This document shows positions 1 through 64,000 of a DNA stretch of 64,000 nucleotides, one piece after another; position 1 is the stretch's first letter, and every line of letters starts with the position of its first letter. The notes beneath the pieces are model-generated. The model ran no database searches. It saw nothing but the letters and a program-made list of their open reading frames with translations, and had not been told where the DNA came from. A program made the translations under genes and the position numbers. The stretch comes from Janthinobacterium tructae. GTDB lineage: Bacteria > Pseudomonadota > Gammaproteobacteria > Burkholderiales > Burkholderiaceae_D. The stretch is taken from positions 4,898,001-4,962,000 of the forward strand of contig NZ_CP041185.1 in assembly GCF_006517255.1 (NCBI RefSeq), read 5' to 3'.

Positions 1-1073
<1,073 letters not shown>

Positions 1074-1170
1074 GAGTTTGCACGAATCAGGTAACTGATT
1101 CACGCATCAAATGTTCACACTTATCGGCTGTTTAATTAAGAAGAAACAGTAGTAGTAGTAGCACCGCGTT

Positions 1171-1247
1171 GGGGCTGTAGCTCAGCTGGTTAGAGCACCG
1201 TGTTGATAACGCGGGGGTCGTTGGTTCGAGTCCAACCAGCCCTACCA
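1171..1247 (+). tRNA. ileT: tRNA-Ile (GAT anticodon)
   Basis: A 77-nt cloverleaf in the 16S-23S spacer. The acceptor arm GGGGCTG pairs with CAGCCCT, the D-arm is AGCTCAGCTGGTTAGAGC, the anticodon loop is TTGATAA, the T-loop is GGTTCGAGTCC, and CCA is encoded. This is the standard spacer tRNA of betaproteobacterial rRNA operons. Confidence 0.97.
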
Positions 1248-1266
1248 GCTAATTAGTAAAATCTCA

Positions 1267-1342
1267 GGGGGATTAGCTCAGCTGGGAGAGCACCTGCTTT
1301 GCAAGCAGGGGGTCGTCGGTTCGATCCCGTCATCCTCCACCA
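1267..1342 (+). tRNA. alaT: tRNA-Ala (TGC anticodon)
   Basis: A 76-nt cloverleaf with acceptor GGGGGAT, anticodon loop TTTGCAA, T-arm GGTTCGATCCC and encoded CCA. It follows tRNA-Ile after a 19-nt spacer. In the second operon the same spacer is 11 nt long and has a different sequence. Confidence 0.97.
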
Positions 1343-1587
1343 ATACTTTGAAAGTGCAAACGTAAGCCGTCAGGTTTAGGTTTGATCTTTTAGCGATCAA
1401 AGCTGTTTCGTTCTTTAACAATCTGGAAGAAGTAAAGATTATTTATTGATCAAGTCTATGCGTGCAGCAATGCATGAGGCGACTTGATGGGTAATGATTG
1501 TATGTATCAACAAACAAGCAACAACGTTGTACTTTCTTATCCCTGTAGCGCTCTTTGGACACCTAGTGATCAGAGGCTAACGTTATA
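1343..1587 (+). promoter_or_regulatory. tRNA-Ala to 23S spacer with boxA-like antitermination signal
   Basis: No gene is present. A short hairpin (TTGATC...GATCAA, about 1382-1400) precedes TTCTTTAACAATCTGG at 1411-1426, which resembles boxA/NusB-type rRNA antitermination signals. The segment AATCTGGAAGAAG pairs in principle with CTTCTTCCAGATT after the 23S, forming the pre-23S processing stem. The part 1450-1490 differs from operon 2, which carries a shorter, unrelated hairpin there. Confidence 0.6.
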
Positions 1588-4477
<2,890 letters not shown>

Positions 4478-4612
4478 ATAACCTTAGCAGGTACAGAGGA
4501 TAAGACGGTACAACGTTGTGCGTTTGTTGATACTACTATTCATTACCCCAATCTTTGCTTCTTCCAGATTCAGGCTTTGTCGCTCAACTGAGGACAAATG
4601 CCAGTACAAGTT

Positions 4613-4729
4613 ATGCCTGATGACCATAGCAAGTTGGTCCCACCCCTTCCCATCCCGAACAGGACCGTGAAACAACTTTGCGCCGATGATAGTGCTGCAA
4701 CCAGTGTGAAAGTAGGTTATCGTCAGGCT
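4613..4729 (+). rRNA. rrf: 5S ribosomal RNA (operon 1)
   Basis: About 117 nt. The 5' ATGCCTGATGACC pairs with the 3' GGTTATCGTCAGGCTT, and the core CCCATCCCGAACAGGACCG is typical of 5S. The body is identical to the two 5S copies at 30418 and 30709. It closes the first rRNA operon and is followed directly by a terminator. Confidence 0.96.
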
Positions 4730-4747
4730 TGTTATTCGCAGTAGAGA

Positions 4748-4778
4748 AAAACCCGATCAGAAATGGTCGGGTTTTTTT
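4748..4778 (+). terminator. rRNA operon 1 terminator
   Basis: The stem AACCCGATCA/TGGTCGGGTT with a short loop is followed by seven Ts. It is the expected rho-independent end of the rRNA operon. The same element follows the 5S of operon 2. Confidence 0.9.
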
Positions 4779-4818
4779 CGTCTGGTGGTTTTGTTTGCTG
4801 CTGGTGCTGGTGGTGGCT

Positions 4819-4897
4819 GTCGGCTTACGCGCGTTGCGCTAAGCCGACCTACGCCGACCTACGCCAACCTGCGCCGACCTGCGCCGACCTGCGGTCG
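4819..4897. repeat. REP-like palindrome followed by five 10-bp tandem repeats
   Basis: An imperfect palindrome, GTCGGCTTACGCG...TGCGCTAAGCCGAC at 4819-4848, is followed by about five copies of a 10-bp unit (CGACCTACGC and variants) up to 4897. The same palindrome occurs in opposite orientation at 47034-47063. It is therefore a dispersed extragenic element, not a local oddity. It lies between the rRNA terminator and the 3' end of rtcR. The rest of the gap to 5014 shows nothing I can name. Confidence 0.75.
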
Positions 4898-5014
4898 GAG
4901 CCTCCATAGCGCCAACGCAAAAGTCATCGCCAACGTGCGCGGCGGGGGGATGCGCCCCGGTGGGGCACATCCCGATCACGAAGTGACTGACTCCGGCTGT
5001 ACAGGCGTCGGGTT

Positions 5015-6622
5015 TTATCGGCTCACGTTCTCCCAGCTCACGCCAAACTTCGTCAGGTATTTTTTCAGCCTGTCGGCGTCATTCGGCTTGGCTTTCGCCG
5101 CACGCGAGACGGCATACAGTGTGCGGCCCGCATCGGACAGGCTGTTCGATTGCCGGCACACCTGGATCACAGCCTGCAACTGCAGCGCATCGAACAGGTC
5201 GAGTTGCGAAGCCGCCTGCTCTCCCATGATCCCTGTCAGGTCCACTTCCGCATTATCGCTGCGCCCATCATGATGTCGCCACATCCGCTGCAGGCGCTTG
5301 ATCTCTTCGTCGACGACACTATCCGTGATGCGCCCCGCCTCCGACAGGGTGGCCAGGCGCGTGACAGCGGCAGACAGGTCGCGGAAATTGCCATTCCATG
5401 CCGAGGCGGGCAAGGTGGCGAAACGCATGAAGCGTTCGCGCGCCTCCTTGTTGAAGCGCACTCTTTCGCCCGTTTCGGCGCCATATTGCGCCAGCAGGTA
5501 TTCCAGGTTCGGCTCGATGTCTTCCGGCCGCTGCGTCAGGCCCGGTAATTCGTAGGTCCACAGGTTGATGCGCGCGTACAGGTCTTCGCGGAAGCTGCCG
5601 GCAGCCACCTCTTTACCCAGGTCGCGGTTGGTGCCGGCGATCAGCTGGAAGTCGCTTTGCACTTCCGTATCGGCACCGACGGGGAAAAAGCGCTTTTCCT
5701 CGATGGCTTTCAGCAGCATCGCCTGCTCGTCGAGTCCCAGCTCACCGATTTCGTCGAGAAACAGCAATCCCTTGTGTGCGCTGCGCAGCAAGCCTGGCCG
5801 ATCCGCTCCCGCGCCCGTGAAGGCGCCCTTGATATGGCCGAACAGAGTGGAAGCGGCGCCATCGCCATGCAAGGTGGCGCAATTGAGGTCGATGAATTTT
5901 CCGTCGATCTGGTGGCGTGATTTTTTCAGCTCATACACGCGGCGCGCGAGGAAGGATTTTCCTGCGCCGGTCGGCCCCATCAGCAGCATGGGGGCTTTCG
6001 ATTTGATGGCGACTCGCTCGATTTCCTCGATCATCCCGTTGAACTTCGCATTGCGCGTGGCGATGCCGGACTTCAGGAAGGCCACGCCTTCGGCCTGTTC
6101 GCGCGTAAAACGCTGGGCGATCTGGTCGTAGCGCGACAGATCGAGGTCGATCAATGCGTAGCTGCCGGGATTGCCGGCAGCCTGGCGCCTGGGCGGCGAC
6201 GTTTGCACGAGGCGGCCCGGAAAATAGCGTGCTTCCGTCATCAGGAACATGCAGATCTGCACCACGTGGCTGCCGGTGGTGATGTGGATCCAATAGTCTT
6301 CCTTGTCCGGATCGAACGGGTAGTTGTTGGCAAAATCGTAGAGGGCGCCGTACACGTTCTCGAAGTCCCAGGCATCGCTGATGGGTAGTTCGTGGGCGAT
6401 CAGCCTGGTTTCAGGCGAGACGCTGGCGATATCCTGCGATACCTGGCGTACCAGATTGTCAAACTGGCTGCCCGCGTACAGCAGTTCGAAGCGGTCGATG
6501 ATCTTGTCCTCATGCTGGGTCAGGGCGATGCTGGGGCGCCACTTTTCCCAGCGTGCCGCTCCCCTGCCATTGTCGAGCTGCGTGCCGAGAAAGCCGATGA
6601 CGACGGTGCGTTTTGCTTGCAT
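5015..6622 (-). CDS. rtcR: RtcR, sigma-54-dependent activator of RNA repair genes
   Basis: 535 residues, the usual RtcR length. Residues 1-185 are the RtcR-specific N-terminal domain, related to CARF folds. In other bacteria this domain holds the AAA+ part inactive until an RNA-damage ligand binds; tRNA fragments with 2',3'-cyclic phosphate are reported for Salmonella. The AAA+ domain shows Walker A GPTGAGKS (216-223), the sigma-54 contact loop GAFTGA (266-271) and Walker B LLFLDE (286-291). The C-terminus is the DNA-binding part. It is divergent from rtcBA and separated by a 295-bp region holding a sigma-54 promoter directed at rtcBA, so the target is clear. No truncation is seen. It is close to certain as RtcR. 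Confidence 0.96.
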   Translation of the reverse strand: MQAKRTVVIGFLGTQLDNGRGAARWEKWRPSIALTQHEDKIIDRFELLYAGSQFDNLVRQVSQDIASVSPETRLIAHELPISDAWDFENVYGALYDFANNYPFDPDKEDYWIHITTGSHVVQICMFLMTEARYFPGRLVQTSPPRRQAAGNPGSYALIDLDLSRYDQIAQRFTREQAEGVAFLKSGIATRNAKFNGMIEEIERVAIKSKAPMLLMGPTGAGKSFLARRVYELKKSRHQIDGKFIDLNCATLHGDGAASTLFGHIKGAFTGAGADRPGLLRSAHKGLLFLDEIGELGLDEQAMLLKAIEEKRFFPVGADTEVQSDFQLIAGTNRDLGKEVAAGSFREDLYARINLWTYELPGLTQRPEDIEPNLEYLLAQYGAETGERVRFNKEARERFMRFATLPASAWNGNFRDLSAAVTRLATLSEAGRITDSVVDEEIKRLQRMWRHHDGRSDNAEVDLTGIMGEQAASQLDLFDALQLQAVIQVCRQSNSLSDAGRTLYAVSRAAKAKPNDADRLKKYLTKFGVSWENVSR

Positions 6623-6628
6623 AAATTG

Positions 6629-6642
6629 GATAAATATTTATC
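6629..6642. promoter_or_regulatory. perfect AT-rich palindrome next to the rtcR start
   Basis: GATAAATATTTATC is a 14-bp perfect palindrome 7 bp upstream of the rtcR ATG. It could be an RtcR upstream site, a site for autoregulation, or chance in an AT-rich stretch. The region up to 6760 is unusually AT-rich for this genome. Confidence 0.3.
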
Positions 6643-6761
6643 TAAAAAGATAATTATAGTTTAGATTGTAATGCGCAGGAACTTGCTCGGCAGAACATGC
6701 ATTTAAATATTATTTAATTAAATCAATGGGTTATATGTATCTTGGGTGAAATATTAAAAGC

Positions 6762-6777
6762 TGGCACAGCGCTTGCA
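6762..6777 (+). promoter_or_regulatory. sigma-54 promoter for rtcBA
   Basis: TGGCACAGCGCTTGCA matches the -24/-12 consensus (TGGCAC, five bases, TTGCA) with correct GG-N10-GC spacing. It lies 141 bp before the rtcB ATG and faces it. Sigma-54 control with RtcR as activator is the established arrangement for rtc genes. Confidence 0.9.
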
Positions 6778-6826
6778 ATAGAGAGTGTAGCAACGAGATG
6801 AAAGTAGAGAGCAGGGAGGAACGAAA

Positions 6827-6898
6827 ATGGCCAGTACCTACCTCCAGAGCCGATACGTCGGCAGACGTTTTACCAAGCCTTGTCATCACCCCTTATAA
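6827..6898 (+). CDS. possible 23-residue leader peptide upstream of rtcB
   Basis: An ATG at 6827 opens a 23-codon frame ending TAA at 6896-6898. It sits 7 nt after GGGAGG (6814-6819), a ribosome binding site at least as good as that of rtcB. It lies between the sigma-54 promoter and rtcB, about 40 nt downstream of the expected transcript start, and ends 19 nt before the rtcB ATG. The peptide is basic (several Arg, Lys and His) and has no recognisable domain. It could be a translated leader that couples or tunes rtcB translation, the remnant of a lost gene, or chance. No homologue is known to me. Confidence 0.35.
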   Translation: MASTYLQSRYVGRRFTKPCHHPL

Positions 6899-6917
6899 AA
6901 TAGAAGAAAAGAAGCAG

Positions 6918-8153
6918 ATGAAAAACGAAGAATACGAAGTCCTGCATACCGAAGGCAGCCGTCCCATCAAAATGTGGACCCGTGGCGTGCCCGTCGAAGA
7001 AGCGGCTAAAAAACAATTGCGCAACACGGCGGCCCTGCCGTTCATTTACAAGCATATCGCCGTCATGCCCGACGTCCACCTGGGTAAAGGGTCGACCATC
7101 GGCAGCGTGATTCCCACCCTGGGTGCGGTGATTCCGGCGGCGGTGGGCGTGGATATCGGTTGCGGCATGATGGCGGCGAAAACCACGCTGACGGCCAGCG
7201 ACTTGCCCGATAACCTGGGACCACTGCGCAGTGCCATCGAACGCGCCATTCCGCACGGGATGTCGCCGAAGACGCGCGGCCACCGTGGCCGCGACGAAGG
7301 TTCCTGGCAGACGCCGCCATCGGTAGTTGATGCGGCATGGCTGCAATTGAAGGATGAATTCGATGCCATCTGCCTGAAAACGCCGAAGCTGAAAAATACG
7401 AATCACTACCGCCACCTGGGAACTTTGGGCAGCGGTAACCACTTCATCGAAGTGTGCCTCGACGAGCAGGGCTCTGTGTGGTTCATGCTGCATTCCGGCT
7501 CGCGCGGCGTGGGCAATGCCATCGGCACCCATTTCATCGAACTGGCCAAGCAGGATATGCGCACGCACTTCATCAACCTGCCCGACCAGGACCTGGCTTA
7601 CCTGGCCGAAGGTACGCAGCATTACGACGATTACGTGGAAGCGGTGGGCTGGGCGCAGCGTTTTGCGCGCAACAACCGCGAAGTGATGATGCAGAACCTG
7701 ATCGCGGCCGTGCGCACGGTCATCCATAAACCGTTCCAGACGCATGTGGAAGCCGTCAACTGCCACCATAACTATGTGCAGAAGGAACACCACTTCGGCA
7801 AGGACGTGCTGGTCACGCGCAAGGGGGCCGTGTCGGCCCGTGCCGGCGAGCTGGGAATCATTCCCGGATCCATGGGCGCGAAGAGTTTTATCGTGCGCGG
7901 CAAGGGCAATGCGGAGAGTTTTCATAGCTGCAGCCACGGTGCGGGACGCACGATGAGTCGCACGGAAGCGAAGCGGCGCTTCAACCTGGCCGACCAGATC
8001 CGCGCCACCGAGGGCGTGGAATGCCGCAAGGATGAAAATGTGATCGATGAAATTCCGATGGCCTACAAGGATATCGATGCGGTGATGCTGGCGCAGCGCG
8101 AGCTGGTCGATGTGGTGCATATCCTGAAGCAGGTCGTGTGCGTCAAAGGTTAA
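6918..8153 (+). CDS. rtcB: RtcB, RNA-splicing ligase (3'-phosphate or 2',3'-cyclic phosphate with 5'-OH)
   Basis: 411 residues. It joins RNA 3'-phosphate or 2',3'-cyclic phosphate ends to 5'-OH ends using GTP and Mn2+. Family signatures are HIAVMPDVHLGKGSTIG near 46-62, the metal site GVDIGCGM with Asp79 and Cys82, GTLGSGNHFIEV, and the guanylylation motif CSHGAGRTMSR near residue 340. An upstream in-frame ATG at 6798 would add 40 residues. I prefer 6918 because E. coli RtcB is 408 residues and the alignment begins here (MKNEEYEVL against MNYELLTTE), with a purine-rich binding site before it. It is followed after 16 nt by rtcA. Confidence 0.96.
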   Translation: MKNEEYEVLHTEGSRPIKMWTRGVPVEEAAKKQLRNTAALPFIYKHIAVMPDVHLGKGSTIGSVIPTLGAVIPAAVGVDIGCGMMAAKTTLTASDLPDNLGPLRSAIERAIPHGMSPKTRGHRGRDEGSWQTPPSVVDAAWLQLKDEFDAICLKTPKLKNTNHYRHLGTLGSGNHFIEVCLDEQGSVWFMLHSGSRGVGNAIGTHFIELAKQDMRTHFINLPDQDLAYLAEGTQHYDDYVEAVGWAQRFARNNREVMMQNLIAAVRTVIHKPFQTHVEAVNCHHNYVQKEHHFGKDVLVTRKGAVSARAGELGIIPGSMGAKSFIVRGKGNAESFHSCSHGAGRTMSRTEAKRRFNLADQIRATEGVECRKDENVIDEIPMAYKDIDAVMLAQRELVDVVHILKQVVCVKG

Positions 8154-8169
8154 GAGAGAGAAAGCAGAG

Positions 8170-9186
8170 ATGATAGAAATTGATGGAGCGCAAGGTGAAG
8201 GCGGCGGACAGATTTTGCGTTCGGCGCTGAGCCTGTCCATGATCACGGGGCAGCCGTTCCGGCTGATTAACATCCGCGCGGGACGGGACAAGCCCGGCTT
8301 GCTGCGCCAGCATCTGCTGGCCGTGCAGGCTGCAGCCGCCATTTGCGGGGCGCGCACGACGCCGGTGGCGCTGCGTGCAACCAGCCTGGAATTCGTGCCG
8401 GGGACAATTCGTAGCGGCGAATACCGCTTTGCCATCGGCAGCGCCGGCAGCTGCACCCTGGTGTTGCAAACCTTGCTGCCGGCCCTGCTGCATGCGGATG
8501 GGCCGACCACCGTGCGCATCAGTGGCGGCACGCACAATGCCATGGCGCCGCCCGTGCATTTCCTGCAGCGCGCGTATGGCCGTGTTCTGGAGCAGATGGG
8601 CGCCGAGGTAGAGATGACGCAACAGCGCTATGGTTTTCATCCCGCAGGCGGCGGCGAGGTGCTGGCCACCGTGCAACCGTGCCAGCGCTTGCGGCCCATT
8701 TCACTGCTGCAGCGCGGCGAACGGAAGGCCGGGTATGCGGAAAGCGTGGTGGCGGGCGTGCATGTAAACGTAGCGCAGCGCGAGCTCGAGCGTGTCGCCG
8801 ACGGCATGGGCTGGAGCGGCAAGCAGCTGCGCCTCGTCGGCTTGCCGGCGGAGCAGGGACCGGGCAACGTCCTGTTGCTGACATTGGAACATGAGCACGT
8901 CACGGAAGTATTTACGTCGTTCGGTGAAAAATCCTTGCTGGCCGAAACGGTTGCCAAGCGCCTGTTGAACGAGGTGCGCGCCTATCTCAAGACGGACGCG
9001 GCAGTCGGCGAGCACCTGGCCGACCAGCTCTTGCTGCCGATGGCGCTGGCCGGTGGCGGTAGCTTCAGTTGCAGCAAGGTGTCGCAGCATGCGCTGACGA
9101 ATGCGGAGGTAATTGCCCGATTTTTGCCCGTGCGTATCACTTTCGAGCAGCGGGAGGGGGGCAGCATCTGCACGGTGGCCGCCTGA
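8170..9186 (+). CDS. rtcA: RtcA, RNA 3'-terminal phosphate cyclase
   Basis: 338 residues. It converts an RNA 3'-phosphate to a 2',3'-cyclic phosphate using ATP through an adenylylated histidine. The N-terminus has the family hallmark GAQGEGGGQILRSALSLS, with RAGRDKPGLLRQH following. A His at position 307 (SQHALTNAE) aligns with the catalytic His309 of E. coli RtcA by length from the C-terminus. It is second in the rtcBA unit, 16 nt after rtcB, with GAGAGAAAGCAGAG as the ribosome site. The substrates of RtcA and RtcB connect directly, so the unit forms an end-healing and sealing pathway. Confidence 0.95.
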   Translation: MIEIDGAQGEGGGQILRSALSLSMITGQPFRLINIRAGRDKPGLLRQHLLAVQAAAAICGARTTPVALRATSLEFVPGTIRSGEYRFAIGSAGSCTLVLQTLLPALLHADGPTTVRISGGTHNAMAPPVHFLQRAYGRVLEQMGAEVEMTQQRYGFHPAGGGEVLATVQPCQRLRPISLLQRGERKAGYAESVVAGVHVNVAQRELERVADGMGWSGKQLRLVGLPAEQGPGNVLLLTLEHEHVTEVFTSFGEKSLLAETVAKRLLNEVRAYLKTDAAVGEHLADQLLLPMALAGGGSFSCSKVSQHALTNAEVIARFLPVRITFEQREGGSICTVAA

Positions 9187-9263
9187 CCCTCTTGGTGACA
9201 CAGATACCTGTTGCAGCTGTTCCAAATTGATACATGGGCGACCGGATGTGGGGCATGTACGCA

Positions 9264-9278
9264 TGGCATGGCATTTGC
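9264..9278 (+). promoter_or_regulatory. sigma-54 promoter for the pedF unit
   Basis: TGGCATGGCATTTGC fits GGCAYG-N4-TTGC. It lies 54 bp upstream of the pedF ATG. A half-site TGTTCCA at 9218-9224 also occurs upstream of the aldehyde dehydrogenase promoter and may be an activator site. This is one of five sigma-54-type promoters in the alcohol-oxidation locus. Confidence 0.8.
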
Positions 9279-9317
9279 TCTTCTTGGATATTCACTAAAA
9301 AAACCAAGGAGACCAGC

Positions 9318-9803
9318 ATGACCTATTCCATCCGTACCCTGCTCGGCGTGGCAGCCGCCGGCGCCGTCGCCCTCACTTCCCTGCTGACCTTGCCGCAGGC
9401 CTATGCGCACGGCAATGTCACGCCGCAAGGCGTCGACACCACGGGCTTGCCCAAGGTGGGCGACAAGTGGCTCGAACAAAACCCGTATCGGGGCAACAAG
9501 CTGGCCTTGACGGTCGGCACGTCGGCCTACAACCAGAATTGCGCGCGTTGCCACGGTATCGAAGCTATCTCGGGCGGCATCGCACCGGACTTGCGCCAGC
9601 TCGACCGCGATTGCTTCGGTATCAAGAATGAGACAAAGAAACAGGCTTGCTACAAGGAAACTGACAATTATTTCCTGGCGAGCATCCGTCACGGTAAAGT
9701 ACGCAATGGCGCCGTGTACATGCCGCCGTTCGAAGGCGTCTTCAACCAGGAAGCCATGTGGGCCATCAAGACCTATCTGGAAACCCGCCGCGAGCCTAAC
9801 TGA
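9318..9803 (+). CDS. pedF: cytochrome c-550 of the PedF/ExaB type
   Basis: 161 residues. A Sec signal peptide is cleaved near AYA|HGN (30), and one haem site CARCH has Cys75, Cys78 and His79. A Met in YMPPFEG near the C-terminus is the probable distal ligand. The HGNVTPQGVDTTGLP start of the mature protein is characteristic of the PedF family, which accepts electrons from PQQ-dependent alcohol dehydrogenases in the periplasm. The frame extends upstream to 9234. The ATG at 9318 is chosen because AAGGAGACCAGC precedes it and it gives a proper signal peptide. It is the first gene of a two-gene unit behind a sigma-54 promoter. Its partner is probably the dehydrogenase at 16428. Confidence 0.9.
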   Translation: MTYSIRTLLGVAAAGAVALTSLLTLPQAYAHGNVTPQGVDTTGLPKVGDKWLEQNPYRGNKLALTVGTSAYNQNCARCHGIEAISGGIAPDLRQLDRDCFGIKNETKKQACYKETDNYFLASIRHGKVRNGAVYMPPFEGVFNQEAMWAIKTYLETRREPN

Positions 9804-9827
9804 GCCGATTGACCACCAAGGAGTCCC

Positions 9828-10661
9828 ATGCATTCATTCCAACTCCCGGGCGCGCGCGCGATGCTCTCGCTCGCCTGCCTGGCGCTATGCGCAGCCGCGC
9901 CAGCGCGCGCCGACTGGCAGAAAGTGCAGCAGTCGGGCAGCCTGAAAGTGGCGGTGTACAACGAGTTCGCGCCGTTTTCCGACAAGGGCACGGGCATCGA
10001 TATCGACATTGCCGAAGCGCTGGCCAAAAAGCTGGGTTTGAAACTGAGCTTGCTGCCCTTTCCCGCCGGTGAAAACCTGAACGACGATTTGCGCAATATG
10101 GTGTGGAAGGGGCATTACCTCGGCTATGGTCCCGCCGATGTGATGCTGCATGTGCCGGTCGATAAAAAATTGATGGCCGATAACGATAAGGTCGAAATCT
10201 TTGCGCCGTATTATGTGGAAACCGTGCGCCTGGCGCACAGCGCGCAAGCCGTGCCGCAATTCGATGGCGTCGCTTCGCTGGCCGGCAAGCGTATCGGCGT
10301 GGAAAAGGTATCGATCGCCGCCATGCTGATGCTGGGCGAAGACAATGGCAAGTACCGCGACGACGTGCGCATCTTCGACACGGCCGCCGAAGCCTTGCAG
10401 CAATTGCAGGCAGGCAAGCTCGACGCCGTGCTGGCGAATCGTTCGGAAATCGAGTCGGTGCTGAAAAGCGATCCCGCTTTTCCCTTGAGCGAAGTGGCGT
10501 TCGCCCGCCTGCCGCGTGCCGGCTGGGCCGTGGGCCTGGCCGTCAGCCGCCAGCAGCTCGACGTGGGCAAGTTGCTGCAGGCAGCCATGAACGAGATGGC
10601 GGCCAGCGGTGAATTGAAAGCCATCTTTGAGAAATATGGGGTGAAGGAAGCGCGGCCGTAA
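9828..10661 (+). CDS. quinoprotein-dehydrogenase-associated solute-binding protein (MxaJ/XoxJ-like)
   Basis: 277 residues. A signal peptide ends near ARA|DWQ (28), followed by an extracellular solute-binding protein family 3 fold. The segment DLRNMVWKGHYLGYGPADVM is typical of the subfamily found beside PQQ dehydrogenases. MxaJ/XoxJ homologues are thought to aid maturation or cofactor loading of the dehydrogenase rather than transport, and no ABC permease or ATPase gene is nearby. It begins 24 nt after pedF, so the two are co-transcribed. A strong terminator follows. The subfamily assignment is firm; the biochemical role is inferred from the family. Confidence 0.87.
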   Translation: MHSFQLPGARAMLSLACLALCAAAPARADWQKVQQSGSLKVAVYNEFAPFSDKGTGIDIDIAEALAKKLGLKLSLLPFPAGENLNDDLRNMVWKGHYLGYGPADVMLHVPVDKKLMADNDKVEIFAPYYVETVRLAHSAQAVPQFDGVASLAGKRIGVEKVSIAAMLMLGEDNGKYRDDVRIFDTAAEALQQLQAGKLDAVLANRSEIESVLKSDPAFPLSEVAFARLPRAGWAVGLAVSRQQLDVGKLLQAAMNEMAASGELKAIFEKYGVKEARP

Positions 10662-10682
10662 TAGGCCATGTTGAATGACAAT

Positions 10683-10716
10683 AAAGCCCGCGCTTCGGAA
10701 GAGGCGCGGGCTTTTT
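10683..10716 (+). terminator. terminator after the pedF unit
   Basis: AAAGCCCGCGC and GCGCGGGCTTTTT form an 11-bp stem with a 10-nt loop and a T-run. The A-run on the other side means it could also stop the minus-strand TonB receptor transcript, which ends at 10782. Confidence 0.9.
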
Positions 10717-10781
10717 CATGAGAACGCCTGAAAAATGTTCAGGGCAATGCAACGCCGCCATGGACTTTTTCTCAGGTGTTC

Positions 10782-12920
10782 TTAAAACGAGTATTGCGCG
10801 CTAGCGCCTAACAACCAATTGCGTCCCGGCGCCGCTTCATAGTAGCGCTTGTTGCTGTCGCCGACGATGACGGAGCCCACGTAGGTCTTGTCGAAAAGAT
10901 TGTTCAGGCGGGCAAACTCCTTGAAGCGCCAATTCCCCACGTTTTGCTTGGCATTGACCCTGGCATTGAACACCGTGTAGCCGGGCGCCGGTTTTTCGAT
11001 ATTGCTGTCTTCCGCGTACACCTGATTGCTGGCCACGCTTTCCAGCGCCGCGCCGAAGCGGTCGAGCGTGTCTTTCCAGGCCAGTTCCGCAAACAGGTTG
11101 GCGCTGGGCGCGCCCGGCAAGCGGCTGCCTTCGCGCACATTGCCAAAGGCCTGGTCATATACGGCGTGCAGGCTGGTCAGCGCCACTTTTGTCGTGAAAC
11201 CATACGGCAGGCTGGAGTCCAGGGACACTTCCATGCCCTGGCGCAAGGTCTTGCCCGCATTGCGGTAGCTGGTGCGCCCTCCGCTGGAACTGTCGACCAC
11301 CAGCTCGTCGTTGGTCTTGATCTGGAACACAGCCGCGTTCACATGCGTGTTGTTGCCGATCCTGGCCTTGACACCCGCCTCCAGGTTGGTGCTGGTGGCC
11401 GGTTTCAGCTGGTAATTGAAGCCGCCGCCCGTGCCCGAGTAAAACAGTTCGTTCAAGGTGGGTGCTTCGAAGCCGCGCGCGGCGCTGGCGTACACGTTGA
11501 CGTTCGGCGTCAGTTTATACAGCAGGCCCAGCACCGGAGTCGTGTGGCTGAATTCCAGGCTGCCGCTGTCGTTGCCATTGCTGAGGAAATGGTCGTTAAC
11601 TTCCACTTTCATCTTGCTGTAGCGCACACCAGCGCTGAGCAGCCATGGCCCGCTTTGCCATTCCATCTGGAGATACGGATCGAGGCTGGAGACGACATCC
11701 TGCTCGTCGCGGCGCAGCTTGCCTTTTACGCCAAAGCTATTGCCAATGTAATTCTCATAGCCGGTGCGGTCATCGCTGGAGCGGCCGTAATCGATGCCGA
11801 TGGTGGTGCTCAGCTTGCCGTCAGCCAATTGATTTACGTGCAGCCAGTTGGTATCGATGCCATAGAACTGGCGCTGGAAGTCGACCACACCGCCCGAATG
11901 GCTGGCCGGTGCCTGGAAGCCTTTGGTGAAAGCCTGGTACTGGATGACATCGCGGTTGCCGCCATACACCATCACATGCAGGCGGTCGTCGCCAAACGCT
12001 TGTTCATAGGTGGCGCCGATCTGCTGGTGGTCGATACTCTTGCGCGTGTTGTAGCGCTCGGCCAGGGTGCGTTTCGGGCTCTGTGTATCCGTCGTATCGA
12101 TTTCGCCGGCGCGCGGGTCGCGGGCAAACGTGGCCCAGGTGGCGCCCAGCGGATCTTGCGTGTTGCCCTGGTGCAGGCTGTTGGCGACGATGGTCAGCTT
12201 GCTGTCCGCATTGGGCTTGACGGTGATCTTGCCGAACGCCTGTTCGCGCGTGGCGGCGCTGTGGTCGCGGAAGCCATCCGTGCGGAAGCGCGAACCGTCG
12301 AGCACGTAGCCGATGCCGCCTGCCTGGCCTTGCGCCGTCAGGTCCACCTTGCTGGTGCCGAAACTGCCGCCCGTTACATTTAGTTCGACGGACGGGGGAT
12401 TCTGCCCATCCTTGGAAAACAGCTGGATCACGCCGCCAGAATGGTTGCCATAGATGGCAGAAAACGGTCCGCGCAGCACTTCGATGCGCTCGGCCGTATC
12501 GAGGTTGAAGGTAGCGGCCTGGCCCTGGCCATCGGGCATGCTGGCAGGAATGCCATCGCTGATCAGTTTGACGCCGCGCACGCCGAAGGCCGAGCGGGCG
12601 CCAAAGCCGCGCGACGAGATCTGCAAGTCTTGCGCGTAGTTCTGGCGGTTCTGCACAACCAGGCCCGGCACTGCGGCCAGCGCTTCCGATGCATTGACGC
12701 GGATTTGGCCATCCTGAATGCGGGCGCTGTCGACCACGTCGAGCGAGGCCGGCACTTCCTGGCTGGGGTGGGCGATGCGGCTGCCGCTGATGACCACCGT
12801 ATCCATGAGTTGCCCGTTGGCCAGGTCAGCTGCCTCGGCGGCGAAAACGTGGGGGGCGAGGGTGGCGCTGCCGGCGACAAACAGGCTGGCAATGGTGTTC
12901 AAGCGGAAACGATGCTGCAT
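10782..12920 (-). CDS. pqqU: TonB-dependent outer-membrane receptor, PqqU/YncD-like (candidate PQQ importer)
   Basis: 712 residues, with a signal peptide of about 28 residues, a TonB-box-like segment MDTVVISGSR, a plug domain and a 22-strand-type barrel ending in Phe. From memory it is strikingly close to E. coli YncD, now PqqU, which imports the cofactor PQQ. Shared short segments include VPGL.VQNRQNYAQDLQ, GFG.R, DGIPA.MPDGQGQ, EVLRGPFSA.YGN, VVDSSSGGRT.Y.NAGKT, and FDK.YVGSVIV near the end. It lies in the middle of genes for PQQ-dependent alcohol oxidation, and a minus-strand sigma-54 promoter precedes it. A lanthanide-chelate receptor is the main alternative. The TonB-receptor class is certain; the PQQ ligand is an inference from similarity plus context. 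Confidence 0.82.
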   Translation of the reverse strand: MQHRFRLNTIASLFVAGSATLAPHVFAAEAADLANGQLMDTVVISGSRIAHPSQEVPASLDVVDSARIQDGQIRVNASEALAAVPGLVVQNRQNYAQDLQISSRGFGARSAFGVRGVKLISDGIPASMPDGQGQAATFNLDTAERIEVLRGPFSAIYGNHSGGVIQLFSKDGQNPPSVELNVTGGSFGTSKVDLTAQGQAGGIGYVLDGSRFRTDGFRDHSAATREQAFGKITVKPNADSKLTIVANSLHQGNTQDPLGATWATFARDPRAGEIDTTDTQSPKRTLAERYNTRKSIDHQQIGATYEQAFGDDRLHVMVYGGNRDVIQYQAFTKGFQAPASHSGGVVDFQRQFYGIDTNWLHVNQLADGKLSTTIGIDYGRSSDDRTGYENYIGNSFGVKGKLRRDEQDVVSSLDPYLQMEWQSGPWLLSAGVRYSKMKVEVNDHFLSNGNDSGSLEFSHTTPVLGLLYKLTPNVNVYASAARGFEAPTLNELFYSGTGGGFNYQLKPATSTNLEAGVKARIGNNTHVNAAVFQIKTNDELVVDSSSGGRTSYRNAGKTLRQGMEVSLDSSLPYGFTTKVALTSLHAVYDQAFGNVREGSRLPGAPSANLFAELAWKDTLDRFGAALESVASNQVYAEDSNIEKPAPGYTVFNARVNAKQNVGNWRFKEFARLNNLFDKTYVGSVIVGDSNKRYYEAAPGRNWLLGASAQYSF

Positions 12921-12990
12921 GCGGGTTCTCCAATGTGAATAAAAGCCTGCTTGAGCGCGTGAGCGGCGCAGGTCTGCATAGTTGTATCAA

Positions 12991-13005
12991 GCAATATGCC
13001 TGCCA
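12991..13005 (-). promoter_or_regulatory. sigma-54-like promoter for the TonB receptor
   Basis: On the minus strand TGGCAGGCATATTGC reads as a -24/-12 element with GG-N10-GC spacing and one departure from consensus (G for C/T after GGCA). It lies 71 bp upstream of the receptor ATG. It is back-to-back with the plus-strand sigma-54 promoter at 13043. Confidence 0.65.
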
Positions 13006-13042
13006 TGTCTCCATTGGTGGGCTGAAATTATACGCGCGTCAG

Positions 13043-13058
13043 TGGCACGGCGTTTGCA
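13043..13058 (+). promoter_or_regulatory. sigma-54 promoter for the beta-propeller gene
   Basis: TGGCACGGCGTTTGCA is a full match to GGCACG-N4-TTGCA. It lies 66 bp upstream of the ATG at 13124 and only 37 bp from the divergent element at 13005, so one activator complex could serve both. Confidence 0.88.
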
Positions 13059-13123
13059 TGCAGCAATGTTCAGAGGCGCCGATGCCGCGCGCTTTTCCTG
13101 TGTTTTCCATTGAAAAGGTGATT

Positions 13124-14080
13124 ATGCCCAACTTCTTCTCACGCTTGCGACAGGTCTGCTGGCTGCTGCCTGCGCTTGCCAGCAGCGCCCTCCAGGCCGC
13201 TCCTTTTGCCTATGTCCCCAATGAAAAATCGGGCACCTTGAGCGTGATCGACACGGCGACCGACCAGGTGGTGCACCAGATCGCGGCAGGCAAGCGGCCG
13301 CGCGGCATCGCCGCCGACCCGACCGGGCGGCAATTGTTTGTCACCGATGCCGCCAGCAGCGCCTTGTTGCTGATCGATAACGCGAGCGGCACGCCCGTGC
13401 GCACGGTGGCGCTGGGCAAGTCGCCCGAAGGCGTCAGCGCTTCGCAGGACGGTCGTTACGTGGCCGTGGCCGTCGAGGAAAACAACAGCGTGAGCTTGCT
13501 CGATGGTCAGACGGGCGTCTTGCTCGCCGATATCAAGGTGCAGGGACGCAATCCGGAACATGCCGTGTTTAGCCCGGACGGGCGCTGGCTGCTGGTCAGT
13601 GCGGAAGAGGCCGAGCAAGTCGATGTCATTGATGTGACGCAACGCCGCCAGGTGGCGTCCATCGCCGTGGGCTTGCGTCCGCGCGGCATTGGATTCAGTC
13701 CGGACTCGGGCCACGCCTATGTGGCGTGCGAACTGGTCAACGCCGTGTATGTGATCGACATGGCTGCGCGCAAGGCCGTCGCCACCATTCCAGCGGGCAA
13801 GAATGCCAACGGCATCGCCGTCCATCCCAGCGGCAAGCAGGTGTATGTCTCGAACGGCACGGACGGCACGGTGATGGTGATCGATACGGCCAGCAACAAG
13901 GTGACGGCCACCATTCCCGTCGGCAAACGTCCGTGGAATATGGCCATCACGCCCGATGGCAGCAAGCTGTACGTGGCCAATGGCCGCTCGAACAGCGTGT
14001 CCGTCATCGATACTGCCAGCGCGCGCAAAGTGGCCGATATTGCCGTGGGCGAATTGCCATGGGGCGTGGTGATACGGTAG
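13124..14080 (+). CDS. YVTN beta-propeller protein associated with PQQ-dependent catabolism
   Basis: 318 residues. A signal peptide (about 1-24, LQA|APF) is followed by seven or so repeats of the type YV.N..SGTVSVIDTA...V...I.VGK.P.GIA..PDG, forming a periplasmic beta-propeller. Such proteins are a recognised family in quinoprotein alcohol-oxidation loci, but their function is not established. The frame is open from 12935. The ATG at 13124 is chosen for its signal peptide and the AAAAGGTG just before it. It has its own sigma-54 promoter and is divergent from the TonB receptor. Confidence 0.88.
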   Translation: MPNFFSRLRQVCWLLPALASSALQAAPFAYVPNEKSGTLSVIDTATDQVVHQIAAGKRPRGIAADPTGRQLFVTDAASSALLLIDNASGTPVRTVALGKSPEGVSASQDGRYVAVAVEENNSVSLLDGQTGVLLADIKVQGRNPEHAVFSPDGRWLLVSAEEAEQVDVIDVTQRRQVASIAVGLRPRGIGFSPDSGHAYVACELVNAVYVIDMAARKAVATIPAGKNANGIAVHPSGKQVYVSNGTDGTVMVIDTASNKVTATIPVGKRPWNMAITPDGSKLYVANGRSNSVSVIDTASARKVADIAVGELPWGVVIR

Positions 14081-14095
14081 TGGTACAGGCGCAGG

Positions 14096-14182
14096 TGTTC
14101 CAGTCTGGTACACCTGTTCCATTGTGCAGCGGCGCAGGGAGCGCGATGCGGGGTGGTGGCGAGGCTGGCACGGATTGGAACA
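14096..14182. promoter_or_regulatory. candidate activator-binding region upstream of the aldehyde dehydrogenase operon
   Basis: TGTTCCAGTCTGGTACA at 14096-14112 is a palindrome of the form TGT-N-CCAG-N-CTGG-N-ACA. A second TGTTCCA lies at 14115-14121 and an inverted TGGAACA at 14176-14182. GAACAGG...CCTGTTC is also present just downstream. The cluster lies about 150-230 bp upstream of the sigma-54 promoter at 14326, the usual distance for enhancer sites. The nearby AcoR-like protein is the obvious candidate to bind. The rest of the 348-bp gap holds no gene. Confidence 0.5.
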
Positions 14183-14325
14183 GGGGCCGCGCCGCCTGTT
14201 CAAAACGCCAACACAGCCACGCCCACGGCTCAAGCCCGGGGCATGCGCTGAAAAGCGCGCCGGTATTGACGCCACGCCCTTGTAACAGGGGGAAAAGCGG
14301 CTAAGTTTGTAGTGGGATGGTGAGC

Positions 14326-14340
14326 TGGCACGGCATTTGC
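14326..14340 (+). promoter_or_regulatory. sigma-54 promoter for the aldehyde dehydrogenase operon
   Basis: TGGCACGGCATTTGC is a full match to GGCACG-N4-TTGC. It lies 88 bp upstream of the ATG at 14429 and probably drives the aldehyde dehydrogenase, DUF779 and alcohol dehydrogenase genes together. Confidence 0.88.
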
Positions 14341-14428
14341 GGAAGACTCCGTGTACTCACCCCATCTGTACCAGGACGTTTGATTTTAATTAAGTAATTC
14401 CATTCTAATTAACCCGATAGAGGACGAC

Positions 14429-15949
<1,521 letters not shown>

Positions 15950-16003
15950 ACCGGCAACAGGCGCCGCGCCCTTAGCCGGGGGCGGCGCGCAGAAAGGGAT
16001 GCC

Positions 16004-16393
16004 ATGAGTGCAGCAATTGCCCGGGTGGTCGCCACCGATGCGGCGCTGGAAATGATGGACAAGTTACGCCAGCGTCACGGCCCGCTGATGTTTTTCCAGT
16101 CGGGCGGCTGCTGCGACGGGAGTGCGCCCATGTGTTATGCGCTGGGCGAGTTCGATGTCAGCGATACCGATATCTATCTCGGCAACTTGAATGGCACACC
16201 GTTTTACATGGGACTCGAGCAATTCGAGTACTGGGAGCATACCCAGTTGATTATCGATGTGGTCGATGGCAATGGCGGCATGTTTTCACTCGACAACGGC
16301 ACTGGCAAGCGCTTCCTGACGCGCTCGCGCCTGTTCACCGATGAAGAGTGCGCGCTATTGCATGCCCAGCCGCATGAGCACCGCAAGACCTGA
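16004..16393 (+). CDS. DUF779 family protein, aldehyde-dehydrogenase companion
   Basis: 129 residues. It has a central [11 protein letters not shown] segment rich in Cys that could bind metal, and [23 protein letters not shown] downstream in pieces typical of DUF779. Genes of this family commonly sit beside AcoD/ExaC-type aldehyde dehydrogenases, but no biochemical function is known to me. It starts 54 nt after exaC and is followed by the alcohol dehydrogenase gene, so it belongs to the same operon. Confidence 0.85.
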
Positions 16394-16427
16394 TACACAC
16401 ATACTAATAAAACAGAGGGAGATGATT

Positions 16428-18179
16428 GTGCAGAAAAAAATCATGGGGATCGTCGTCGGTTTGAGTGTCGCCTCGTTGGTCCAGGCGGCCGACGTGGGCA
16501 ATGTCACCAATGCCATGCTCGACAACACGGCGAAGAATCCGGCCAGCGTCCTGTCGTTTGGCATGGGCACGCAGGGGCAGCGCTATTCGCCGTTGACGCA
16601 GATCAATGACAAGACCGTGGCCAAGCTGGTGCCGGCCTGGTCGTTCTCGTTTGGCGGCGAAAAACAGCGGGGCCAGGAATCGCAGCCGCTGATTCATAAC
16701 GGCAAGATGTTCGTCACGGCATCGTATTCGCGCATCTTTGCCGTCGACTTGAAAACGGGCGCCAAGCTGTGGAAATATGAGCATCGCTTGCCGGACGGCA
16801 TCATGCCCTGCTGCGACGTGGTCAACCGCGGTGCCGCCCTGTATGGCAACCTGGTGATTTTCGGCACGCTCGACGCCTACCTGGTGGCGCTGGACCAGAA
16901 CACGGGCAAGATCGTCTGGAAGGAAAAGGTCGACGACTATGCGGCAGGGTACTCGATGACGGCCGCGCCGCTGATCGCCGAAGGCTTGCTGCTGACGGGC
17001 GTGTCGGGCGGGGAATTCGGTATCGTGGGGCGGGTCGAGGCGCGCAACCCCATGACGGGTGACCTCGTGTGGAGCCGTCCTACGGTCGAGGGCCATATGG
17101 GCCACCGCTACGACAAGGATGGCAAGGCGAGCGATAACGGCGTATCTGGCACGGTCAACAAAACCTGGCCGGGCGACCTGTGGAAAACGGGCGGCGCGTC
17201 CACCTGGATGGGCGGCACCTACGATCCGCAAACCAAGCTGGCCTATTTCGGCACCGGCAACCCGGCGCCATGGAACAGCCATTTGCGTCCCGGCGACAAC
17301 CTGTATTCCTCATCCACCGTGGCGCTGGACGTCAAGACGGGCCAGATCAAATGGGCGTATCAAAACACGCCCAACGATGCCTGGGATTTCGATGGCGCCA
17401 ACGAGTTCGTCACCTTCGACATGGATGGCAAGCGCTACGGCGGCAAGGCCGACCGCAACGGTTTCTTCTATGTCATCGATGCTACCAACGGCAAGCTGCA
17501 GAACGCCTTTCCGTTTGTGAAGAAAATCACCTGGGCCAGCAGCATCGACCTGAAAACGGGACGGCCGAACTACATCGCCGCCGGCCGCCCAGGCGATCCG
17601 ACCAAGGGAGAAGAAGGCAAGAAAGGCACGACCGTGTTTGCCGCGCCTGCTTTCCTCGGTGCAAAAAACCAGATGCCGATGGCGTACTCGCCGCAAACCA
17701 AGCTGTTCTATGTGCCGGCGAACGAATGGGGCATGGATATCTGGAACGAGCCGATCAGCTACAAGAAGGGTGGCGCCTTCCTCGGTGCAGGCTTCACCAT
17801 CAAGCCCTTGTTTGACGACTACATCGGCGCCATGCGCGCCATCGATCCGAAGACGGGCAAGATCGTCTGGGAAATCAAGAACAACGCGCCGCTGTGGGGC
17901 GGCGTGATGAGCACTGCCGGCAATCTGGTGTTCTACGGCACGCCGGAAGGCTTCCTGAAAGCCGTCGACGCGAAGACGGGCAAGGAACTGTGGAAATTCC
18001 AGACGGGTTCCGGCGTCGTGGCGCCGCCCGTCACCTGGCAGGATGGCGATACGCAATATGTAGCCGTCGTATCTGGCTGGGGTGGCGCGGTGCCGCTGTG
18101 GGGTGGCGAAGTGGCCAAGAAGGTCAACTTCCTGGAGCAGGGCGGCTCCGTGTGGGTCTTCAAACTGGCATCGAAGTAA
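16428..18179 (+). CDS. pedH: PQQ-dependent alcohol dehydrogenase with lanthanide-type active site (PedH/XoxF-like)
   Basis: 583 residues from a GTG start. It has a Sec signal peptide (to about QAA) and an eight-bladed quinoprotein propeller. The adjacent-Cys disulphide motif MPCCDVV (Cys128-Cys129) is present. The catalytic region reads NDAWDFDG, with catalytic Asp320 and a second acidic residue Asp322. In XoxF and PedH this extra Asp coordinates a lanthanide; calcium enzymes have Ala or Ser there. An in-frame ATG at 16422 is only one base from the AGAGGGA binding site, so GTG 16428 is preferred. It oxidises primary alcohols in the periplasm, passing electrons to PedF. The lanthanide requirement is inferred from the residue. 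No calcium paralogue is in the window. Confidence 0.9.
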
Positions 18180-18242
18180 CGGGGTGAAACGCCCGGGCCA
18201 CTCGGACGGGTGTCTCCCTGTTCGCCGGGCGCTTTCTTTTTG

Positions 18243-18268
18243 CTGACGGCCCAGGCCGTCAGTTTTTT
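18243..18268 (+). terminator. terminator after the alcohol dehydrogenase
   Basis: CTGACGGC/GCCGTCAG stem with a CCAG-type loop and TTTTTT. A second stem, CGCCCGG...CCGGGCG, ending in CTTTCTTTTT lies just upstream at about 18188-18240. Confidence 0.85.
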
Positions 18269-18387
18269 GTTTACCTGTACGCCCGCTATGCATACTTGCG
18301 GTCAAAAAATGAACACTATCTGTGGCAATTGATCCGCTGCTGCACACGTTAACGACGCTTTTTCTCTTTCTCCCTCTGAGCAGTGCT

Positions 18388-18402
18388 GGGCACGCTTATT
18401 GC
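18388..18402 (+). promoter_or_regulatory. sigma-54 promoter for the porin-NosR-ApbE unit
   Basis: GGGCACGCTTATTGC contains GGCACG-N4-TTGC in exact spacing. It lies 64 bp upstream of the porin ATG at 18467 and downstream of the alcohol dehydrogenase terminator, which supports a separate transcription unit. Confidence 0.78.
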
Positions 18403-18466
18403 CAAAGCTTGAGGTACATCAATCACTGGTGTGCACACTAAAAACAGAGAAGAAAGAGGAGACGCA

Positions 18467-19627
18467 ATGAACACATTGAGCAAGCTGGGGAGCCTGGGTG
18501 TCATGACAATCGCAGCGATGGGGCAGGCACAAGCCGTCGATATCAAGGCGGGCGACTGGACCGTGTCGGTGGGCGGCATCGTCAACGCCTATTACACGCA
18601 AGTGTCGTGTTCGGGCGATGCGGTGGGTGGGCTGGCGCTGGGCGGCCAGGCGCTCGGTTGCGGTGGCGAGAAGGACCGCACCACGATCGGCAACGGCTTG
18701 CTGCCGAATGGCTTGATCACCTCGGCAAGCTCGCGCCTGGGCGAGTACGACGTGAAAGCCTTGATCGGCATCTACAACTCGACGGCCACCGACAGCGCCA
18801 TCAGCCAGAACAGCGTGGTCGATGTGCGCCAGGCCTTCTTCACGTTCGGCAATGCGGAAATGGGCACCTTCAAGCTGGGCCGCGACTACGGCATCTTCGG
18901 CGCGAATGCGATCCTGTCCGACATGACCTTGTTGGGTTCGGGCGCACCCGTGCAGGCAACGCAGCGGGGCCGCGTGACCCTGGGCCATATCGGCGCCGGC
19001 TACACCTATCTGGGCAACTATGGCCAGATCATGTACAGCTCGCCGAAGTCCGGCGGCTTTGGCGTCGATGTGGCGCTGGTCAGCCCCGTTTCCGATACGC
19101 CCATCGTGGCAGGCTCGACCTATTCCTCGAAGTCGAGTCCGCAAGTGCAGGCGCAAGTGACGTATGCGCAGGAAGGCTTGAAAGCCTGGCTGGGCGTGAA
19201 GTCGCAAAAATTCACCTCGAAAACGCCAGGTGTCGATGACCTGACCATGCGCGGCGTGGAAGTGGGCGGCTCGTACCAGATGGGCCCGGCCGGCGTGCTG
19301 GTCAACTTCCAGGGCGGCAAAGGATTGGGGATACTCTCCGATGCGGATCAGGGCGATACCAAGTCGAAGAACTGGCTGCTGCAAGGCACGTATAAAACGA
19401 CGGACAAGCTGAAGCTGGGCTTGTCCTACGGCATCAGCAAGAACGACGACAATACGGCCGGCACGGGCGGCTTGAAGTCGAACGCCAACCTGACGCTGGG
19501 CGCGTATTACTCGCTCAACAGCGCGATCACCCTGGTGGGCGAACTGGGCCAGACGCGCTCGAAAGGCTTTACGGGCGGCGAAGCGAAGATGAATGGCGTG
19601 TCGCTGGGCGGCATTATTTTCTTCTAA
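18467..19627 (+). CDS. outer-membrane porin
   Basis: 386 residues. A signal peptide is cleaved near AQA|VDI (23). The mature part is rich in alternating hydrophobic strands and Gly/Ser turns, contains the porin-like element TFKLGRDYGIFG, and ends in a C-terminal aromatic residue (GGIIFF). It resembles Gram-negative general porins of Burkholderiales. Two Cys residues in a loop (VSCSGD, LGCGG) are unusual for a porin and may form a disulphide. The upstream in-frame start at 18431 is rejected because AGAGGAGACGCA precedes the ATG at 18467. It probably lets alcohols or small solutes into the periplasm; the substrate is unknown. Confidence 0.82.
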   Translation: MNTLSKLGSLGVMTIAAMGQAQAVDIKAGDWTVSVGGIVNAYYTQVSCSGDAVGGLALGGQALGCGGEKDRTTIGNGLLPNGLITSASSRLGEYDVKALIGIYNSTATDSAISQNSVVDVRQAFFTFGNAEMGTFKLGRDYGIFGANAILSDMTLLGSGAPVQATQRGRVTLGHIGAGYTYLGNYGQIMYSSPKSGGFGVDVALVSPVSDTPIVAGSTYSSKSSPQVQAQVTYAQEGLKAWLGVKSQKFTSKTPGVDDLTMRGVEVGGSYQMGPAGVLVNFQGGKGLGILSDADQGDTKSKNWLLQGTYKTTDKLKLGLSYGISKNDDNTAGTGGLKSNANLTLGAYYSLNSAITLVGELGQTRSKGFTGGEAKMNGVSLGGIIFF

Positions 19628-19675
19628 CCAATAAATGCGGCGCCTTGCGACAGGGCGCCGCACGGAGTGCAATGC

Positions 19676-21787
19676 ATGCGGATAATGCGGTTGTTCATCG
19701 GATGCTGGCTATTCCTGTTTATCTTGGGACAGGCGTGGGCAGGCGTGCTCACCAAGGCCGAGCTGGCACGGCGTTTTCCTGCTCCCATCGTCGTCGGCGA
19801 CAAGGAGACCGACTTGCCCGTCTGGCCCTTGTTCCGGCAAAACGCCACGGCCACCGAACTGGTCGGCTACGTGTTTGAATCGGTGGACCTGGCTCCGATT
19901 CCCGGTTTTTCCGGCGTGCCCGTCAATCTGCTGATCGGCATCGATCCGAAAGGCAGTTTTCTGGACGTCGCCGTGCTGTCGCAACACGAACCGGTGTTTC
20001 TCGACGGCCTAGGTGAAGCGCCCCTGTTTCAATTCGTCAAACAGTACCAGGGTTTGTCGCTGAAACAGAATATCGCCATCGATGCGCGCACCAAGCGCGC
20101 GCCAGATGCGACCCACGCCGATATCGACGGCGTGTCGAAGGCCACGGCCTCCGTGCGCATCATCAACCAGAGCGTGCTGGCCTCCGCCTTGAAAGTGTCG
20201 CGCAAAAAACTGGGTTTTGCGCAAGGGCGCGACCCCGACCAGATTGCCCGCATCCGCATGGACGTGTTCGAAAAACTCAGCGCGGCGCAGATGCTCAAAC
20301 AAGGCTTGATCCAGCATGTACGCCTGAGCAACAAGGACGTGGAAACCCTGTTTGCCGGCAGTCCTGGCGCGGGACTCGATACGCAGGCCACACGCGAACC
20401 GGACGGTGTGTTCATCGACCTGTACCTGGCGTATGTATCCGTGCCCACGGTGGGACGCAATCTGTTGACGGAGCGCAGCTGGAGCAAACTGCGCAACCGG
20501 CTCGACGAGGGCGACCACGCCATCCTCGTCATGTCGCGCGGGCGCTACAGCGTGCTGGGCGACGATTTTGTGCGCGGCACCGTGCCGGACCGGCTGTTGC
20601 TGAAGCAGGATGGCTTGCCCATCGACATGCGCGACCTGGACCTGGAATTGAGTTTGTCGGAGGGGGCAGCGTTGCCGACGGAAAATGTCGCTGTCTTTCG
20701 CATCATCAGCCAGGCGGGGCTCGATGCGGCCAGCCCGCTGGCGTTCACACTTCCCATCACGCGCAGCAAGGGCATCGTGTATCCGGAACGCATCGCCCGC
20801 AACGTGGATTTCAGTTTCCGCCTGCCGGCTGATTTTTATAGCGCACCGCAAGGCGACGATGCCACATGGCGCGGCACGTGGAAGAACCGCAAGGCCGAGC
20901 TATTGACCTTGCTGGCCGGGCTGGCGCTGCTGGCCGGCGCTTTGGCCTGGCAAAAACGCCTGGTGCGCGAGGGGCGGCAATTTACCTGGTTCCGCCGCCT
21001 GTTCCTGTTGTTTACCATCGCTTTCATCGGTTACTACGCGCAGGGGCAGTTATCGATCGTCAATATTACGGGCGCATTCCAGGCGCTGCTGGCGGGGCGC
21101 AGCCTGGGCTTTTTCCTGTTCGATCCGATGACGGTGATCCTGTGGGCTTTCGTGCTGCTCAGTCTGTTTATCTGGGGGCGCGGCACGTTTTGCGGCTGGC
21201 TGTGTCCGTTCGGCGCGCTGCAGGAATTCACGGGCAAGCTGGGCCAGTGGTTGCGATTGCCTCAGTGGAAGATCAAGCCGCGCCTGGACGGGCGCTTGAA
21301 ATGGGTCAAGTATGGCTTGCTGGCGGCCATTCTCGGCAGCAGCGTGTTTTCCAGCCAGCTCACGGACAAGCTGGTGGAACTGGAGCCGTTCAAGACGGCG
21401 ATCACTTTGAATTTCGTGCGCGCCTGGCCCTTCGTCGTCTATGCCGTGGGCTTGCTGCTGCTCAGCAGCGTTTCCTACAAATTCTTTTGCCGCTACCTGT
21501 GTCCGTTTGGCGCGGCGCTGGCGCTGCTGGGGCGCTTTCGCCTGTTCAACTGGATTCCCCGCCGCAAGGAATGCGGCACGCCTTGCCAGACTTGTCGCCA
21601 CCGTTGCGAGTATCACGCCATCGCGCCCAGCGGGAAGGTCGATTACGGTGAGTGTTTCCAGTGCATGGATTGCGTGGTGATTTACGCCAGCGATGAAAAA
21701 TGCGCACCCTTGATGCTGGAAATCAAGCGTGCCCGTACCATTCCCATCGTCCGGGCCACGGCGGAGGAGAGCAGCAATGCAGCGTAG
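19676..21787 (+). CDS. NosR/NirI-family membrane flavin and iron-sulphur protein
   Basis: 703 residues. It has a signal/first membrane segment, then a periplasmic FMN-binding domain (about 80-185). This domain carries DGVSKATAS, a variant of the S/T-G-A-T flavinylation motif. Several membrane helices (about 410-625) hold two cysteine motifs, FCGWLCPFG and FCRYLCPFG. Cytoplasmic ferredoxin-like clusters follow (CGTPCQTCRHRC and CFQCMDC). NosR proteins carry electrons across the membrane to or from periplasmic enzymes and were first called regulators. There is no nosZ here; the neighbours are quinoprotein genes. The start 19676 is chosen over the GTG at 19667 because GGAG lies 8 nt before it. 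Its partner ApbE overlaps its end. Confidence 0.9.
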   Translation: MRIMRLFIGCWLFLFILGQAWAGVLTKAELARRFPAPIVVGDKETDLPVWPLFRQNATATELVGYVFESVDLAPIPGFSGVPVNLLIGIDPKGSFLDVAVLSQHEPVFLDGLGEAPLFQFVKQYQGLSLKQNIAIDARTKRAPDATHADIDGVSKATASVRIINQSVLASALKVSRKKLGFAQGRDPDQIARIRMDVFEKLSAAQMLKQGLIQHVRLSNKDVETLFAGSPGAGLDTQATREPDGVFIDLYLAYVSVPTVGRNLLTERSWSKLRNRLDEGDHAILVMSRGRYSVLGDDFVRGTVPDRLLLKQDGLPIDMRDLDLELSLSEGAALPTENVAVFRIISQAGLDAASPLAFTLPITRSKGIVYPERIARNVDFSFRLPADFYSAPQGDDATWRGTWKNRKAELLTLLAGLALLAGALAWQKRLVREGRQFTWFRRLFLLFTIAFIGYYAQGQLSIVNITGAFQALLAGRSLGFFLFDPMTVILWAFVLLSLFIWGRGTFCGWLCPFGALQEFTGKLGQWLRLPQWKIKPRLDGRLKWVKYGLLAAILGSSVFSSQLTDKLVELEPFKTAITLNFVRAWPFVVYAVGLLLLSSVSYKFFCRYLCPFGAALALLGRFRLFNWIPRRKECGTPCQTCRHRCEYHAIAPSGKVDYGECFQCMDCVVIYASDEKCAPLMLEIKRARTIPIVRATAEESSNAA

Positions 21788-22787
21788 AACCTTTATTTCC
21801 GCAGCGATCGGCAGCGTGGCCGGCATGGCGGGCGTGTCCTTGCCTGGCAGCATGGCGCGCGGCACGGCCACGGCGTCCGGCGTGCGGCCTTATCAAGGCG
21901 CCGCGCTGGCGTTTGGCACGACGATCGCCGTCACCGTGTTGCACCACGATCAGCACCAGGCCGAACTGGCGATTGAAGACGCCTTGCATGCGGCCAGGAA
22001 TATCGACCGGCTGATGAGCATTTACAGCCCGGCCAGCCAAGTCTTTCAGCTGAATCGTGATGGCCGTCTGGCCCGGCCGGACGTGCATCTGCTGGCCGTG
22101 CTGGCGCAGGCGCAAGCCTTGTCGCAATCGAGCGATGGGGCGTTCGATATCACCGTGCAACCCTTGTGGCAGCTATTTCGCGCGGCGGCAGACCAGGCAC
22201 GCTTGCCGACGGACACATTGCGTCGTGCCGCGCAGGCGCGGGTTGGCTGGCGGCAACTGGCGTGGGATAGCCGCGAAGTGCGTTTTCTTCAGCCCGGCAT
22301 GGCGCTGACCTTGAATGGCCTGGCGCAAGGCTACGCGGCGGACATGGCGCTGGCGGCCGTGCAGGCGCGCGGCATACGGCACGCGCTGCTCGACACGGGT
22401 GAGTTCATTGCGCGCGGACAGCGCTCCCTGCGCCGTCCGTGGACCTTGGGCATCCAGGACCCGCGCGACAGGGAAATCCTGGCGGCTACCTTGAAAGTGG
22501 AAGGGCGCAGCGTGGCCACGTCAGGCGATTACGAATGCACGTTCACGCCCGACTTCGCGCATCACCACATCTTCGACCCTTCGAACGGCGATTCGCCGCG
22601 CGAACTGGCCAGCGTGACCGTGCTGGCGCCCACGGGTTTGCTGGCCGACGGTTTGTCGACGACCTTCATGGTGACGGGGGCCGCGCGTGCGCATGCGATG
22701 GCCGCACACATGCAGGGCGTCGACCTGATGACCATCGACAAGTCGGGCCAGCGCAAGATGTCTCCCGGCTTTGCCCGTCTAATCTAA
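21777..22787 (+). CDS. apbE: ApbE, FAD:protein FMN transferase
   Basis: 336 residues. It attaches FMN covalently to a Thr or Ser in flavinylation motifs of periplasmic proteins. The N-terminus MQRRTFISAAIG looks like a Tat or Sec signal with twin Arg. Family features include a D...MS.Y sequence (RNIDRLMSIYSPAS), LNGLAQGYAAD, a nucleotide-binding segment, and the acidic/metal region near the C-terminus (LADGLSTTFMVTG). The ATG lies 11 nt inside the end of the NosR-like gene, indicating translational coupling. That makes the flavin domain of its neighbour the most probable substrate. Confidence 0.93.
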   Translation: MQRRTFISAAIGSVAGMAGVSLPGSMARGTATASGVRPYQGAALAFGTTIAVTVLHHDQHQAELAIEDALHAARNIDRLMSIYSPASQVFQLNRDGRLARPDVHLLAVLAQAQALSQSSDGAFDITVQPLWQLFRAAADQARLPTDTLRRAAQARVGWRQLAWDSREVRFLQPGMALTLNGLAQGYAADMALAAVQARGIRHALLDTGEFIARGQRSLRRPWTLGIQDPRDREILAATLKVEGRSVATSGDYECTFTPDFAHHHIFDPSNGDSPRELASVTVLAPTGLLADGLSTTFMVTGAARAHAMAAHMQGVDLMTIDKSGQRKMSPGFARLI

Positions 22788-22788
22788 G

Positions 22789-24777
22789 CTATTTCAGATG
22801 CGGTACCTTGCGATAGATCGTGTTGCGCGACACGCCCAGGGCCCGCGCCGTGGCCGAGACGTTGCCGCCGTGGGCATCGAGCGACTTGAGAATCGCGCTT
22901 TGTTCCATTTCTTCCAGGTTCGCGCCGGCGGCAATCATGCGGTCCGTGCTGGCGCTGGCGGCATGGGCCTGCGTCATCTCAATATCGTCGAGGAAATCAT
23001 CAGGCATGTGGCGTAGACAGATTTCATGCTCGTCGCCTGCCATGACGATGGCCGTGCGCAACAGATTGGTCAACTGGCGGAAATTGCCTGGCCATTTATG
23101 CTGGTGGAACATGCGCAGGATGTCCGGCGCCACCGTGTAGCGCGTATCGGGCGCTTCCGTCGCGAGGATTTTCTTGACGACTGTGTCCAGGTCGGTGCGT
23201 TCACGCAGCGGCGGCAGTTTGACCACCAGGCCATTCAGGCGATAATACAAGTCTTCGCGGAACAGTCCCTTGGCCATGCGTTCGCGCAAGTTGTGATTCG
23301 TGGCGCAAATGAGTTCCACATTGACGGTGATCGATTTGCTGCTGCCCAGCGGGGTGACCATGCGTTCCTGCAGCACGCGCAACAGCCGCGCCTGCAAGCC
23401 GAAGGGCATGTCGCCGATTTCATCGAGGAACAGGGTGCCACCATTGGCTTGCAGGATCTTGCCGATGGCCCCTTTCTTGCGCGCGCCCGTAAATGCCCCG
23501 TCTTCATAGCCGAACAGTTCAGACTCGATCAGGGTTTCCGGGATCGACGCGCAATTGACGGCGATAAACGGTCCCATGGCCCGCGGCGAGTCGTTATGGA
23601 TGGCTTGCGCCAGCAATTCCTTGCCTGTGCCCGTTTCACCCATGACGAGGATGGGAATATCGCGCCCCAGCACCTTGTTGACTTTTTCGATCACCAGTTC
23701 CAGTTGCGGATCGCCCGTGCGCAAGTAGCGCAGGCCGGACAGGCGGCGCGCCGCGTTGGCCGCATGGCTGGCTGGTGCGGGAACCTGGGCCGGCACGGCG
23801 TTGATATCGCTATGGTCGGTGCTGGCAGTGAAACCGTGCTGGAAAACGCTATTGGACAAGCGCAACTGCGCGCGCCCATACACGCGCACGCCGCTGTGCA
23901 TGCACAGGTTCAGCAAACCGGGTGAGGCCGTCCGGTAATGTTCGTACAGGGCAGACACGGGCAAGCCGAACAGGGAGCTGAAGGTATGGGATTGCAGCGC
24001 GGCGAATGACAGGCCCAGCTGGAACAAACCGTTTTTATTGGCGGATAAAAACCGCCCGCCCGGCGTGAATGAGGCGATGCCTTCCATTAAGGTGCCGATG
24101 AATTCGGGACGCGCGTGGAAGTGCACGGTGATGGCGTCTTCAAAGGTGGCGGAAAACAGCTGATTCTCAATCATCAGCGCCGACATGCGCACCAAAGCCA
24201 TCGTATGCTTGTGAAAGCTGCGCTGATCGCTGGACACGTCCAGCACGCCGATGACATTGCCCCGGTGATCGGTGATCGGTGCCGCGGAGCACGTCAGGAA
24301 ATGATTGGCGGCCAGGTAATGCTGGTCCGCATGGACCAACGTCGGTACTTTCTCCGTGATGGCCGTGCCGATGGCATTCGTGCCGCGGCTTTGTTCCGAC
24401 CATGCCACGCCCGGCTGCAGCGCCACGCGGTTGGCTTTCTCCAGGAAATCATCGTCACCCAGCGAATGCACGATCACGCCGTTGGCATCCGTCAAGATCA
24501 CCATATTGTGCGTGTTGACGATTTGCTGGTACAGGGTTTCCATGGCGGGCAGTGCGTGCGTGTGCAGCATGCGGTTTTGCTCGATCAGCAGTGACAGGTC
24601 GGATTTGCCGGCCGGCGTAAAGTCGGGCGTGGCCGTGGGCGACAGCCCAAAGGCGACTGAGCGCTGATGGGACGTTTCGATGATGACGGGGACGTTGTCC
24701 TGTCCTGCCGGCAAAATGTTCGCGTCCGCGATGGACGAAAACGGTGCGCTACGGTAAGTAGCTGACGGTTGATACAT
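22789..24777 (-). CDS. AcoR-like sigma-54-dependent activator
   Basis: 662 residues. A GAF sensor region (about 85-215) is followed by a central AAA+ domain with Walker A GETGTGKE (380-387), the sigma-54 loop GAFTGA (427-432) and Walker B TLFLDE (448-453). The C-terminal Fis-type helix-turn-helix is ALGVSRNTIYRKV. It lacks a response-regulator receiver domain, so it probably senses a small molecule; AcoR homologues respond to acetoin or acetaldehyde-type signals. GGAGG is placed 10 nt before this ATG, so I discard the 21 upstream codons. It ends two bases from apbE, convergent. It is the likely activator of the five sigma-54 promoters between 9264 and 18402. Confidence 0.9.
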   Translation of the reverse strand: MYQPSATYRSAPFSSIADANILPAGQDNVPVIIETSHQRSVAFGLSPTATPDFTPAGKSDLSLLIEQNRMLHTHALPAMETLYQQIVNTHNMVILTDANGVIVHSLGDDDFLEKANRVALQPGVAWSEQSRGTNAIGTAITEKVPTLVHADQHYLAANHFLTCSAAPITDHRGNVIGVLDVSSDQRSFHKHTMALVRMSALMIENQLFSATFEDAITVHFHARPEFIGTLMEGIASFTPGGRFLSANKNGLFQLGLSFAALQSHTFSSLFGLPVSALYEHYRTASPGLLNLCMHSGVRVYGRAQLRLSNSVFQHGFTASTDHSDINAVPAQVPAPASHAANAARRLSGLRYLRTGDPQLELVIEKVNKVLGRDIPILVMGETGTGKELLAQAIHNDSPRAMGPFIAVNCASIPETLIESELFGYEDGAFTGARKKGAIGKILQANGGTLFLDEIGDMPFGLQARLLRVLQERMVTPLGSSKSITVNVELICATNHNLRERMAKGLFREDLYYRLNGLVVKLPPLRERTDLDTVVKKILATEAPDTRYTVAPDILRMFHQHKWPGNFRQLTNLLRTAIVMAGDEHEICLRHMPDDFLDDIEMTQAHAASASTDRMIAAGANLEEMEQSAILKSLDAHGGNVSATARALGVSRNTIYRKVPHLK

Positions 24778-25083
24778 GATCTCGTTGCCTCCGTTGGGCC
24801 CTGTACTGCGGCGCTCTTTTGAATATCGAGAGTGTTCCATAATGTAGCACCTGTCACAGATGGGAGCAAAGCAAAGCGAACCGGGCTGTCCCCAGTGTTG
24901 CTGCCAGGCCCAGAGTTGCTGCCATCAGTGTGCAGTGCATATGTCTGTATAAGCAAGTGCGGTGCCAGGGCTGTTTCTCGGAGCTGAAAAATAGCCCTTG
25001 CAGGGTGCACGGGGCAGGGCTATAATTCGCCCCCTCGCTGAACGATGCATGCAAATGCTGAGTGAAGCGGGTAAAAAAGAAGG
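24778..25083. other. intergenic region between the activator gene and the rRNA promoter
   Basis: About 300 bp without a supportable gene. It holds the ribosome site of the minus-strand activator (GGAGG in reverse at about 24788). Short weak repeats such as CCCAGTGTTGCTGCCAGG/CCCAGAGTTGCTGCCA (about 24891-24923) are present. I see no promoter for the activator that I can defend. Confidence 0.4.
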
Positions 25084-25112
25084 TTGACGAAATGCTGAAA
25101 AAGCTTCATACT
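25084..25112 (+). promoter_or_regulatory. sigma-70 promoter of rRNA operon 2
   Basis: TTGACG (25084-25089) and CATACT (25107-25112) are spaced by 17 bp, about 270 bp upstream of the 16S, the expected place for an rRNA promoter. The -35 is strong and the -10 moderate. Confidence 0.6.
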
Positions 25113-25377
25113 CTTCCTTCTTCGCAGCTGACAAACACAACGCTTTGTCAAGAGCGCGAAAGCAGTACCGAATACAGTTCTTTAACAATTAACAGTCGAT
25201 AAGTGTGGGCATTTGATGTAAGTGCAGCGTCAATCTTCGGATTGGCGTCTAACTTAAAATATCAAATGTTCACAAGAAATAATGAAATAGGCGCTACGCA
25301 AGTAGTGGCCTGTCAGTTTTTTGAGTGAGCGACCCGTCGCAAGACGGTGCCAATAAAATGGCAAAGTAACAGAGATT
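25113..25377 (+). promoter_or_regulatory. 16S leader with boxA-like signal
   Basis: The pre-16S leader. TTCTTTAACAATT at 25178-25190 resembles boxA antitermination sequences and recurs before both 23S genes. AGTGTGGGCATTTGATG and ATCAAATGTTCACA form part of the 16S processing stem, because ATCAAATGTTCACACTT also follows the 16S 3' end at 26945. Confidence 0.6.
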
Positions 25378-26911
<1,534 letters not shown>

Positions 26912-27008
26912 GAGTTTGCACGAATCAGGTAACTGATTCACGCATCAAATGTTCACACTTATCGGCTGTTTAATTAAGAAGAAACAGTAGTAGTAGTAGC
27001 ACCGCGTT

Positions 27009-27085
27009 GGGGCTGTAGCTCAGCTGGTTAGAGCACCGTGTTGATAACGCGGGGGTCGTTGGTTCGAGTCCAACCAGCCCTACCA
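27009..27085 (+). tRNA. ileT: tRNA-Ile (GAT anticodon)
   Basis: Identical to the copy at 1171, including the encoded CCA. It lies in the 16S-23S spacer of operon 2. Confidence 0.97.
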
Positions 27086-27096
27086 GTCATTACCCA

Positions 27097-27172
27097 GGGG
27101 GATTAGCTCAGCTGGGAGAGCACCTGCTTTGCAAGCAGGGGGTCGTCGGTTCGATCCCGTCATCCTCCACCA
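27097..27172 (+). tRNA. alaT: tRNA-Ala (TGC anticodon)
   Basis: Identical to the copy at 1267. The spacer to tRNA-Ile is 11 nt (GTCATTACCCA) instead of 19 nt. The tRNA is followed by a 237-nt spacer with the same boxA-like TTCTTTAACAATCTGG near 27244. Confidence 0.97.
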
Positions 27173-27409
27173 CGTTTTACTCGAAAGTGCAAACGTAAGC
27201 CGTGAGGTTTAGGTTTGATCTTTTAGCGATCAAAGCTGTTTCGTTCTTTAACAATCTGGAAGAAGTAAAGATTATTTATTGATCGGTTTGCCGTAAAAAG
27301 CGAATCGATGGGTAATGATTGTATGTATCAACAAACAAGCAACAACGTTGTACTTTCTTATCCCTGTAGCGCTCTTTCATCATGCAAATGATGAGAGGCT
27401 AACGTTATA

Positions 27410-30283
<2,874 letters not shown>

Positions 30284-30417
30284 ATAACCTTAGCAGGTAC
30301 AGAGGATAAGACGGTACAACGTTGCGTGTTTGTTGATACTACTATTCATTACCCAATCTTTGCTTCTTCCAGATTCAGGCTTTGTCGCTCAACTGAGGAC
30401 AAATGCCAGTACAAGTT

Positions 30418-30534
30418 ATGCCTGATGACCATAGCAAGTTGGTCCCACCCCTTCCCATCCCGAACAGGACCGTGAAACAACTTTGCGCCGATGATAGTGC
30501 TGCAACCAGTGTGAAAGTAGGTTATCGTCAGGCT
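30418..30534 (+). rRNA. rrf: 5S ribosomal RNA (operon 2, first copy)
   Basis: Same 117-nt sequence as at 4613. It closes operon 2 before a rho-independent terminator. Confidence 0.96.
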
Positions 30535-30551
30535 TGTTATTCGCAGTAGAG

Positions 30552-30584
30552 AAAAACCCGACCAGCAATGGCCGGGTTTTTTTT
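30552..30584 (+). terminator. terminator between the two 5S genes
   Basis: AAACCCG(A)CC and GGCCGGGTTT stem followed by eight Ts. It is homologous to the terminator at 4748. Confidence 0.9.
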
Positions 30585-30644
30585 CGTCTGGTGCTTTTTC
30601 GCTATAAAAAGCCACTTTTGGCCCCATTCCCAGATAAATTCGTA

Positions 30645-30650
30645 TATAAT
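30645..30650 (+). promoter_or_regulatory. possible -10 element for the extra 5S gene
   Basis: A perfect TATAAT lies 59 bp upstream of the extra 5S gene and downstream of the first 5S terminator. No convincing -35 is at 16-18 bp (the best, TTGGCC at 30618, is 21 bp away). Independent transcription is possible but not shown. Confidence 0.4.
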
Positions 30651-30708
30651 TCGCCTCCTCAGATCAGATGGTTTGCTGCCCCGTTGGGAGCAGGCTGTTG
30701 AAAAAGTT

Positions 30709-30825
30709 ATGCCTGATGACCATAGCAAGTTGGTCCCACCCCTTCCCATCCCGAACAGGACCGTGAAACAACTTTGCGCCGATGATAGTGCTGCAACCAG
30801 TGTGAAAGTAGGTTATCGTCAGGCT
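30709..30825 (+). rRNA. rrf: 5S ribosomal RNA (extra copy)
   Basis: A third 5S copy with the same body as the other two, starting about 170 bp beyond the first 5S of operon 2 and separated from it by a terminator. Only the few bases before ATGCCTGA and after GGCTTGTTA differ. It has its own terminator. It looks like a local duplication of the 5S end of the operon. Confidence 0.95.
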
Positions 30826-30833
30826 TGTTATAT

Positions 30834-30865
30834 AAAAAAACCCCGCTAGGTGCGGGGTTTTTTTT
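30834..30865 (+). terminator. terminator of the extra 5S gene
   Basis: AAAAAACCCCGC/GCGGGGTTTTTTTT with a four-base TAGG-type loop. The symmetrical A and T runs allow it also to stop minus-strand transcription from 30886. Confidence 0.92.
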
Positions 30866-30885
30866 CGTCTGCAGCGTTCATGGGA

Positions 30886-31230
30886 TCAGATGCCCCAGGT
30901 AATGCTTTCACCTTCTGCCTTGGCCGAGCGCAGCATCTCCATCAAGGGATAGGCGCGCTGCGAAAAATGCACTTTTTGCGCGCGCGCATGGGCGCCCGAT
31001 TCGCCATCTTCCAGCGTTTCCGGCGTATGGGTATCGTGCTCGATGTCATTTTCCGGATGCAATTTGCTTTCCGCGACTTCTTTTTCCAGCAAGGCCAGGG
31101 CATCTCCTGCTTCCGTTGGCGTAATGACGCCGCGCGTGGGATTCTTGTGCAGGATGTCGAGGATACGCTGGGCATGCTCCTGGTACATCAGTACTTCAGG
31201 GGAGGATTTGGATTTGAATGAGATCAACAT
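30886..31230 (-). CDS. DUF1840 family protein
   Basis: 114 residues. The start MLISFKSKSSPEVLMYQ and the helix AQRILDILHKNP...GVITPTEAGDALALLEKEV match the small cytoplasmic DUF1840 family common in Burkholderiales. The function is unknown. The C-terminal half holds an acidic linker and another helix. It stands alone, with 180 bp to the next minus-strand gene. I see no strong signal in the gap 31231-31410, which lies upstream of it. Confidence 0.82.
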   Translation of the reverse strand: MLISFKSKSSPEVLMYQEHAQRILDILHKNPTRGVITPTEAGDALALLEKEVAESKLHPENDIEHDTHTPETLEDGESGAHARAQKVHFSQRAYPLMEMLRSAKAEGESITWGI

Positions 31231-31410
31231 AAGCGCTTTCTGAAACTTGTTGTTAGTGTCGAAACAATATCACGACTTGAAACATCGCACAGGCCGTCCG
31301 ATTGCCCGGATTGCACATTTGCAAGCCGGATATCGCCATCTGTTGGACAGCGCACGTATTTACAAGAGCTTGCTGACCGTGAAAACATCCGTTTAAGCGA
31401 TCACTAAGTC

Positions 31411-31956
31411 TCAATCCAGTTTCACTGAGTCCATGAAGGTGTCGATGGTGTCACGCGACAGCTTGCGCTCTTCACCGAGAATGATGATCTGGAAGATGTG
31501 CTTGTCCTGTGCCACAAAACGGCCGACCAGCAGGACAGGCTTGCCTTGCTGCGTGCCGCTGGCCTCGATGCTGAGCGAACTGCGCTGATGTATTCCGGCA
31601 GCAGTGCTGCTGGCTGCCGATGCGGACTTTTCGCTGCGTACAGTGCCGTTGATATTTTTCAACAGGGCGGTCTGCATGGCGGGCAGGGCCGCTTGCGCCT
31701 GTTCTGCGTTGTCGAGCACGGCACTGCCGATGGCGAAGGTATTGCCATCAACCTCGCTCGCCGTCATGGTCAGGCTGACTTTCTTGCCATCGAGATCGAT
31801 CTCGCGCGTCAGCACGGCCGGCTTGCCTGGAAACAGGGCCGTGAACTGAGCGTCGGGGCTGCGATAGTCGCGCCAGTCGAATTTCGGACTGCAGGCGGAC
31901 AGGACGCTGGCGGCCGCGAGCGTAGCCAGCAAGAGAGCAAGTGATGGTTTTTTCAT
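31411..31956 (-). CDS. putative lipoprotein
   Basis: 181 residues. A type II signal peptide with lipobox LSAC (Cys near 21) follows a short basic N-terminus. The mature part is about 160 residues, with FTALFPGKPAVLTREIDLDGK resembling small envelope proteins of unknown role. The open frame reaches 32193, but the ATG at 31956 gives the lipoprotein signal and the longer form overlaps comM. The function is not known. It lies 64 bp downstream of comM on the same strand. Confidence 0.75.
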   Translation of the reverse strand: MKKPSLALLLATLAAASVLSACSPKFDWRDYRSPDAQFTALFPGKPAVLTREIDLDGKKVSLTMTASEVDGNTFAIGSAVLDNAEQAQAALPAMQTALLKNINGTVRSEKSASAASSTAAGIHQRSSLSIEASGTQQGKPVLLVGRFVAQDKHIFQIIILGEERKLSRDTIDTFMDSVKLD

Positions 31957-32020
31957 CAGCAGATGGTAGCAGTGCCGCCAGTCACGCGCAATCGCGTATG
32001 TGTGGCGTTCATTGCTCTCC

Positions 32021-33541
32021 TTACATTTCACGCAGTACGCGCCGGTACTGGATCGCTTCGGCGACATGCGGCTGCGTGATCGTGGGGCTGCTTGCCAGGT
32101 CGGCGATGCTGCGCGCCACGCGCAGTACCCGGTGGTAGGTGCGTGCCGACCAGTGCAGGCGCGCCATGGCGCCATGCAACAACTGTTCGCCATGTGGCTC
32201 CAGGCGACAATGCTGTTCGATTTCCGTGCTGCTCAGGCGCTGGTTCGCTTTCCCCTGGCGTGCCAGCTGCAGGGCGAAGGCTGCCGCTACCCGCGTGGCG
32301 ATGGATTGCGTGCTTTCGCCGGCGCCTGCGTGCCGCCCCAGCGCCGCCGCTGGCATGGCGGCAACTTCGATTTGCAGGTCGATACGGTCGAGCAGCGGGC
32401 CGGACAGGCGACTGCGATAGCGCAGCACGGCGTCCGGCGTGCAGCGGCAACGGCCGGAAGCATGCCCCAGGTAGCCGCACGGGCAGGGATTCATGGCGGC
32501 GATCAACTGAAAGCGGGCAGGAAACTCGGCCTGGCGGGCCGCACGCGAAATGCTGATGACGCCCGATTCCATGGGTTGGCGCAAGACATCGAGGACCCGG
32601 CGCTGGAATTCGGCGATTTCATCGAGAAACAACACACCGCAGTGTGCCAGCGAGATTTCTCCCGGGCGCGGCAGGTTGCCGCCGCCCACCGGGGCCACGC
32701 CGGACGCCGTCTGGTGCGGGGCACGATAGGGACGGCGTTTCCAGTGTTCCACCTTGAAGTGGCCGCCCAGCGAATGTACGGCGGCCGATTCCAGTGCCTC
32801 TGCATCGCTCATGGGCGGCAGCACGCCGGGAAACCGGCTGGCCAGCATGGTCTTGCCCGCACCCGGCGGTCCCACCATCAGCACGTTGTGGCCGCCCGCG
32901 GCCGCCACTTCCAGTGCGCGTCGCGCCTGCTGCTGGCCCTGTACATCGGCAAAGTCGGGATACGCAAAAACCTGCGCTGCCAGCACGGGTTGATGGCGTT
33001 GCAGGGCCATCTGGCTGGCGGGCGCGGCAAAATGCGCGCAGACCTCGAGCAGGCTGTGGGCGGGATAGATGCAGGCATCGCTGACCAGCGCCGCCTCGTC
33101 CGCGTTCGCTTGCGGCAGGATGAAGGCGCGTGGTGTGCCCGATTGGCTGCGCTGCATGGCAAAAGTCATGGCCAGCGCACCGCGGATGGGGCGTAGCTGG
33201 CCCGACAGTGACAGTTCGCCCGCGAATTCGTAGTGGTGTAGTTGGTTGCCCGGCAATTGGCCGGAGGCGGCCAGGATGCCCAGCGCAATGGGCAAGTCGA
33301 AGCGGCCCGATTCCTTGGGCAGGTCCGCAGGCGCCAGATTGGCTGTGATGCGCCGCGCCGGCATTTCAAAGCCGCAGTTTTGCAGCGCAGCGCGGACGCG
33401 GTCGCGCGATTCCTTCACTTCCGTATCCGGCAGGCCGACTATCGTAAACGAGGGCAAGCCATTGGCAAGGTGGACTTCGACACTTACCTCGGGTGCCTCC
33501 ATGCCGGCCAGGGCGCGGCTTTTCAGGACGGCCAGACTCAT
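32021..33541 (-). CDS. comM: ComM/YifB-type AAA+ helicase (Mg-chelatase-like)
   Basis: 506 residues. It has an N-terminal Lon-protease-like ChlI domain (SLAVLKSRALAGMEAPEVSVEVHL start; GLPDTEVKESRDRVRAAL), an AAA+ domain with Walker A GPPGAGKT and Walker B LFLDEIAEF, a zinc-binding segment (CPCGYLGH..GRCRC) and a C-terminal helical domain. ComM is a hexameric helicase that promotes branch migration during natural transformation. In many bacteria it is present without known competence. AGGGGAGTCTG precedes the chosen ATG; an upstream start would add 26 residues. Confidence 0.93.
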   Translation of the reverse strand: MSLAVLKSRALAGMEAPEVSVEVHLANGLPSFTIVGLPDTEVKESRDRVRAALQNCGFEMPARRITANLAPADLPKESGRFDLPIALGILAASGQLPGNQLHHYEFAGELSLSGQLRPIRGALAMTFAMQRSQSGTPRAFILPQANADEAALVSDACIYPAHSLLEVCAHFAAPASQMALQRHQPVLAAQVFAYPDFADVQGQQQARRALEVAAAGGHNVLMVGPPGAGKTMLASRFPGVLPPMSDAEALESAAVHSLGGHFKVEHWKRRPYRAPHQTASGVAPVGGGNLPRPGEISLAHCGVLFLDEIAEFQRRVLDVLRQPMESGVISISRAARQAEFPARFQLIAAMNPCPCGYLGHASGRCRCTPDAVLRYRSRLSGPLLDRIDLQIEVAAMPAAALGRHAGAGESTQSIATRVAAAFALQLARQGKANQRLSSTEIEQHCRLEPHGEQLLHGAMARLHWSARTYHRVLRVARSIADLASSPTITQPHVAEAIQYRRVLREM

Positions 33542-33652
33542 CAGACTCCCCTGTGGCGCGAGCGCGGTCAGGATCAGTCTAGCGCTTGAAGCGCTGTCAG
33601 GCTTGAGATATGCCAGCAAGGCGGCGTATAACGCGACCTTGCTGGCGGTACG

Positions 33653-33901
33653 TTATGCCTTTGGGTCGTTCAGGCGCGTTTCCAGTTCGATCAGGCGCAA
33701 TTCCAGTGCATCGAGCTTGGCGCGGGTCTTGGCCAGCACTTGCGCCTGGATATCGAATTCCTCGCGCGTGACGAGATCGAGACGGGCGAAGCCCTGGGTC
33801 ATCATCGATTTCACGTTTTTCTCGATATCCTTGGCCGGCGAGTTCTCGATGGCCTGGTGAATCTTGCCTTGCAAGTCGTTAAAGAAGGTATTCATGTCCA
33901 T
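33653..33901 (-). CDS. ubiK: UbiK/YqiC-type accessory factor for ubiquinone biosynthesis
   Basis: 82 residues, starting MDMNTFFNDLQGKIHQ. It has an amphipathic N-terminal helix and a C-terminal coiled coil (about 50-78, LAKTRAKLDALELRLIELE), the usual build of the UbiK/BMFP family. UbiK binds the soluble ubiquinone-synthesis complex with UbiJ and lipids. AAAGGA is 7 nt before the ATG at 33901; a second ATG two codons later is possible. It is divergent from the porin-glnK-amtB unit. Confidence 0.88.
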   Translation of the reverse strand: MDMNTFFNDLQGKIHQAIENSPAKDIEKNVKSMMTQGFARLDLVTREEFDIQAQVLAKTRAKLDALELRLIELETRLNDPKA

Positions 33902-33933
33902 GGTCAGTCCTTTTATGGTGCGGCATGTGCATC

Positions 33934-33948
33934 GCACCATTGCGGTGC
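33934..33948. promoter_or_regulatory. NtrC-type binding site
   Basis: GCACCATTGCGGTGC is a perfect 5-bp inverted repeat with 5-bp spacing, matching the NtrC consensus (TGCACC-N5-GGTGCA) in its core. Further half-sites (TGGTGCGG at about 33916 and 33965) flank it. It lies about 125 bp upstream of the sigma-54 promoter at 34074, the normal distance for an enhancer. Confidence 0.7.
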
Positions 33949-34073
33949 ACAGCGGTGTTAATCTGGTGCGGAAATGGGTAAATCCACAACGCTTCAGCAG
34001 CCCATTTCCGCATGCCCAATGGCTTGCAGGGTATGTATGGACGGAAATGCACCTGTCAAGGTGGCAAGAGAGC

Positions 34074-34088
34074 TGGCACGTATTCTGC
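34074..34088 (+). promoter_or_regulatory. sigma-54 promoter for the porin-glnK-amtB unit
   Basis: TGGCACGTATTCTGC: GGCACG-N4-CTGC with correct GG-N10-GC spacing and one mismatch (C for T at the -12 element). It lies 84 bp upstream of the ATG at 34172. Confidence 0.78.
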
Positions 34089-34171
34089 TAAAGAAGGTAT
34101 GAACGCTTTGTGATCTCCAGCCAAGATTTTAAACCTCAACCGCTTTAAAAGTTCAATAAAAGGAAATCGCC

Positions 34172-35289
<1,118 letters not shown>

Positions 35290-35300
35290 GGGGAATATTG

Positions 35301-36836
35301 ATGCATAAAAATATAACAAAATTGCTCGCCGGGATAGCCTGCCTGTGTGCGTTTGGCATCGCCACGCCAAGCTTTGCCGATGCGCCCGCCAAGACGGAGG
35401 CGGCCACGACCACGGCCGTCGCCGCCCCCGCCGTGACGCCGGTGCCTGACGCCGCGCCCGCTGCCGCCGCTCCGGCCCCGGCCGCTGCTGCGCCAGTCGC
35501 CGCGCCCGTCGCCAACAAGGGCGATACCAGCTTCATGATGATCAGCACCTTGCTGGTGATCTTGATGACCATCCCCGGCCTGGCCCTGTTCTACGGCGGC
35601 CTGGTGCGTTCGAAGAACATGCTGTCGGTGCTGATGCAGGTGTTCATGGTGTTCGCGCTGGTCATCGTGCTGTGGTGCATCTACGGCTACTCGATCGCCT
35701 TCACGGAAAAAACCGCCTTCTTCGGTGGCTTCGACCGCCTGTTCCTGAACGGTATCTGGGATCCGGCCAAGGGCACGTTTGCCGCCGCCGCCACCTTCAG
35801 CAAGGGTGTCGTCATTCCCGAGTTCGTCTTCGTGGCATTCCAGGGCACGTTTGCCGCCATCACCTGCGCGCTGATCGTCGGCGCCTTTGCCGAGCGCGCC
35901 AAGTTTGCCGCCGTGCTGGCCTTCGTCGTGCTGTGGTTCACGTTCGCCTACCTGCCAGCGGCCCACATGGTGTGGTTCTGGACCGGTCCTGACCTGATCA
36001 CCAACGCCGCCACCTCGGCCAGCGAAGCCCTGAAGGCTGGCTGGATCTGGCAAAAAGGCGCGCTGGACTTCGCCGGCGGCACCGTGGTGCACATCAACGC
36101 CGCCGTTGCCGGCCTGGTAGGCGCCGTCATGATCGGCAAGCGCGTCGGCTACGGCCGCGAATCGATGGCGCCGCACTCGCTGACGATGACCATGATCGGT
36201 GCCTCGCTGCTGTGGGTGGGCTGGTTCGGTTTCAATGCCGGTTCCTCGCTGGAAGCGGGCGATGTGGCGGCATTGGCTTTCGTCAACACCTTGCTGGCCA
36301 CTGCCGCCGCCACCCTGTCGTGGGTATTTGGCGAGTGGATCAGCAAAGGCAAGCCATCCATGCTCGGTGGCGCGTCCGGCGCCGTGGCCGGCCTGGTGGC
36401 GATCACCCCGGCAGCCGGCTTTGTCGGCCCGATGGGCGGCCTGGTCATCGGCTTGCTGGCCGGTGTCATCTGCCTGTGGGGTGTGAATGGCCTGAAACGC
36501 CTGATCGGCGCCGATGATTCGCTCGACGTGTTCGGCGTGCATGGCGTGGGCGGCATCCTGGGTGCCTTGCTGACGGGTGTGTTTGCTGCACCACAACTGG
36601 GCGGTCAAGGCATCTTCGACTATGTCACCAACAAGATGTCGGCGGATCCGTACTCGATCGGCCATCAGGTGTGGGTGCAGGCGCAAGCGGTCGGCACCAC
36701 CATCATCTGGTCGGCCGTGGTCTCCGTCATCGCCTATAAACTGGTCGACATCGTCATCGGCCTGCGCGTACCGGAAGAAGAAGAGCGCGAAGGCCTCGAT
36801 ATCACCAGCCATGGCGAGCAGGCATATCATGGTTAA
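35301..36836 (+). CDS. amtB: ammonium transporter AmtB
   Basis: 511 residues. A signal peptide (to about 27) is followed by an unusually long Ala/Pro/Thr-rich segment (about residues 28-72) and then eleven membrane helices. The conserved twin-His pore residues are in GGTVVHINAAVAGL and FGVHGVGGILGALLTG. MISTLLVILMTIPGLALFYGGLVRSKN is the first helix. The C-terminal cytoplasmic tail that GlnK contacts is present. The start at 35301 follows AAGGGGAATATTG; a TTG just before is ignored. The Ala/Pro linker is longer than in E. coli AmtB. A terminator follows. Confidence 0.95.
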   Translation: MHKNITKLLAGIACLCAFGIATPSFADAPAKTEAATTTAVAAPAVTPVPDAAPAAAAPAPAAAAPVAAPVANKGDTSFMMISTLLVILMTIPGLALFYGGLVRSKNMLSVLMQVFMVFALVIVLWCIYGYSIAFTEKTAFFGGFDRLFLNGIWDPAKGTFAAAATFSKGVVIPEFVFVAFQGTFAAITCALIVGAFAERAKFAAVLAFVVLWFTFAYLPAAHMVWFWTGPDLITNAATSASEALKAGWIWQKGALDFAGGTVVHINAAVAGLVGAVMIGKRVGYGRESMAPHSLTMTMIGASLLWVGWFGFNAGSSLEAGDVAALAFVNTLLATAAATLSWVFGEWISKGKPSMLGGASGAVAGLVAITPAAGFVGPMGGLVIGLLAGVICLWGVNGLKRLIGADDSLDVFGVHGVGGILGALLTGVFAAPQLGGQGIFDYVTNKMSADPYSIGHQVWVQAQAVGTTIIWSAVVSVIAYKLVDIVIGLRVPEEEEREGLDITSHGEQAYHG

Positions 36837-36886
36837 ATGATGGCAATATGGCATGCCAGCGCCCCGGCGCGGCATGTCAGGCTGGA

Positions 36887-36916
36887 AAAGGCGCCTCGTT
36901 GAGGTGCCTTTTTTTC
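36887..36916 (+). terminator. terminator after amtB
   Basis: AAAAGGCGCCTC/GAGGTGCCTTTTTTT with a GTT-type loop. It closes the porin-glnK-amtB unit. Confidence 0.9.
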
Positions 36917-37040
36917 GTTGTGGGAATGGAAAAGGTCTTTAAAACAAGGCTTTTGCCCCGATTTGGGATACTTACACGGTAATATAGTCGGCAGTTCTGT
37001 GTGCTTTTTTGAATACTGCACATAATTTAAGGATGTAACT

Positions 37041-38339
37041 ATGGTTCCCCATCTCGTCACGGCCCTGACCGGACCGCTGCTCGACCTCGAAAAAAAGATT
37101 CTGGCCGCGACGCCGGCCATTGAGCGCTGGTTTCGCATGGAGTGGCAAGAGCACACGCCGCCCTTCTATTGCTCGGTAGACTTGCGTAACGCGGGCTACA
37201 AGCTGGCGCCCGTCGATACCAATCTGTTCCCTGGCGGTTTTCATAACCTGGCCACGGAAATGCTGCCCCTGTCCGTGCAGGCGGCCATGGCTGCCATCGA
37301 CAAGTATTGTCCGGACGCCCGCAATCTGCTGATGGTGCCGGAATTGCACAACACCACGCCGCAATACCTGCAAAACGTGGCGCGCTTGATGCAGATCTTC
37401 CGCCAGACGGGGCTGCACGTACGCCTGGGCTCGTGGTCGCCCGAGATCACTCAGCCGACGCCATTGGCGTTGCCAGATGGCAACATGCTCGTCATCGAGC
37501 CGCTCGTGCGCCTGAACAACGGCCGCCGCCTGGGCTTGAAGGATTTCGACCCGTGCACGATCTTGCTGAATAACGACTTGTCGGACGGCATACCCGATAT
37601 CTTGCAAAATATTCATGAGCAAAGCCTGCTGCCGCCGCTGCACGCGGGTTGGGCCTTGCGCCGCAAGAGCAACCACTACACGGCCTACGATGAAGTGGTG
37701 AAAAAATTCGGCAAGATGATCGATGTCGATCCGTGGATGCTCAATCCCTTCCACGCCAAGTGCAGCGACGTCAATTTCCAGGAAGGCGAGGGCGAAGATG
37801 CGCTGGCCGCCAGCGTCGACGTGCTGCTGGCCAAGATCCGCAAGAAATACAAGGAATACGGCATCAAGGAAAAGCCGTTTGTCATCGTCAAGCCCGATGC
37901 GGGCACGTATGGCACGGGCATCATGACGGTGCGCGATGCCAGCGAAGTGCGCGACTTGTCGCGCAAGCAGCGCGAAAAAATGTCGATCGTCAAGGATGGC
38001 CAGCTGGTAACCGACGTGATCATCCAGGAAGGCGTGCCGACCTTCGAAAGCATCAAGGATGCGGTGGCCGAGCCCGTCGTCTACATGATCGACCGCTATG
38101 TGGTAGGCGGTTTTTACCGCGTGCATGCTGAGCGGGGCGTGGACCAGAACCTGAACGCGCCCGGTTCGCAGTACGTGCCGCTGGCGTTTGCCCAGCAGCA
38201 TGCGGTGCCGGACTTGAAGGCCAAGCCGGGCACGGCCGCGCCGAACCGCTTCTATGTGTACGGCGTGGTGGCGCGTCTGGCCTTGCTGGCCGCGTCGCTG
38301 GAAATGGAGCGCACGGACCCGAATCCCGAGGTGTATTGA
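37041..38339 (+). CDS. gshA: glutamate-cysteine ligase (proteobacterial GshA type)
   Basis: 432 residues. It makes gamma-glutamylcysteine in the first step of glutathione synthesis. The whole sequence fits the compact glutamate-cysteine ligase group of beta- and some gammaproteobacteria, with PGGFHNL, VPELHNTTPQYLQNV and an ATP-grasp-like end (KPDAGTYGTGIMTV). ATAATTTAAGGATGTAACT gives the ribosome site. gshB follows after a 97-bp gap with a strong hairpin. Confidence 0.93.
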   Translation: MVPHLVTALTGPLLDLEKKILAATPAIERWFRMEWQEHTPPFYCSVDLRNAGYKLAPVDTNLFPGGFHNLATEMLPLSVQAAMAAIDKYCPDARNLLMVPELHNTTPQYLQNVARLMQIFRQTGLHVRLGSWSPEITQPTPLALPDGNMLVIEPLVRLNNGRRLGLKDFDPCTILLNNDLSDGIPDILQNIHEQSLLPPLHAGWALRRKSNHYTAYDEVVKKFGKMIDVDPWMLNPFHAKCSDVNFQEGEGEDALAASVDVLLAKIRKKYKEYGIKEKPFVIVKPDAGTYGTGIMTVRDASEVRDLSRKQREKMSIVKDGQLVTDVIIQEGVPTFESIKDAVAEPVVYMIDRYVVGGFYRVHAERGVDQNLNAPGSQYVPLAFAQQHAVPDLKAKPGTAAPNRFYVYGVVARLALLAASLEMERTDPNPEVY

Positions 38340-38355
38340 TCTACCCCTGCCGCTT

Positions 38356-38383
38356 GCCAGGCGCGGTGACTACCGCGCCTGGC
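38356..38383. repeat. perfect 11-bp inverted repeat between gshA and gshB
   Basis: GCCAGGCGCGG and CCGCGCCTGGC flank a 6-nt loop. There is no T-run, so it is not a typical terminator. It may tune or stabilise the gshA-gshB message. Confidence 0.7.
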
Positions 38384-38436
38384 GATCTCGGCTAGAATCA
38401 AGCATTCCTTATCCAGGCTCCCCGATTGGACGCACC

Positions 38437-39405
38437 ATGAAAATTGCATTCCTTGCCGACCCGCTGGCAGGCTTCAAGACTTACAAAGATTCCACCTTCG
38501 CCATGATGCGCGAGGCGGCCAAGCGCGGCCACGCCGTGTACGCCTTCGAACAGAAGGACATGGCGCTGGAAGAGGGCATCGTCACGGCATTGGTCAAACA
38601 TATCGAACTGACGGGCGACGAACACGACTGGTACAAGGTGGTCTCCACCGAGGAAGTGCGCCTGTCGGCCCTGGACGCCATCATCGAGCGCAAGGATCCG
38701 CCGTTCGACATGGAATACGTGTATGGCACGTATCTGCTGGAACTGGCGGAAAAGCAGGGCGCCTGCGTCTTCAACAAGCCGTCCGCCATCCGCGACAACA
38801 ATGAAAAGCTGGCCATTGCCCAGTTTCCCGAATTCACCTCGCCGACCCTGGTAACGTCGGATGAAGCGCGCCTGCGCGCCTTCCACGCCAAGCACCAGGA
38901 CGTCATCTTCAAGCCGCTCGACGGCATGGGCGGCACGGGCATCTTCCGCGTCAAGGCCGATGGCCTGAACCTGGGCGCCATCATCGAGACCTTGAGCGAG
39001 AACGGCGCGCAGACCATCATGGCGCAGCGTTTTATTGCCGACATCGTCAAGGGCGACAAGCGCATCCTCGTCATCGGCGGCAAGCCGGTGCCGTTTTCGC
39101 TGGCGCGCATTCCGCAAGCGGGCGAAGTGCGCGGCAACCTGGCCGCCGGCGGCACGGGCGTGGCGCAGCCATTGACGGCGCGCGACCTGGAAATCGCTGA
39201 AAAACTGGGCCCGATCCTGGCCGCGCGCGGCCTGATGCTGGTAGGATTGGATGTGATCGGCGACTATCTGACGGAAGTCAATGTCACCAGCCCGACCTGC
39301 TTCCAGGAAATCATGCAGCAGACGGGTTTTGATGTGGCTGCCATGTTTGTCGACGCCGTCGAGCATGGCGTTGTGCAAGCGCAGCAGCGTCAGAAGGTGA
39401 AATGA
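38437..39405 (+). CDS. gshB: glutathione synthetase
   Basis: 322 residues. An ATP-grasp ligase joins gamma-glutamylcysteine and glycine. Features are MKIAFLADPLAGFKTYKDST, FNKPSAIRDNNEKLAI, the ATP-binding KPLDGMGGTGIFRV, and the C-terminal ENG and LT.VNVTSPT metal-ligand region (TEVNVTSPTCFQEI). The longer frame from 38254 runs inside gshA and is not used. Its stop overlaps the next start by 4 bp (ATGA). Confidence 0.95.
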   Translation: MKIAFLADPLAGFKTYKDSTFAMMREAAKRGHAVYAFEQKDMALEEGIVTALVKHIELTGDEHDWYKVVSTEEVRLSALDAIIERKDPPFDMEYVYGTYLLELAEKQGACVFNKPSAIRDNNEKLAIAQFPEFTSPTLVTSDEARLRAFHAKHQDVIFKPLDGMGGTGIFRVKADGLNLGAIIETLSENGAQTIMAQRFIADIVKGDKRILVIGGKPVPFSLARIPQAGEVRGNLAAGGTGVAQPLTARDLEIAEKLGPILAARGLMLVGLDVIGDYLTEVNVTSPTCFQEIMQQTGFDVAAMFVDAVEHGVVQAQQRQKVK

Positions 39406-39812
39406 CTATGGTAGGGATTTTGCTCATGACACATGCACCGCTGGGACAGGCCTTCATCGCCGCCTGCGCGCATGTGTTTCGCGGGCCAACGGAACGGTTT
39501 GAAGCCATCGACGTCGTCGCCGACCAGGACCTGGCGGAGGTGCAGAAGCTGGCATCGGAAGCCATCTGCCGCCTCGACGACGGCTCCGGTGTGCTGGTGA
39601 TTACCGACGTGAAGGGCGGCACGCCGTCGAACTGCTGCAACAAGCTGGCCGATGCGGGCAGGGTCGAAGTTATCGCCGGCATCAGCCTGCCGATGCTGCT
39701 GCGCGCCATCACGTATCGCCGCGACACGCTCGACGTGGTGGTGGAGATGGCGCTGGCCGGTGCGCAAAGCGGCGCCGTGCGCGTCGATAACCGTATCCGC
39801 GTGGGCGAATAG
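39402..39812 (+). CDS. PTS EIIA component of the mannose family
   Basis: 136 residues. The phosphorylated His is in LLMTHAPLGQ (residue 11), and DVKGGTPSNCCNKL follows in the middle of the fold. It is a lone EIIA(Man)-type domain without EIIB, EIIC or EIID genes nearby. With HPr and EI downstream it forms a phosphorelay that is probably regulatory rather than for sugar transport, as in other betaproteobacteria. It overlaps gshB by 4 bp, so glutathione synthesis and the relay are translated together. Confidence 0.9.
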   Translation: MTMVGILLMTHAPLGQAFIAACAHVFRGPTERFEAIDVVADQDLAEVQKLASEAICRLDDGSGVLVITDVKGGTPSNCCNKLADAGRVEVIAGISLPMLLRAITYRRDTLDVVVEMALAGAQSGAVRVDNRIRVGE

Positions 39813-39824
39813 GGAAGTACAAGG

Positions 39825-39851
39825 CCGCCGCCCTGAAGGCGGCGGGTTTTA
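39825..39851 (+). terminator. hairpin with short T-run between EIIA and ptsH
   Basis: CCGCCGCC(CTGAA)GGCGGCGGGTTTT, only four Ts. It may be a weak terminator or attenuator that sets the ratio of EIIA to HPr-EI. Confidence 0.5.
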
Positions 39852-39904
39852 TAGGCCAAGATTGTCATCAGCGTAGCGCATTCAGGGATAGAGACCATAC
39901 AAAA

Positions 39905-40174
39905 ATGATTCAAAAAGAACTCGAAATCATCAACAAGCTGGGACTGCACGCACGCGCCTCCGCCAAATTTACCCAGCTCGCCGCCAAGTTCAAGAGCGAC
40001 GTCTGGCTGACCCGCAACGCGCGCCGCATCAACGCCAAATCCATCATGGGCGTGATGATGCTGGCCGCCGGCAAGGGAGCGAAAGTGACCCTGGAAGCCG
40101 AGGGCGATGATGAGCAGGCATGTGTCGATGCGCTCACCGCCCTGATTAATGACAGGTTTGGCGAAGGCGAGTAA
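39905..40174 (+). CDS. ptsH: HPr, phosphocarrier protein
   Basis: 89 residues. The phospho-acceptor His15 is in LGLHARAS and the regulatory Ser46 is in NAKSIMGVMM. A Ser at this position is the target of HPr kinase in bacteria that have it; hprK is not in the window. It lies between the EIIA gene and ptsI. Confidence 0.95.
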   Translation: MIQKELEIINKLGLHARASAKFTQLAAKFKSDVWLTRNARRINAKSIMGVMMLAAGKGAKVTLEAEGDDEQACVDALTALINDRFGEGE

Positions 40175-40218
40175 TGCCTGCCGAACGTAGCCGCAGCCGC
40201 ATTCCGACAGGTCACCCC

Positions 40219-41961
40219 ATGGCATCTTTCACGCTCCACGGCATCCCGGTCTCCCGCGGCATCGCCATTGGCCGCGCGCATCTGCTGGCGCCGGCCGCCC
40301 TTGACGTCAAACACTACCTGGTCGCCCAGGAACAGATCGAAGCCGAAGTCCAGCGTCTGCAAAACGCCATCGCCGCCGTCCACAAGGAACTGCAAACCCT
40401 GTGGAACGAGCTGCCGAAAGACGCGCCTACCGAACTGGGCGCGTTCATCGACGTGCATGCGCTGATCCTGTCGGATCCGTTGATCGCCGAAGCGCCGCTC
40501 GACATCATCCGTTCGCGCCATTACAACGCCGAATGGGCATTGCTGACGCAAATCGATGAATTATCGGCGCAGTTCGATGAAATCGAAGACCCATACCTGC
40601 GCGAACGCAAGGCCGACATCCAGCAGGTGGCCGAGCGCGTATTGAAAGTCTTGCTGGGCACGGAGCAGCTGCTGCCCAAGGCCGCCGCCGAAGACGAATT
40701 GATGGCGCAGATGATCGTGGTCGCCCACGACATTTCTCCGGCCGACATGCTGCAATTTCGCGACCGCTCCTTCATCGGCTTCATCACCGACGTGGGCGGA
40801 CAGAACTCGCACACGGCCATCGTCGCGCGCAGCCTGGATATCCCGGCCGCCGTCGGCATGTCGCAGGCGTCGATGCTGATCGAGCAGGACGACTGGCTGA
40901 TCATCGACGGCGACGCCGGCGTGGTCATCGCCAACCCCAGCGCGCTGGTGCTGGAGCAGTACCGCGAGCGCCAGGTGGCCATGCAGCGCGCGCGCAAGAA
41001 GCTGGGCAAGCTGAAAAAGACGCCGGCCGTCACCAAATGCGGTACCCCCATCACCCTGCTGGCGAATATCGAACTGCCCGATGATTGCGCGTTTGCGCTG
41101 GAGTCCGGCGCCAGCGGCGTGGGCCTGTTCCGCTCCGAATTCCTGTTCATGGGCCGCGCCCACAAGATTCCCACCGAGGATGAGCAGTTCGAGGCTTACC
41201 GCAACACGGTGCAGTCGATGAAAGGGCGCGTGGTGACCATCCGCACGCTCGACATCGGCGCCGACAAGCCGCTCGACCAGTCCGACCATACGGCCTTGAA
41301 TCCCGCCCTGGGCCTGCGTGCCATCCGTTACTGCCTGGCCGAGCCGCAACTGTTCCTGACGCAGCTGCGCGCGATCCTGCGCGCCTCGGCTTTTGGCAAG
41401 GTGCGCATCCTGATCCCCATGCTCGCGCATGCGTTCGAGATCGACCAGTCGCTGGCCATGATCGCGCAAGCGAAGGCCAGCCTGCGCGAGGAGGGCGTCA
41501 AGTTCGACGATGCCGTCGAAGTGGGCGCCATGATTGAAATTCCCGCCGCCGCGCTGGCCCTGCCCATGTTCGTCAAGCGCATGGATTTCCTGTCGATCGG
41601 CACGAATGACCTGATCCAGTACACGCTGGCCATCGACCGCGTCGATTACGAAGTGGCGCATTTGTACAATCCGCTGCACCCGGCCGTGCTGCAACTGATC
41701 TCGATGACGATCGCCGCCGGCCACAAGGCGGGCATCGACGTGGCCGTGTGCGGCGAAATGGCGGGCGACGTGAAGCTCACGCGCTTGCTGCTGGGCATGG
41801 GACTGCGCGAGTTTTCCATGCATCCGGCCCAGCTGTTGGCGGTCAAGCAAGAGATCCTCAACAGCGACCTGGGCCTGATCGCACCACAAATGCGCAAAAT
41901 TATGCGTTCCATGGAACCAAATGTGATCGCGGAAGCCGTACATCAGTTGCAGCTCATGTAA
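40219..41961 (+). CDS. ptsI: PTS enzyme I, phosphoenolpyruvate-protein phosphotransferase
   Basis: 580 residues from this start. It passes phosphate from PEP to HPr. MASFTLHGIPVSRGIAIGRA is the usual betaproteobacterial N-terminus. The active-site His198 is in GGQNSHTAIVARS, the PEP-binding region includes GLFRSEFLFM, and the C-terminal signature with SIGTNDLIQYTLA.DR and CGEMAGD is intact. An alternative ATG at 40174 would overlap ptsH by one base and add 15 Arg/Pro-rich residues. I prefer 40219 by family length, although its ribosome site is weak. Confidence 0.93.
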   Translation: MASFTLHGIPVSRGIAIGRAHLLAPAALDVKHYLVAQEQIEAEVQRLQNAIAAVHKELQTLWNELPKDAPTELGAFIDVHALILSDPLIAEAPLDIIRSRHYNAEWALLTQIDELSAQFDEIEDPYLRERKADIQQVAERVLKVLLGTEQLLPKAAAEDELMAQMIVVAHDISPADMLQFRDRSFIGFITDVGGQNSHTAIVARSLDIPAAVGMSQASMLIEQDDWLIIDGDAGVVIANPSALVLEQYRERQVAMQRARKKLGKLKKTPAVTKCGTPITLLANIELPDDCAFALESGASGVGLFRSEFLFMGRAHKIPTEDEQFEAYRNTVQSMKGRVVTIRTLDIGADKPLDQSDHTALNPALGLRAIRYCLAEPQLFLTQLRAILRASAFGKVRILIPMLAHAFEIDQSLAMIAQAKASLREEGVKFDDAVEVGAMIEIPAAALALPMFVKRMDFLSIGTNDLIQYTLAIDRVDYEVAHLYNPLHPAVLQLISMTIAAGHKAGIDVAVCGEMAGDVKLTRLLLGMGLREFSMHPAQLLAVKQEILNSDLGLIAPQMRKIMRSMEPNVIAEAVHQLQLM

Positions 41962-41975
41962 ACTGTCACCCTATC

Positions 41976-42018
41976 AGCATCAGGACACATCGCGCGCGGC
42001 AAGAGGTGTCCTGATGCT
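41976..42018. repeat. 13-bp perfect inverted repeat in the metXW leader
   Basis: AGCATCAGGACAC and GTGTCCTGATGCT enclose a 17-nt loop. They lie 15 bp after ptsI and 78 bp before metX. Without a T-run it is not a standard terminator. It may be a regulatory RNA structure or an operator for methionine control. Confidence 0.6.
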
Positions 42019-42095
42019 AAAGTTGCAGCACCTATCATCGCGGTGCTGCATCGACCATGGCCCGTGGGGCCACCCCCTTTTATAAACCGACACAC

Positions 42096-43295
42096 ATGTC
42101 ATCCATTGGAATCGTTTCGCCGCAAACCATGTATTTTGCGCAACCCCTGCAGCTGCAAAGCGGCGCATCGCTGCGGGACTATATGTTGATGTATGAAACC
42201 TACGGCACCCTGAACGCCGACAAATCGAACGCGGTGCTGGTCTGCCACGCCCTGAACGCCTCGCATCACGTGGCCGGCGTCTACGCGGATGAACCGAAAA
42301 GCACGGGCTGGTGGGACAATATGGTGGGACCGGGCAAGCCGCTCGACACCAATAAATTCTTCGTCATCGGCGTCAACAACCTGGGCTCCTGCTTCGGCTC
42401 GACTGGCCCCATGCACACCAATCCCGCCACCGGTAAGCCGTATGGCGCTTCCTTCCCCGTCGTCACGGTGGAAGACTGGGTCAGCGCGCAGGCGCGCCTG
42501 GCCGATGAACTGGGCATCACTCAGTTCGCCGCCGTGATGGGCGGCTCGCTGGGCGGCATGCAGGCGCTGGCGTGGAGCATCATGTTCCCCGAGCGGCTGC
42601 GCCACTGCGTGGTGATCGCCTCGACGGCCAAACTGTCGGCGCAAAACATCGCCTTCAACGACGTGGCGCGCCAGGCCATCCTGTCCGACCCCGATTACCA
42701 TGGCGGCGACTTTTATGCGCATGGCGTGGTGCCGAAGAACGGCTTGCGCGTGGCGCGCATGGTGGGCCACATCACGTATCTGTCGAATGACGACATGGCC
42801 GAGAAATTCGGCCGCAAGCTGCGCGACGCGGCGCAGACGGGCGACTACAAATTCGGCTTCGGCATCGATTTCGAGATCGAATCGTATCTGCGCTACCAGG
42901 GCGACAAGTTCTCCGAGTACTTCGACGCGAACACCTACCTGCTCATTACCAAGGCGCTCGATTATTTCGACCCGGCGCGCGCGCATGGCGGCGACCTGGC
43001 CAAGGCCCTGTCGGGTACCAAGGCCAAGTTCTTCCTCGCCTCGTTTTCCACCGACTGGCGCTTCTCGCCCGAGCGCAGCCGCGAAATCGTCGAGGCGCTG
43101 GTGTGCAACCGCCGCCAGGTGACCTATGCGGAAATCGACGCGCCGCACGGCCACGACGCCTTTTTGCTGGAAGATGCGCGCTACATGAACATGGTGCGCG
43201 CCTATTATGGCCAGGTATGGAACGACATCGGGGCGGGCTTGCCCGCTCCTGCACAGCACACCGCCGTCCGCCAGGGCGCCAAGGAGATCGCATGA
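42096..43295 (+). CDS. metX: homoserine O-acyltransferase MetX
   Basis: 399 residues of the alpha/beta-hydrolase MetX family. The catalytic Ser151 is in MGGSLGGMQ; the His is in [12 protein letters not shown]. It acylates homoserine in methionine synthesis. Many proteobacterial MetX enzymes use succinyl-CoA rather than acetyl-CoA; the sequence alone does not let me decide here. The upstream extension to 42057 is dropped because it lacks the conserved start. The next gene overlaps by 4 bp. Confidence 0.93.
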
Positions 43296-43903
43296 CTTTT
43301 GACGAATTGAGCGCACTGCGCCCCGACCTGGCCTTCATCGCCCACTGGGTGCCGAACAACGCGCACGTGCTGGACGTGGGCTGCGGCGAAGGCGTGATGC
43401 TGCAGTATCTGCAAAGCGACAAGGACTGCAGCGGCTATGGCATCGAGATCGCCGACGACAAGGTGCTGGCCAGCACCCTGCGCGGCGTGAACGTGATCCA
43501 GCAAGACATGGAAAAGGGCCTGGCCATCTTTGGCGACAACAGCTTCGATACGGTGCTGTGCCTGTCGTCCCTGCAGATGATGAAGCAGGTCGAGCCGCTG
43601 CTGCGCGACATCGTGCGCGTGGGTGCCGAGGCCATCGTCTCGTTCCCCAACTTCGCCTACTGGCCGCACCGCGTGGCGCTGCTCAAAGGCCGCATGCCCG
43701 TGTCGAAATCGCTGCCCTACCAGTGGTACGACACGCCCAACGTGCGCTGCGCCACCATCAACGACTTCCGCGAGCTGGCCGAGGAATGCGGCCTGGAAGT
43801 GATCGAATGCGTGGCCCTGGCCGAAGGCAAGATGGTCTCCGTGCTGCCGAACCTGCGCGGCGACCTGGCCGTCTTCCGCCTGCGTAAAAAAGCGGTGCAT
43901 TGA
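43292..43903 (+). CDS. metW: MetW, methionine biosynthesis methyltransferase-like protein
   Basis: 203 residues with the SAM-binding motif VLDVGCGEG near the N-terminus. MetW is always found with MetX in proteobacteria and is needed for methionine synthesis in some species; its role is thought to be activation of MetX. The ATGA overlap with metX makes translational coupling likely, and ampG starts at its stop (TGATG). Confidence 0.92.
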
Positions 43904-45162
43904 TGACCACAAGCCCGGTGCCTGGCTGGCGCTCCTATGCCAATGGCCGCATGCTGGCCGTGCTGGTGCTGGGCTTCAGTTCCGGCCTGCCCCTGTTCAT
44001 CCTGCTGTACCTGCTGCAGGCATGGCTGGCCAAGTCGGGCTTGAACGTCAAGGCGCTGGGGCTGTTCGCCCTGGTGCAGTTCCCGTACATCTGGAAATTC
44101 CTGTGGGCGCCGCTGATGGACCGCTACCGCATCCTGGGCCTGGGGCGCCGGCGCGGCTGGATGGCGGCCACGCAAGTGGCGCTGTTCTTCTCCATCGGCG
44201 CCATGGGCATGCTCGATCCGCTCACGCAGATCGGCCTGATCGCGGCGGCTGCCGGTGGCGTCGCTTTTCTGTCTGCCAGCCAGGACATCGTCATCGACGC
44301 CTACCGGCGCGAAATCCTTAGCGACAACGAGCAGGGCCTGGGCGCCGCCGTCATCGTCAACGCGTACAAGGTGGCGGGCATGGTGCCGGGCGCGCTGTCG
44401 CTGATCCTGGCCGACCGCATGCCGTGGCAGCCCGTCTTCTGGATCACGGCCGCCTTCATGCTGCCGGGCCTCGTGTGCACCTTGCTGATCAAGGAGCCTG
44501 CCGTCTACGGCTCGCCGCCGAAGACCATGCGCGAAGCGATCATCCTGCCGTTCCAGGAATTCATCGCGCGCGATGGTTGGCGTAACGCAATGTGGATCCT
44601 CGCTTTCGTATTACTCTACAAAATCGGCGACAGCATGGCCACGGCGCTGGCGACGAAGTTTTATCTGGACCTGGGGTTTTCCATGACGCAGATCGGCCTG
44701 GCCGCCAACACCACGGGTTTCTGGGCCAGCCTGGCCGGCGGCGTGGTGGGCGGCGTGTGGATGCTCAAGCTGGGCATCAACCGGGGCCTGTGGGTGTTTG
44801 GCGCGCTGCAGGCGATCGCGATTCTGGGATTCGCCTGGCTGGCACAGGTGGGGCCGAACACCATGCTGCTCAGCGCCGTGATCGGTTTTGAAGCCTTTGC
44901 CAGCCTGGGCCTGGGTGCGGCCGCCTTTGTCGCGTTCCTGTCGCGCACCACGGACCCGCGCTACACAGCCACGCAATATGCCTTGTTTTCCAGCCTGAGC
45001 GCCGTGCCGCGCACCCTGATCAATGCCTCGGTGGGCTTTCTGGTCGCGGAACTGGGCTGGTTTTCGTTTTTCATCGTGTGCTTCTTCCTGGCCTTCCCGG
45101 CCATGATGATGCTGCCTAAAATCGCTCCATGGAGGTCTGCCAATGGCACCAATATCCCTTAA
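43903..45162 (+). CDS. ampG: AmpG-family muropeptide transporter
   Basis: 419 residues, MFS fold with about twelve membrane helices. LGFSSGLPLFILLYLLQAWLAK, FPYIWKFLWAPLMDRY and SASQDIVIDAYRREIL are AmpG signatures. It imports anhydro-muropeptides released by cell-wall turnover into the cytoplasm. It overlaps metW by one base and the following protease gene by 20 bp. Confidence 0.92.
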   Translation: MTTSPVPGWRSYANGRMLAVLVLGFSSGLPLFILLYLLQAWLAKSGLNVKALGLFALVQFPYIWKFLWAPLMDRYRILGLGRRRGWMAATQVALFFSIGAMGMLDPLTQIGLIAAAAGGVAFLSASQDIVIDAYRREILSDNEQGLGAAVIVNAYKVAGMVPGALSLILADRMPWQPVFWITAAFMLPGLVCTLLIKEPAVYGSPPKTMREAIILPFQEFIARDGWRNAMWILAFVLLYKIGDSMATALATKFYLDLGFSMTQIGLAANTTGFWASLAGGVVGGVWMLKLGINRGLWVFGALQAIAILGFAWLAQVGPNTMLLSAVIGFEAFASLGLGAAAFVAFLSRTTDPRYTATQYALFSSLSAVPRTLINASVGFLVAELGWFSFFIVCFFLAFPAMMMLPKIAPWRSANGTNIP

Positions 45163-46045
45163 ACGTTACGCCATCCTGGCCAGCCTGTGCGCGGCCACCG
45201 CCCTGGCCCCCCTGTCCACCCACGCCCAGCAGGCGACGATGCAGGATGGCATCAAGGTGCGGCCCTTGTCGACCTCGCGCATCTTTGCCGGCGGCGCCGA
45301 TTTCAATGCAGAATCGAAGCAGCAATATACGCAGCTGGTCAACGAAGCGAAGGAAAAAAACGCGCTGGTGCCCGACAGTGACCCGCAGGTCAGGCGTCTG
45401 CGCGCCATCGCCCAGCGCATTATCCCGTTTGCCACGCGCTGGAACGAGGCGGCGGCGAACTGGAACTGGCAGGTCAATCTGCTCAACTCGGACGAGGTCA
45501 ATGCCTTTTGCATGCCGGGCGGGCAGATCGCTTTTTACAGCGGCATCATCACCAAGCTCAATTTGACCGACGATGAAGTGGCCATCGTCATGGGGCATGA
45601 AATTTCGCACGCGCTGCGCGAACACTCGCAGGCGCAGGCCGGCAAGGGCAACCTTGCGGCCGTCGGCGCCAAGCTGGCCGGCGCCGGGCTGTCAGCCTGG
45701 CTCGGCGTCGATCCGACCATCACCAGTACCGCCACGAATATGGCGGCGCAGGGCGTGATGCTGAAGTTCTCGCGCGACGATGAACGCGAGGCAGATTTGA
45801 TCGGCATGGACCTGGCCGCACGCGCCGGCTTCGATCCGCGTGCCGGCGTGATTCTGTGGCAGAAAATGGCCGCCGTGAGCAAGGGCGCGCCACCGGAATT
45901 CCTCTCGACCCACCCGTCGGGCAAGGACCGCATCTCGCAGATGAACAGCCACATGGCGCAAGTGCTGCCCTTGTACGCGCGCAGCAAGGGCGTCAGCGTG
46001 GATGCCTTGCCGCCGTACCGCAGCACCGCCATCGCGCAGCGCTAG
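45143..46045 (+). CDS. M48 family periplasmic metalloprotease
   Basis: 300 residues with a signal peptide (cleavage near AQQ at 28-30). The zinc motif HEISH is at 152-156 (His152, Glu153, His156), and the third ligand is in DEREADLIG. It is similar to LoiP/BepA-type envelope proteases. The start overlaps the end of ampG, and rluA follows one base after its stop. Substrates are unknown. Confidence 0.9.
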   Translation: MAPISLKRYAILASLCAATALAPLSTHAQQATMQDGIKVRPLSTSRIFAGGADFNAESKQQYTQLVNEAKEKNALVPDSDPQVRRLRAIAQRIIPFATRWNEAAANWNWQVNLLNSDEVNAFCMPGGQIAFYSGIITKLNLTDDEVAIVMGHEISHALREHSQAQAGKGNLAAVGAKLAGAGLSAWLGVDPTITSTATNMAAQGVMLKFSRDDEREADLIGMDLAARAGFDPRAGVILWQKMAAVSKGAPPEFLSTHPSGKDRISQMNSHMAQVLPLYARSKGVSVDALPPYRSTAIAQR

Positions 46046-46046
46046 G

Positions 46047-46949
46047 ATGTTGAAGCGTCACGCCGCCGCACCCTTGCCCATGCGCGATGGTGTGGCGCCC
46101 AGTTATCTGTGGTTGCCGGAAGGGCAGTGGCCGGACATGCTGTCGTTTCTGCTCGAGCGCTATCCGCAGATCAGCGCCGCGCAATGGCTGGACCGCATGG
46201 CGCGCGGCGAAGTGCTCAATGGCGATGGCGCAGTGCTCGGCCCCGACAGCGCATACCGGCGCGGCATGCGCATTTTTTACTACCGCGAGCTGGAACGCGA
46301 AACGCCGATCCCCTTCCAGGAAGAGATCCTGTTCCAGGACGAACACCTGGTGGTGGTCGACAAGCCTCACTTCTTGCCCATGACGCCGGCCGGGCGCTTC
46401 GTGCAGGAGACCCTGCTGACGCGCCTGAAGAAAAGCCTGGACTGCGCCGAGCTGACGCCGATCCACCGCCTCGACCGCGAGACGGCTGGCGTGGTGATTT
46501 TTTCGCGCCAGGTAGCCAGCCGTGGCGCCTACCAGACGCTGTTCCAGCGCCGCGAAGTGCGCAAGATGTATGAGGCGCTGGCGCCCGTCCTGGCAGGCCG
46601 CGATTTTCCGTTCACGTATCGCAGCCGCATGGTCGAGGGCACGCAGTTCTTCCTCATGCGCGAGGAGGCGGGCGAGCCGAACTCGGAAACCGTCATCGAC
46701 GTAATCGAGCGGCGCGGCGAGGTGAACCTGTACCGCTTGTACCCGCACACAGGGCGCAAGCACCAGCTGCGCGTGCACCTGGCTGCACTCGGCATCCCCA
46801 TCGTCAACGACGCGTTTTACCCGCTGGCCCAGCCGTGCAAGGAAGACGACATGTCGCACCCGCTGCAGCTGCTGGCGCGCGCCATCGATTTCACGGATCC
46901 TTTGAGCGGCGAGCCGCGCCATTTTGAGAGCCGGCGCATGCTCGGGTAA
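46047..46949 (+). CDS. RluA-family pseudouridine synthase
   Basis: 300 residues. The catalytic Asp143 is in HRLDRETAG. KPHFLPMTP and the C-terminal HTGRKHQLRVHLAALG.PI.ND are family motifs. It modifies a uridine in rRNA or tRNA; which one is not clear from the sequence. It directly follows the M48 gene (TAG-G-ATG). Confidence 0.9.
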   Translation: MLKRHAAAPLPMRDGVAPSYLWLPEGQWPDMLSFLLERYPQISAAQWLDRMARGEVLNGDGAVLGPDSAYRRGMRIFYYRELERETPIPFQEEILFQDEHLVVVDKPHFLPMTPAGRFVQETLLTRLKKSLDCAELTPIHRLDRETAGVVIFSRQVASRGAYQTLFQRREVRKMYEALAPVLAGRDFPFTYRSRMVEGTQFFLMREEAGEPNSETVIDVIERRGEVNLYRLYPHTGRKHQLRVHLAALGIPIVNDAFYPLAQPCKEDDMSHPLQLLARAIDFTDPLSGEPRHFESRRMLG

Positions 46950-46981
46950 TCCGACACCCCCATTGGCGTGTCAACCTTGTT

Positions 46982-47063
46982 GTCGGATTACGGCCCTGCG
47001 GTCCTAATCCGACCTACGATAGATCAGGCGTAGGTCGGCTTAGCGCGCAGCGCGTAAGCCGAC
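46982..47063. repeat. pair of REP-like palindromes
   Basis: Two hairpins, GTCGGATTACGGCC...TAATCCGAC (46982-47012) and GTCGGCTTAGCGC...GCGTAAGCCGAC (47034-47063), are joined by GACCTACGATAGATCAGGCGTAG. The second is the same palindrome as at 4819 in reverse orientation. The pair lies between the convergent rluA-type gene and xth, a typical REP location. Confidence 0.78.
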
Positions 47064-47083
47064 ACCACCACGGACGTATCAGA

Positions 47084-47860
47084 TCAGCCCTTGACCGTGT
47101 AATCGATGATCAACGGCGCATGGTCGGAAAACCGCTCGTCCTTGTAGACGCTGACCGTATGCGCCTGCGCTGCGATGCCGGGGGTGGCGACGTGGTAGTC
47201 GATGCGCCAGCCGACGTTCTTCGCGTAGGCTTGTCCGCGGTTGCTCCACCACGTGTACTGGTCTTCGCGCTTGTCCAGGCCGCGGTGCACGTCGACAAAG
47301 CCCACTTCGTCGAAGACGCGCGTCAGCCACGCGCGCTCCTCCGGCAGGAATCCGGAATTCTTCTTGTTGCCCTTCCAGTTTTTCAGGTCGATTTCGTGGT
47401 GGGCGATATTCCAGTCGCCGCAGATGACCACTTCGCGGCCCAGTGCCTTCAATGCCAGCAGGTGCGGCAGGAACAGTTCCATGAAACGGAACTTGGCTTC
47501 CTGGCGCTCCGGGCCGGACGAGCCGGACGGGCAGTACACGGAGATGACGGACAGGTTGCCAAAATCACAGCGCACGTAGCGCCCTTCGGCATCGAATTCA
47601 GGGCTGCCGAAGCCGATATGCACGGCATCCGGTTCCACCTTGCTGTACACGCCCGTGCCGGAATAGCCCTTTTTCTCGGCATAGTGGAAATGGCCATGGT
47701 AGCCGTGCGGGTTGAGGAATTCCGGCGTCATGTCGGGCAGTTGCGCCTTCAATTCCTGCACGCAGATGAAATCGGCCGTTTGCGTGCCCATCCAGTTGAA
47801 AAAGCCTTTTTTGGCGGCGGAACGGATGCCGTTCAGATTGGCGGAAATAATTTTTGGCAT
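47084..47860 (-). CDS. xth: exodeoxyribonuclease III
   Basis: 258 residues of the ExoIII/AP-endonuclease family. MPKIISANLNGIRSAAKKGF, VQELKAQ, the catalytic GDWNIAHHEIDL and SDHAPLIIDY (catalytic His near the end) are visible. It takes part in base-excision repair. The open frame reaches 48103, but the family start is at 47860. It is divergent from pyrE. Confidence 0.94.
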   Translation of the reverse strand: MPKIISANLNGIRSAAKKGFFNWMGTQTADFICVQELKAQLPDMTPEFLNPHGYHGHFHYAEKKGYSGTGVYSKVEPDAVHIGFGSPEFDAEGRYVRCDFGNLSVISVYCPSGSSGPERQEAKFRFMELFLPHLLALKALGREVVICGDWNIAHHEIDLKNWKGNKKNSGFLPEERAWLTRVFDEVGFVDVHRGLDKREDQYTWWSNRGQAYAKNVGWRIDYHVATPGIAAQAHTVSVYKDERFSDHAPLIIDYTVKG

Positions 47861-47969
47861 AGATTGAGAGTGAAAAGGGCGCTGGACGGGGCCGGCGGGC
47901 GCGGCACGGCGATTGTCTCGCCGCTGCGCGCGGATTAAAATACAGGCACTTTTAAAAAATGAGGCTAAT

Positions 47970-48632
47970 GTGAATAATTTACGCCAGCAGTTTATCGCGT
48001 TTTCAGTATCCAAGGGAGTCTTGCGGTTCGGCGAGTTCACCACCAAGGCCGGGCGCCAGTCGCCGTACTTCTTCAATGCGGGCCTGTTCCATGACGGCGC
48101 CACCCTGGCCGAGCTGGCGCAGTTCTACGCGCAGACCCTGCTCGATTCGGGCGTTCAATTCGACATGCTGTTCGGTCCCGCCTACAAGGGCATCACCCTG
48201 GCGTCGGCCACCGCCGTGGCATTGGCCGGCAAGGGCCGCAACACCTCGTTCGCCTTCAACCGCAAGGAAGCCAAGGATCACGGCGAAGGCGGCACCATCG
48301 TCGGCGCCAAGCTGCATGGCAAAGTCGTCATCATTGACGATGTGATCTCGGCCGGCACCTCGGTGCGCGAATCGGTGGACATGATCCGCGCCGCCGGCGC
48401 CGAGCCTTGCGCCGTGCTGATCGCCCTGGACCGCATGGAGCGTTCGGGTCCGGATGGCCAGCTGTCGCCAAGTTCGGCGGTGCAGGAAGTATCGAAACAG
48501 TACGGCATTCCCGTCATCTCGATCGGCAACCTGGACGACTTGTTCGGCTACCTGAACGGCGCGGGCGCCGATCCGGAACTGCTGAAACATAAAGAGGCTG
48601 TTTCCGCATACCGCACCAAGTATGGCATTTAA
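47970..48632 (+). CDS. pyrE: orotate phosphoribosyltransferase
   Basis: 220 residues from a GTG start. It makes orotidine monophosphate in pyrimidine synthesis. [15 protein letters not shown] and the PRPP motif [13 protein letters not shown] are typical. The GTG at 47970 follows GAGGCTAAT; no ATG fits the family N-terminus. It is convergent with the GNAT gene, overlapping its end by 4 bp. Confidence 0.95.
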
Positions 48633-48874
48633 GTAGTCCTCTCCAGCAGCGCCCGCAACCGCGGGTCGCTGCAGGCGGTGGCAGCTTGCGGGTGGCATTG
48701 CAACAGCCGCCGCAACAGCGCGCCGCCGATGCCGCGCCGGCGGAACGGCGGTTTCACGAACAGCATGTTCACCGTTACCCCGTTCGCGCACTTGCTGATG
48801 TCGAGCATGGCCACCTGCTGGCCGTCGATCCACGCGCACAGCGCGCTGTCCCCCTGCCAGTCGATCTGCATCAT
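48629..48874 (-). CDS. small GNAT-type acetyltransferase
   Basis: 81 residues. [17 protein letters not shown] is the acetyl-CoA-binding motif A of GNAT enzymes (RRxGxG/A). The chain is short, lacking much of the usual fold, so it may be a minimal GNAT with an N-terminal strand pair ([17 protein letters not shown]). It starts with an ATGA overlap at the end of the exporter gene. A start three codons earlier (48883) is possible. The substrate is unknown. Confidence 0.6.
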
Positions 48875-49614
48875 GCCAGCCATGGCTTGAGCGCCGCATG
48901 CAAGCCCAGGGCGAACAGGCCGGCAAAAAAGCACCGTTTGAATACCTGTGGCGCGATGCGCCCGCGCAGCCATTGACCGGCCAGCATGCCGGCCAGCGTC
49001 GGCAGCAGCGCATACGCGGAAGCGCCGGCCGCACTGAGGTTGAAGTCGCCGTGCAGGGCCAGGCTGGCCGCCAGCGCCACGGTCGATGCCGTAAACGCCA
49101 GGCCCAGTGCCTGCACCAGCGCATCGCGTGCCAGTCCCAGTGCCTGCAGATACGGCACGGCGGGGATCACGAACACACCCGTGGCGGCCGTCACCAGCCC
49201 CGTCGCCGCGCCCGCCATGGGGCCCAGCCAGGCTTCGTGCCGCGCCGGCACGCGCAACTGCAGCGAGAACAATCCCGCCAGCGCATACAGCATCAGCGCC
49301 ACGCCCAGCGCGACGACGGCCCAGGTGCCGCTGTCCTGCGGCAGCAGGGCGCCGCCCGCCAGGGTACCGGCCATGACGGCGGCCAGCATGGGCCACAAAC
49401 GGTGCAGCAGCGCGCGCAGGCCGGAGCCGGCCGCCAACTGCCAGACATTCGTCACCATCGACGGCACGATCAGCAGGGCGGCCGCCTGCACGGGCGGCAT
49501 GACGAGGCTGAGCGTGCCCATGGCCACGGTCGGCAAGCCCAGTCCGACTACGCCCTTGACGAAGCCAGCGACGAGGAAGCTGGCGCCGACGGCCAGCAGG
49601 AATGACGTCTCCAT
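48871..49614 (-). CDS. TauE/SafE-family anion exporter
   Basis: 247 residues with about eight membrane helices. The N-terminal AGFVKGVVGLGLPTVAMG and the second-half repeat ATGLVTAATGVFVIPAVPYLQALG are the two family motifs. Members export sulphite, sulphoacetate or related organic anions; the substrate here is not known. It is divergent from a LysR gene, with an inverted repeat just upstream of the start. Confidence 0.9.
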   Translation of the reverse strand: METSFLLAVGASFLVAGFVKGVVGLGLPTVAMGTLSLVMPPVQAAALLIVPSMVTNVWQLAAGSGLRALLHRLWPMLAAVMAGTLAGGALLPQDSGTWAVVALGVALMLYALAGLFSLQLRVPARHEAWLGPMAGAATGLVTAATGVFVIPAVPYLQALGLARDALVQALGLAFTASTVALAASLALHGDFNLSAAGASAYALLPTLAGMLAGQWLRGRIAPQVFKRCFFAGLFALGLHAALKPWLA

Positions 49615-49621
49615 CTTTTTT

Positions 49622-49644
49622 ATCCACAGTAATTTTGCGTGGAT
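49622..49644. promoter_or_regulatory. LysR-type operator candidate
   Basis: ATCCAC-N11-GTGGAT is a perfect 6-bp inverted repeat with the spacing of a LysR T-N11-A box. It lies in the divergent region between the exporter and the LysR gene, 8 bp before the exporter ATG. Another GTGGAT lies at 49673-49678. Confidence 0.6.
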
Positions 49645-49739
49645 TTTGCGCGCGCTGGGCGGTTTCGCCAAGGTGGATTATTTTGAGCCAGCCTAAGGGA
49701 TAGCCGAAGGCTGATAAGATGGCGAAAAGGAGAGCTGTC

Positions 49740-50633
49740 ATGCGCTTTGATCTGGTCGATTTGCAGCTGTTTGTCAACGTGGTGGAGGCGGGCAGCCTGA
49801 CGGCGGGCGCCGCGCGCAGCCATCTCGCATTGGCCTCCAGCAGTGCGCGCGTGCGCGGCATGGAAGAGGCGCTGGGCATGCCCCTGCTGCTGCGCGGGCG
49901 GCGCGGCGTGGAGCCGACACCGGTAGGGCAGACGCTGCTGCATCACGCGCGCCTCGTGTTGCTGCAAATGGAGAAAATGCGCGGTGAGCTCGGCGAATTT
50001 GCGCGCGGTTTGAAAGGGCAGTTACGCCTGCTGTGCAATACCGCCGCGCTCAGCGAATTTTTGCCCGAGGCGCTCGGCGCTTTTCTCGACCGCCATCCGA
50101 ACCTGACCATCGACCTGGAAGAGCGCCTCAGTTACGATATCGTCAAGGCCGTCTCGGAAGGGCTGGCCGACATGGGCATCGTTTCCGACTCGGTCGACAT
50201 GCGCGGCTTGCAGACGTTTCTGTTCCGCCCCGACCGGCTGGTGGTCATCGCGGCGGCCGATGGCGTGCATCACCGTGCGCTCGGCCAGGATGGTGTCGTC
50301 GCGTTCTCCACGCTGCTGGATCACGATTTCATCGGCCTGGCCGACGACAGCGCGATGCAGCAGTACCTGGGCATGCATGCGGCGCGCCTGGGCCGTCCGT
50401 TGAAGGTGCGCGTGCGCCTGCGCAGCTTCGATGCCGTGTGCCGTATGGTGGCCAGCGGCGTGGGCATCAGCGTGGTGCCGCTGGCGGCGGCCAGCCGCTG
50501 CCAGCAGACGATGGCGCTGCGCTGCCTGGAGTTATCCGATCCCTGGTCGGTACGCAATCTGACGATTTGCGTGCGCCAGTTCAGTGAATTACCCCTGTAT
50601 GCGCGCCAGTTGATCGATCATCTGAAAGCGTGA
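49740..50633 (+). CDS. LysR-family transcriptional regulator
   Basis: 297 residues. An N-terminal winged helix-turn-helix (DLVDLQLFVNVVEAGSLTAGAARSHLALASSSARVRGMEEALG in parts) is followed by a substrate-binding domain. AAAGGAGAGCTGTC precedes the ATG. It is divergent from the TauE/SafE exporter, whose control is its most likely role. The inducer is unknown. It is followed after 21 bp by a hydrolase. Confidence 0.9.
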   Translation: MRFDLVDLQLFVNVVEAGSLTAGAARSHLALASSSARVRGMEEALGMPLLLRGRRGVEPTPVGQTLLHHARLVLLQMEKMRGELGEFARGLKGQLRLLCNTAALSEFLPEALGAFLDRHPNLTIDLEERLSYDIVKAVSEGLADMGIVSDSVDMRGLQTFLFRPDRLVVIAAADGVHHRALGQDGVVAFSTLLDHDFIGLADDSAMQQYLGMHAARLGRPLKVRVRLRSFDAVCRMVASGVGISVVPLAAASRCQQTMALRCLELSDPWSVRNLTICVRQFSELPLYARQLIDHLKA

Positions 50634-50654
50634 CAGGGCATGACAGGAGCAGCA

Positions 50655-51521
50655 ATGCGTTTTTCAGAAGACAAGATGGCCAGCCTGCCGTGCAGCGACC
50701 AGGTCGAACGTCCCATCCACATCTGGCAGCCGGAGCATCCCCGTGCCGTGATCCTGGCGATCCACGGCGGCATGGCGCATGCGGGCGATTACGTCACGCC
50801 AGCGCTGTATTTCCGCCAGCACGGCTTCGCCACCGTCAGCTTCGACATGGTGGGCCACGATGGCAAGCGCAAGGTGGATATTCCCTCGTTCGAGGCCTTC
50901 CTCGACGACGAGGAATTGTTCCTCGCCTGGGTCAAGCAGGCGTATCCCGGCGTGCCGATTTTTGTCATGGGTCATTCCATGGGCGGTCTGATCGCCACGC
51001 ATTTGGGGCTGCGGCGTTTTGCGGGCGACCCGGCGATCAAGGGCTTTGTTATTTCATCGCCGTATTACGTGAATGCGATTCCCGTGCCGAAGGTGCTGCA
51101 GATGTTGTCCGGCTGGCTGGCGCAGCGCTTCCCGACGATGAAGGTACCGCTGGGGAATCTGACCATGCTGCTGACGCACGATCAAACCATCACCGCGCGC
51201 CATTTCCAGGATGAGCGCGATGGCATACGCGCCAGTGCAGCGTCGGTGCGCTTCGCCCATGCCTTGACGTCGGCGCAAAAGGAACTGGCGGGCGGCTTGT
51301 CGGACTGGCGCTTCCCCCTGTTCGCCGTGGTGGCAGGCGACGACAAGCTGGCCGACAGCCGCGCCACGGAGAGCATGCTGCGCAGCGTGCCCGATGGCCT
51401 GCTCGACTATCACTACTATCCGGCCAATTATCACGAGAACTTCAATGAGGTGAACCGCGACGTGATCTTCGCCGCGATCCTGGCCTGGATGGAGAAACTG
51501 CTCGCACCCGTGCCGGCGTGA
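50655..51521 (+). CDS. alpha/beta hydrolase (monoacylglycerol-lipase-like)
   Basis: 288 residues. The nucleophile Ser108 is in MGHSMGG; the acid is probably in VAGDDKLAD and the His in PANYHENFNE. HGGMAHAGDY is the oxyanion-hole region. It belongs to the Hydrolase_4 or serine aminopeptidase S33-like group that hydrolyses lipid or lysophospholipid esters. ACAGGAGCAGCA precedes the ATG at 50655; the earlier ATG at 50640 has no such site. Confidence 0.82.
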   Translation: MRFSEDKMASLPCSDQVERPIHIWQPEHPRAVILAIHGGMAHAGDYVTPALYFRQHGFATVSFDMVGHDGKRKVDIPSFEAFLDDEELFLAWVKQAYPGVPIFVMGHSMGGLIATHLGLRRFAGDPAIKGFVISSPYYVNAIPVPKVLQMLSGWLAQRFPTMKVPLGNLTMLLTHDQTITARHFQDERDGIRASAASVRFAHALTSAQKELAGGLSDWRFPLFAVVAGDDKLADSRATESMLRSVPDGLLDYHYYPANYHENFNEVNRDVIFAAILAWMEKLLAPVPA

Positions 51522-51615
51522 GGCGCCAGTATCGTTATAATCGGCTCAATGAATTGACCGCCGGTGCATGCCGGCCCGGTCCCCGCGGCACAGGGGAATA
51601 CTCAAGGAACGAACG

Positions 51616-51807
51616 ATGCGCTTGCTGATTGCCCTGTTACTCCCATGGCTGACCTTTTTCACGATCGGCCGCCCTATTGCCGGCATCATTTGCCTGATCC
51701 TGCAAATTACCTTGATCGGCTGGCTGCCAGCGACGATCTGGGCCGTATATGCGCTGAGCCAGTACAAGACGGACCAGAAGATCGCCGAGGCCATGCGCCG
51801 GCGCTAA
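51616..51807 (+). CDS. YqaE/Pmp3-family small membrane protein
   Basis: 63 residues with two membrane helices and a basic C-terminus. The order (hydrophobic segment, RPIAG, second segment LILQITLIGWLPATIWAVYAL) fits the YqaE/Pmp3 family, which affects membrane potential under stress. AAGGAACGAACG precedes the ATG. The stop codon TAA abuts the MITE-like repeat that follows. Confidence 0.8.
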   Translation: MRLLIALLLPWLTFFTIGRPIAGIICLILQITLIGWLPATIWAVYALSQYKTDQKIAEAMRRR

Positions 51808-51965
51808 GAGCCTATCCCAGTAGGGAGCGTCTTCTGCTGGCAGTTCATCAGGAGCGCGGACAAGGCGTGAGGAGGACGCGTGGCGAGCCACGCAACGACG
51901 AGCAACGCAGTCCCCGCTTCTGAGGGGCGCCAGCAGGGGATGTATTCATCTACTGAGATAGGCTC
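51808..51965. mobile_element. MITE-like element with terminal inverted repeats
   Basis: Ends are GAGCCTATCCCAGTA (51808-51822) and TACTGAGATAGGCTC (51951-51965), 15-bp inverted repeats with one mismatch, enclosing 128 bp. TAA is present on both outer sides, which may be a target duplication; on the left it is the stop codon of the previous gene. There is no open frame inside. The interior is GC-rich with weak internal symmetry. Confidence 0.65.
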
Positions 51966-52027
51966 TAAGCTAAGACTGGCCTAAGCTGCGTTTCCTATCT
52001 TGAGTCAACCGACATGAGGAGAGTGAG

Positions 52028-52492
52028 ATGGCACCAGACAGACGCGGTACCTTGAACCTGGCGGCGGCGATGCTCGCCGCCGGGTTATTGCTGGGAAGTG
52101 CGGCGCAGGCGCAGGGCGATAGCGCTTTGCCGCCCGTGCAAAAGAGCGGGGCGGTGGAGTACTTGAGCGGCGGCATCGGCCTCGATGAGTCGACTGCCAT
52201 CAAGAGCGCCAGCCGGCATTGGCCTTTGAGCCTGGTGTTTTCCGTGCAGGCGGCGGGCAAGGCGGAATTTGCCTCCGACGTGAAGCTCGAGATACGCGAT
52301 GCCAAGGGCGCGCCGGTGCTGGAAACGACGGCCAGCGGGCCGTTCCTGCTGGCGAAATTGCCACCGGGCAGCTACAGCCTGCACGCCACCTTGGCCGGCA
52401 AGTTGCTGGAACGCAAGGTGCAGGTCAAGGCGGGTAGTTCCGCGCGCGTGGAGCTGGTCTGGCCGGCGGGAACGAACCAGGGCCGGCCTTGA
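52028..52492 (+). CDS. hypothetical secreted protein
   Basis: 154 residues. A signal peptide is cleaved near AQA|QGD (29). The mature part has two beta-rich stretches; the second (LLAKLPPGSYSLHATLAGK.L.RKVQVKAG) resembles small carboxypeptidase-regulatory-type folds. The function is unknown. GAGGAGAGTGAG precedes the ATG. The next gene overlaps its stop by one base. Confidence 0.6.
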   Translation: MAPDRRGTLNLAAAMLAAGLLLGSAAQAQGDSALPPVQKSGAVEYLSGGIGLDESTAIKSASRHWPLSLVFSVQAAGKAEFASDVKLEIRDAKGAPVLETTASGPFLLAKLPPGSYSLHATLAGKLLERKVQVKAGSSARVELVWPAGTNQGRP

Positions 52493-52821
52493 TGCCCGGC
52501 GACGGCAAGGCACCCGAGCGGGGCTTGTCGGCGCGGGGCTTGTCGACGCATATCCTGCCCACGTCGGCGACGATGGTCGGCGTATGCATGACGGTGCTGT
52601 CGATCGGGCACCTGGCGCCGCGCGGCGAGGTGCGCGTGGCCATCGACAAGCTGCTCGCTGTCGATGCCATCGTTTTTCTCATCAGCGCCGTGCTCTCTTT
52701 CATGTCGCTGCGCCCCGGCCAGTCGCGCTTGCGCTACGAATGGTGGGGCGAGCTGCTGTTCATTTGCGGCCTGGCCCTGCTGGCGCTGGGCGCCGTGGTG
52801 CTGGCCTTCGTCATCAACTGA
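52492..52821 (+). CDS. hypothetical small membrane protein
   Basis: 109 residues with a basic, Gly-rich N-terminus and three membrane helices (about 27-43, 54-72, 87-108). The start ATG lies in the stop of the previous gene (TGATG), so the two are translated together. I do not recognise the family. Confidence 0.6.
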   Translation: MPGDGKAPERGLSARGLSTHILPTSATMVGVCMTVLSIGHLAPRGEVRVAIDKLLAVDAIVFLISAVLSFMSLRPGQSRLRYEWWGELLFICGLALLALGAVVLAFVIN

Positions 52822-52842
52822 CCTCGGTCAGTTGACATCGAA

Positions 52843-53880
52843 TCAGCTGACTGCGAGTACGCGCCCTTCGGCGGCGCTTTGCAGCGCCAGTTCGATCAGG
52901 CGTATCGTTGCCGCCGCATCTTCGGCCGCCACGGGCGCTGGTGCGCCGTGGCTGATGGCGTCGGCCATGCCCTGGTAAAAGTCCTGGTAGCGGCCGGCCT
53001 GCATGTCGAGGTGTTCACAATGGCCGTCCGGCTGCGTGCCCAGGTGCAGCGCGCCGCGCACAGGGTCCACGCCCCAGCCGGGCTGGCCCGGCCTGCCGCC
53101 CGCCCTCAGGGCGTCTTCTTGCGGATCGAGGCCAAACTTCACGAAACTCCCCTTGTCGCCATGCACGGCGAAGCGCGCCGTTGGCGCTTTTACCAGGCAG
53201 CCGGCCTGCAGCACCACGCGCAGCCGGTCGTAGTACAGAACAAGGTGGAAATAATCTACAGCCTGCGCACCATCGCGCTGCAGGACGATATCGGCATACA
53301 GCTTTTCCGGCTGGCCGAACAGCTGCATGGCCTGGTCCAGCATGTGCGGACCCAGGTCGTACAGCAGGCCGCCACCGGGTGCGCCGGACTCGCGCCAGCG
53401 CTGGCGGATCTCCGGGCGGAAACGGTCAAAATGCGATTCGACGCTGGCGATGCGCCCCAGCGTACCCTGTGCCAGCAGCGCTTTCAGCGTCAGGAAGTCA
53501 CCATCCCAGCGCCGGTTGTGATACACGCTGAGCACCAGCTTGCGTTCTTGCGCCAGCGCGATCAGGCTCCGCGCTTCAACGCTGGAAATGGTGAATGGCT
53601 TGTCGACCACCACGTGCTTGCCCGCCTGCAGGGCCGCTTGCGCCAGGCTGAAATGCGCCTCGTTTGGCGCGGCGATGACGACCAGCTCGATGGACGGGTC
53701 GGCAAACAGCTGCGCCGCATCCGCATACACGGTGGCGTGCGGCCAGTCTTTGTGCACAAGCTCCGGCTTGCTGGAGGCGACGGCAGTCAGCTCCAGGGCA
53801 TCGATGGTGGACAGCACGGGAGCGTGGAAGGTGGAGCCGGCAAAGCCGTAGCCGACCAGGCCGGTCTTGATCTTGTTCAT
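52843..53880 (-). CDS. Gfo/Idh/MocA-family oxidoreductase
   Basis: 345 residues. The N-terminal NAD(P)-binding fold is KTGLVGYGFAGSTFHAP, and the Lys motif VVDKPF occupies the usual EKP position. The C-terminal domain follows (PGGGLLYDLGPHMLDQAM with the family His). Relatives are YdgJ-like dehydrogenases of unknown sugar or polyol substrate. It stands alone, with the gatB terminator upstream. Confidence 0.88.
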   Translation of the reverse strand: MNKIKTGLVGYGFAGSTFHAPVLSTIDALELTAVASSKPELVHKDWPHATVYADAAQLFADPSIELVVIAAPNEAHFSLAQAALQAGKHVVVDKPFTISSVEARSLIALAQERKLVLSVYHNRRWDGDFLTLKALLAQGTLGRIASVESHFDRFRPEIRQRWRESGAPGGGLLYDLGPHMLDQAMQLFGQPEKLYADIVLQRDGAQAVDYFHLVLYYDRLRVVLQAGCLVKAPTARFAVHGDKGSFVKFGLDPQEDALRAGGRPGQPGWGVDPVRGALHLGTQPDGHCEHLDMQAGRYQDFYQGMADAISHGAPAPVAAEDAAATIRLIELALQSAAEGRVLAVS

Positions 53881-53937
53881 GGCGGGTTCACAGGTGCGTG
53901 GAAGAATCCATGATCATACCTGCAAGCGGGCGACGCA

Positions 53938-53965
53938 TAAAAAAAGGACGCCGCAGCGTCCTTTT
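53938..53965 (-). terminator. terminator of the gatCAB operon
   Basis: AAAAAGGACGC(CGCA)GCGTCCTTTT; on the minus strand the stem is followed by a run of Ts (the As at 53939-53945). It ends the gatCAB transcript before the oxidoreductase gene. Confidence 0.85.
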
Positions 53966-53983
53966 GCATGCATCTCGCGAAGA

Positions 53984-55444
53984 TTACCCCGCCAGCTTGG
54001 CCTTCAGCAATTCCGTCAGCTGGGCCGGGTTGGCCTTGCCCTTGGAGGCTTTCATGGCCTGGCCGATCAGCGCGTTGATGGCCGCTTCCTTGCCGGCACG
54101 GTACTGCTCCACCGACTTCGCATTCGCCGCCAGCACTTCGTCGACGATTGCTTCCAGTGCGCCCGAGTCCGAGATCTGCTTCAGACCCTTGGCATCGATG
54201 ATGGTGTCGACCAGGTGCTCGTCGTTCGATTTCGCTTCCCACATGCCGGCGAAGACTTCCTTGGCCGCCTTGTTCGAGATCGTGCCGTCGGCGATGCGCT
54301 TGAGCATGGCGGCCAGTTGTGCGGCGGAGACGGGCGCCTCATCCAGGTCCACGCCTTCGCGGTTCAGGGTCGACGCTACGTCGCCCATCAGCCAGTTGGC
54401 GGCGGCCTTGGCGTTTTCCTTGCCGGCCTTGTCGACCACGGCGACGAAATAGGTGGCCATGGCTTTCGATTGCGTCAGCACCAGTGCATCGTATTCCGGC
54501 AGCGCGTATTCGCTGATGAAGCGCGCGCGCATGGCGGCCGGCAGTTCCGGCATCGAGGCTTTGACCGTGGCGATCCACTCTGGCGAGATGACCAGCGGCG
54601 GCAGGTCAGGGTCCGGGAAGTAGCGGTAATCCTGGGCGTCTTCCTTGCTGCGCATTTCGCGCGTTTCCTTGCGGTCCGGATCGTACAAACGCGTCGCTTG
54701 CACGACCTTGCCGCCGTCTTCGATCAGTTCGATCTGGCGGCGCACTTCGACGTGCACGGCTTCCTCTATGAAGCGGAAGGAGTTCAAGTTCTTGATTTCG
54801 CAGCGGGTGCCGAATTCCTTCTGGCCGACGGGGCGCACGGAGACGTTGACGTCGCAGCGGAACGAGCCTTCCTGCATGTTGCCGTCGCAAACGCCCAGCC
54901 ACATGACCAGCGAGTGCAGCGCCTTGGCGTAGGCCACGGCTTCGGCGGCGCTGCGGATTTCCGGTTCCGAGACGATTTCCAGCAGCGGCGTGCCGGCGCG
55001 GTTCAAGTCGATGCCGCTCATGCCCGCATAGTCTTCATGCAGCGATTTACCGGCGTCTTCTTCCAGGTGGGCGCGCGTCAGGTTGACCGTCTTGGTGACG
55101 AATTCGCCATCCTTCTCGTAGCCGAAGGTCAGGGCGCCACCGATGACGACGGGGTCTTCGAACTGGCTGATCTGGTAGCCCTTGGGCGAGTCCGGATAAA
55201 AATAGTTCTTGCGCGCGAAGACCGAGTGCGGCGCCACGGTGGCGCCCACGGCCAGGCCGAAGCGGATCGCGCGGTCGACGGCTTGCTTGTTCATCACCGG
55301 CAGCACGCCTGGCAGCGCCAGGTCGACGGGGCTCGCCTGCGTGTTGGCGTCGGCGCCGTACTTGATCGGCGAACCGCTGAAAATTTTGGATTCGGTCGTG
55401 AGCTGCACGTGGTTCTCAAGACCGATGACGACTTCCCATTGCAT
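53984..55444 (-). CDS. gatB: Asp-tRNA(Asn)/Glu-tRNA(Gln) amidotransferase subunit B
   Basis: 486 residues. [15 protein letters not shown] is the usual start; PG.LPV.N, the [16 protein letters not shown] and [10 protein letters not shown] segments and the C-terminal YqeY-like domain ([18 protein letters not shown]) are visible. It binds the mischarged tRNA and phosphorylates the acid group. It is the third gene of gatC-gatA-gatB, 51 bp after gatA. Confidence 0.96.
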
Positions 55445-55495
55445 AGTGTTCTCGCTTTTTTCTGGTGGCGCCGGCAAAGCGGCGCAAATATATAG

Positions 55496-56980
55496 TTAGA
55501 TGCCGGCAGGAGCGCGCGTATGCCAGTCCGTCACTTGCTGGAACTGGTGGGCCACGTTCAGCAGCTTGGCTTCGCCAAAATAGTTGCCGATGATTTGCAG
55601 GCCGACAGGGCGCTTGCTGTTTTTCTCGCCAGTGCCAAAGCCGCATGGAATCGACATGCCGGGCAAGCCAGCCAGGCTGGTCGACAGGGTGTAGATGTCG
55701 GCCAGGTAGTTTGCCACCGGGTCGTCCGTCTTGTCGCCCAGGTCCCAGGCAACGGTCGGCGCGACCGGTCCCATGATGACGTCGCAGACGGCGTTCGGTC
55801 CATTTAATACGGCATCGAAATCCTGTGCGATCAGGCGGCGGATCTTTTGCGCCTTCAGGTAGTAGGCGTCGTAGTAGCCGTGGCACAGCACATAGGTGCC
55901 GACCATGATGCGGCGCTGCACTTCCGGGCCGAAGCCCTGGGCGCGCGACTTTTTGTACATGTCCTGCAAGTCCTTGTACTCGGCGGCGCGGTGGCCATAG
56001 CGCACGCCGTCGTAGCGCGACAGGTTCGACGACGCTTCGGCCGGGGCGATCATGTAGTAGGCGGGAATCGACAGGGCCGTGTTCGGCAGCGAGATGTCGA
56101 CCAGGGTGGCGCCCAGTTTTTCATACTGCGCCAGCGCGCCGCGCACGGCCGCTTCCACGTCCTTGGCCAGGCCCTCGCCGAAGTACTCGCGCGGCACGCC
56201 GATGCGCAAGCCCGTCAACGGCTGGCCCAGTTCACGTGAAAAATCTTCCGTCACACCGCCCTGTTCCGGCGACAGGCTGGTCGAGTCGCGCTCGTCGAAG
56301 CCGGCCATGGCGCTCAAGAGCAGGGCGCAGTCTTCGGCCGAGCGGGCCATCGGGCCACCCTGGTCCAGCGACGAGGCAAAGGCGATCATGCCGAAGCGCG
56401 ACACGCGGCCATACGTCGGCTTGATGCCGGTGATGCCACAAAAAGCAGCCGGCTGGCGGATCGAGCCGCCCGTATCGGTGCCCGTGGCCGCTGGCGTCAG
56501 GCCGGCGGCCACGGCGGCAGCCGAGCCGCCGGACGAGCCGCCTGGCACGGCCGTCTTGTCCCACGGATTGCGCACGGCGCCGAAGGCCGAGTTCTCGTTG
56601 CCGGAACCCATGGCGAATTCATCGCAATTGACCTTGCCCAGGGTGACCATGCCGGCCGCCTGGAATTTTTCCACCACGGTGGCGTCAAACGGGCTGGCGT
56701 AGTTGGCCAGCATTTTCGAGCCGGCCGTGGTGCGCCAGCCTTTTGTCACGAACAGGTCCTTGTGCGCGATCGGCACGCCCGTCAACGGCGTGGCCGTGCC
56801 AGCGGCGATGCGCGCGTCGGCCTCGGCAGCTTGCGCCAGGGTCAGGGCACGGTCGACGTGCAGGAAGGCATTCGAAGTGTCCGCTGCGATGCGGTCGAGG
56901 AAATGCGTCGCCAGCGCAACGGCGGAAATTTCCTTGTTCTGCAAGAGCGTGGACAGCTGTTTGATGGATTTTGTATGCAT
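55496..56980 (-). CDS. gatA: Asp-tRNA(Asn)/Glu-tRNA(Gln) amidotransferase subunit A
   Basis: 494 residues of the amidase-signature family. The Ser-cisSer-Lys triad is visible: Lys74 (IAHKD), Ser149/150 ([12 protein letters not shown]) and the nucleophile Ser173 (TDTGGSIR). It releases ammonia from glutamine for the transamidation. The frame extends to 57025, but MHTKSIKQL at 56980 is the family start. It starts 53 bp after gatC. Confidence 0.96.
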
Positions 56981-57033
56981 GGCGTTTCTATTTTGATATT
57001 CGGCAAGAAGGCGGGAGCGGCGCAATGGCGTGT

Positions 57034-57336
57034 TTATTCGATAACCTTGGGCACGAGATACAGGCCATCCTGGACTTTCGGTGCCACGGCCTGATAGGCA
57101 TCGCGGTGATTTGCTTCGGTAGCGATGTCTTCGCGCAGGCGCAAGGCGATATTGTCCATGTGGGCAGCCAGCGGGTGGCTCAGGGGGGCCACGCCATCGG
57201 TATTGACGGCTTGCATTTGTTCCGCCAAGGCAAAAATCTTGTTCAATTGGGCCAAGGACGTGACGGCCTGATCGTCGGCCATTTCGAGTTGTGCCAGGTG
57301 GGCGATGCGTTTTACGTCGGAGAGTGTCAGGGACAT
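57034..57336 (-). CDS. gatC: Asp-tRNA(Asn)/Glu-tRNA(Gln) amidotransferase subunit C
   Basis: 100 residues, starting [19 protein letters not shown], with the end [38 protein letters not shown] region in pieces. It stabilises the GatA-GatB complex. It is the first gene of the operon, divergent from mreB. The longer frame to 57483 lacks similarity upstream. Confidence 0.95.
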
Positions 57337-58731
<1,395 letters not shown>

Positions 58732-58741
58732 TCTGACAGAA

Positions 58742-58769
58742 GGGCCGGAAACCACTCCGGCCTTTTTTT
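58742..58769 (+). terminator. terminator between mreB and mreC
   Basis: GGCCGGA(AACCAC)TCCGGCC followed by seven Ts. It probably reduces read-through so that MreB is made in excess of MreCD. Confidence 0.88.
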
Positions 58770-58839
58770 GGTTTTGGCGCCGGCATTCGACCGGGGCCTG
58801 CACGTTGGCGCACTGCGCCTGGCCTGATTATTGGAAGTC

Positions 58840-59907
58840 ATGGAATACAGTCCTCCGCCACTTTTCAAACAAGGCGCTTCCGCCCGCGTCAAGATGATGG
58901 TGTTCGCCGGCATTTCTATCGCCCTGTTGCTGGTCGATTCGCGCATGCACGCCTTGACGGCCGTGCGCCAGGCAGTCGGTACCGTGCTGTATCCGGTGCA
59001 GATGGCGGCCCTGGTGCCGCGCGATGTGGCGCTTGGCGTCGGCAACTACTTTTCTTCGCTGTCCGCCCTGGAAAAACAGGTGCGCGACCTGAAGCACGAA
59101 CAAATCGCCTCGGCGCAGATCATGCAGCAGGCGCAGCTCAATATCGTTGAGAACAACCATTTGCGCAAGCTGATGGAAGCGCGCGAGCGCGTCCCCGTAA
59201 AGACCATGATGGCTGAAGTCCTGTATGACACGCGCGATTCGGCCACGCGCAAGATCGTGCTGGACCGGGGCATCCAGAATGGCGTCGAACTGGGCCGTCC
59301 CGTGATCGATAACCTGGGCGTGGTGGGGCAAGTCACGCGCGTGTTCCCGTTCACCTCGGAAGTGACCTTGCTGACCGATGAAGAACAGGCCATTCCCGTG
59401 CAGCTGCTGCGCAATGGCGTGCGCAGCGTGGCCATCGGCCGCGGCAAGTCCGGCACCATGGAGCTGCGCTTTACGGCCCCCACCGCCGACATCCAGATCG
59501 GCGACATCGTCATTACCTCGGGCCTCGACGGCCTGTATCCGGCCGGCCTGGCCGTGGCGCGCGTGACCCTGGTCGAGCGCAATGCGCATGGCCCGTTCGG
59601 CCGCGTCGTGTGCCAGCCGCTGGCCGGCATCGAACGCAACACCCAATTGCTCATCTTGATGACGTCGCCGGAGATCCCCGCGCGTCCGCCAGTCGAAGAC
59701 GTCAAGACGGGCCGCAAGATCGCCGGCAAGATGGCGCCCATCAAGGACCCGGCCAAGGAGCCGGCCGCCGCCGGGGCAGCGACAGCGCCGGCCACCGCGC
59801 CGGCCACACCGGCCGCGAAGCCGCCCGCAAGCCCGGTTCCGAAACCGGCGACGCCGGCCGCTGCCGCAATACCTGCTGCCGTGCCACCGAAGGAAGCGAC
59901 ACGATGA
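58840..59907 (+). CDS. mreC: MreC, rod-shape determining protein
   Basis: 355 residues. An N-terminal membrane helix (about 20-40) is followed by a coiled coil (about 70-115), the MreC beta-barrel pair, and an unusual long Ala/Pro-rich C-terminal tail (about 300-355). The ATG at 58840 is used; a TTG nine bases earlier is possible. It overlaps mreD by 4 bp (ATGA). Confidence 0.94.
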   Translation: MEYSPPPLFKQGASARVKMMVFAGISIALLLVDSRMHALTAVRQAVGTVLYPVQMAALVPRDVALGVGNYFSSLSALEKQVRDLKHEQIASAQIMQQAQLNIVENNHLRKLMEARERVPVKTMMAEVLYDTRDSATRKIVLDRGIQNGVELGRPVIDNLGVVGQVTRVFPFTSEVTLLTDEEQAIPVQLLRNGVRSVAIGRGKSGTMELRFTAPTADIQIGDIVITSGLDGLYPAGLAVARVTLVERNAHGPFGRVVCQPLAGIERNTQLLILMTSPEIPARPPVEDVKTGRKIAGKMAPIKDPAKEPAAAGAATAPATAPATPAAKPPASPVPKPATPAAAAIPAAVPPKEATR

Positions 59908-60416
59908 ACCGCCCGCATTACATCCTGCTGCCGGTCAGCCCCCTGTTCATCGGCTTTTCCCTGCTGTGCGCTTTTCTGCTGAACCTGCTGCCATGGGGGC
60001 AGTTCGTCGGCGTGCCCGATTTCGTCGCCCTGGTGCTGGTCTTCTGGGGCATACACCAGCCGCGCAAGGTCGGCATCGGCGTGGCGTTCTTCATGGGTTT
60101 GATGATGGACGTGCACGACTCGACCCTGCTGGGCGAGAATGCGCTGGCCTACACCTTGCTGTCCTACTTCGCCATCATGATGCACCGCCGCGTGCTGTGG
60201 TTTCCCATCCTGACGCAGGCGCTGCATGTGCTGCCGCTGCTGCTGCTGACGCAGGCGCTGCAATTGCTGACGCGCCTGATCGTCTCGGGCCGTTTCCCCG
60301 GCTGGCTCAATTTCATCGAGAGCTTCGTCGCCGTGGCCCTGTGGCCCTTCGTCACGTGGATCTTGCTGGCGCCGCAGCGCCGCGCCGTGGACCGCGACCA
60401 TAACCGGCCGATTTGA
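59904..60416 (+). CDS. mreD: MreD, rod-shape membrane protein
   Basis: 170 residues with five or six membrane helices. PDFVALVLVFWGIHQPRKVGIG and DVHDSTLLGENALAYTLL are typical. It works with MreC in the elongation complex. It overlaps mreC and is followed by mrdA after 12 bp. Confidence 0.94.
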   Translation: MNRPHYILLPVSPLFIGFSLLCAFLLNLLPWGQFVGVPDFVALVLVFWGIHQPRKVGIGVAFFMGLMMDVHDSTLLGENALAYTLLSYFAIMMHRRVLWFPILTQALHVLPLLLLTQALQLLTRLIVSGRFPGWLNFIESFVAVALWPFVTWILLAPQRRAVDRDHNRPI

Positions 60417-60428
60417 CGGGCGCCCGCC

Positions 60429-62399
60429 ATGACTGAACTGAAAAATACCGAGCGCGAGCTGCATTTTTTCCGCATGCGCCTGACCATCCTGGGCGCGCTC
60501 GTCTTCGTCTGCTTTTCGCTGCTGCTGGCGCGCTTCATCTGGCTGCAGGTGATCAAGCACGAGGACTACGCGACCAAGGCCGAAGACAACCGCATCGCCG
60601 TGGTGCCCATCGTGCCCACGCGCGGCCTGATCCTCGACCGTAACGGCGTGGTTTTGGCGCGCAATTACTCGGCCTATACGCTGGAAATCACGCCATCGAA
60701 ATTGAGCGCCAGCCTCGATTCGGTGATCGACGAGCTGTCGACCCTGGTGCAGATCGACATCAAGGACCGCCGCCGCTTCAAGAAGCTGCTGGAAGAATCG
60801 AAGAACTTCGTCAGCGTGCCGCTGCGCACGCGCCTGACGGACGAAGAAGTGGCGCGTTTCACGGCGCAACGCTTCCGCTTCCCCGGCGTGGAGGTGCAGG
60901 CGCGCTTGTTCCGCCAGTATCCGATGGGTGAAATCGCCTCGCATGTGGTGGGCTTCATCGGCCGCATCAACCGCAATGAAGCCAAGGCGCTGGAAGAGGG
61001 CGACGATGCGGCCAACTACAACGGCACCGACCATATCGGCAAGGAAGGCCTGGAAAAAAGCTACGAGAAGCAGCTGCATGGCACCACCGGCTACGAAGAA
61101 GTGGAAGTGTCTGCCGGCGGGCGCGCCATGCGCACCCTGTCGCGCACGGCGGCCATCCCTGGCAACAACCTGATCCTGTCGATCGACATCGAACTGCAAA
61201 AAGTGGTCGAGGAAGCGTTCGGCGAATGGCGTGGCGCGGCCGTGGCGATCGACCCGGCCACGGGCGACATCCTGGCCTACGTCTCCAAGCCCGGCTACGA
61301 CCCGAACCTGTTCGTCGACGGCATCGACCAGCAAAGCTGGAATGAACTCAATACCTCGCTGGACCGGCCGATGGTCAACCGCCCCCTGTCCGGCACCTAT
61401 GCGCCTGGCTCGACCTTCAAGCCCTTCATGGCGCTGGCCGCACTCGAACTGGGCAAGCGCACGCCGAGCCAGTCGATTTCCGATCCCGGTTTCTTCATCC
61501 TCGGCGGTCACACCTTCCGCGACGACAAGGTGGGCGGCCATGGCACAGTGGACATGCACAAGTCCATCGTCGTGTCCTGCAACACCTATTACTATCAGCT
61601 GGGCCGCGACATGGGCATCGATGCCATCCACGACTTCATGAAGCCGTTCGGGTTCGGCCAGCTGACGGGCATCGACCTGAATAATGAAAAGACGGGTGTG
61701 CTGCCGTCGACGGAATGGAAGCGCAACCGCTTCAAGACGCCACAGCAGAAAAAATGGGTGGGTGGCGACACGATTTCGGTGAGTAACGGCTCCGGCTACA
61801 ACTCGTATACGCCGCTGCAGATCGCCCACGCGACGGCCAACCTGGCCAATAACGGCGTGGTGATGAAGCCGCATCTGGTGAAGATCATCGAAGATGCGGC
61901 CACGCGTGCGCGCACCCTGACGGTACCGAAGGAAAGCTACCGCATTGCGCTCAAGCAGGAAAACATCGACGTCATCAAGCGCGCCATGGTGGGCGTGACC
62001 AGCGAGCAGGGCGGCACGGCCGCGCGCATCTTCACCGGCGTGCAGTACACGGTGGGCGGCAAGACGGGGACGGCGCAGGTGGTGGGCATCAAGAAAAACG
62101 AGAAGTACAATGCCAAGCTGCTGGCCGAACGCTTGCGCGACAATGCCTTGTTTACGGCCTTCGCGCCGGCCGACAAGCCGCGCATCGCCATCGCCATCGT
62201 GGTGGAAAACGCGGGCTTCGGTGCCGGCGTGGCTGCGCCGATCGCGCGCAAGGCGCTCGACTACTACCTGCTGGGCAAGCGCCCTAGCGACAAGGAAAAG
62301 GACACCACCAAGGTGCCCAAGGAAGATGTCGATGAAGTGCGCACCCTGGAAGAAATCACTGACGAGCAGGCCGCCCCGGCGGCCCCTGCCAGGCAATAA
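60429..62399 (+). CDS. mrdA: penicillin-binding protein 2, elongation transpeptidase
   Basis: 656 residues. An N-terminal membrane helix (about 20-40) and the dimerisation domain are followed by the transpeptidase domain. The active Ser328 is in GSTFKPF, SCN is in VVSCNTYYYQ, and KTGTAQ is in VGGKTGTAQV. It cross-links side-wall peptidoglycan with RodA. It is followed by rodA after 8 bp. Confidence 0.96.
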   Translation: MTELKNTERELHFFRMRLTILGALVFVCFSLLLARFIWLQVIKHEDYATKAEDNRIAVVPIVPTRGLILDRNGVVLARNYSAYTLEITPSKLSASLDSVIDELSTLVQIDIKDRRRFKKLLEESKNFVSVPLRTRLTDEEVARFTAQRFRFPGVEVQARLFRQYPMGEIASHVVGFIGRINRNEAKALEEGDDAANYNGTDHIGKEGLEKSYEKQLHGTTGYEEVEVSAGGRAMRTLSRTAAIPGNNLILSIDIELQKVVEEAFGEWRGAAVAIDPATGDILAYVSKPGYDPNLFVDGIDQQSWNELNTSLDRPMVNRPLSGTYAPGSTFKPFMALAALELGKRTPSQSISDPGFFILGGHTFRDDKVGGHGTVDMHKSIVVSCNTYYYQLGRDMGIDAIHDFMKPFGFGQLTGIDLNNEKTGVLPSTEWKRNRFKTPQQKKWVGGDTISVSNGSGYNSYTPLQIAHATANLANNGVVMKPHLVKIIEDAATRARTLTVPKESYRIALKQENIDVIKRAMVGVTSEQGGTAARIFTGVQYTVGGKTGTAQVVGIKKNEKYNAKLLAERLRDNALFTAFAPADKPRIAIAIVVENAGFGAGVAAPIARKALDYYLLGKRPSDKEKDTTKVPKEDVDEVRTLEEITDEQAAPAAPARQ

Positions 62400-62407
62400 G
62401 GAAGCAC

Positions 62408-63523
62408 ATGCCCATTAACGAAAGGCGCTCGCTGTGGCGGCGCGCCAAACCCTATCTGGCGGTATTCGATCCGCCGCTGATGATCATCATCCTGATGCTG
62501 CTCAGCACCAGTCTGCTGACCCTGTATTCGGCCAGCATCGGCATCCCCGGCAAGATCGAGGACCACCTGCGCAACATCCTGCTGTGCTTTTTCGTCATGT
62601 GGGTGGCGGCCAACATCACGCCGCAGATGATGATGCGCATCGCCGTGCCCGCGTACACGGTATCGGTGATCTTGCTGGTGGCCGTGGCGCTGTTCGGCAC
62701 CATCAAGCTCGGTGCGCGGCGCTGGCTGCATATCGGCGTGATCGATATCCAGCCGTCCGAATTCCTGAAGATCGCCACGCCGCTGATGCTGGCCTGGTTC
62801 TTCCAGCACAATGCGGGCGCCCTGCGCTGGAAATCGTTCCTGATGGCGGCCGTGCTGCTGCTGGTGCCCGTCTACCTGATCGCGCGCCAGCCCGATTTGG
62901 GCACGGCGCTGCTGGTGGTGGCGGCCGGCTTTACCGTCATCTTCCTGGCCGGCCTGTCGTGGAAAGTGCTGGCCGGCCTGCTGATCACCTTTGTGTCCTG
63001 CCTGCCGATCGCCTGGTCGCACCTGCATGATTACCAGCGCGACCGCGTGATGATGCTGATCGACCCGACCAAGGACCCGCTGGGCAAGGGCTTCCATATC
63101 ATCCAGTCCATCATCGCCATCGGTTCCGGCGGCATGACGGGCAAGGGCTGGACGCACGGCACCCAGGCCCACCTGGAATTCGTTCCGGAGCGCACCACCG
63201 ACTTCATCTTCGCTGTATATTCCGAGGAATTCGGACTGGTCGGTAACTTGATCCTGATGCTGATGTATTTGCTGCTGGTGGGACGGGGGATGATGATCGC
63301 CGCCAACGCCCCCAGTTTTTTCACTCGCCTGCTGGCAGGAGCGATAACAATGATTTTCTTTACGTATGCGTTTGTCAACATGGGCATGGTCAGCGGCATC
63401 GTGCCGGTGGTCGGCGTTCCCCTGCCTTTCCTCAGCTATGGCGGCACCGCGCTGCTGACCCTGGGCGTGGCTACCGGTATCCTGATGAGCATCCAGCGCC
63501 ATCGCAAGCTGGTGCAGACCTGA
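62408..63523 (+). CDS. rodA: RodA, SEDS-family peptidoglycan glycosyltransferase
   Basis: 371 residues with ten membrane helices. QPSEFLKIATPLMLAW, RQPDLGTALLV and PERTTDFIFAVYSEEFG are the SEDS signatures, the last including the catalytic Asp region. It polymerises glycan strands in the elongation complex with PBP2. Its stop overlaps the rlpA start (TGATG). Confidence 0.96.
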   Translation: MPINERRSLWRRAKPYLAVFDPPLMIIILMLLSTSLLTLYSASIGIPGKIEDHLRNILLCFFVMWVAANITPQMMMRIAVPAYTVSVILLVAVALFGTIKLGARRWLHIGVIDIQPSEFLKIATPLMLAWFFQHNAGALRWKSFLMAAVLLLVPVYLIARQPDLGTALLVVAAGFTVIFLAGLSWKVLAGLLITFVSCLPIAWSHLHDYQRDRVMMLIDPTKDPLGKGFHIIQSIIAIGSGGMTGKGWTHGTQAHLEFVPERTTDFIFAVYSEEFGLVGNLILMLMYLLLVGRGMMIAANAPSFFTRLLAGAITMIFFTYAFVNMGMVSGIVPVVGVPLPFLSYGGTALLTLGVATGILMSIQRHRKLVQT

Positions 63524-64000
63524 TGCGCGCGCCTGTCGATACCGTCGCCATGCGCGGGTTGAGCCTGGCGGTCTTGCTGACCCTGGCCGCCTGCGGCACC
63601 ACGCCGCACAAACCCGCATCGAACAACGTGCCGCTGCCGTCAGGCGGCAAGGTCAAGTCCCCCGTGCGCCAGGACCCCACCCTGCCGGCGCTGCCGGCGG
63701 CCGGCTCCGGGCGCGGCGGATACTACAAGGATGACGGCCCGGGCGAGAATCCGCCGGCCAACCTGCGCGACGTGCCCGATGCGGAAGTGCGCAACGAGCC
63801 GTATTCGACGCGCTCGAATCGTCCTTACGTTGTGTTCGGCAAGACGTACACGCCGATCACCGACAACGAACCATTTACGCAGAAGGGCACGGGCACCTGG
63901 TATGGCAAGAAATTCCATGGCCAGCGCACTTCGTCGGGTGAAATCTACGACATGTACAAGATGACGGCGGCCCATCCCACCTTGCCGATTCCGTCGTATG
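63523..64000 (+). CDS. rlpA: RlpA-like septal ring lytic transglycosylase, truncated by the window end
   Basis: 159 codons before the edge. A lipoprotein signal with LLTLAAC (Cys24) is followed by a Pro/Gly-rich linker. A double-psi beta-barrel begins GTGTWYGKKFHGQRTSSGEIYDM-type, broken after PTLPIPSY. RlpA cleaves denuded glycan strands; the usual C-terminal SPOR domain would lie outside the window. It overlaps rodA by one base. The rodA-rlpA order is standard. Confidence 0.92.
   Translation, partial: MRAPVDTVAMRGLSLAVLLTLAACGTTPHKPASNNVPLPSGGKVKSPVRQDPTLPALPAAGSGRGGYYKDDGPGENPPANLRDVPDAEVRNEPYSTRSNRPYVVFGKTYTPITDNEPFTQKGTGTWYGKKFHGQRTSSGEIYDMYKMTAAHPTLPIPSY

Follow-up and report, generated by a model that had tools for sequence, protein, structure and literature searches.

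A putative PqqU-type importer gene for pyrroloquinoline quinone in a lanthanide-type alcohol dehydrogenase locus of Janthinobacterium tructae

One receptor gene in the 64,000-nucleotide stretch of Janthinobacterium tructae DNA analysed here (the window) most likely specifies an outer-membrane protein that takes up the redox cofactor pyrroloquinoline quinone (PQQ). Taken as a whole, we consider it very probable that this PqqU-type TonB-dependent importer supplies external PQQ to apo-dehydrogenases and is switched on together with the neighbouring genes by sigma-54. At the level of sequence, the reading is built on the receptor family, the contact residues, the lack of three core PQQ synthesis genes, the association with a PQQ dehydrogenase and a conserved promoter pattern. 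From these we infer PQQ binding, transport, regulation, and the identity of the inducer and the regulator. The features of the locus are listed in Table 1.

Table 1. Genes of the locus in plus-strand order, followed by the sigma-54 type sites (window positions)
Feature	Position	Strand	Basis
Cytochrome c-550 PedF (pedF)	9318..9803	+	TIGR04494 199 bits, cut-off 122; scored on the ORF from 9234, start by eye
Periplasmic SBP_bac_3 solute-binding protein	9828..10661	+	PedG-like by position only
PqqU/YncD-type TonB-dependent receptor P0001, 712 aa (pqqU)	10782..12920	-	ORF, family profiles, structure matches, signature, tree
YVTN beta-propeller protein	13124..14080	+	TIGR03866-like, longer ORF 223 bits, cut-off 287; start by eye
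Acetaldehyde dehydrogenase ExaC (exaC)	14429..15949	+	NF050026 950 bits, cut-off 900
DUF779 protein	16004..16393	+	Domain profile
PQQ alcohol dehydrogenase, PedH-like	16422..18179	+	TIGR03075 756 bits, cut-off 480; start by eye
Putative porin-like outer-membrane protein	18467..19627	+	No family match; name and start by eye
NosR-like FMN-binding, 4Fe-4S protein	19667..21787	+	NosR model 593 bits, cut-off 1000
ApbE family protein	21729..22787	+	Profile
Sigma-54 activator (GAF, AAA+, Fis-type HTH)	22789..24840	-	Candidate locus regulator, role inferred from position
Sigma-54 type site of pedF	9264..9278	+	Pattern match, conserved in relatives
Sigma-54 -24/-12 type site of pqqU (TGGCAGGCATATTGC)	12991..13005	-	Pattern match; starts 85 bases before ATG
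Sigma-54 type site of beta-propeller gene	13043..13057	+	Pattern match, conserved in relatives
Sigma-54 type site of exaC	14326..14340	+	Pattern match, conserved in relatives
Sigma-54 type pattern upstream of activator gene	24953..24967	-	Pattern match in window

Domain profiles found both the plug and the barrel of TonB receptors in P0001. The NCBIfam model of PqqU scored 647 bits on this protein and the next receptor family 177 bits. The score falls short of the naming threshold of equivalog NF041535 (>1200 bits), a level reached in none of 195 family-level genomes and in 11 of 398 phylum-level genomes. In a phmmer search of the PDB, P0001 matched YncD (6v81) at 523 bits and the PQQ transporter 9c4o at 521 bits, with the next structure at 63 bits. 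The E value to 6v81 was 9.6e-156; the limit for PqqU homology in PMC12124388 is E 1e-5, applied there to blastp against NR and here to phmmer against the PDB. P0001 resembles E. coli YncD over its full length (291 of 654 aligned residues identical, 44.5%). Its closest named relatives among the best 80 of 583 are Janthinobacterium proteins with no more than 96% identity. A weak AlphaFold model of P0001 was also used in fold searches: PqqU/YncD took the first two ranks by Foldseek and tied with Fiu by VIA-align, and no lanthanide receptor was among the 50 matches listed.

PqqU has been defined by an aromatic residue at position 99 together with Arg304 and Arg365 in E. coli numbering (PMC12124388). 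P0001 has Phe112 at the first position, aromatic as the published signature permits, and Arg323 and Arg385 at the other two; the PqqU homologues described in that paper carry the same signature. The paper counts 12 PQQ contacts, 11 of them named, and 10 of the 11 are identical in the alignment of P0001 with E. coli YncD, Tyr99 being replaced by Phe. All eight of the contacts Q84, Q121, K274, Q308, Q310, N477, Y481 and R536 are identical. Contact 477 is given as N477 once and as N447E once in PMC12124388; we used 477, and E. coli residue 447 is Trp. The signature was found in 162 of 162 proteins of a PqqU set gathered by similarity (at least 250 bits), which are hence not independent and include two repeats with identical PqqU (L074/L148 and L042/L147). 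No such signature was seen in 29 further receptors of the same genome, a general set drawn from 68 receptor matches that include PqqU itself. The original prediction named grouping with siderophore or lanthanide receptors as a reason to abandon it. A tree of 45 PqqU-set proteins and these 29 receptors, made by a quick method and with several long branches, gave no such reason within the sequences covered: one branch (SH-aLRT 100) divided the two sets. The profile scores, the PDB matches and the contact residues all agree with the initial assignment of the ORF as a PqqU/YncD-like receptor.

The receptor gene had been described as lying among PQQ enzymes, and profiles confirmed a quinoprotein alcohol dehydrogenase locus. 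The dehydrogenase carries the motif DAWDFD with the lanthanide-type second Asp of D-x-D, and this Asp is kept in the dehydrogenases of 31 of 31 syntenic relatives. Its best solved match is 6zcw (833 bits; 680 bits for 1flg), the lanthanide-dependent PedH, and the D-x-D motif has been used as a criterion (PMC11996626). Three other Janthinobacterium genomes (L217, L218 and L219) carry another PQQ dehydrogenase of about 52% identity, which is oriented like pqqU; no sigma-54 site precedes pqqU in them. A NosR-like FMN/4Fe-4S protein with its own ApbE (19667-22787) is found inside the dehydrogenase locus and is retained in many relatives.

The host genome, a single contig of 6,314,370 bases, has a listed completeness of 100% and a contamination of 0.53%. 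It encodes four clear quinoprotein dehydrogenases: the window alcohol dehydrogenase and three of TIGR03074 type, whose matched stretches scored 832.5, 863.4 and 863.4 bits (cut-off 832.65). A further weak PF01011 match in a 405-residue frame (20.3 bits, 52.1 with its neighbours) was left out of the count. The synthesis genes looked for were pqqB, pqqC and pqqE. Profile searches gave no match to pqqB or pqqC at E 0.001 anywhere in the genome and nothing over the cut-off for pqqE, the best weak match scoring 54.5 bits (cut-off 381). The absence of pqq genes first noted for the 64 kb therefore holds genome-wide for pqqB and pqqC at E 0.001 and for pqqE at its cut-off. With quinoproteins present and none of the three synthesis genes covered (pqqB, pqqC and pqqE) detected, the strain has the gene content expected of a PQQ auxotroph. 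It appears unable to make PQQ, as judged from its genes, so it would need an outside source. Two alternatives had been posed, dependence on external PQQ and recapture of the cell's own. The absence of pqqB, pqqC and an over-cut-off PqqE in a genome with four quinoproteins favours the first for this strain.

None of 14 control genomes gave a pqqC match, and the pqqC search was repeated for this reason on 195 family-level genomes. It was over the cut-off in 47 of them (51 at E 0.001, the four below the cut-off being scored absent), and our genome (G000) was again without. PqqU and the dehydrogenase were called in the same genomes at E 1e-100, with part of the candidates scored and misses possible; the dehydrogenase was also over its profile cut-off in 73 of 75 genomes. 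Both were present in 62 genomes, PqqU alone in 45, the dehydrogenase alone in 13 and neither in 75 (Fisher p 3e-10, kinship not corrected for). PqqU occurred in 34 of 35 genomes having the dehydrogenase without pqqC (21 of 22 outside Janthinobacterium), in 28 of 40 having both, in five of seven having pqqC without the dehydrogenase, and in 40 of 113 having neither. All 13 Janthinobacterium genomes in this sample had PqqU and the dehydrogenase and none had pqqC. A genus-wide lack of PQQ synthesis, as these 13 suggested, did not hold when the sampling was widened to 40 Janthinobacterium genomes (our own included): pqqB was over the cut-off in five, all of them assemblies of at least 160 contigs with 2-6% contamination. 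In this sample 39 genomes had PqqU and 33 the dehydrogenase; PqqU lay within 10 kb of the dehydrogenase in 31 of the 33. PqqU was found in 28 of 28 genomes with the dehydrogenase and without pqqB, and six of the 40 had PqqU without dehydrogenase or pqqB. G590 was the only one in which all three were absent.

The original prediction of a promoter type common to pqqU and its neighbours was borne out by the pattern TGGC-N7-TTGC, which precedes pqqU, the propeller gene, exaC and pedF. The window contains 17 occurrences (5.55 expected), some of them intragenic. For pqqU, exaC and the propeller gene, a site lies in the 200 bases upstream in 31 of 31 relatives with the same dehydrogenase, and for pedF in 28 of 29, the related loci not being independent; the control, mononucleotide shuffles, gave the pattern in 0.1-0.4%. 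The corresponding stretches of 30 binding-protein genes, 31 DUF779 genes and 25 NosR-like genes of such relatives had no site. The best 80 of 583 relatives fall into three groups. In the 31 with the dehydrogenase locus, the site lies within 150 bases of pqqU in every case. Twelve hold at least 5.5 kb of upstream sequence without the dehydrogenase locus, and four of these have the site; L048, L052 and L054 have another dehydrogenase, about 40% identical and with the lanthanide motif, and L026 has none. The remaining 37 hold too little flank (site in one, absent in 29, seven not judgeable).

Thirteen later Janthinobacterium stretches, three of which repeat earlier records (L210/L012, L211/L011 and L219/L013), were compared as well. 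The site was present in G603, G610 and G612, all with the locus. It was absent from six lacking the dehydrogenase, from three with the other arrangement, and from G602, whose PqqU is just 39% identical. None of the six congeners that have pqqU but neither the dehydrogenase nor pqqB has the site at pqqU. In G603 and G610, which carry pqqB, the locus with its receptor and sigma-54 site is preserved, and for this reason we associate the promoter with the lanthanide-type enzyme locus and not with auxotrophy. Six Janthinobacterium genomes without the alcohol dehydrogenase at E 1e-80 (L210-L215) retain pqqU, and five of the six also have exaC and the DUF779 gene adjoining. A possible activator site, TGT-N2-C-N6-G-N2-ACA, was rejected after a single occurrence, intragenic, was found against 0.81 expected by chance.

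LanA is a TonB-dependent receptor tied to lanthanide-type dehydrogenases. LutH is another such receptor (PMC12997753). P0001 might likewise import a lanthanide-chelator or a lanthanide-PQQ complex for the adjoining enzyme, which is of lanthanide type and whose locus the sigma-54 site accompanies. We regard this as improbable. The free-PQQ contacts are retained, with Lys at 274, where a published proposal ties metal co-transport to Glu. In addition, G597, G611 and G613 pair PqqU with the roughly 52% identical dehydrogenase in the other arrangement, and the one that was read (the Janthinobacterium record L013, on the same contig as G597) has the calcium-type Ser at the motif position.

That the receptor chiefly recaptures self-made PQQ lost from the cell is more doubtful still. 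G603 and G610 make recapture conceivable for two congeners, which combine pqqB with the same locus, receptor and site, and PqqU accompanies the dehydrogenase and pqqC in the 28 family-level genomes given above. Recapture would need synthesis, and for the strain studied this alternative of the original prediction is disfavoured: pqqB and pqqC are unmatched and PqqE is below the cut-off in its one-contig genome. A siderophore receptor or another receptor resembling PqqU only in general is barely credible, even though substrates are generally hard to infer from receptor sequence (PMC12124388), given 647 against 177 bits, a signature in none of the 29 other receptors and the split in the tree.

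In the preferred reading, import of external PQQ, the cofactor released by neighbours would be bound by the receptor and carried to the periplasm by TonB energy. Quinoproteins are periplasmic (PMC12124388) and would use PQQ there, so that an inner-membrane step would be unneeded. The imported PQQ would load the apo forms of the lanthanide-type alcohol dehydrogenase in this locus and of three membrane-bound dehydrogenases of glucose/quinate type encoded at other places in the genome. In the presence of alcohol, a sigma-54 activator would switch on the receptor, exaC, the dehydrogenase, the propeller gene and pedF; the gene beside that of ApbE probably encodes this activator. We are evenly divided on the more specific proposal of substrate-induced cofactor foraging, in which an alcohol-responsive sigma-54 activator would induce the lanthanide dehydrogenase together with a high-affinity importer of PQQ, which the cell is unable to produce. 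If true, most Janthinobacterium would depend for alcohol oxidation on scavenging two cofactors, one being a public good supplied by neighbouring cells. Independently of this proposal, the locus links PQQ import to a single enzyme system and a single type of promoter. This makes PQQ cross-feeding testable in a genus where the locus occurs both with and without pqqB. Sigma-54 is a sequence-level prediction for the regulation of PQQ uptake.

PqqU is a PQQ importer found across 22 phyla, often without PQQ synthesis, which is present in just 23% of its carriers (PMC12124388). E. coli PqqU (YncD) has the same domains as P0001 and likewise occurs in a host without PQQ synthesis, where it supports glucose dehydrogenase (PMC12124388). 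The E. coli K-12 gene differs in location, lying between mcbR and yncE, whereas the gene for P0001 is part of an alcohol dehydrogenase locus and is preceded by a sigma-54 type site. PqqU is co-located with pqq genes in four Burkholderiales genomes (PMC12124388), and the main text of that paper contains no mention of Janthinobacterium, Massilia, 'Oxalobacter', 'sigma' or 'promoter'. The locus resembles the Pseudomonas ped cluster (PedE to PedI) in its PedH-like dehydrogenase, PedF, a binding protein beside pedF like PedG, and the aldehyde dehydrogenase. A 2026 review of ped mentions a pqq biosynthetic operon in the Pseudomonas hosts, and its accessible portion makes no mention of PqqU (PMC12997753). 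The xoxF3 clusters of Acidobacteria and Gemmatimonadetes contain genes for a PQQ-associated propeller (YncE) and a TonB receptor, according to a figure legend in PMC10875860. They resemble the window locus in having a propeller and a TonB receptor (type not given) beside a lanthanide-type methanol dehydrogenase, and differ in the dehydrogenase and the phyla. No literature joining Janthinobacterium, pyrroloquinoline quinone and lanthanide was found, and the literature on PqqU or Janthinobacterium PQQ dehydrogenases, as far as accessible, gave no description of a sigma-54-linked pqqU. The coupling of pqqU to a lanthanide-type dehydrogenase through sigma-54 may be new.

The propeller gene is divergent from pqqU, as is yncE in E. 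coli K-12 (L090). A conserved orthologous pqqU-yncE pair found no support in the identity of the two propellers, 23% over 269 residues. A propeller of the window type lies less than 500 bases from pqqU on the opposite strand in 32 of the best 80 of 583 relatives, many of the others being short of flank. Among 80 further loci from the family and the phylum (L091-L170), a propeller of at least 100 bits was found in 12. Two are of YncE type (divergent, in enterobacterial-type loci) and ten of window type: seven adjoin pqqU immediately and in the same orientation, two are 0.9-1.4 kb away, and L147 repeats L042. These loci speak against a propeller neighbourhood limited to the group around the window. 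The distribution suggests that the pqqU and propeller genes are recurrently linked, either functionally or merely via shared PQQ loci. The propeller protein, a recurrent pqqU neighbour also in other Burkholderiales, may assist, as a periplasmic partner, in handling PQQ.

Some relatives may have two PqqU copies, as judged from gene matches. At least one Massilia contig (NZ_JAJFES010000028.1) gives two pqqU matches (L048 and L065), and two PqqU matches each were also found in G056, G162, G173 and G424. Outside the locus, the window opens within a ribosomal RNA operon (1-4740; part of the 16S, two tRNA-like stretches, 23S and 5S, assigned by eye). The rtcBA RNA repair genes and the adjoining regulator RtcR follow at 5015-9186. 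A sigma-54 type site is located upstream of rtcB at 6762-6776, and such a site was found in three of nine relatives.
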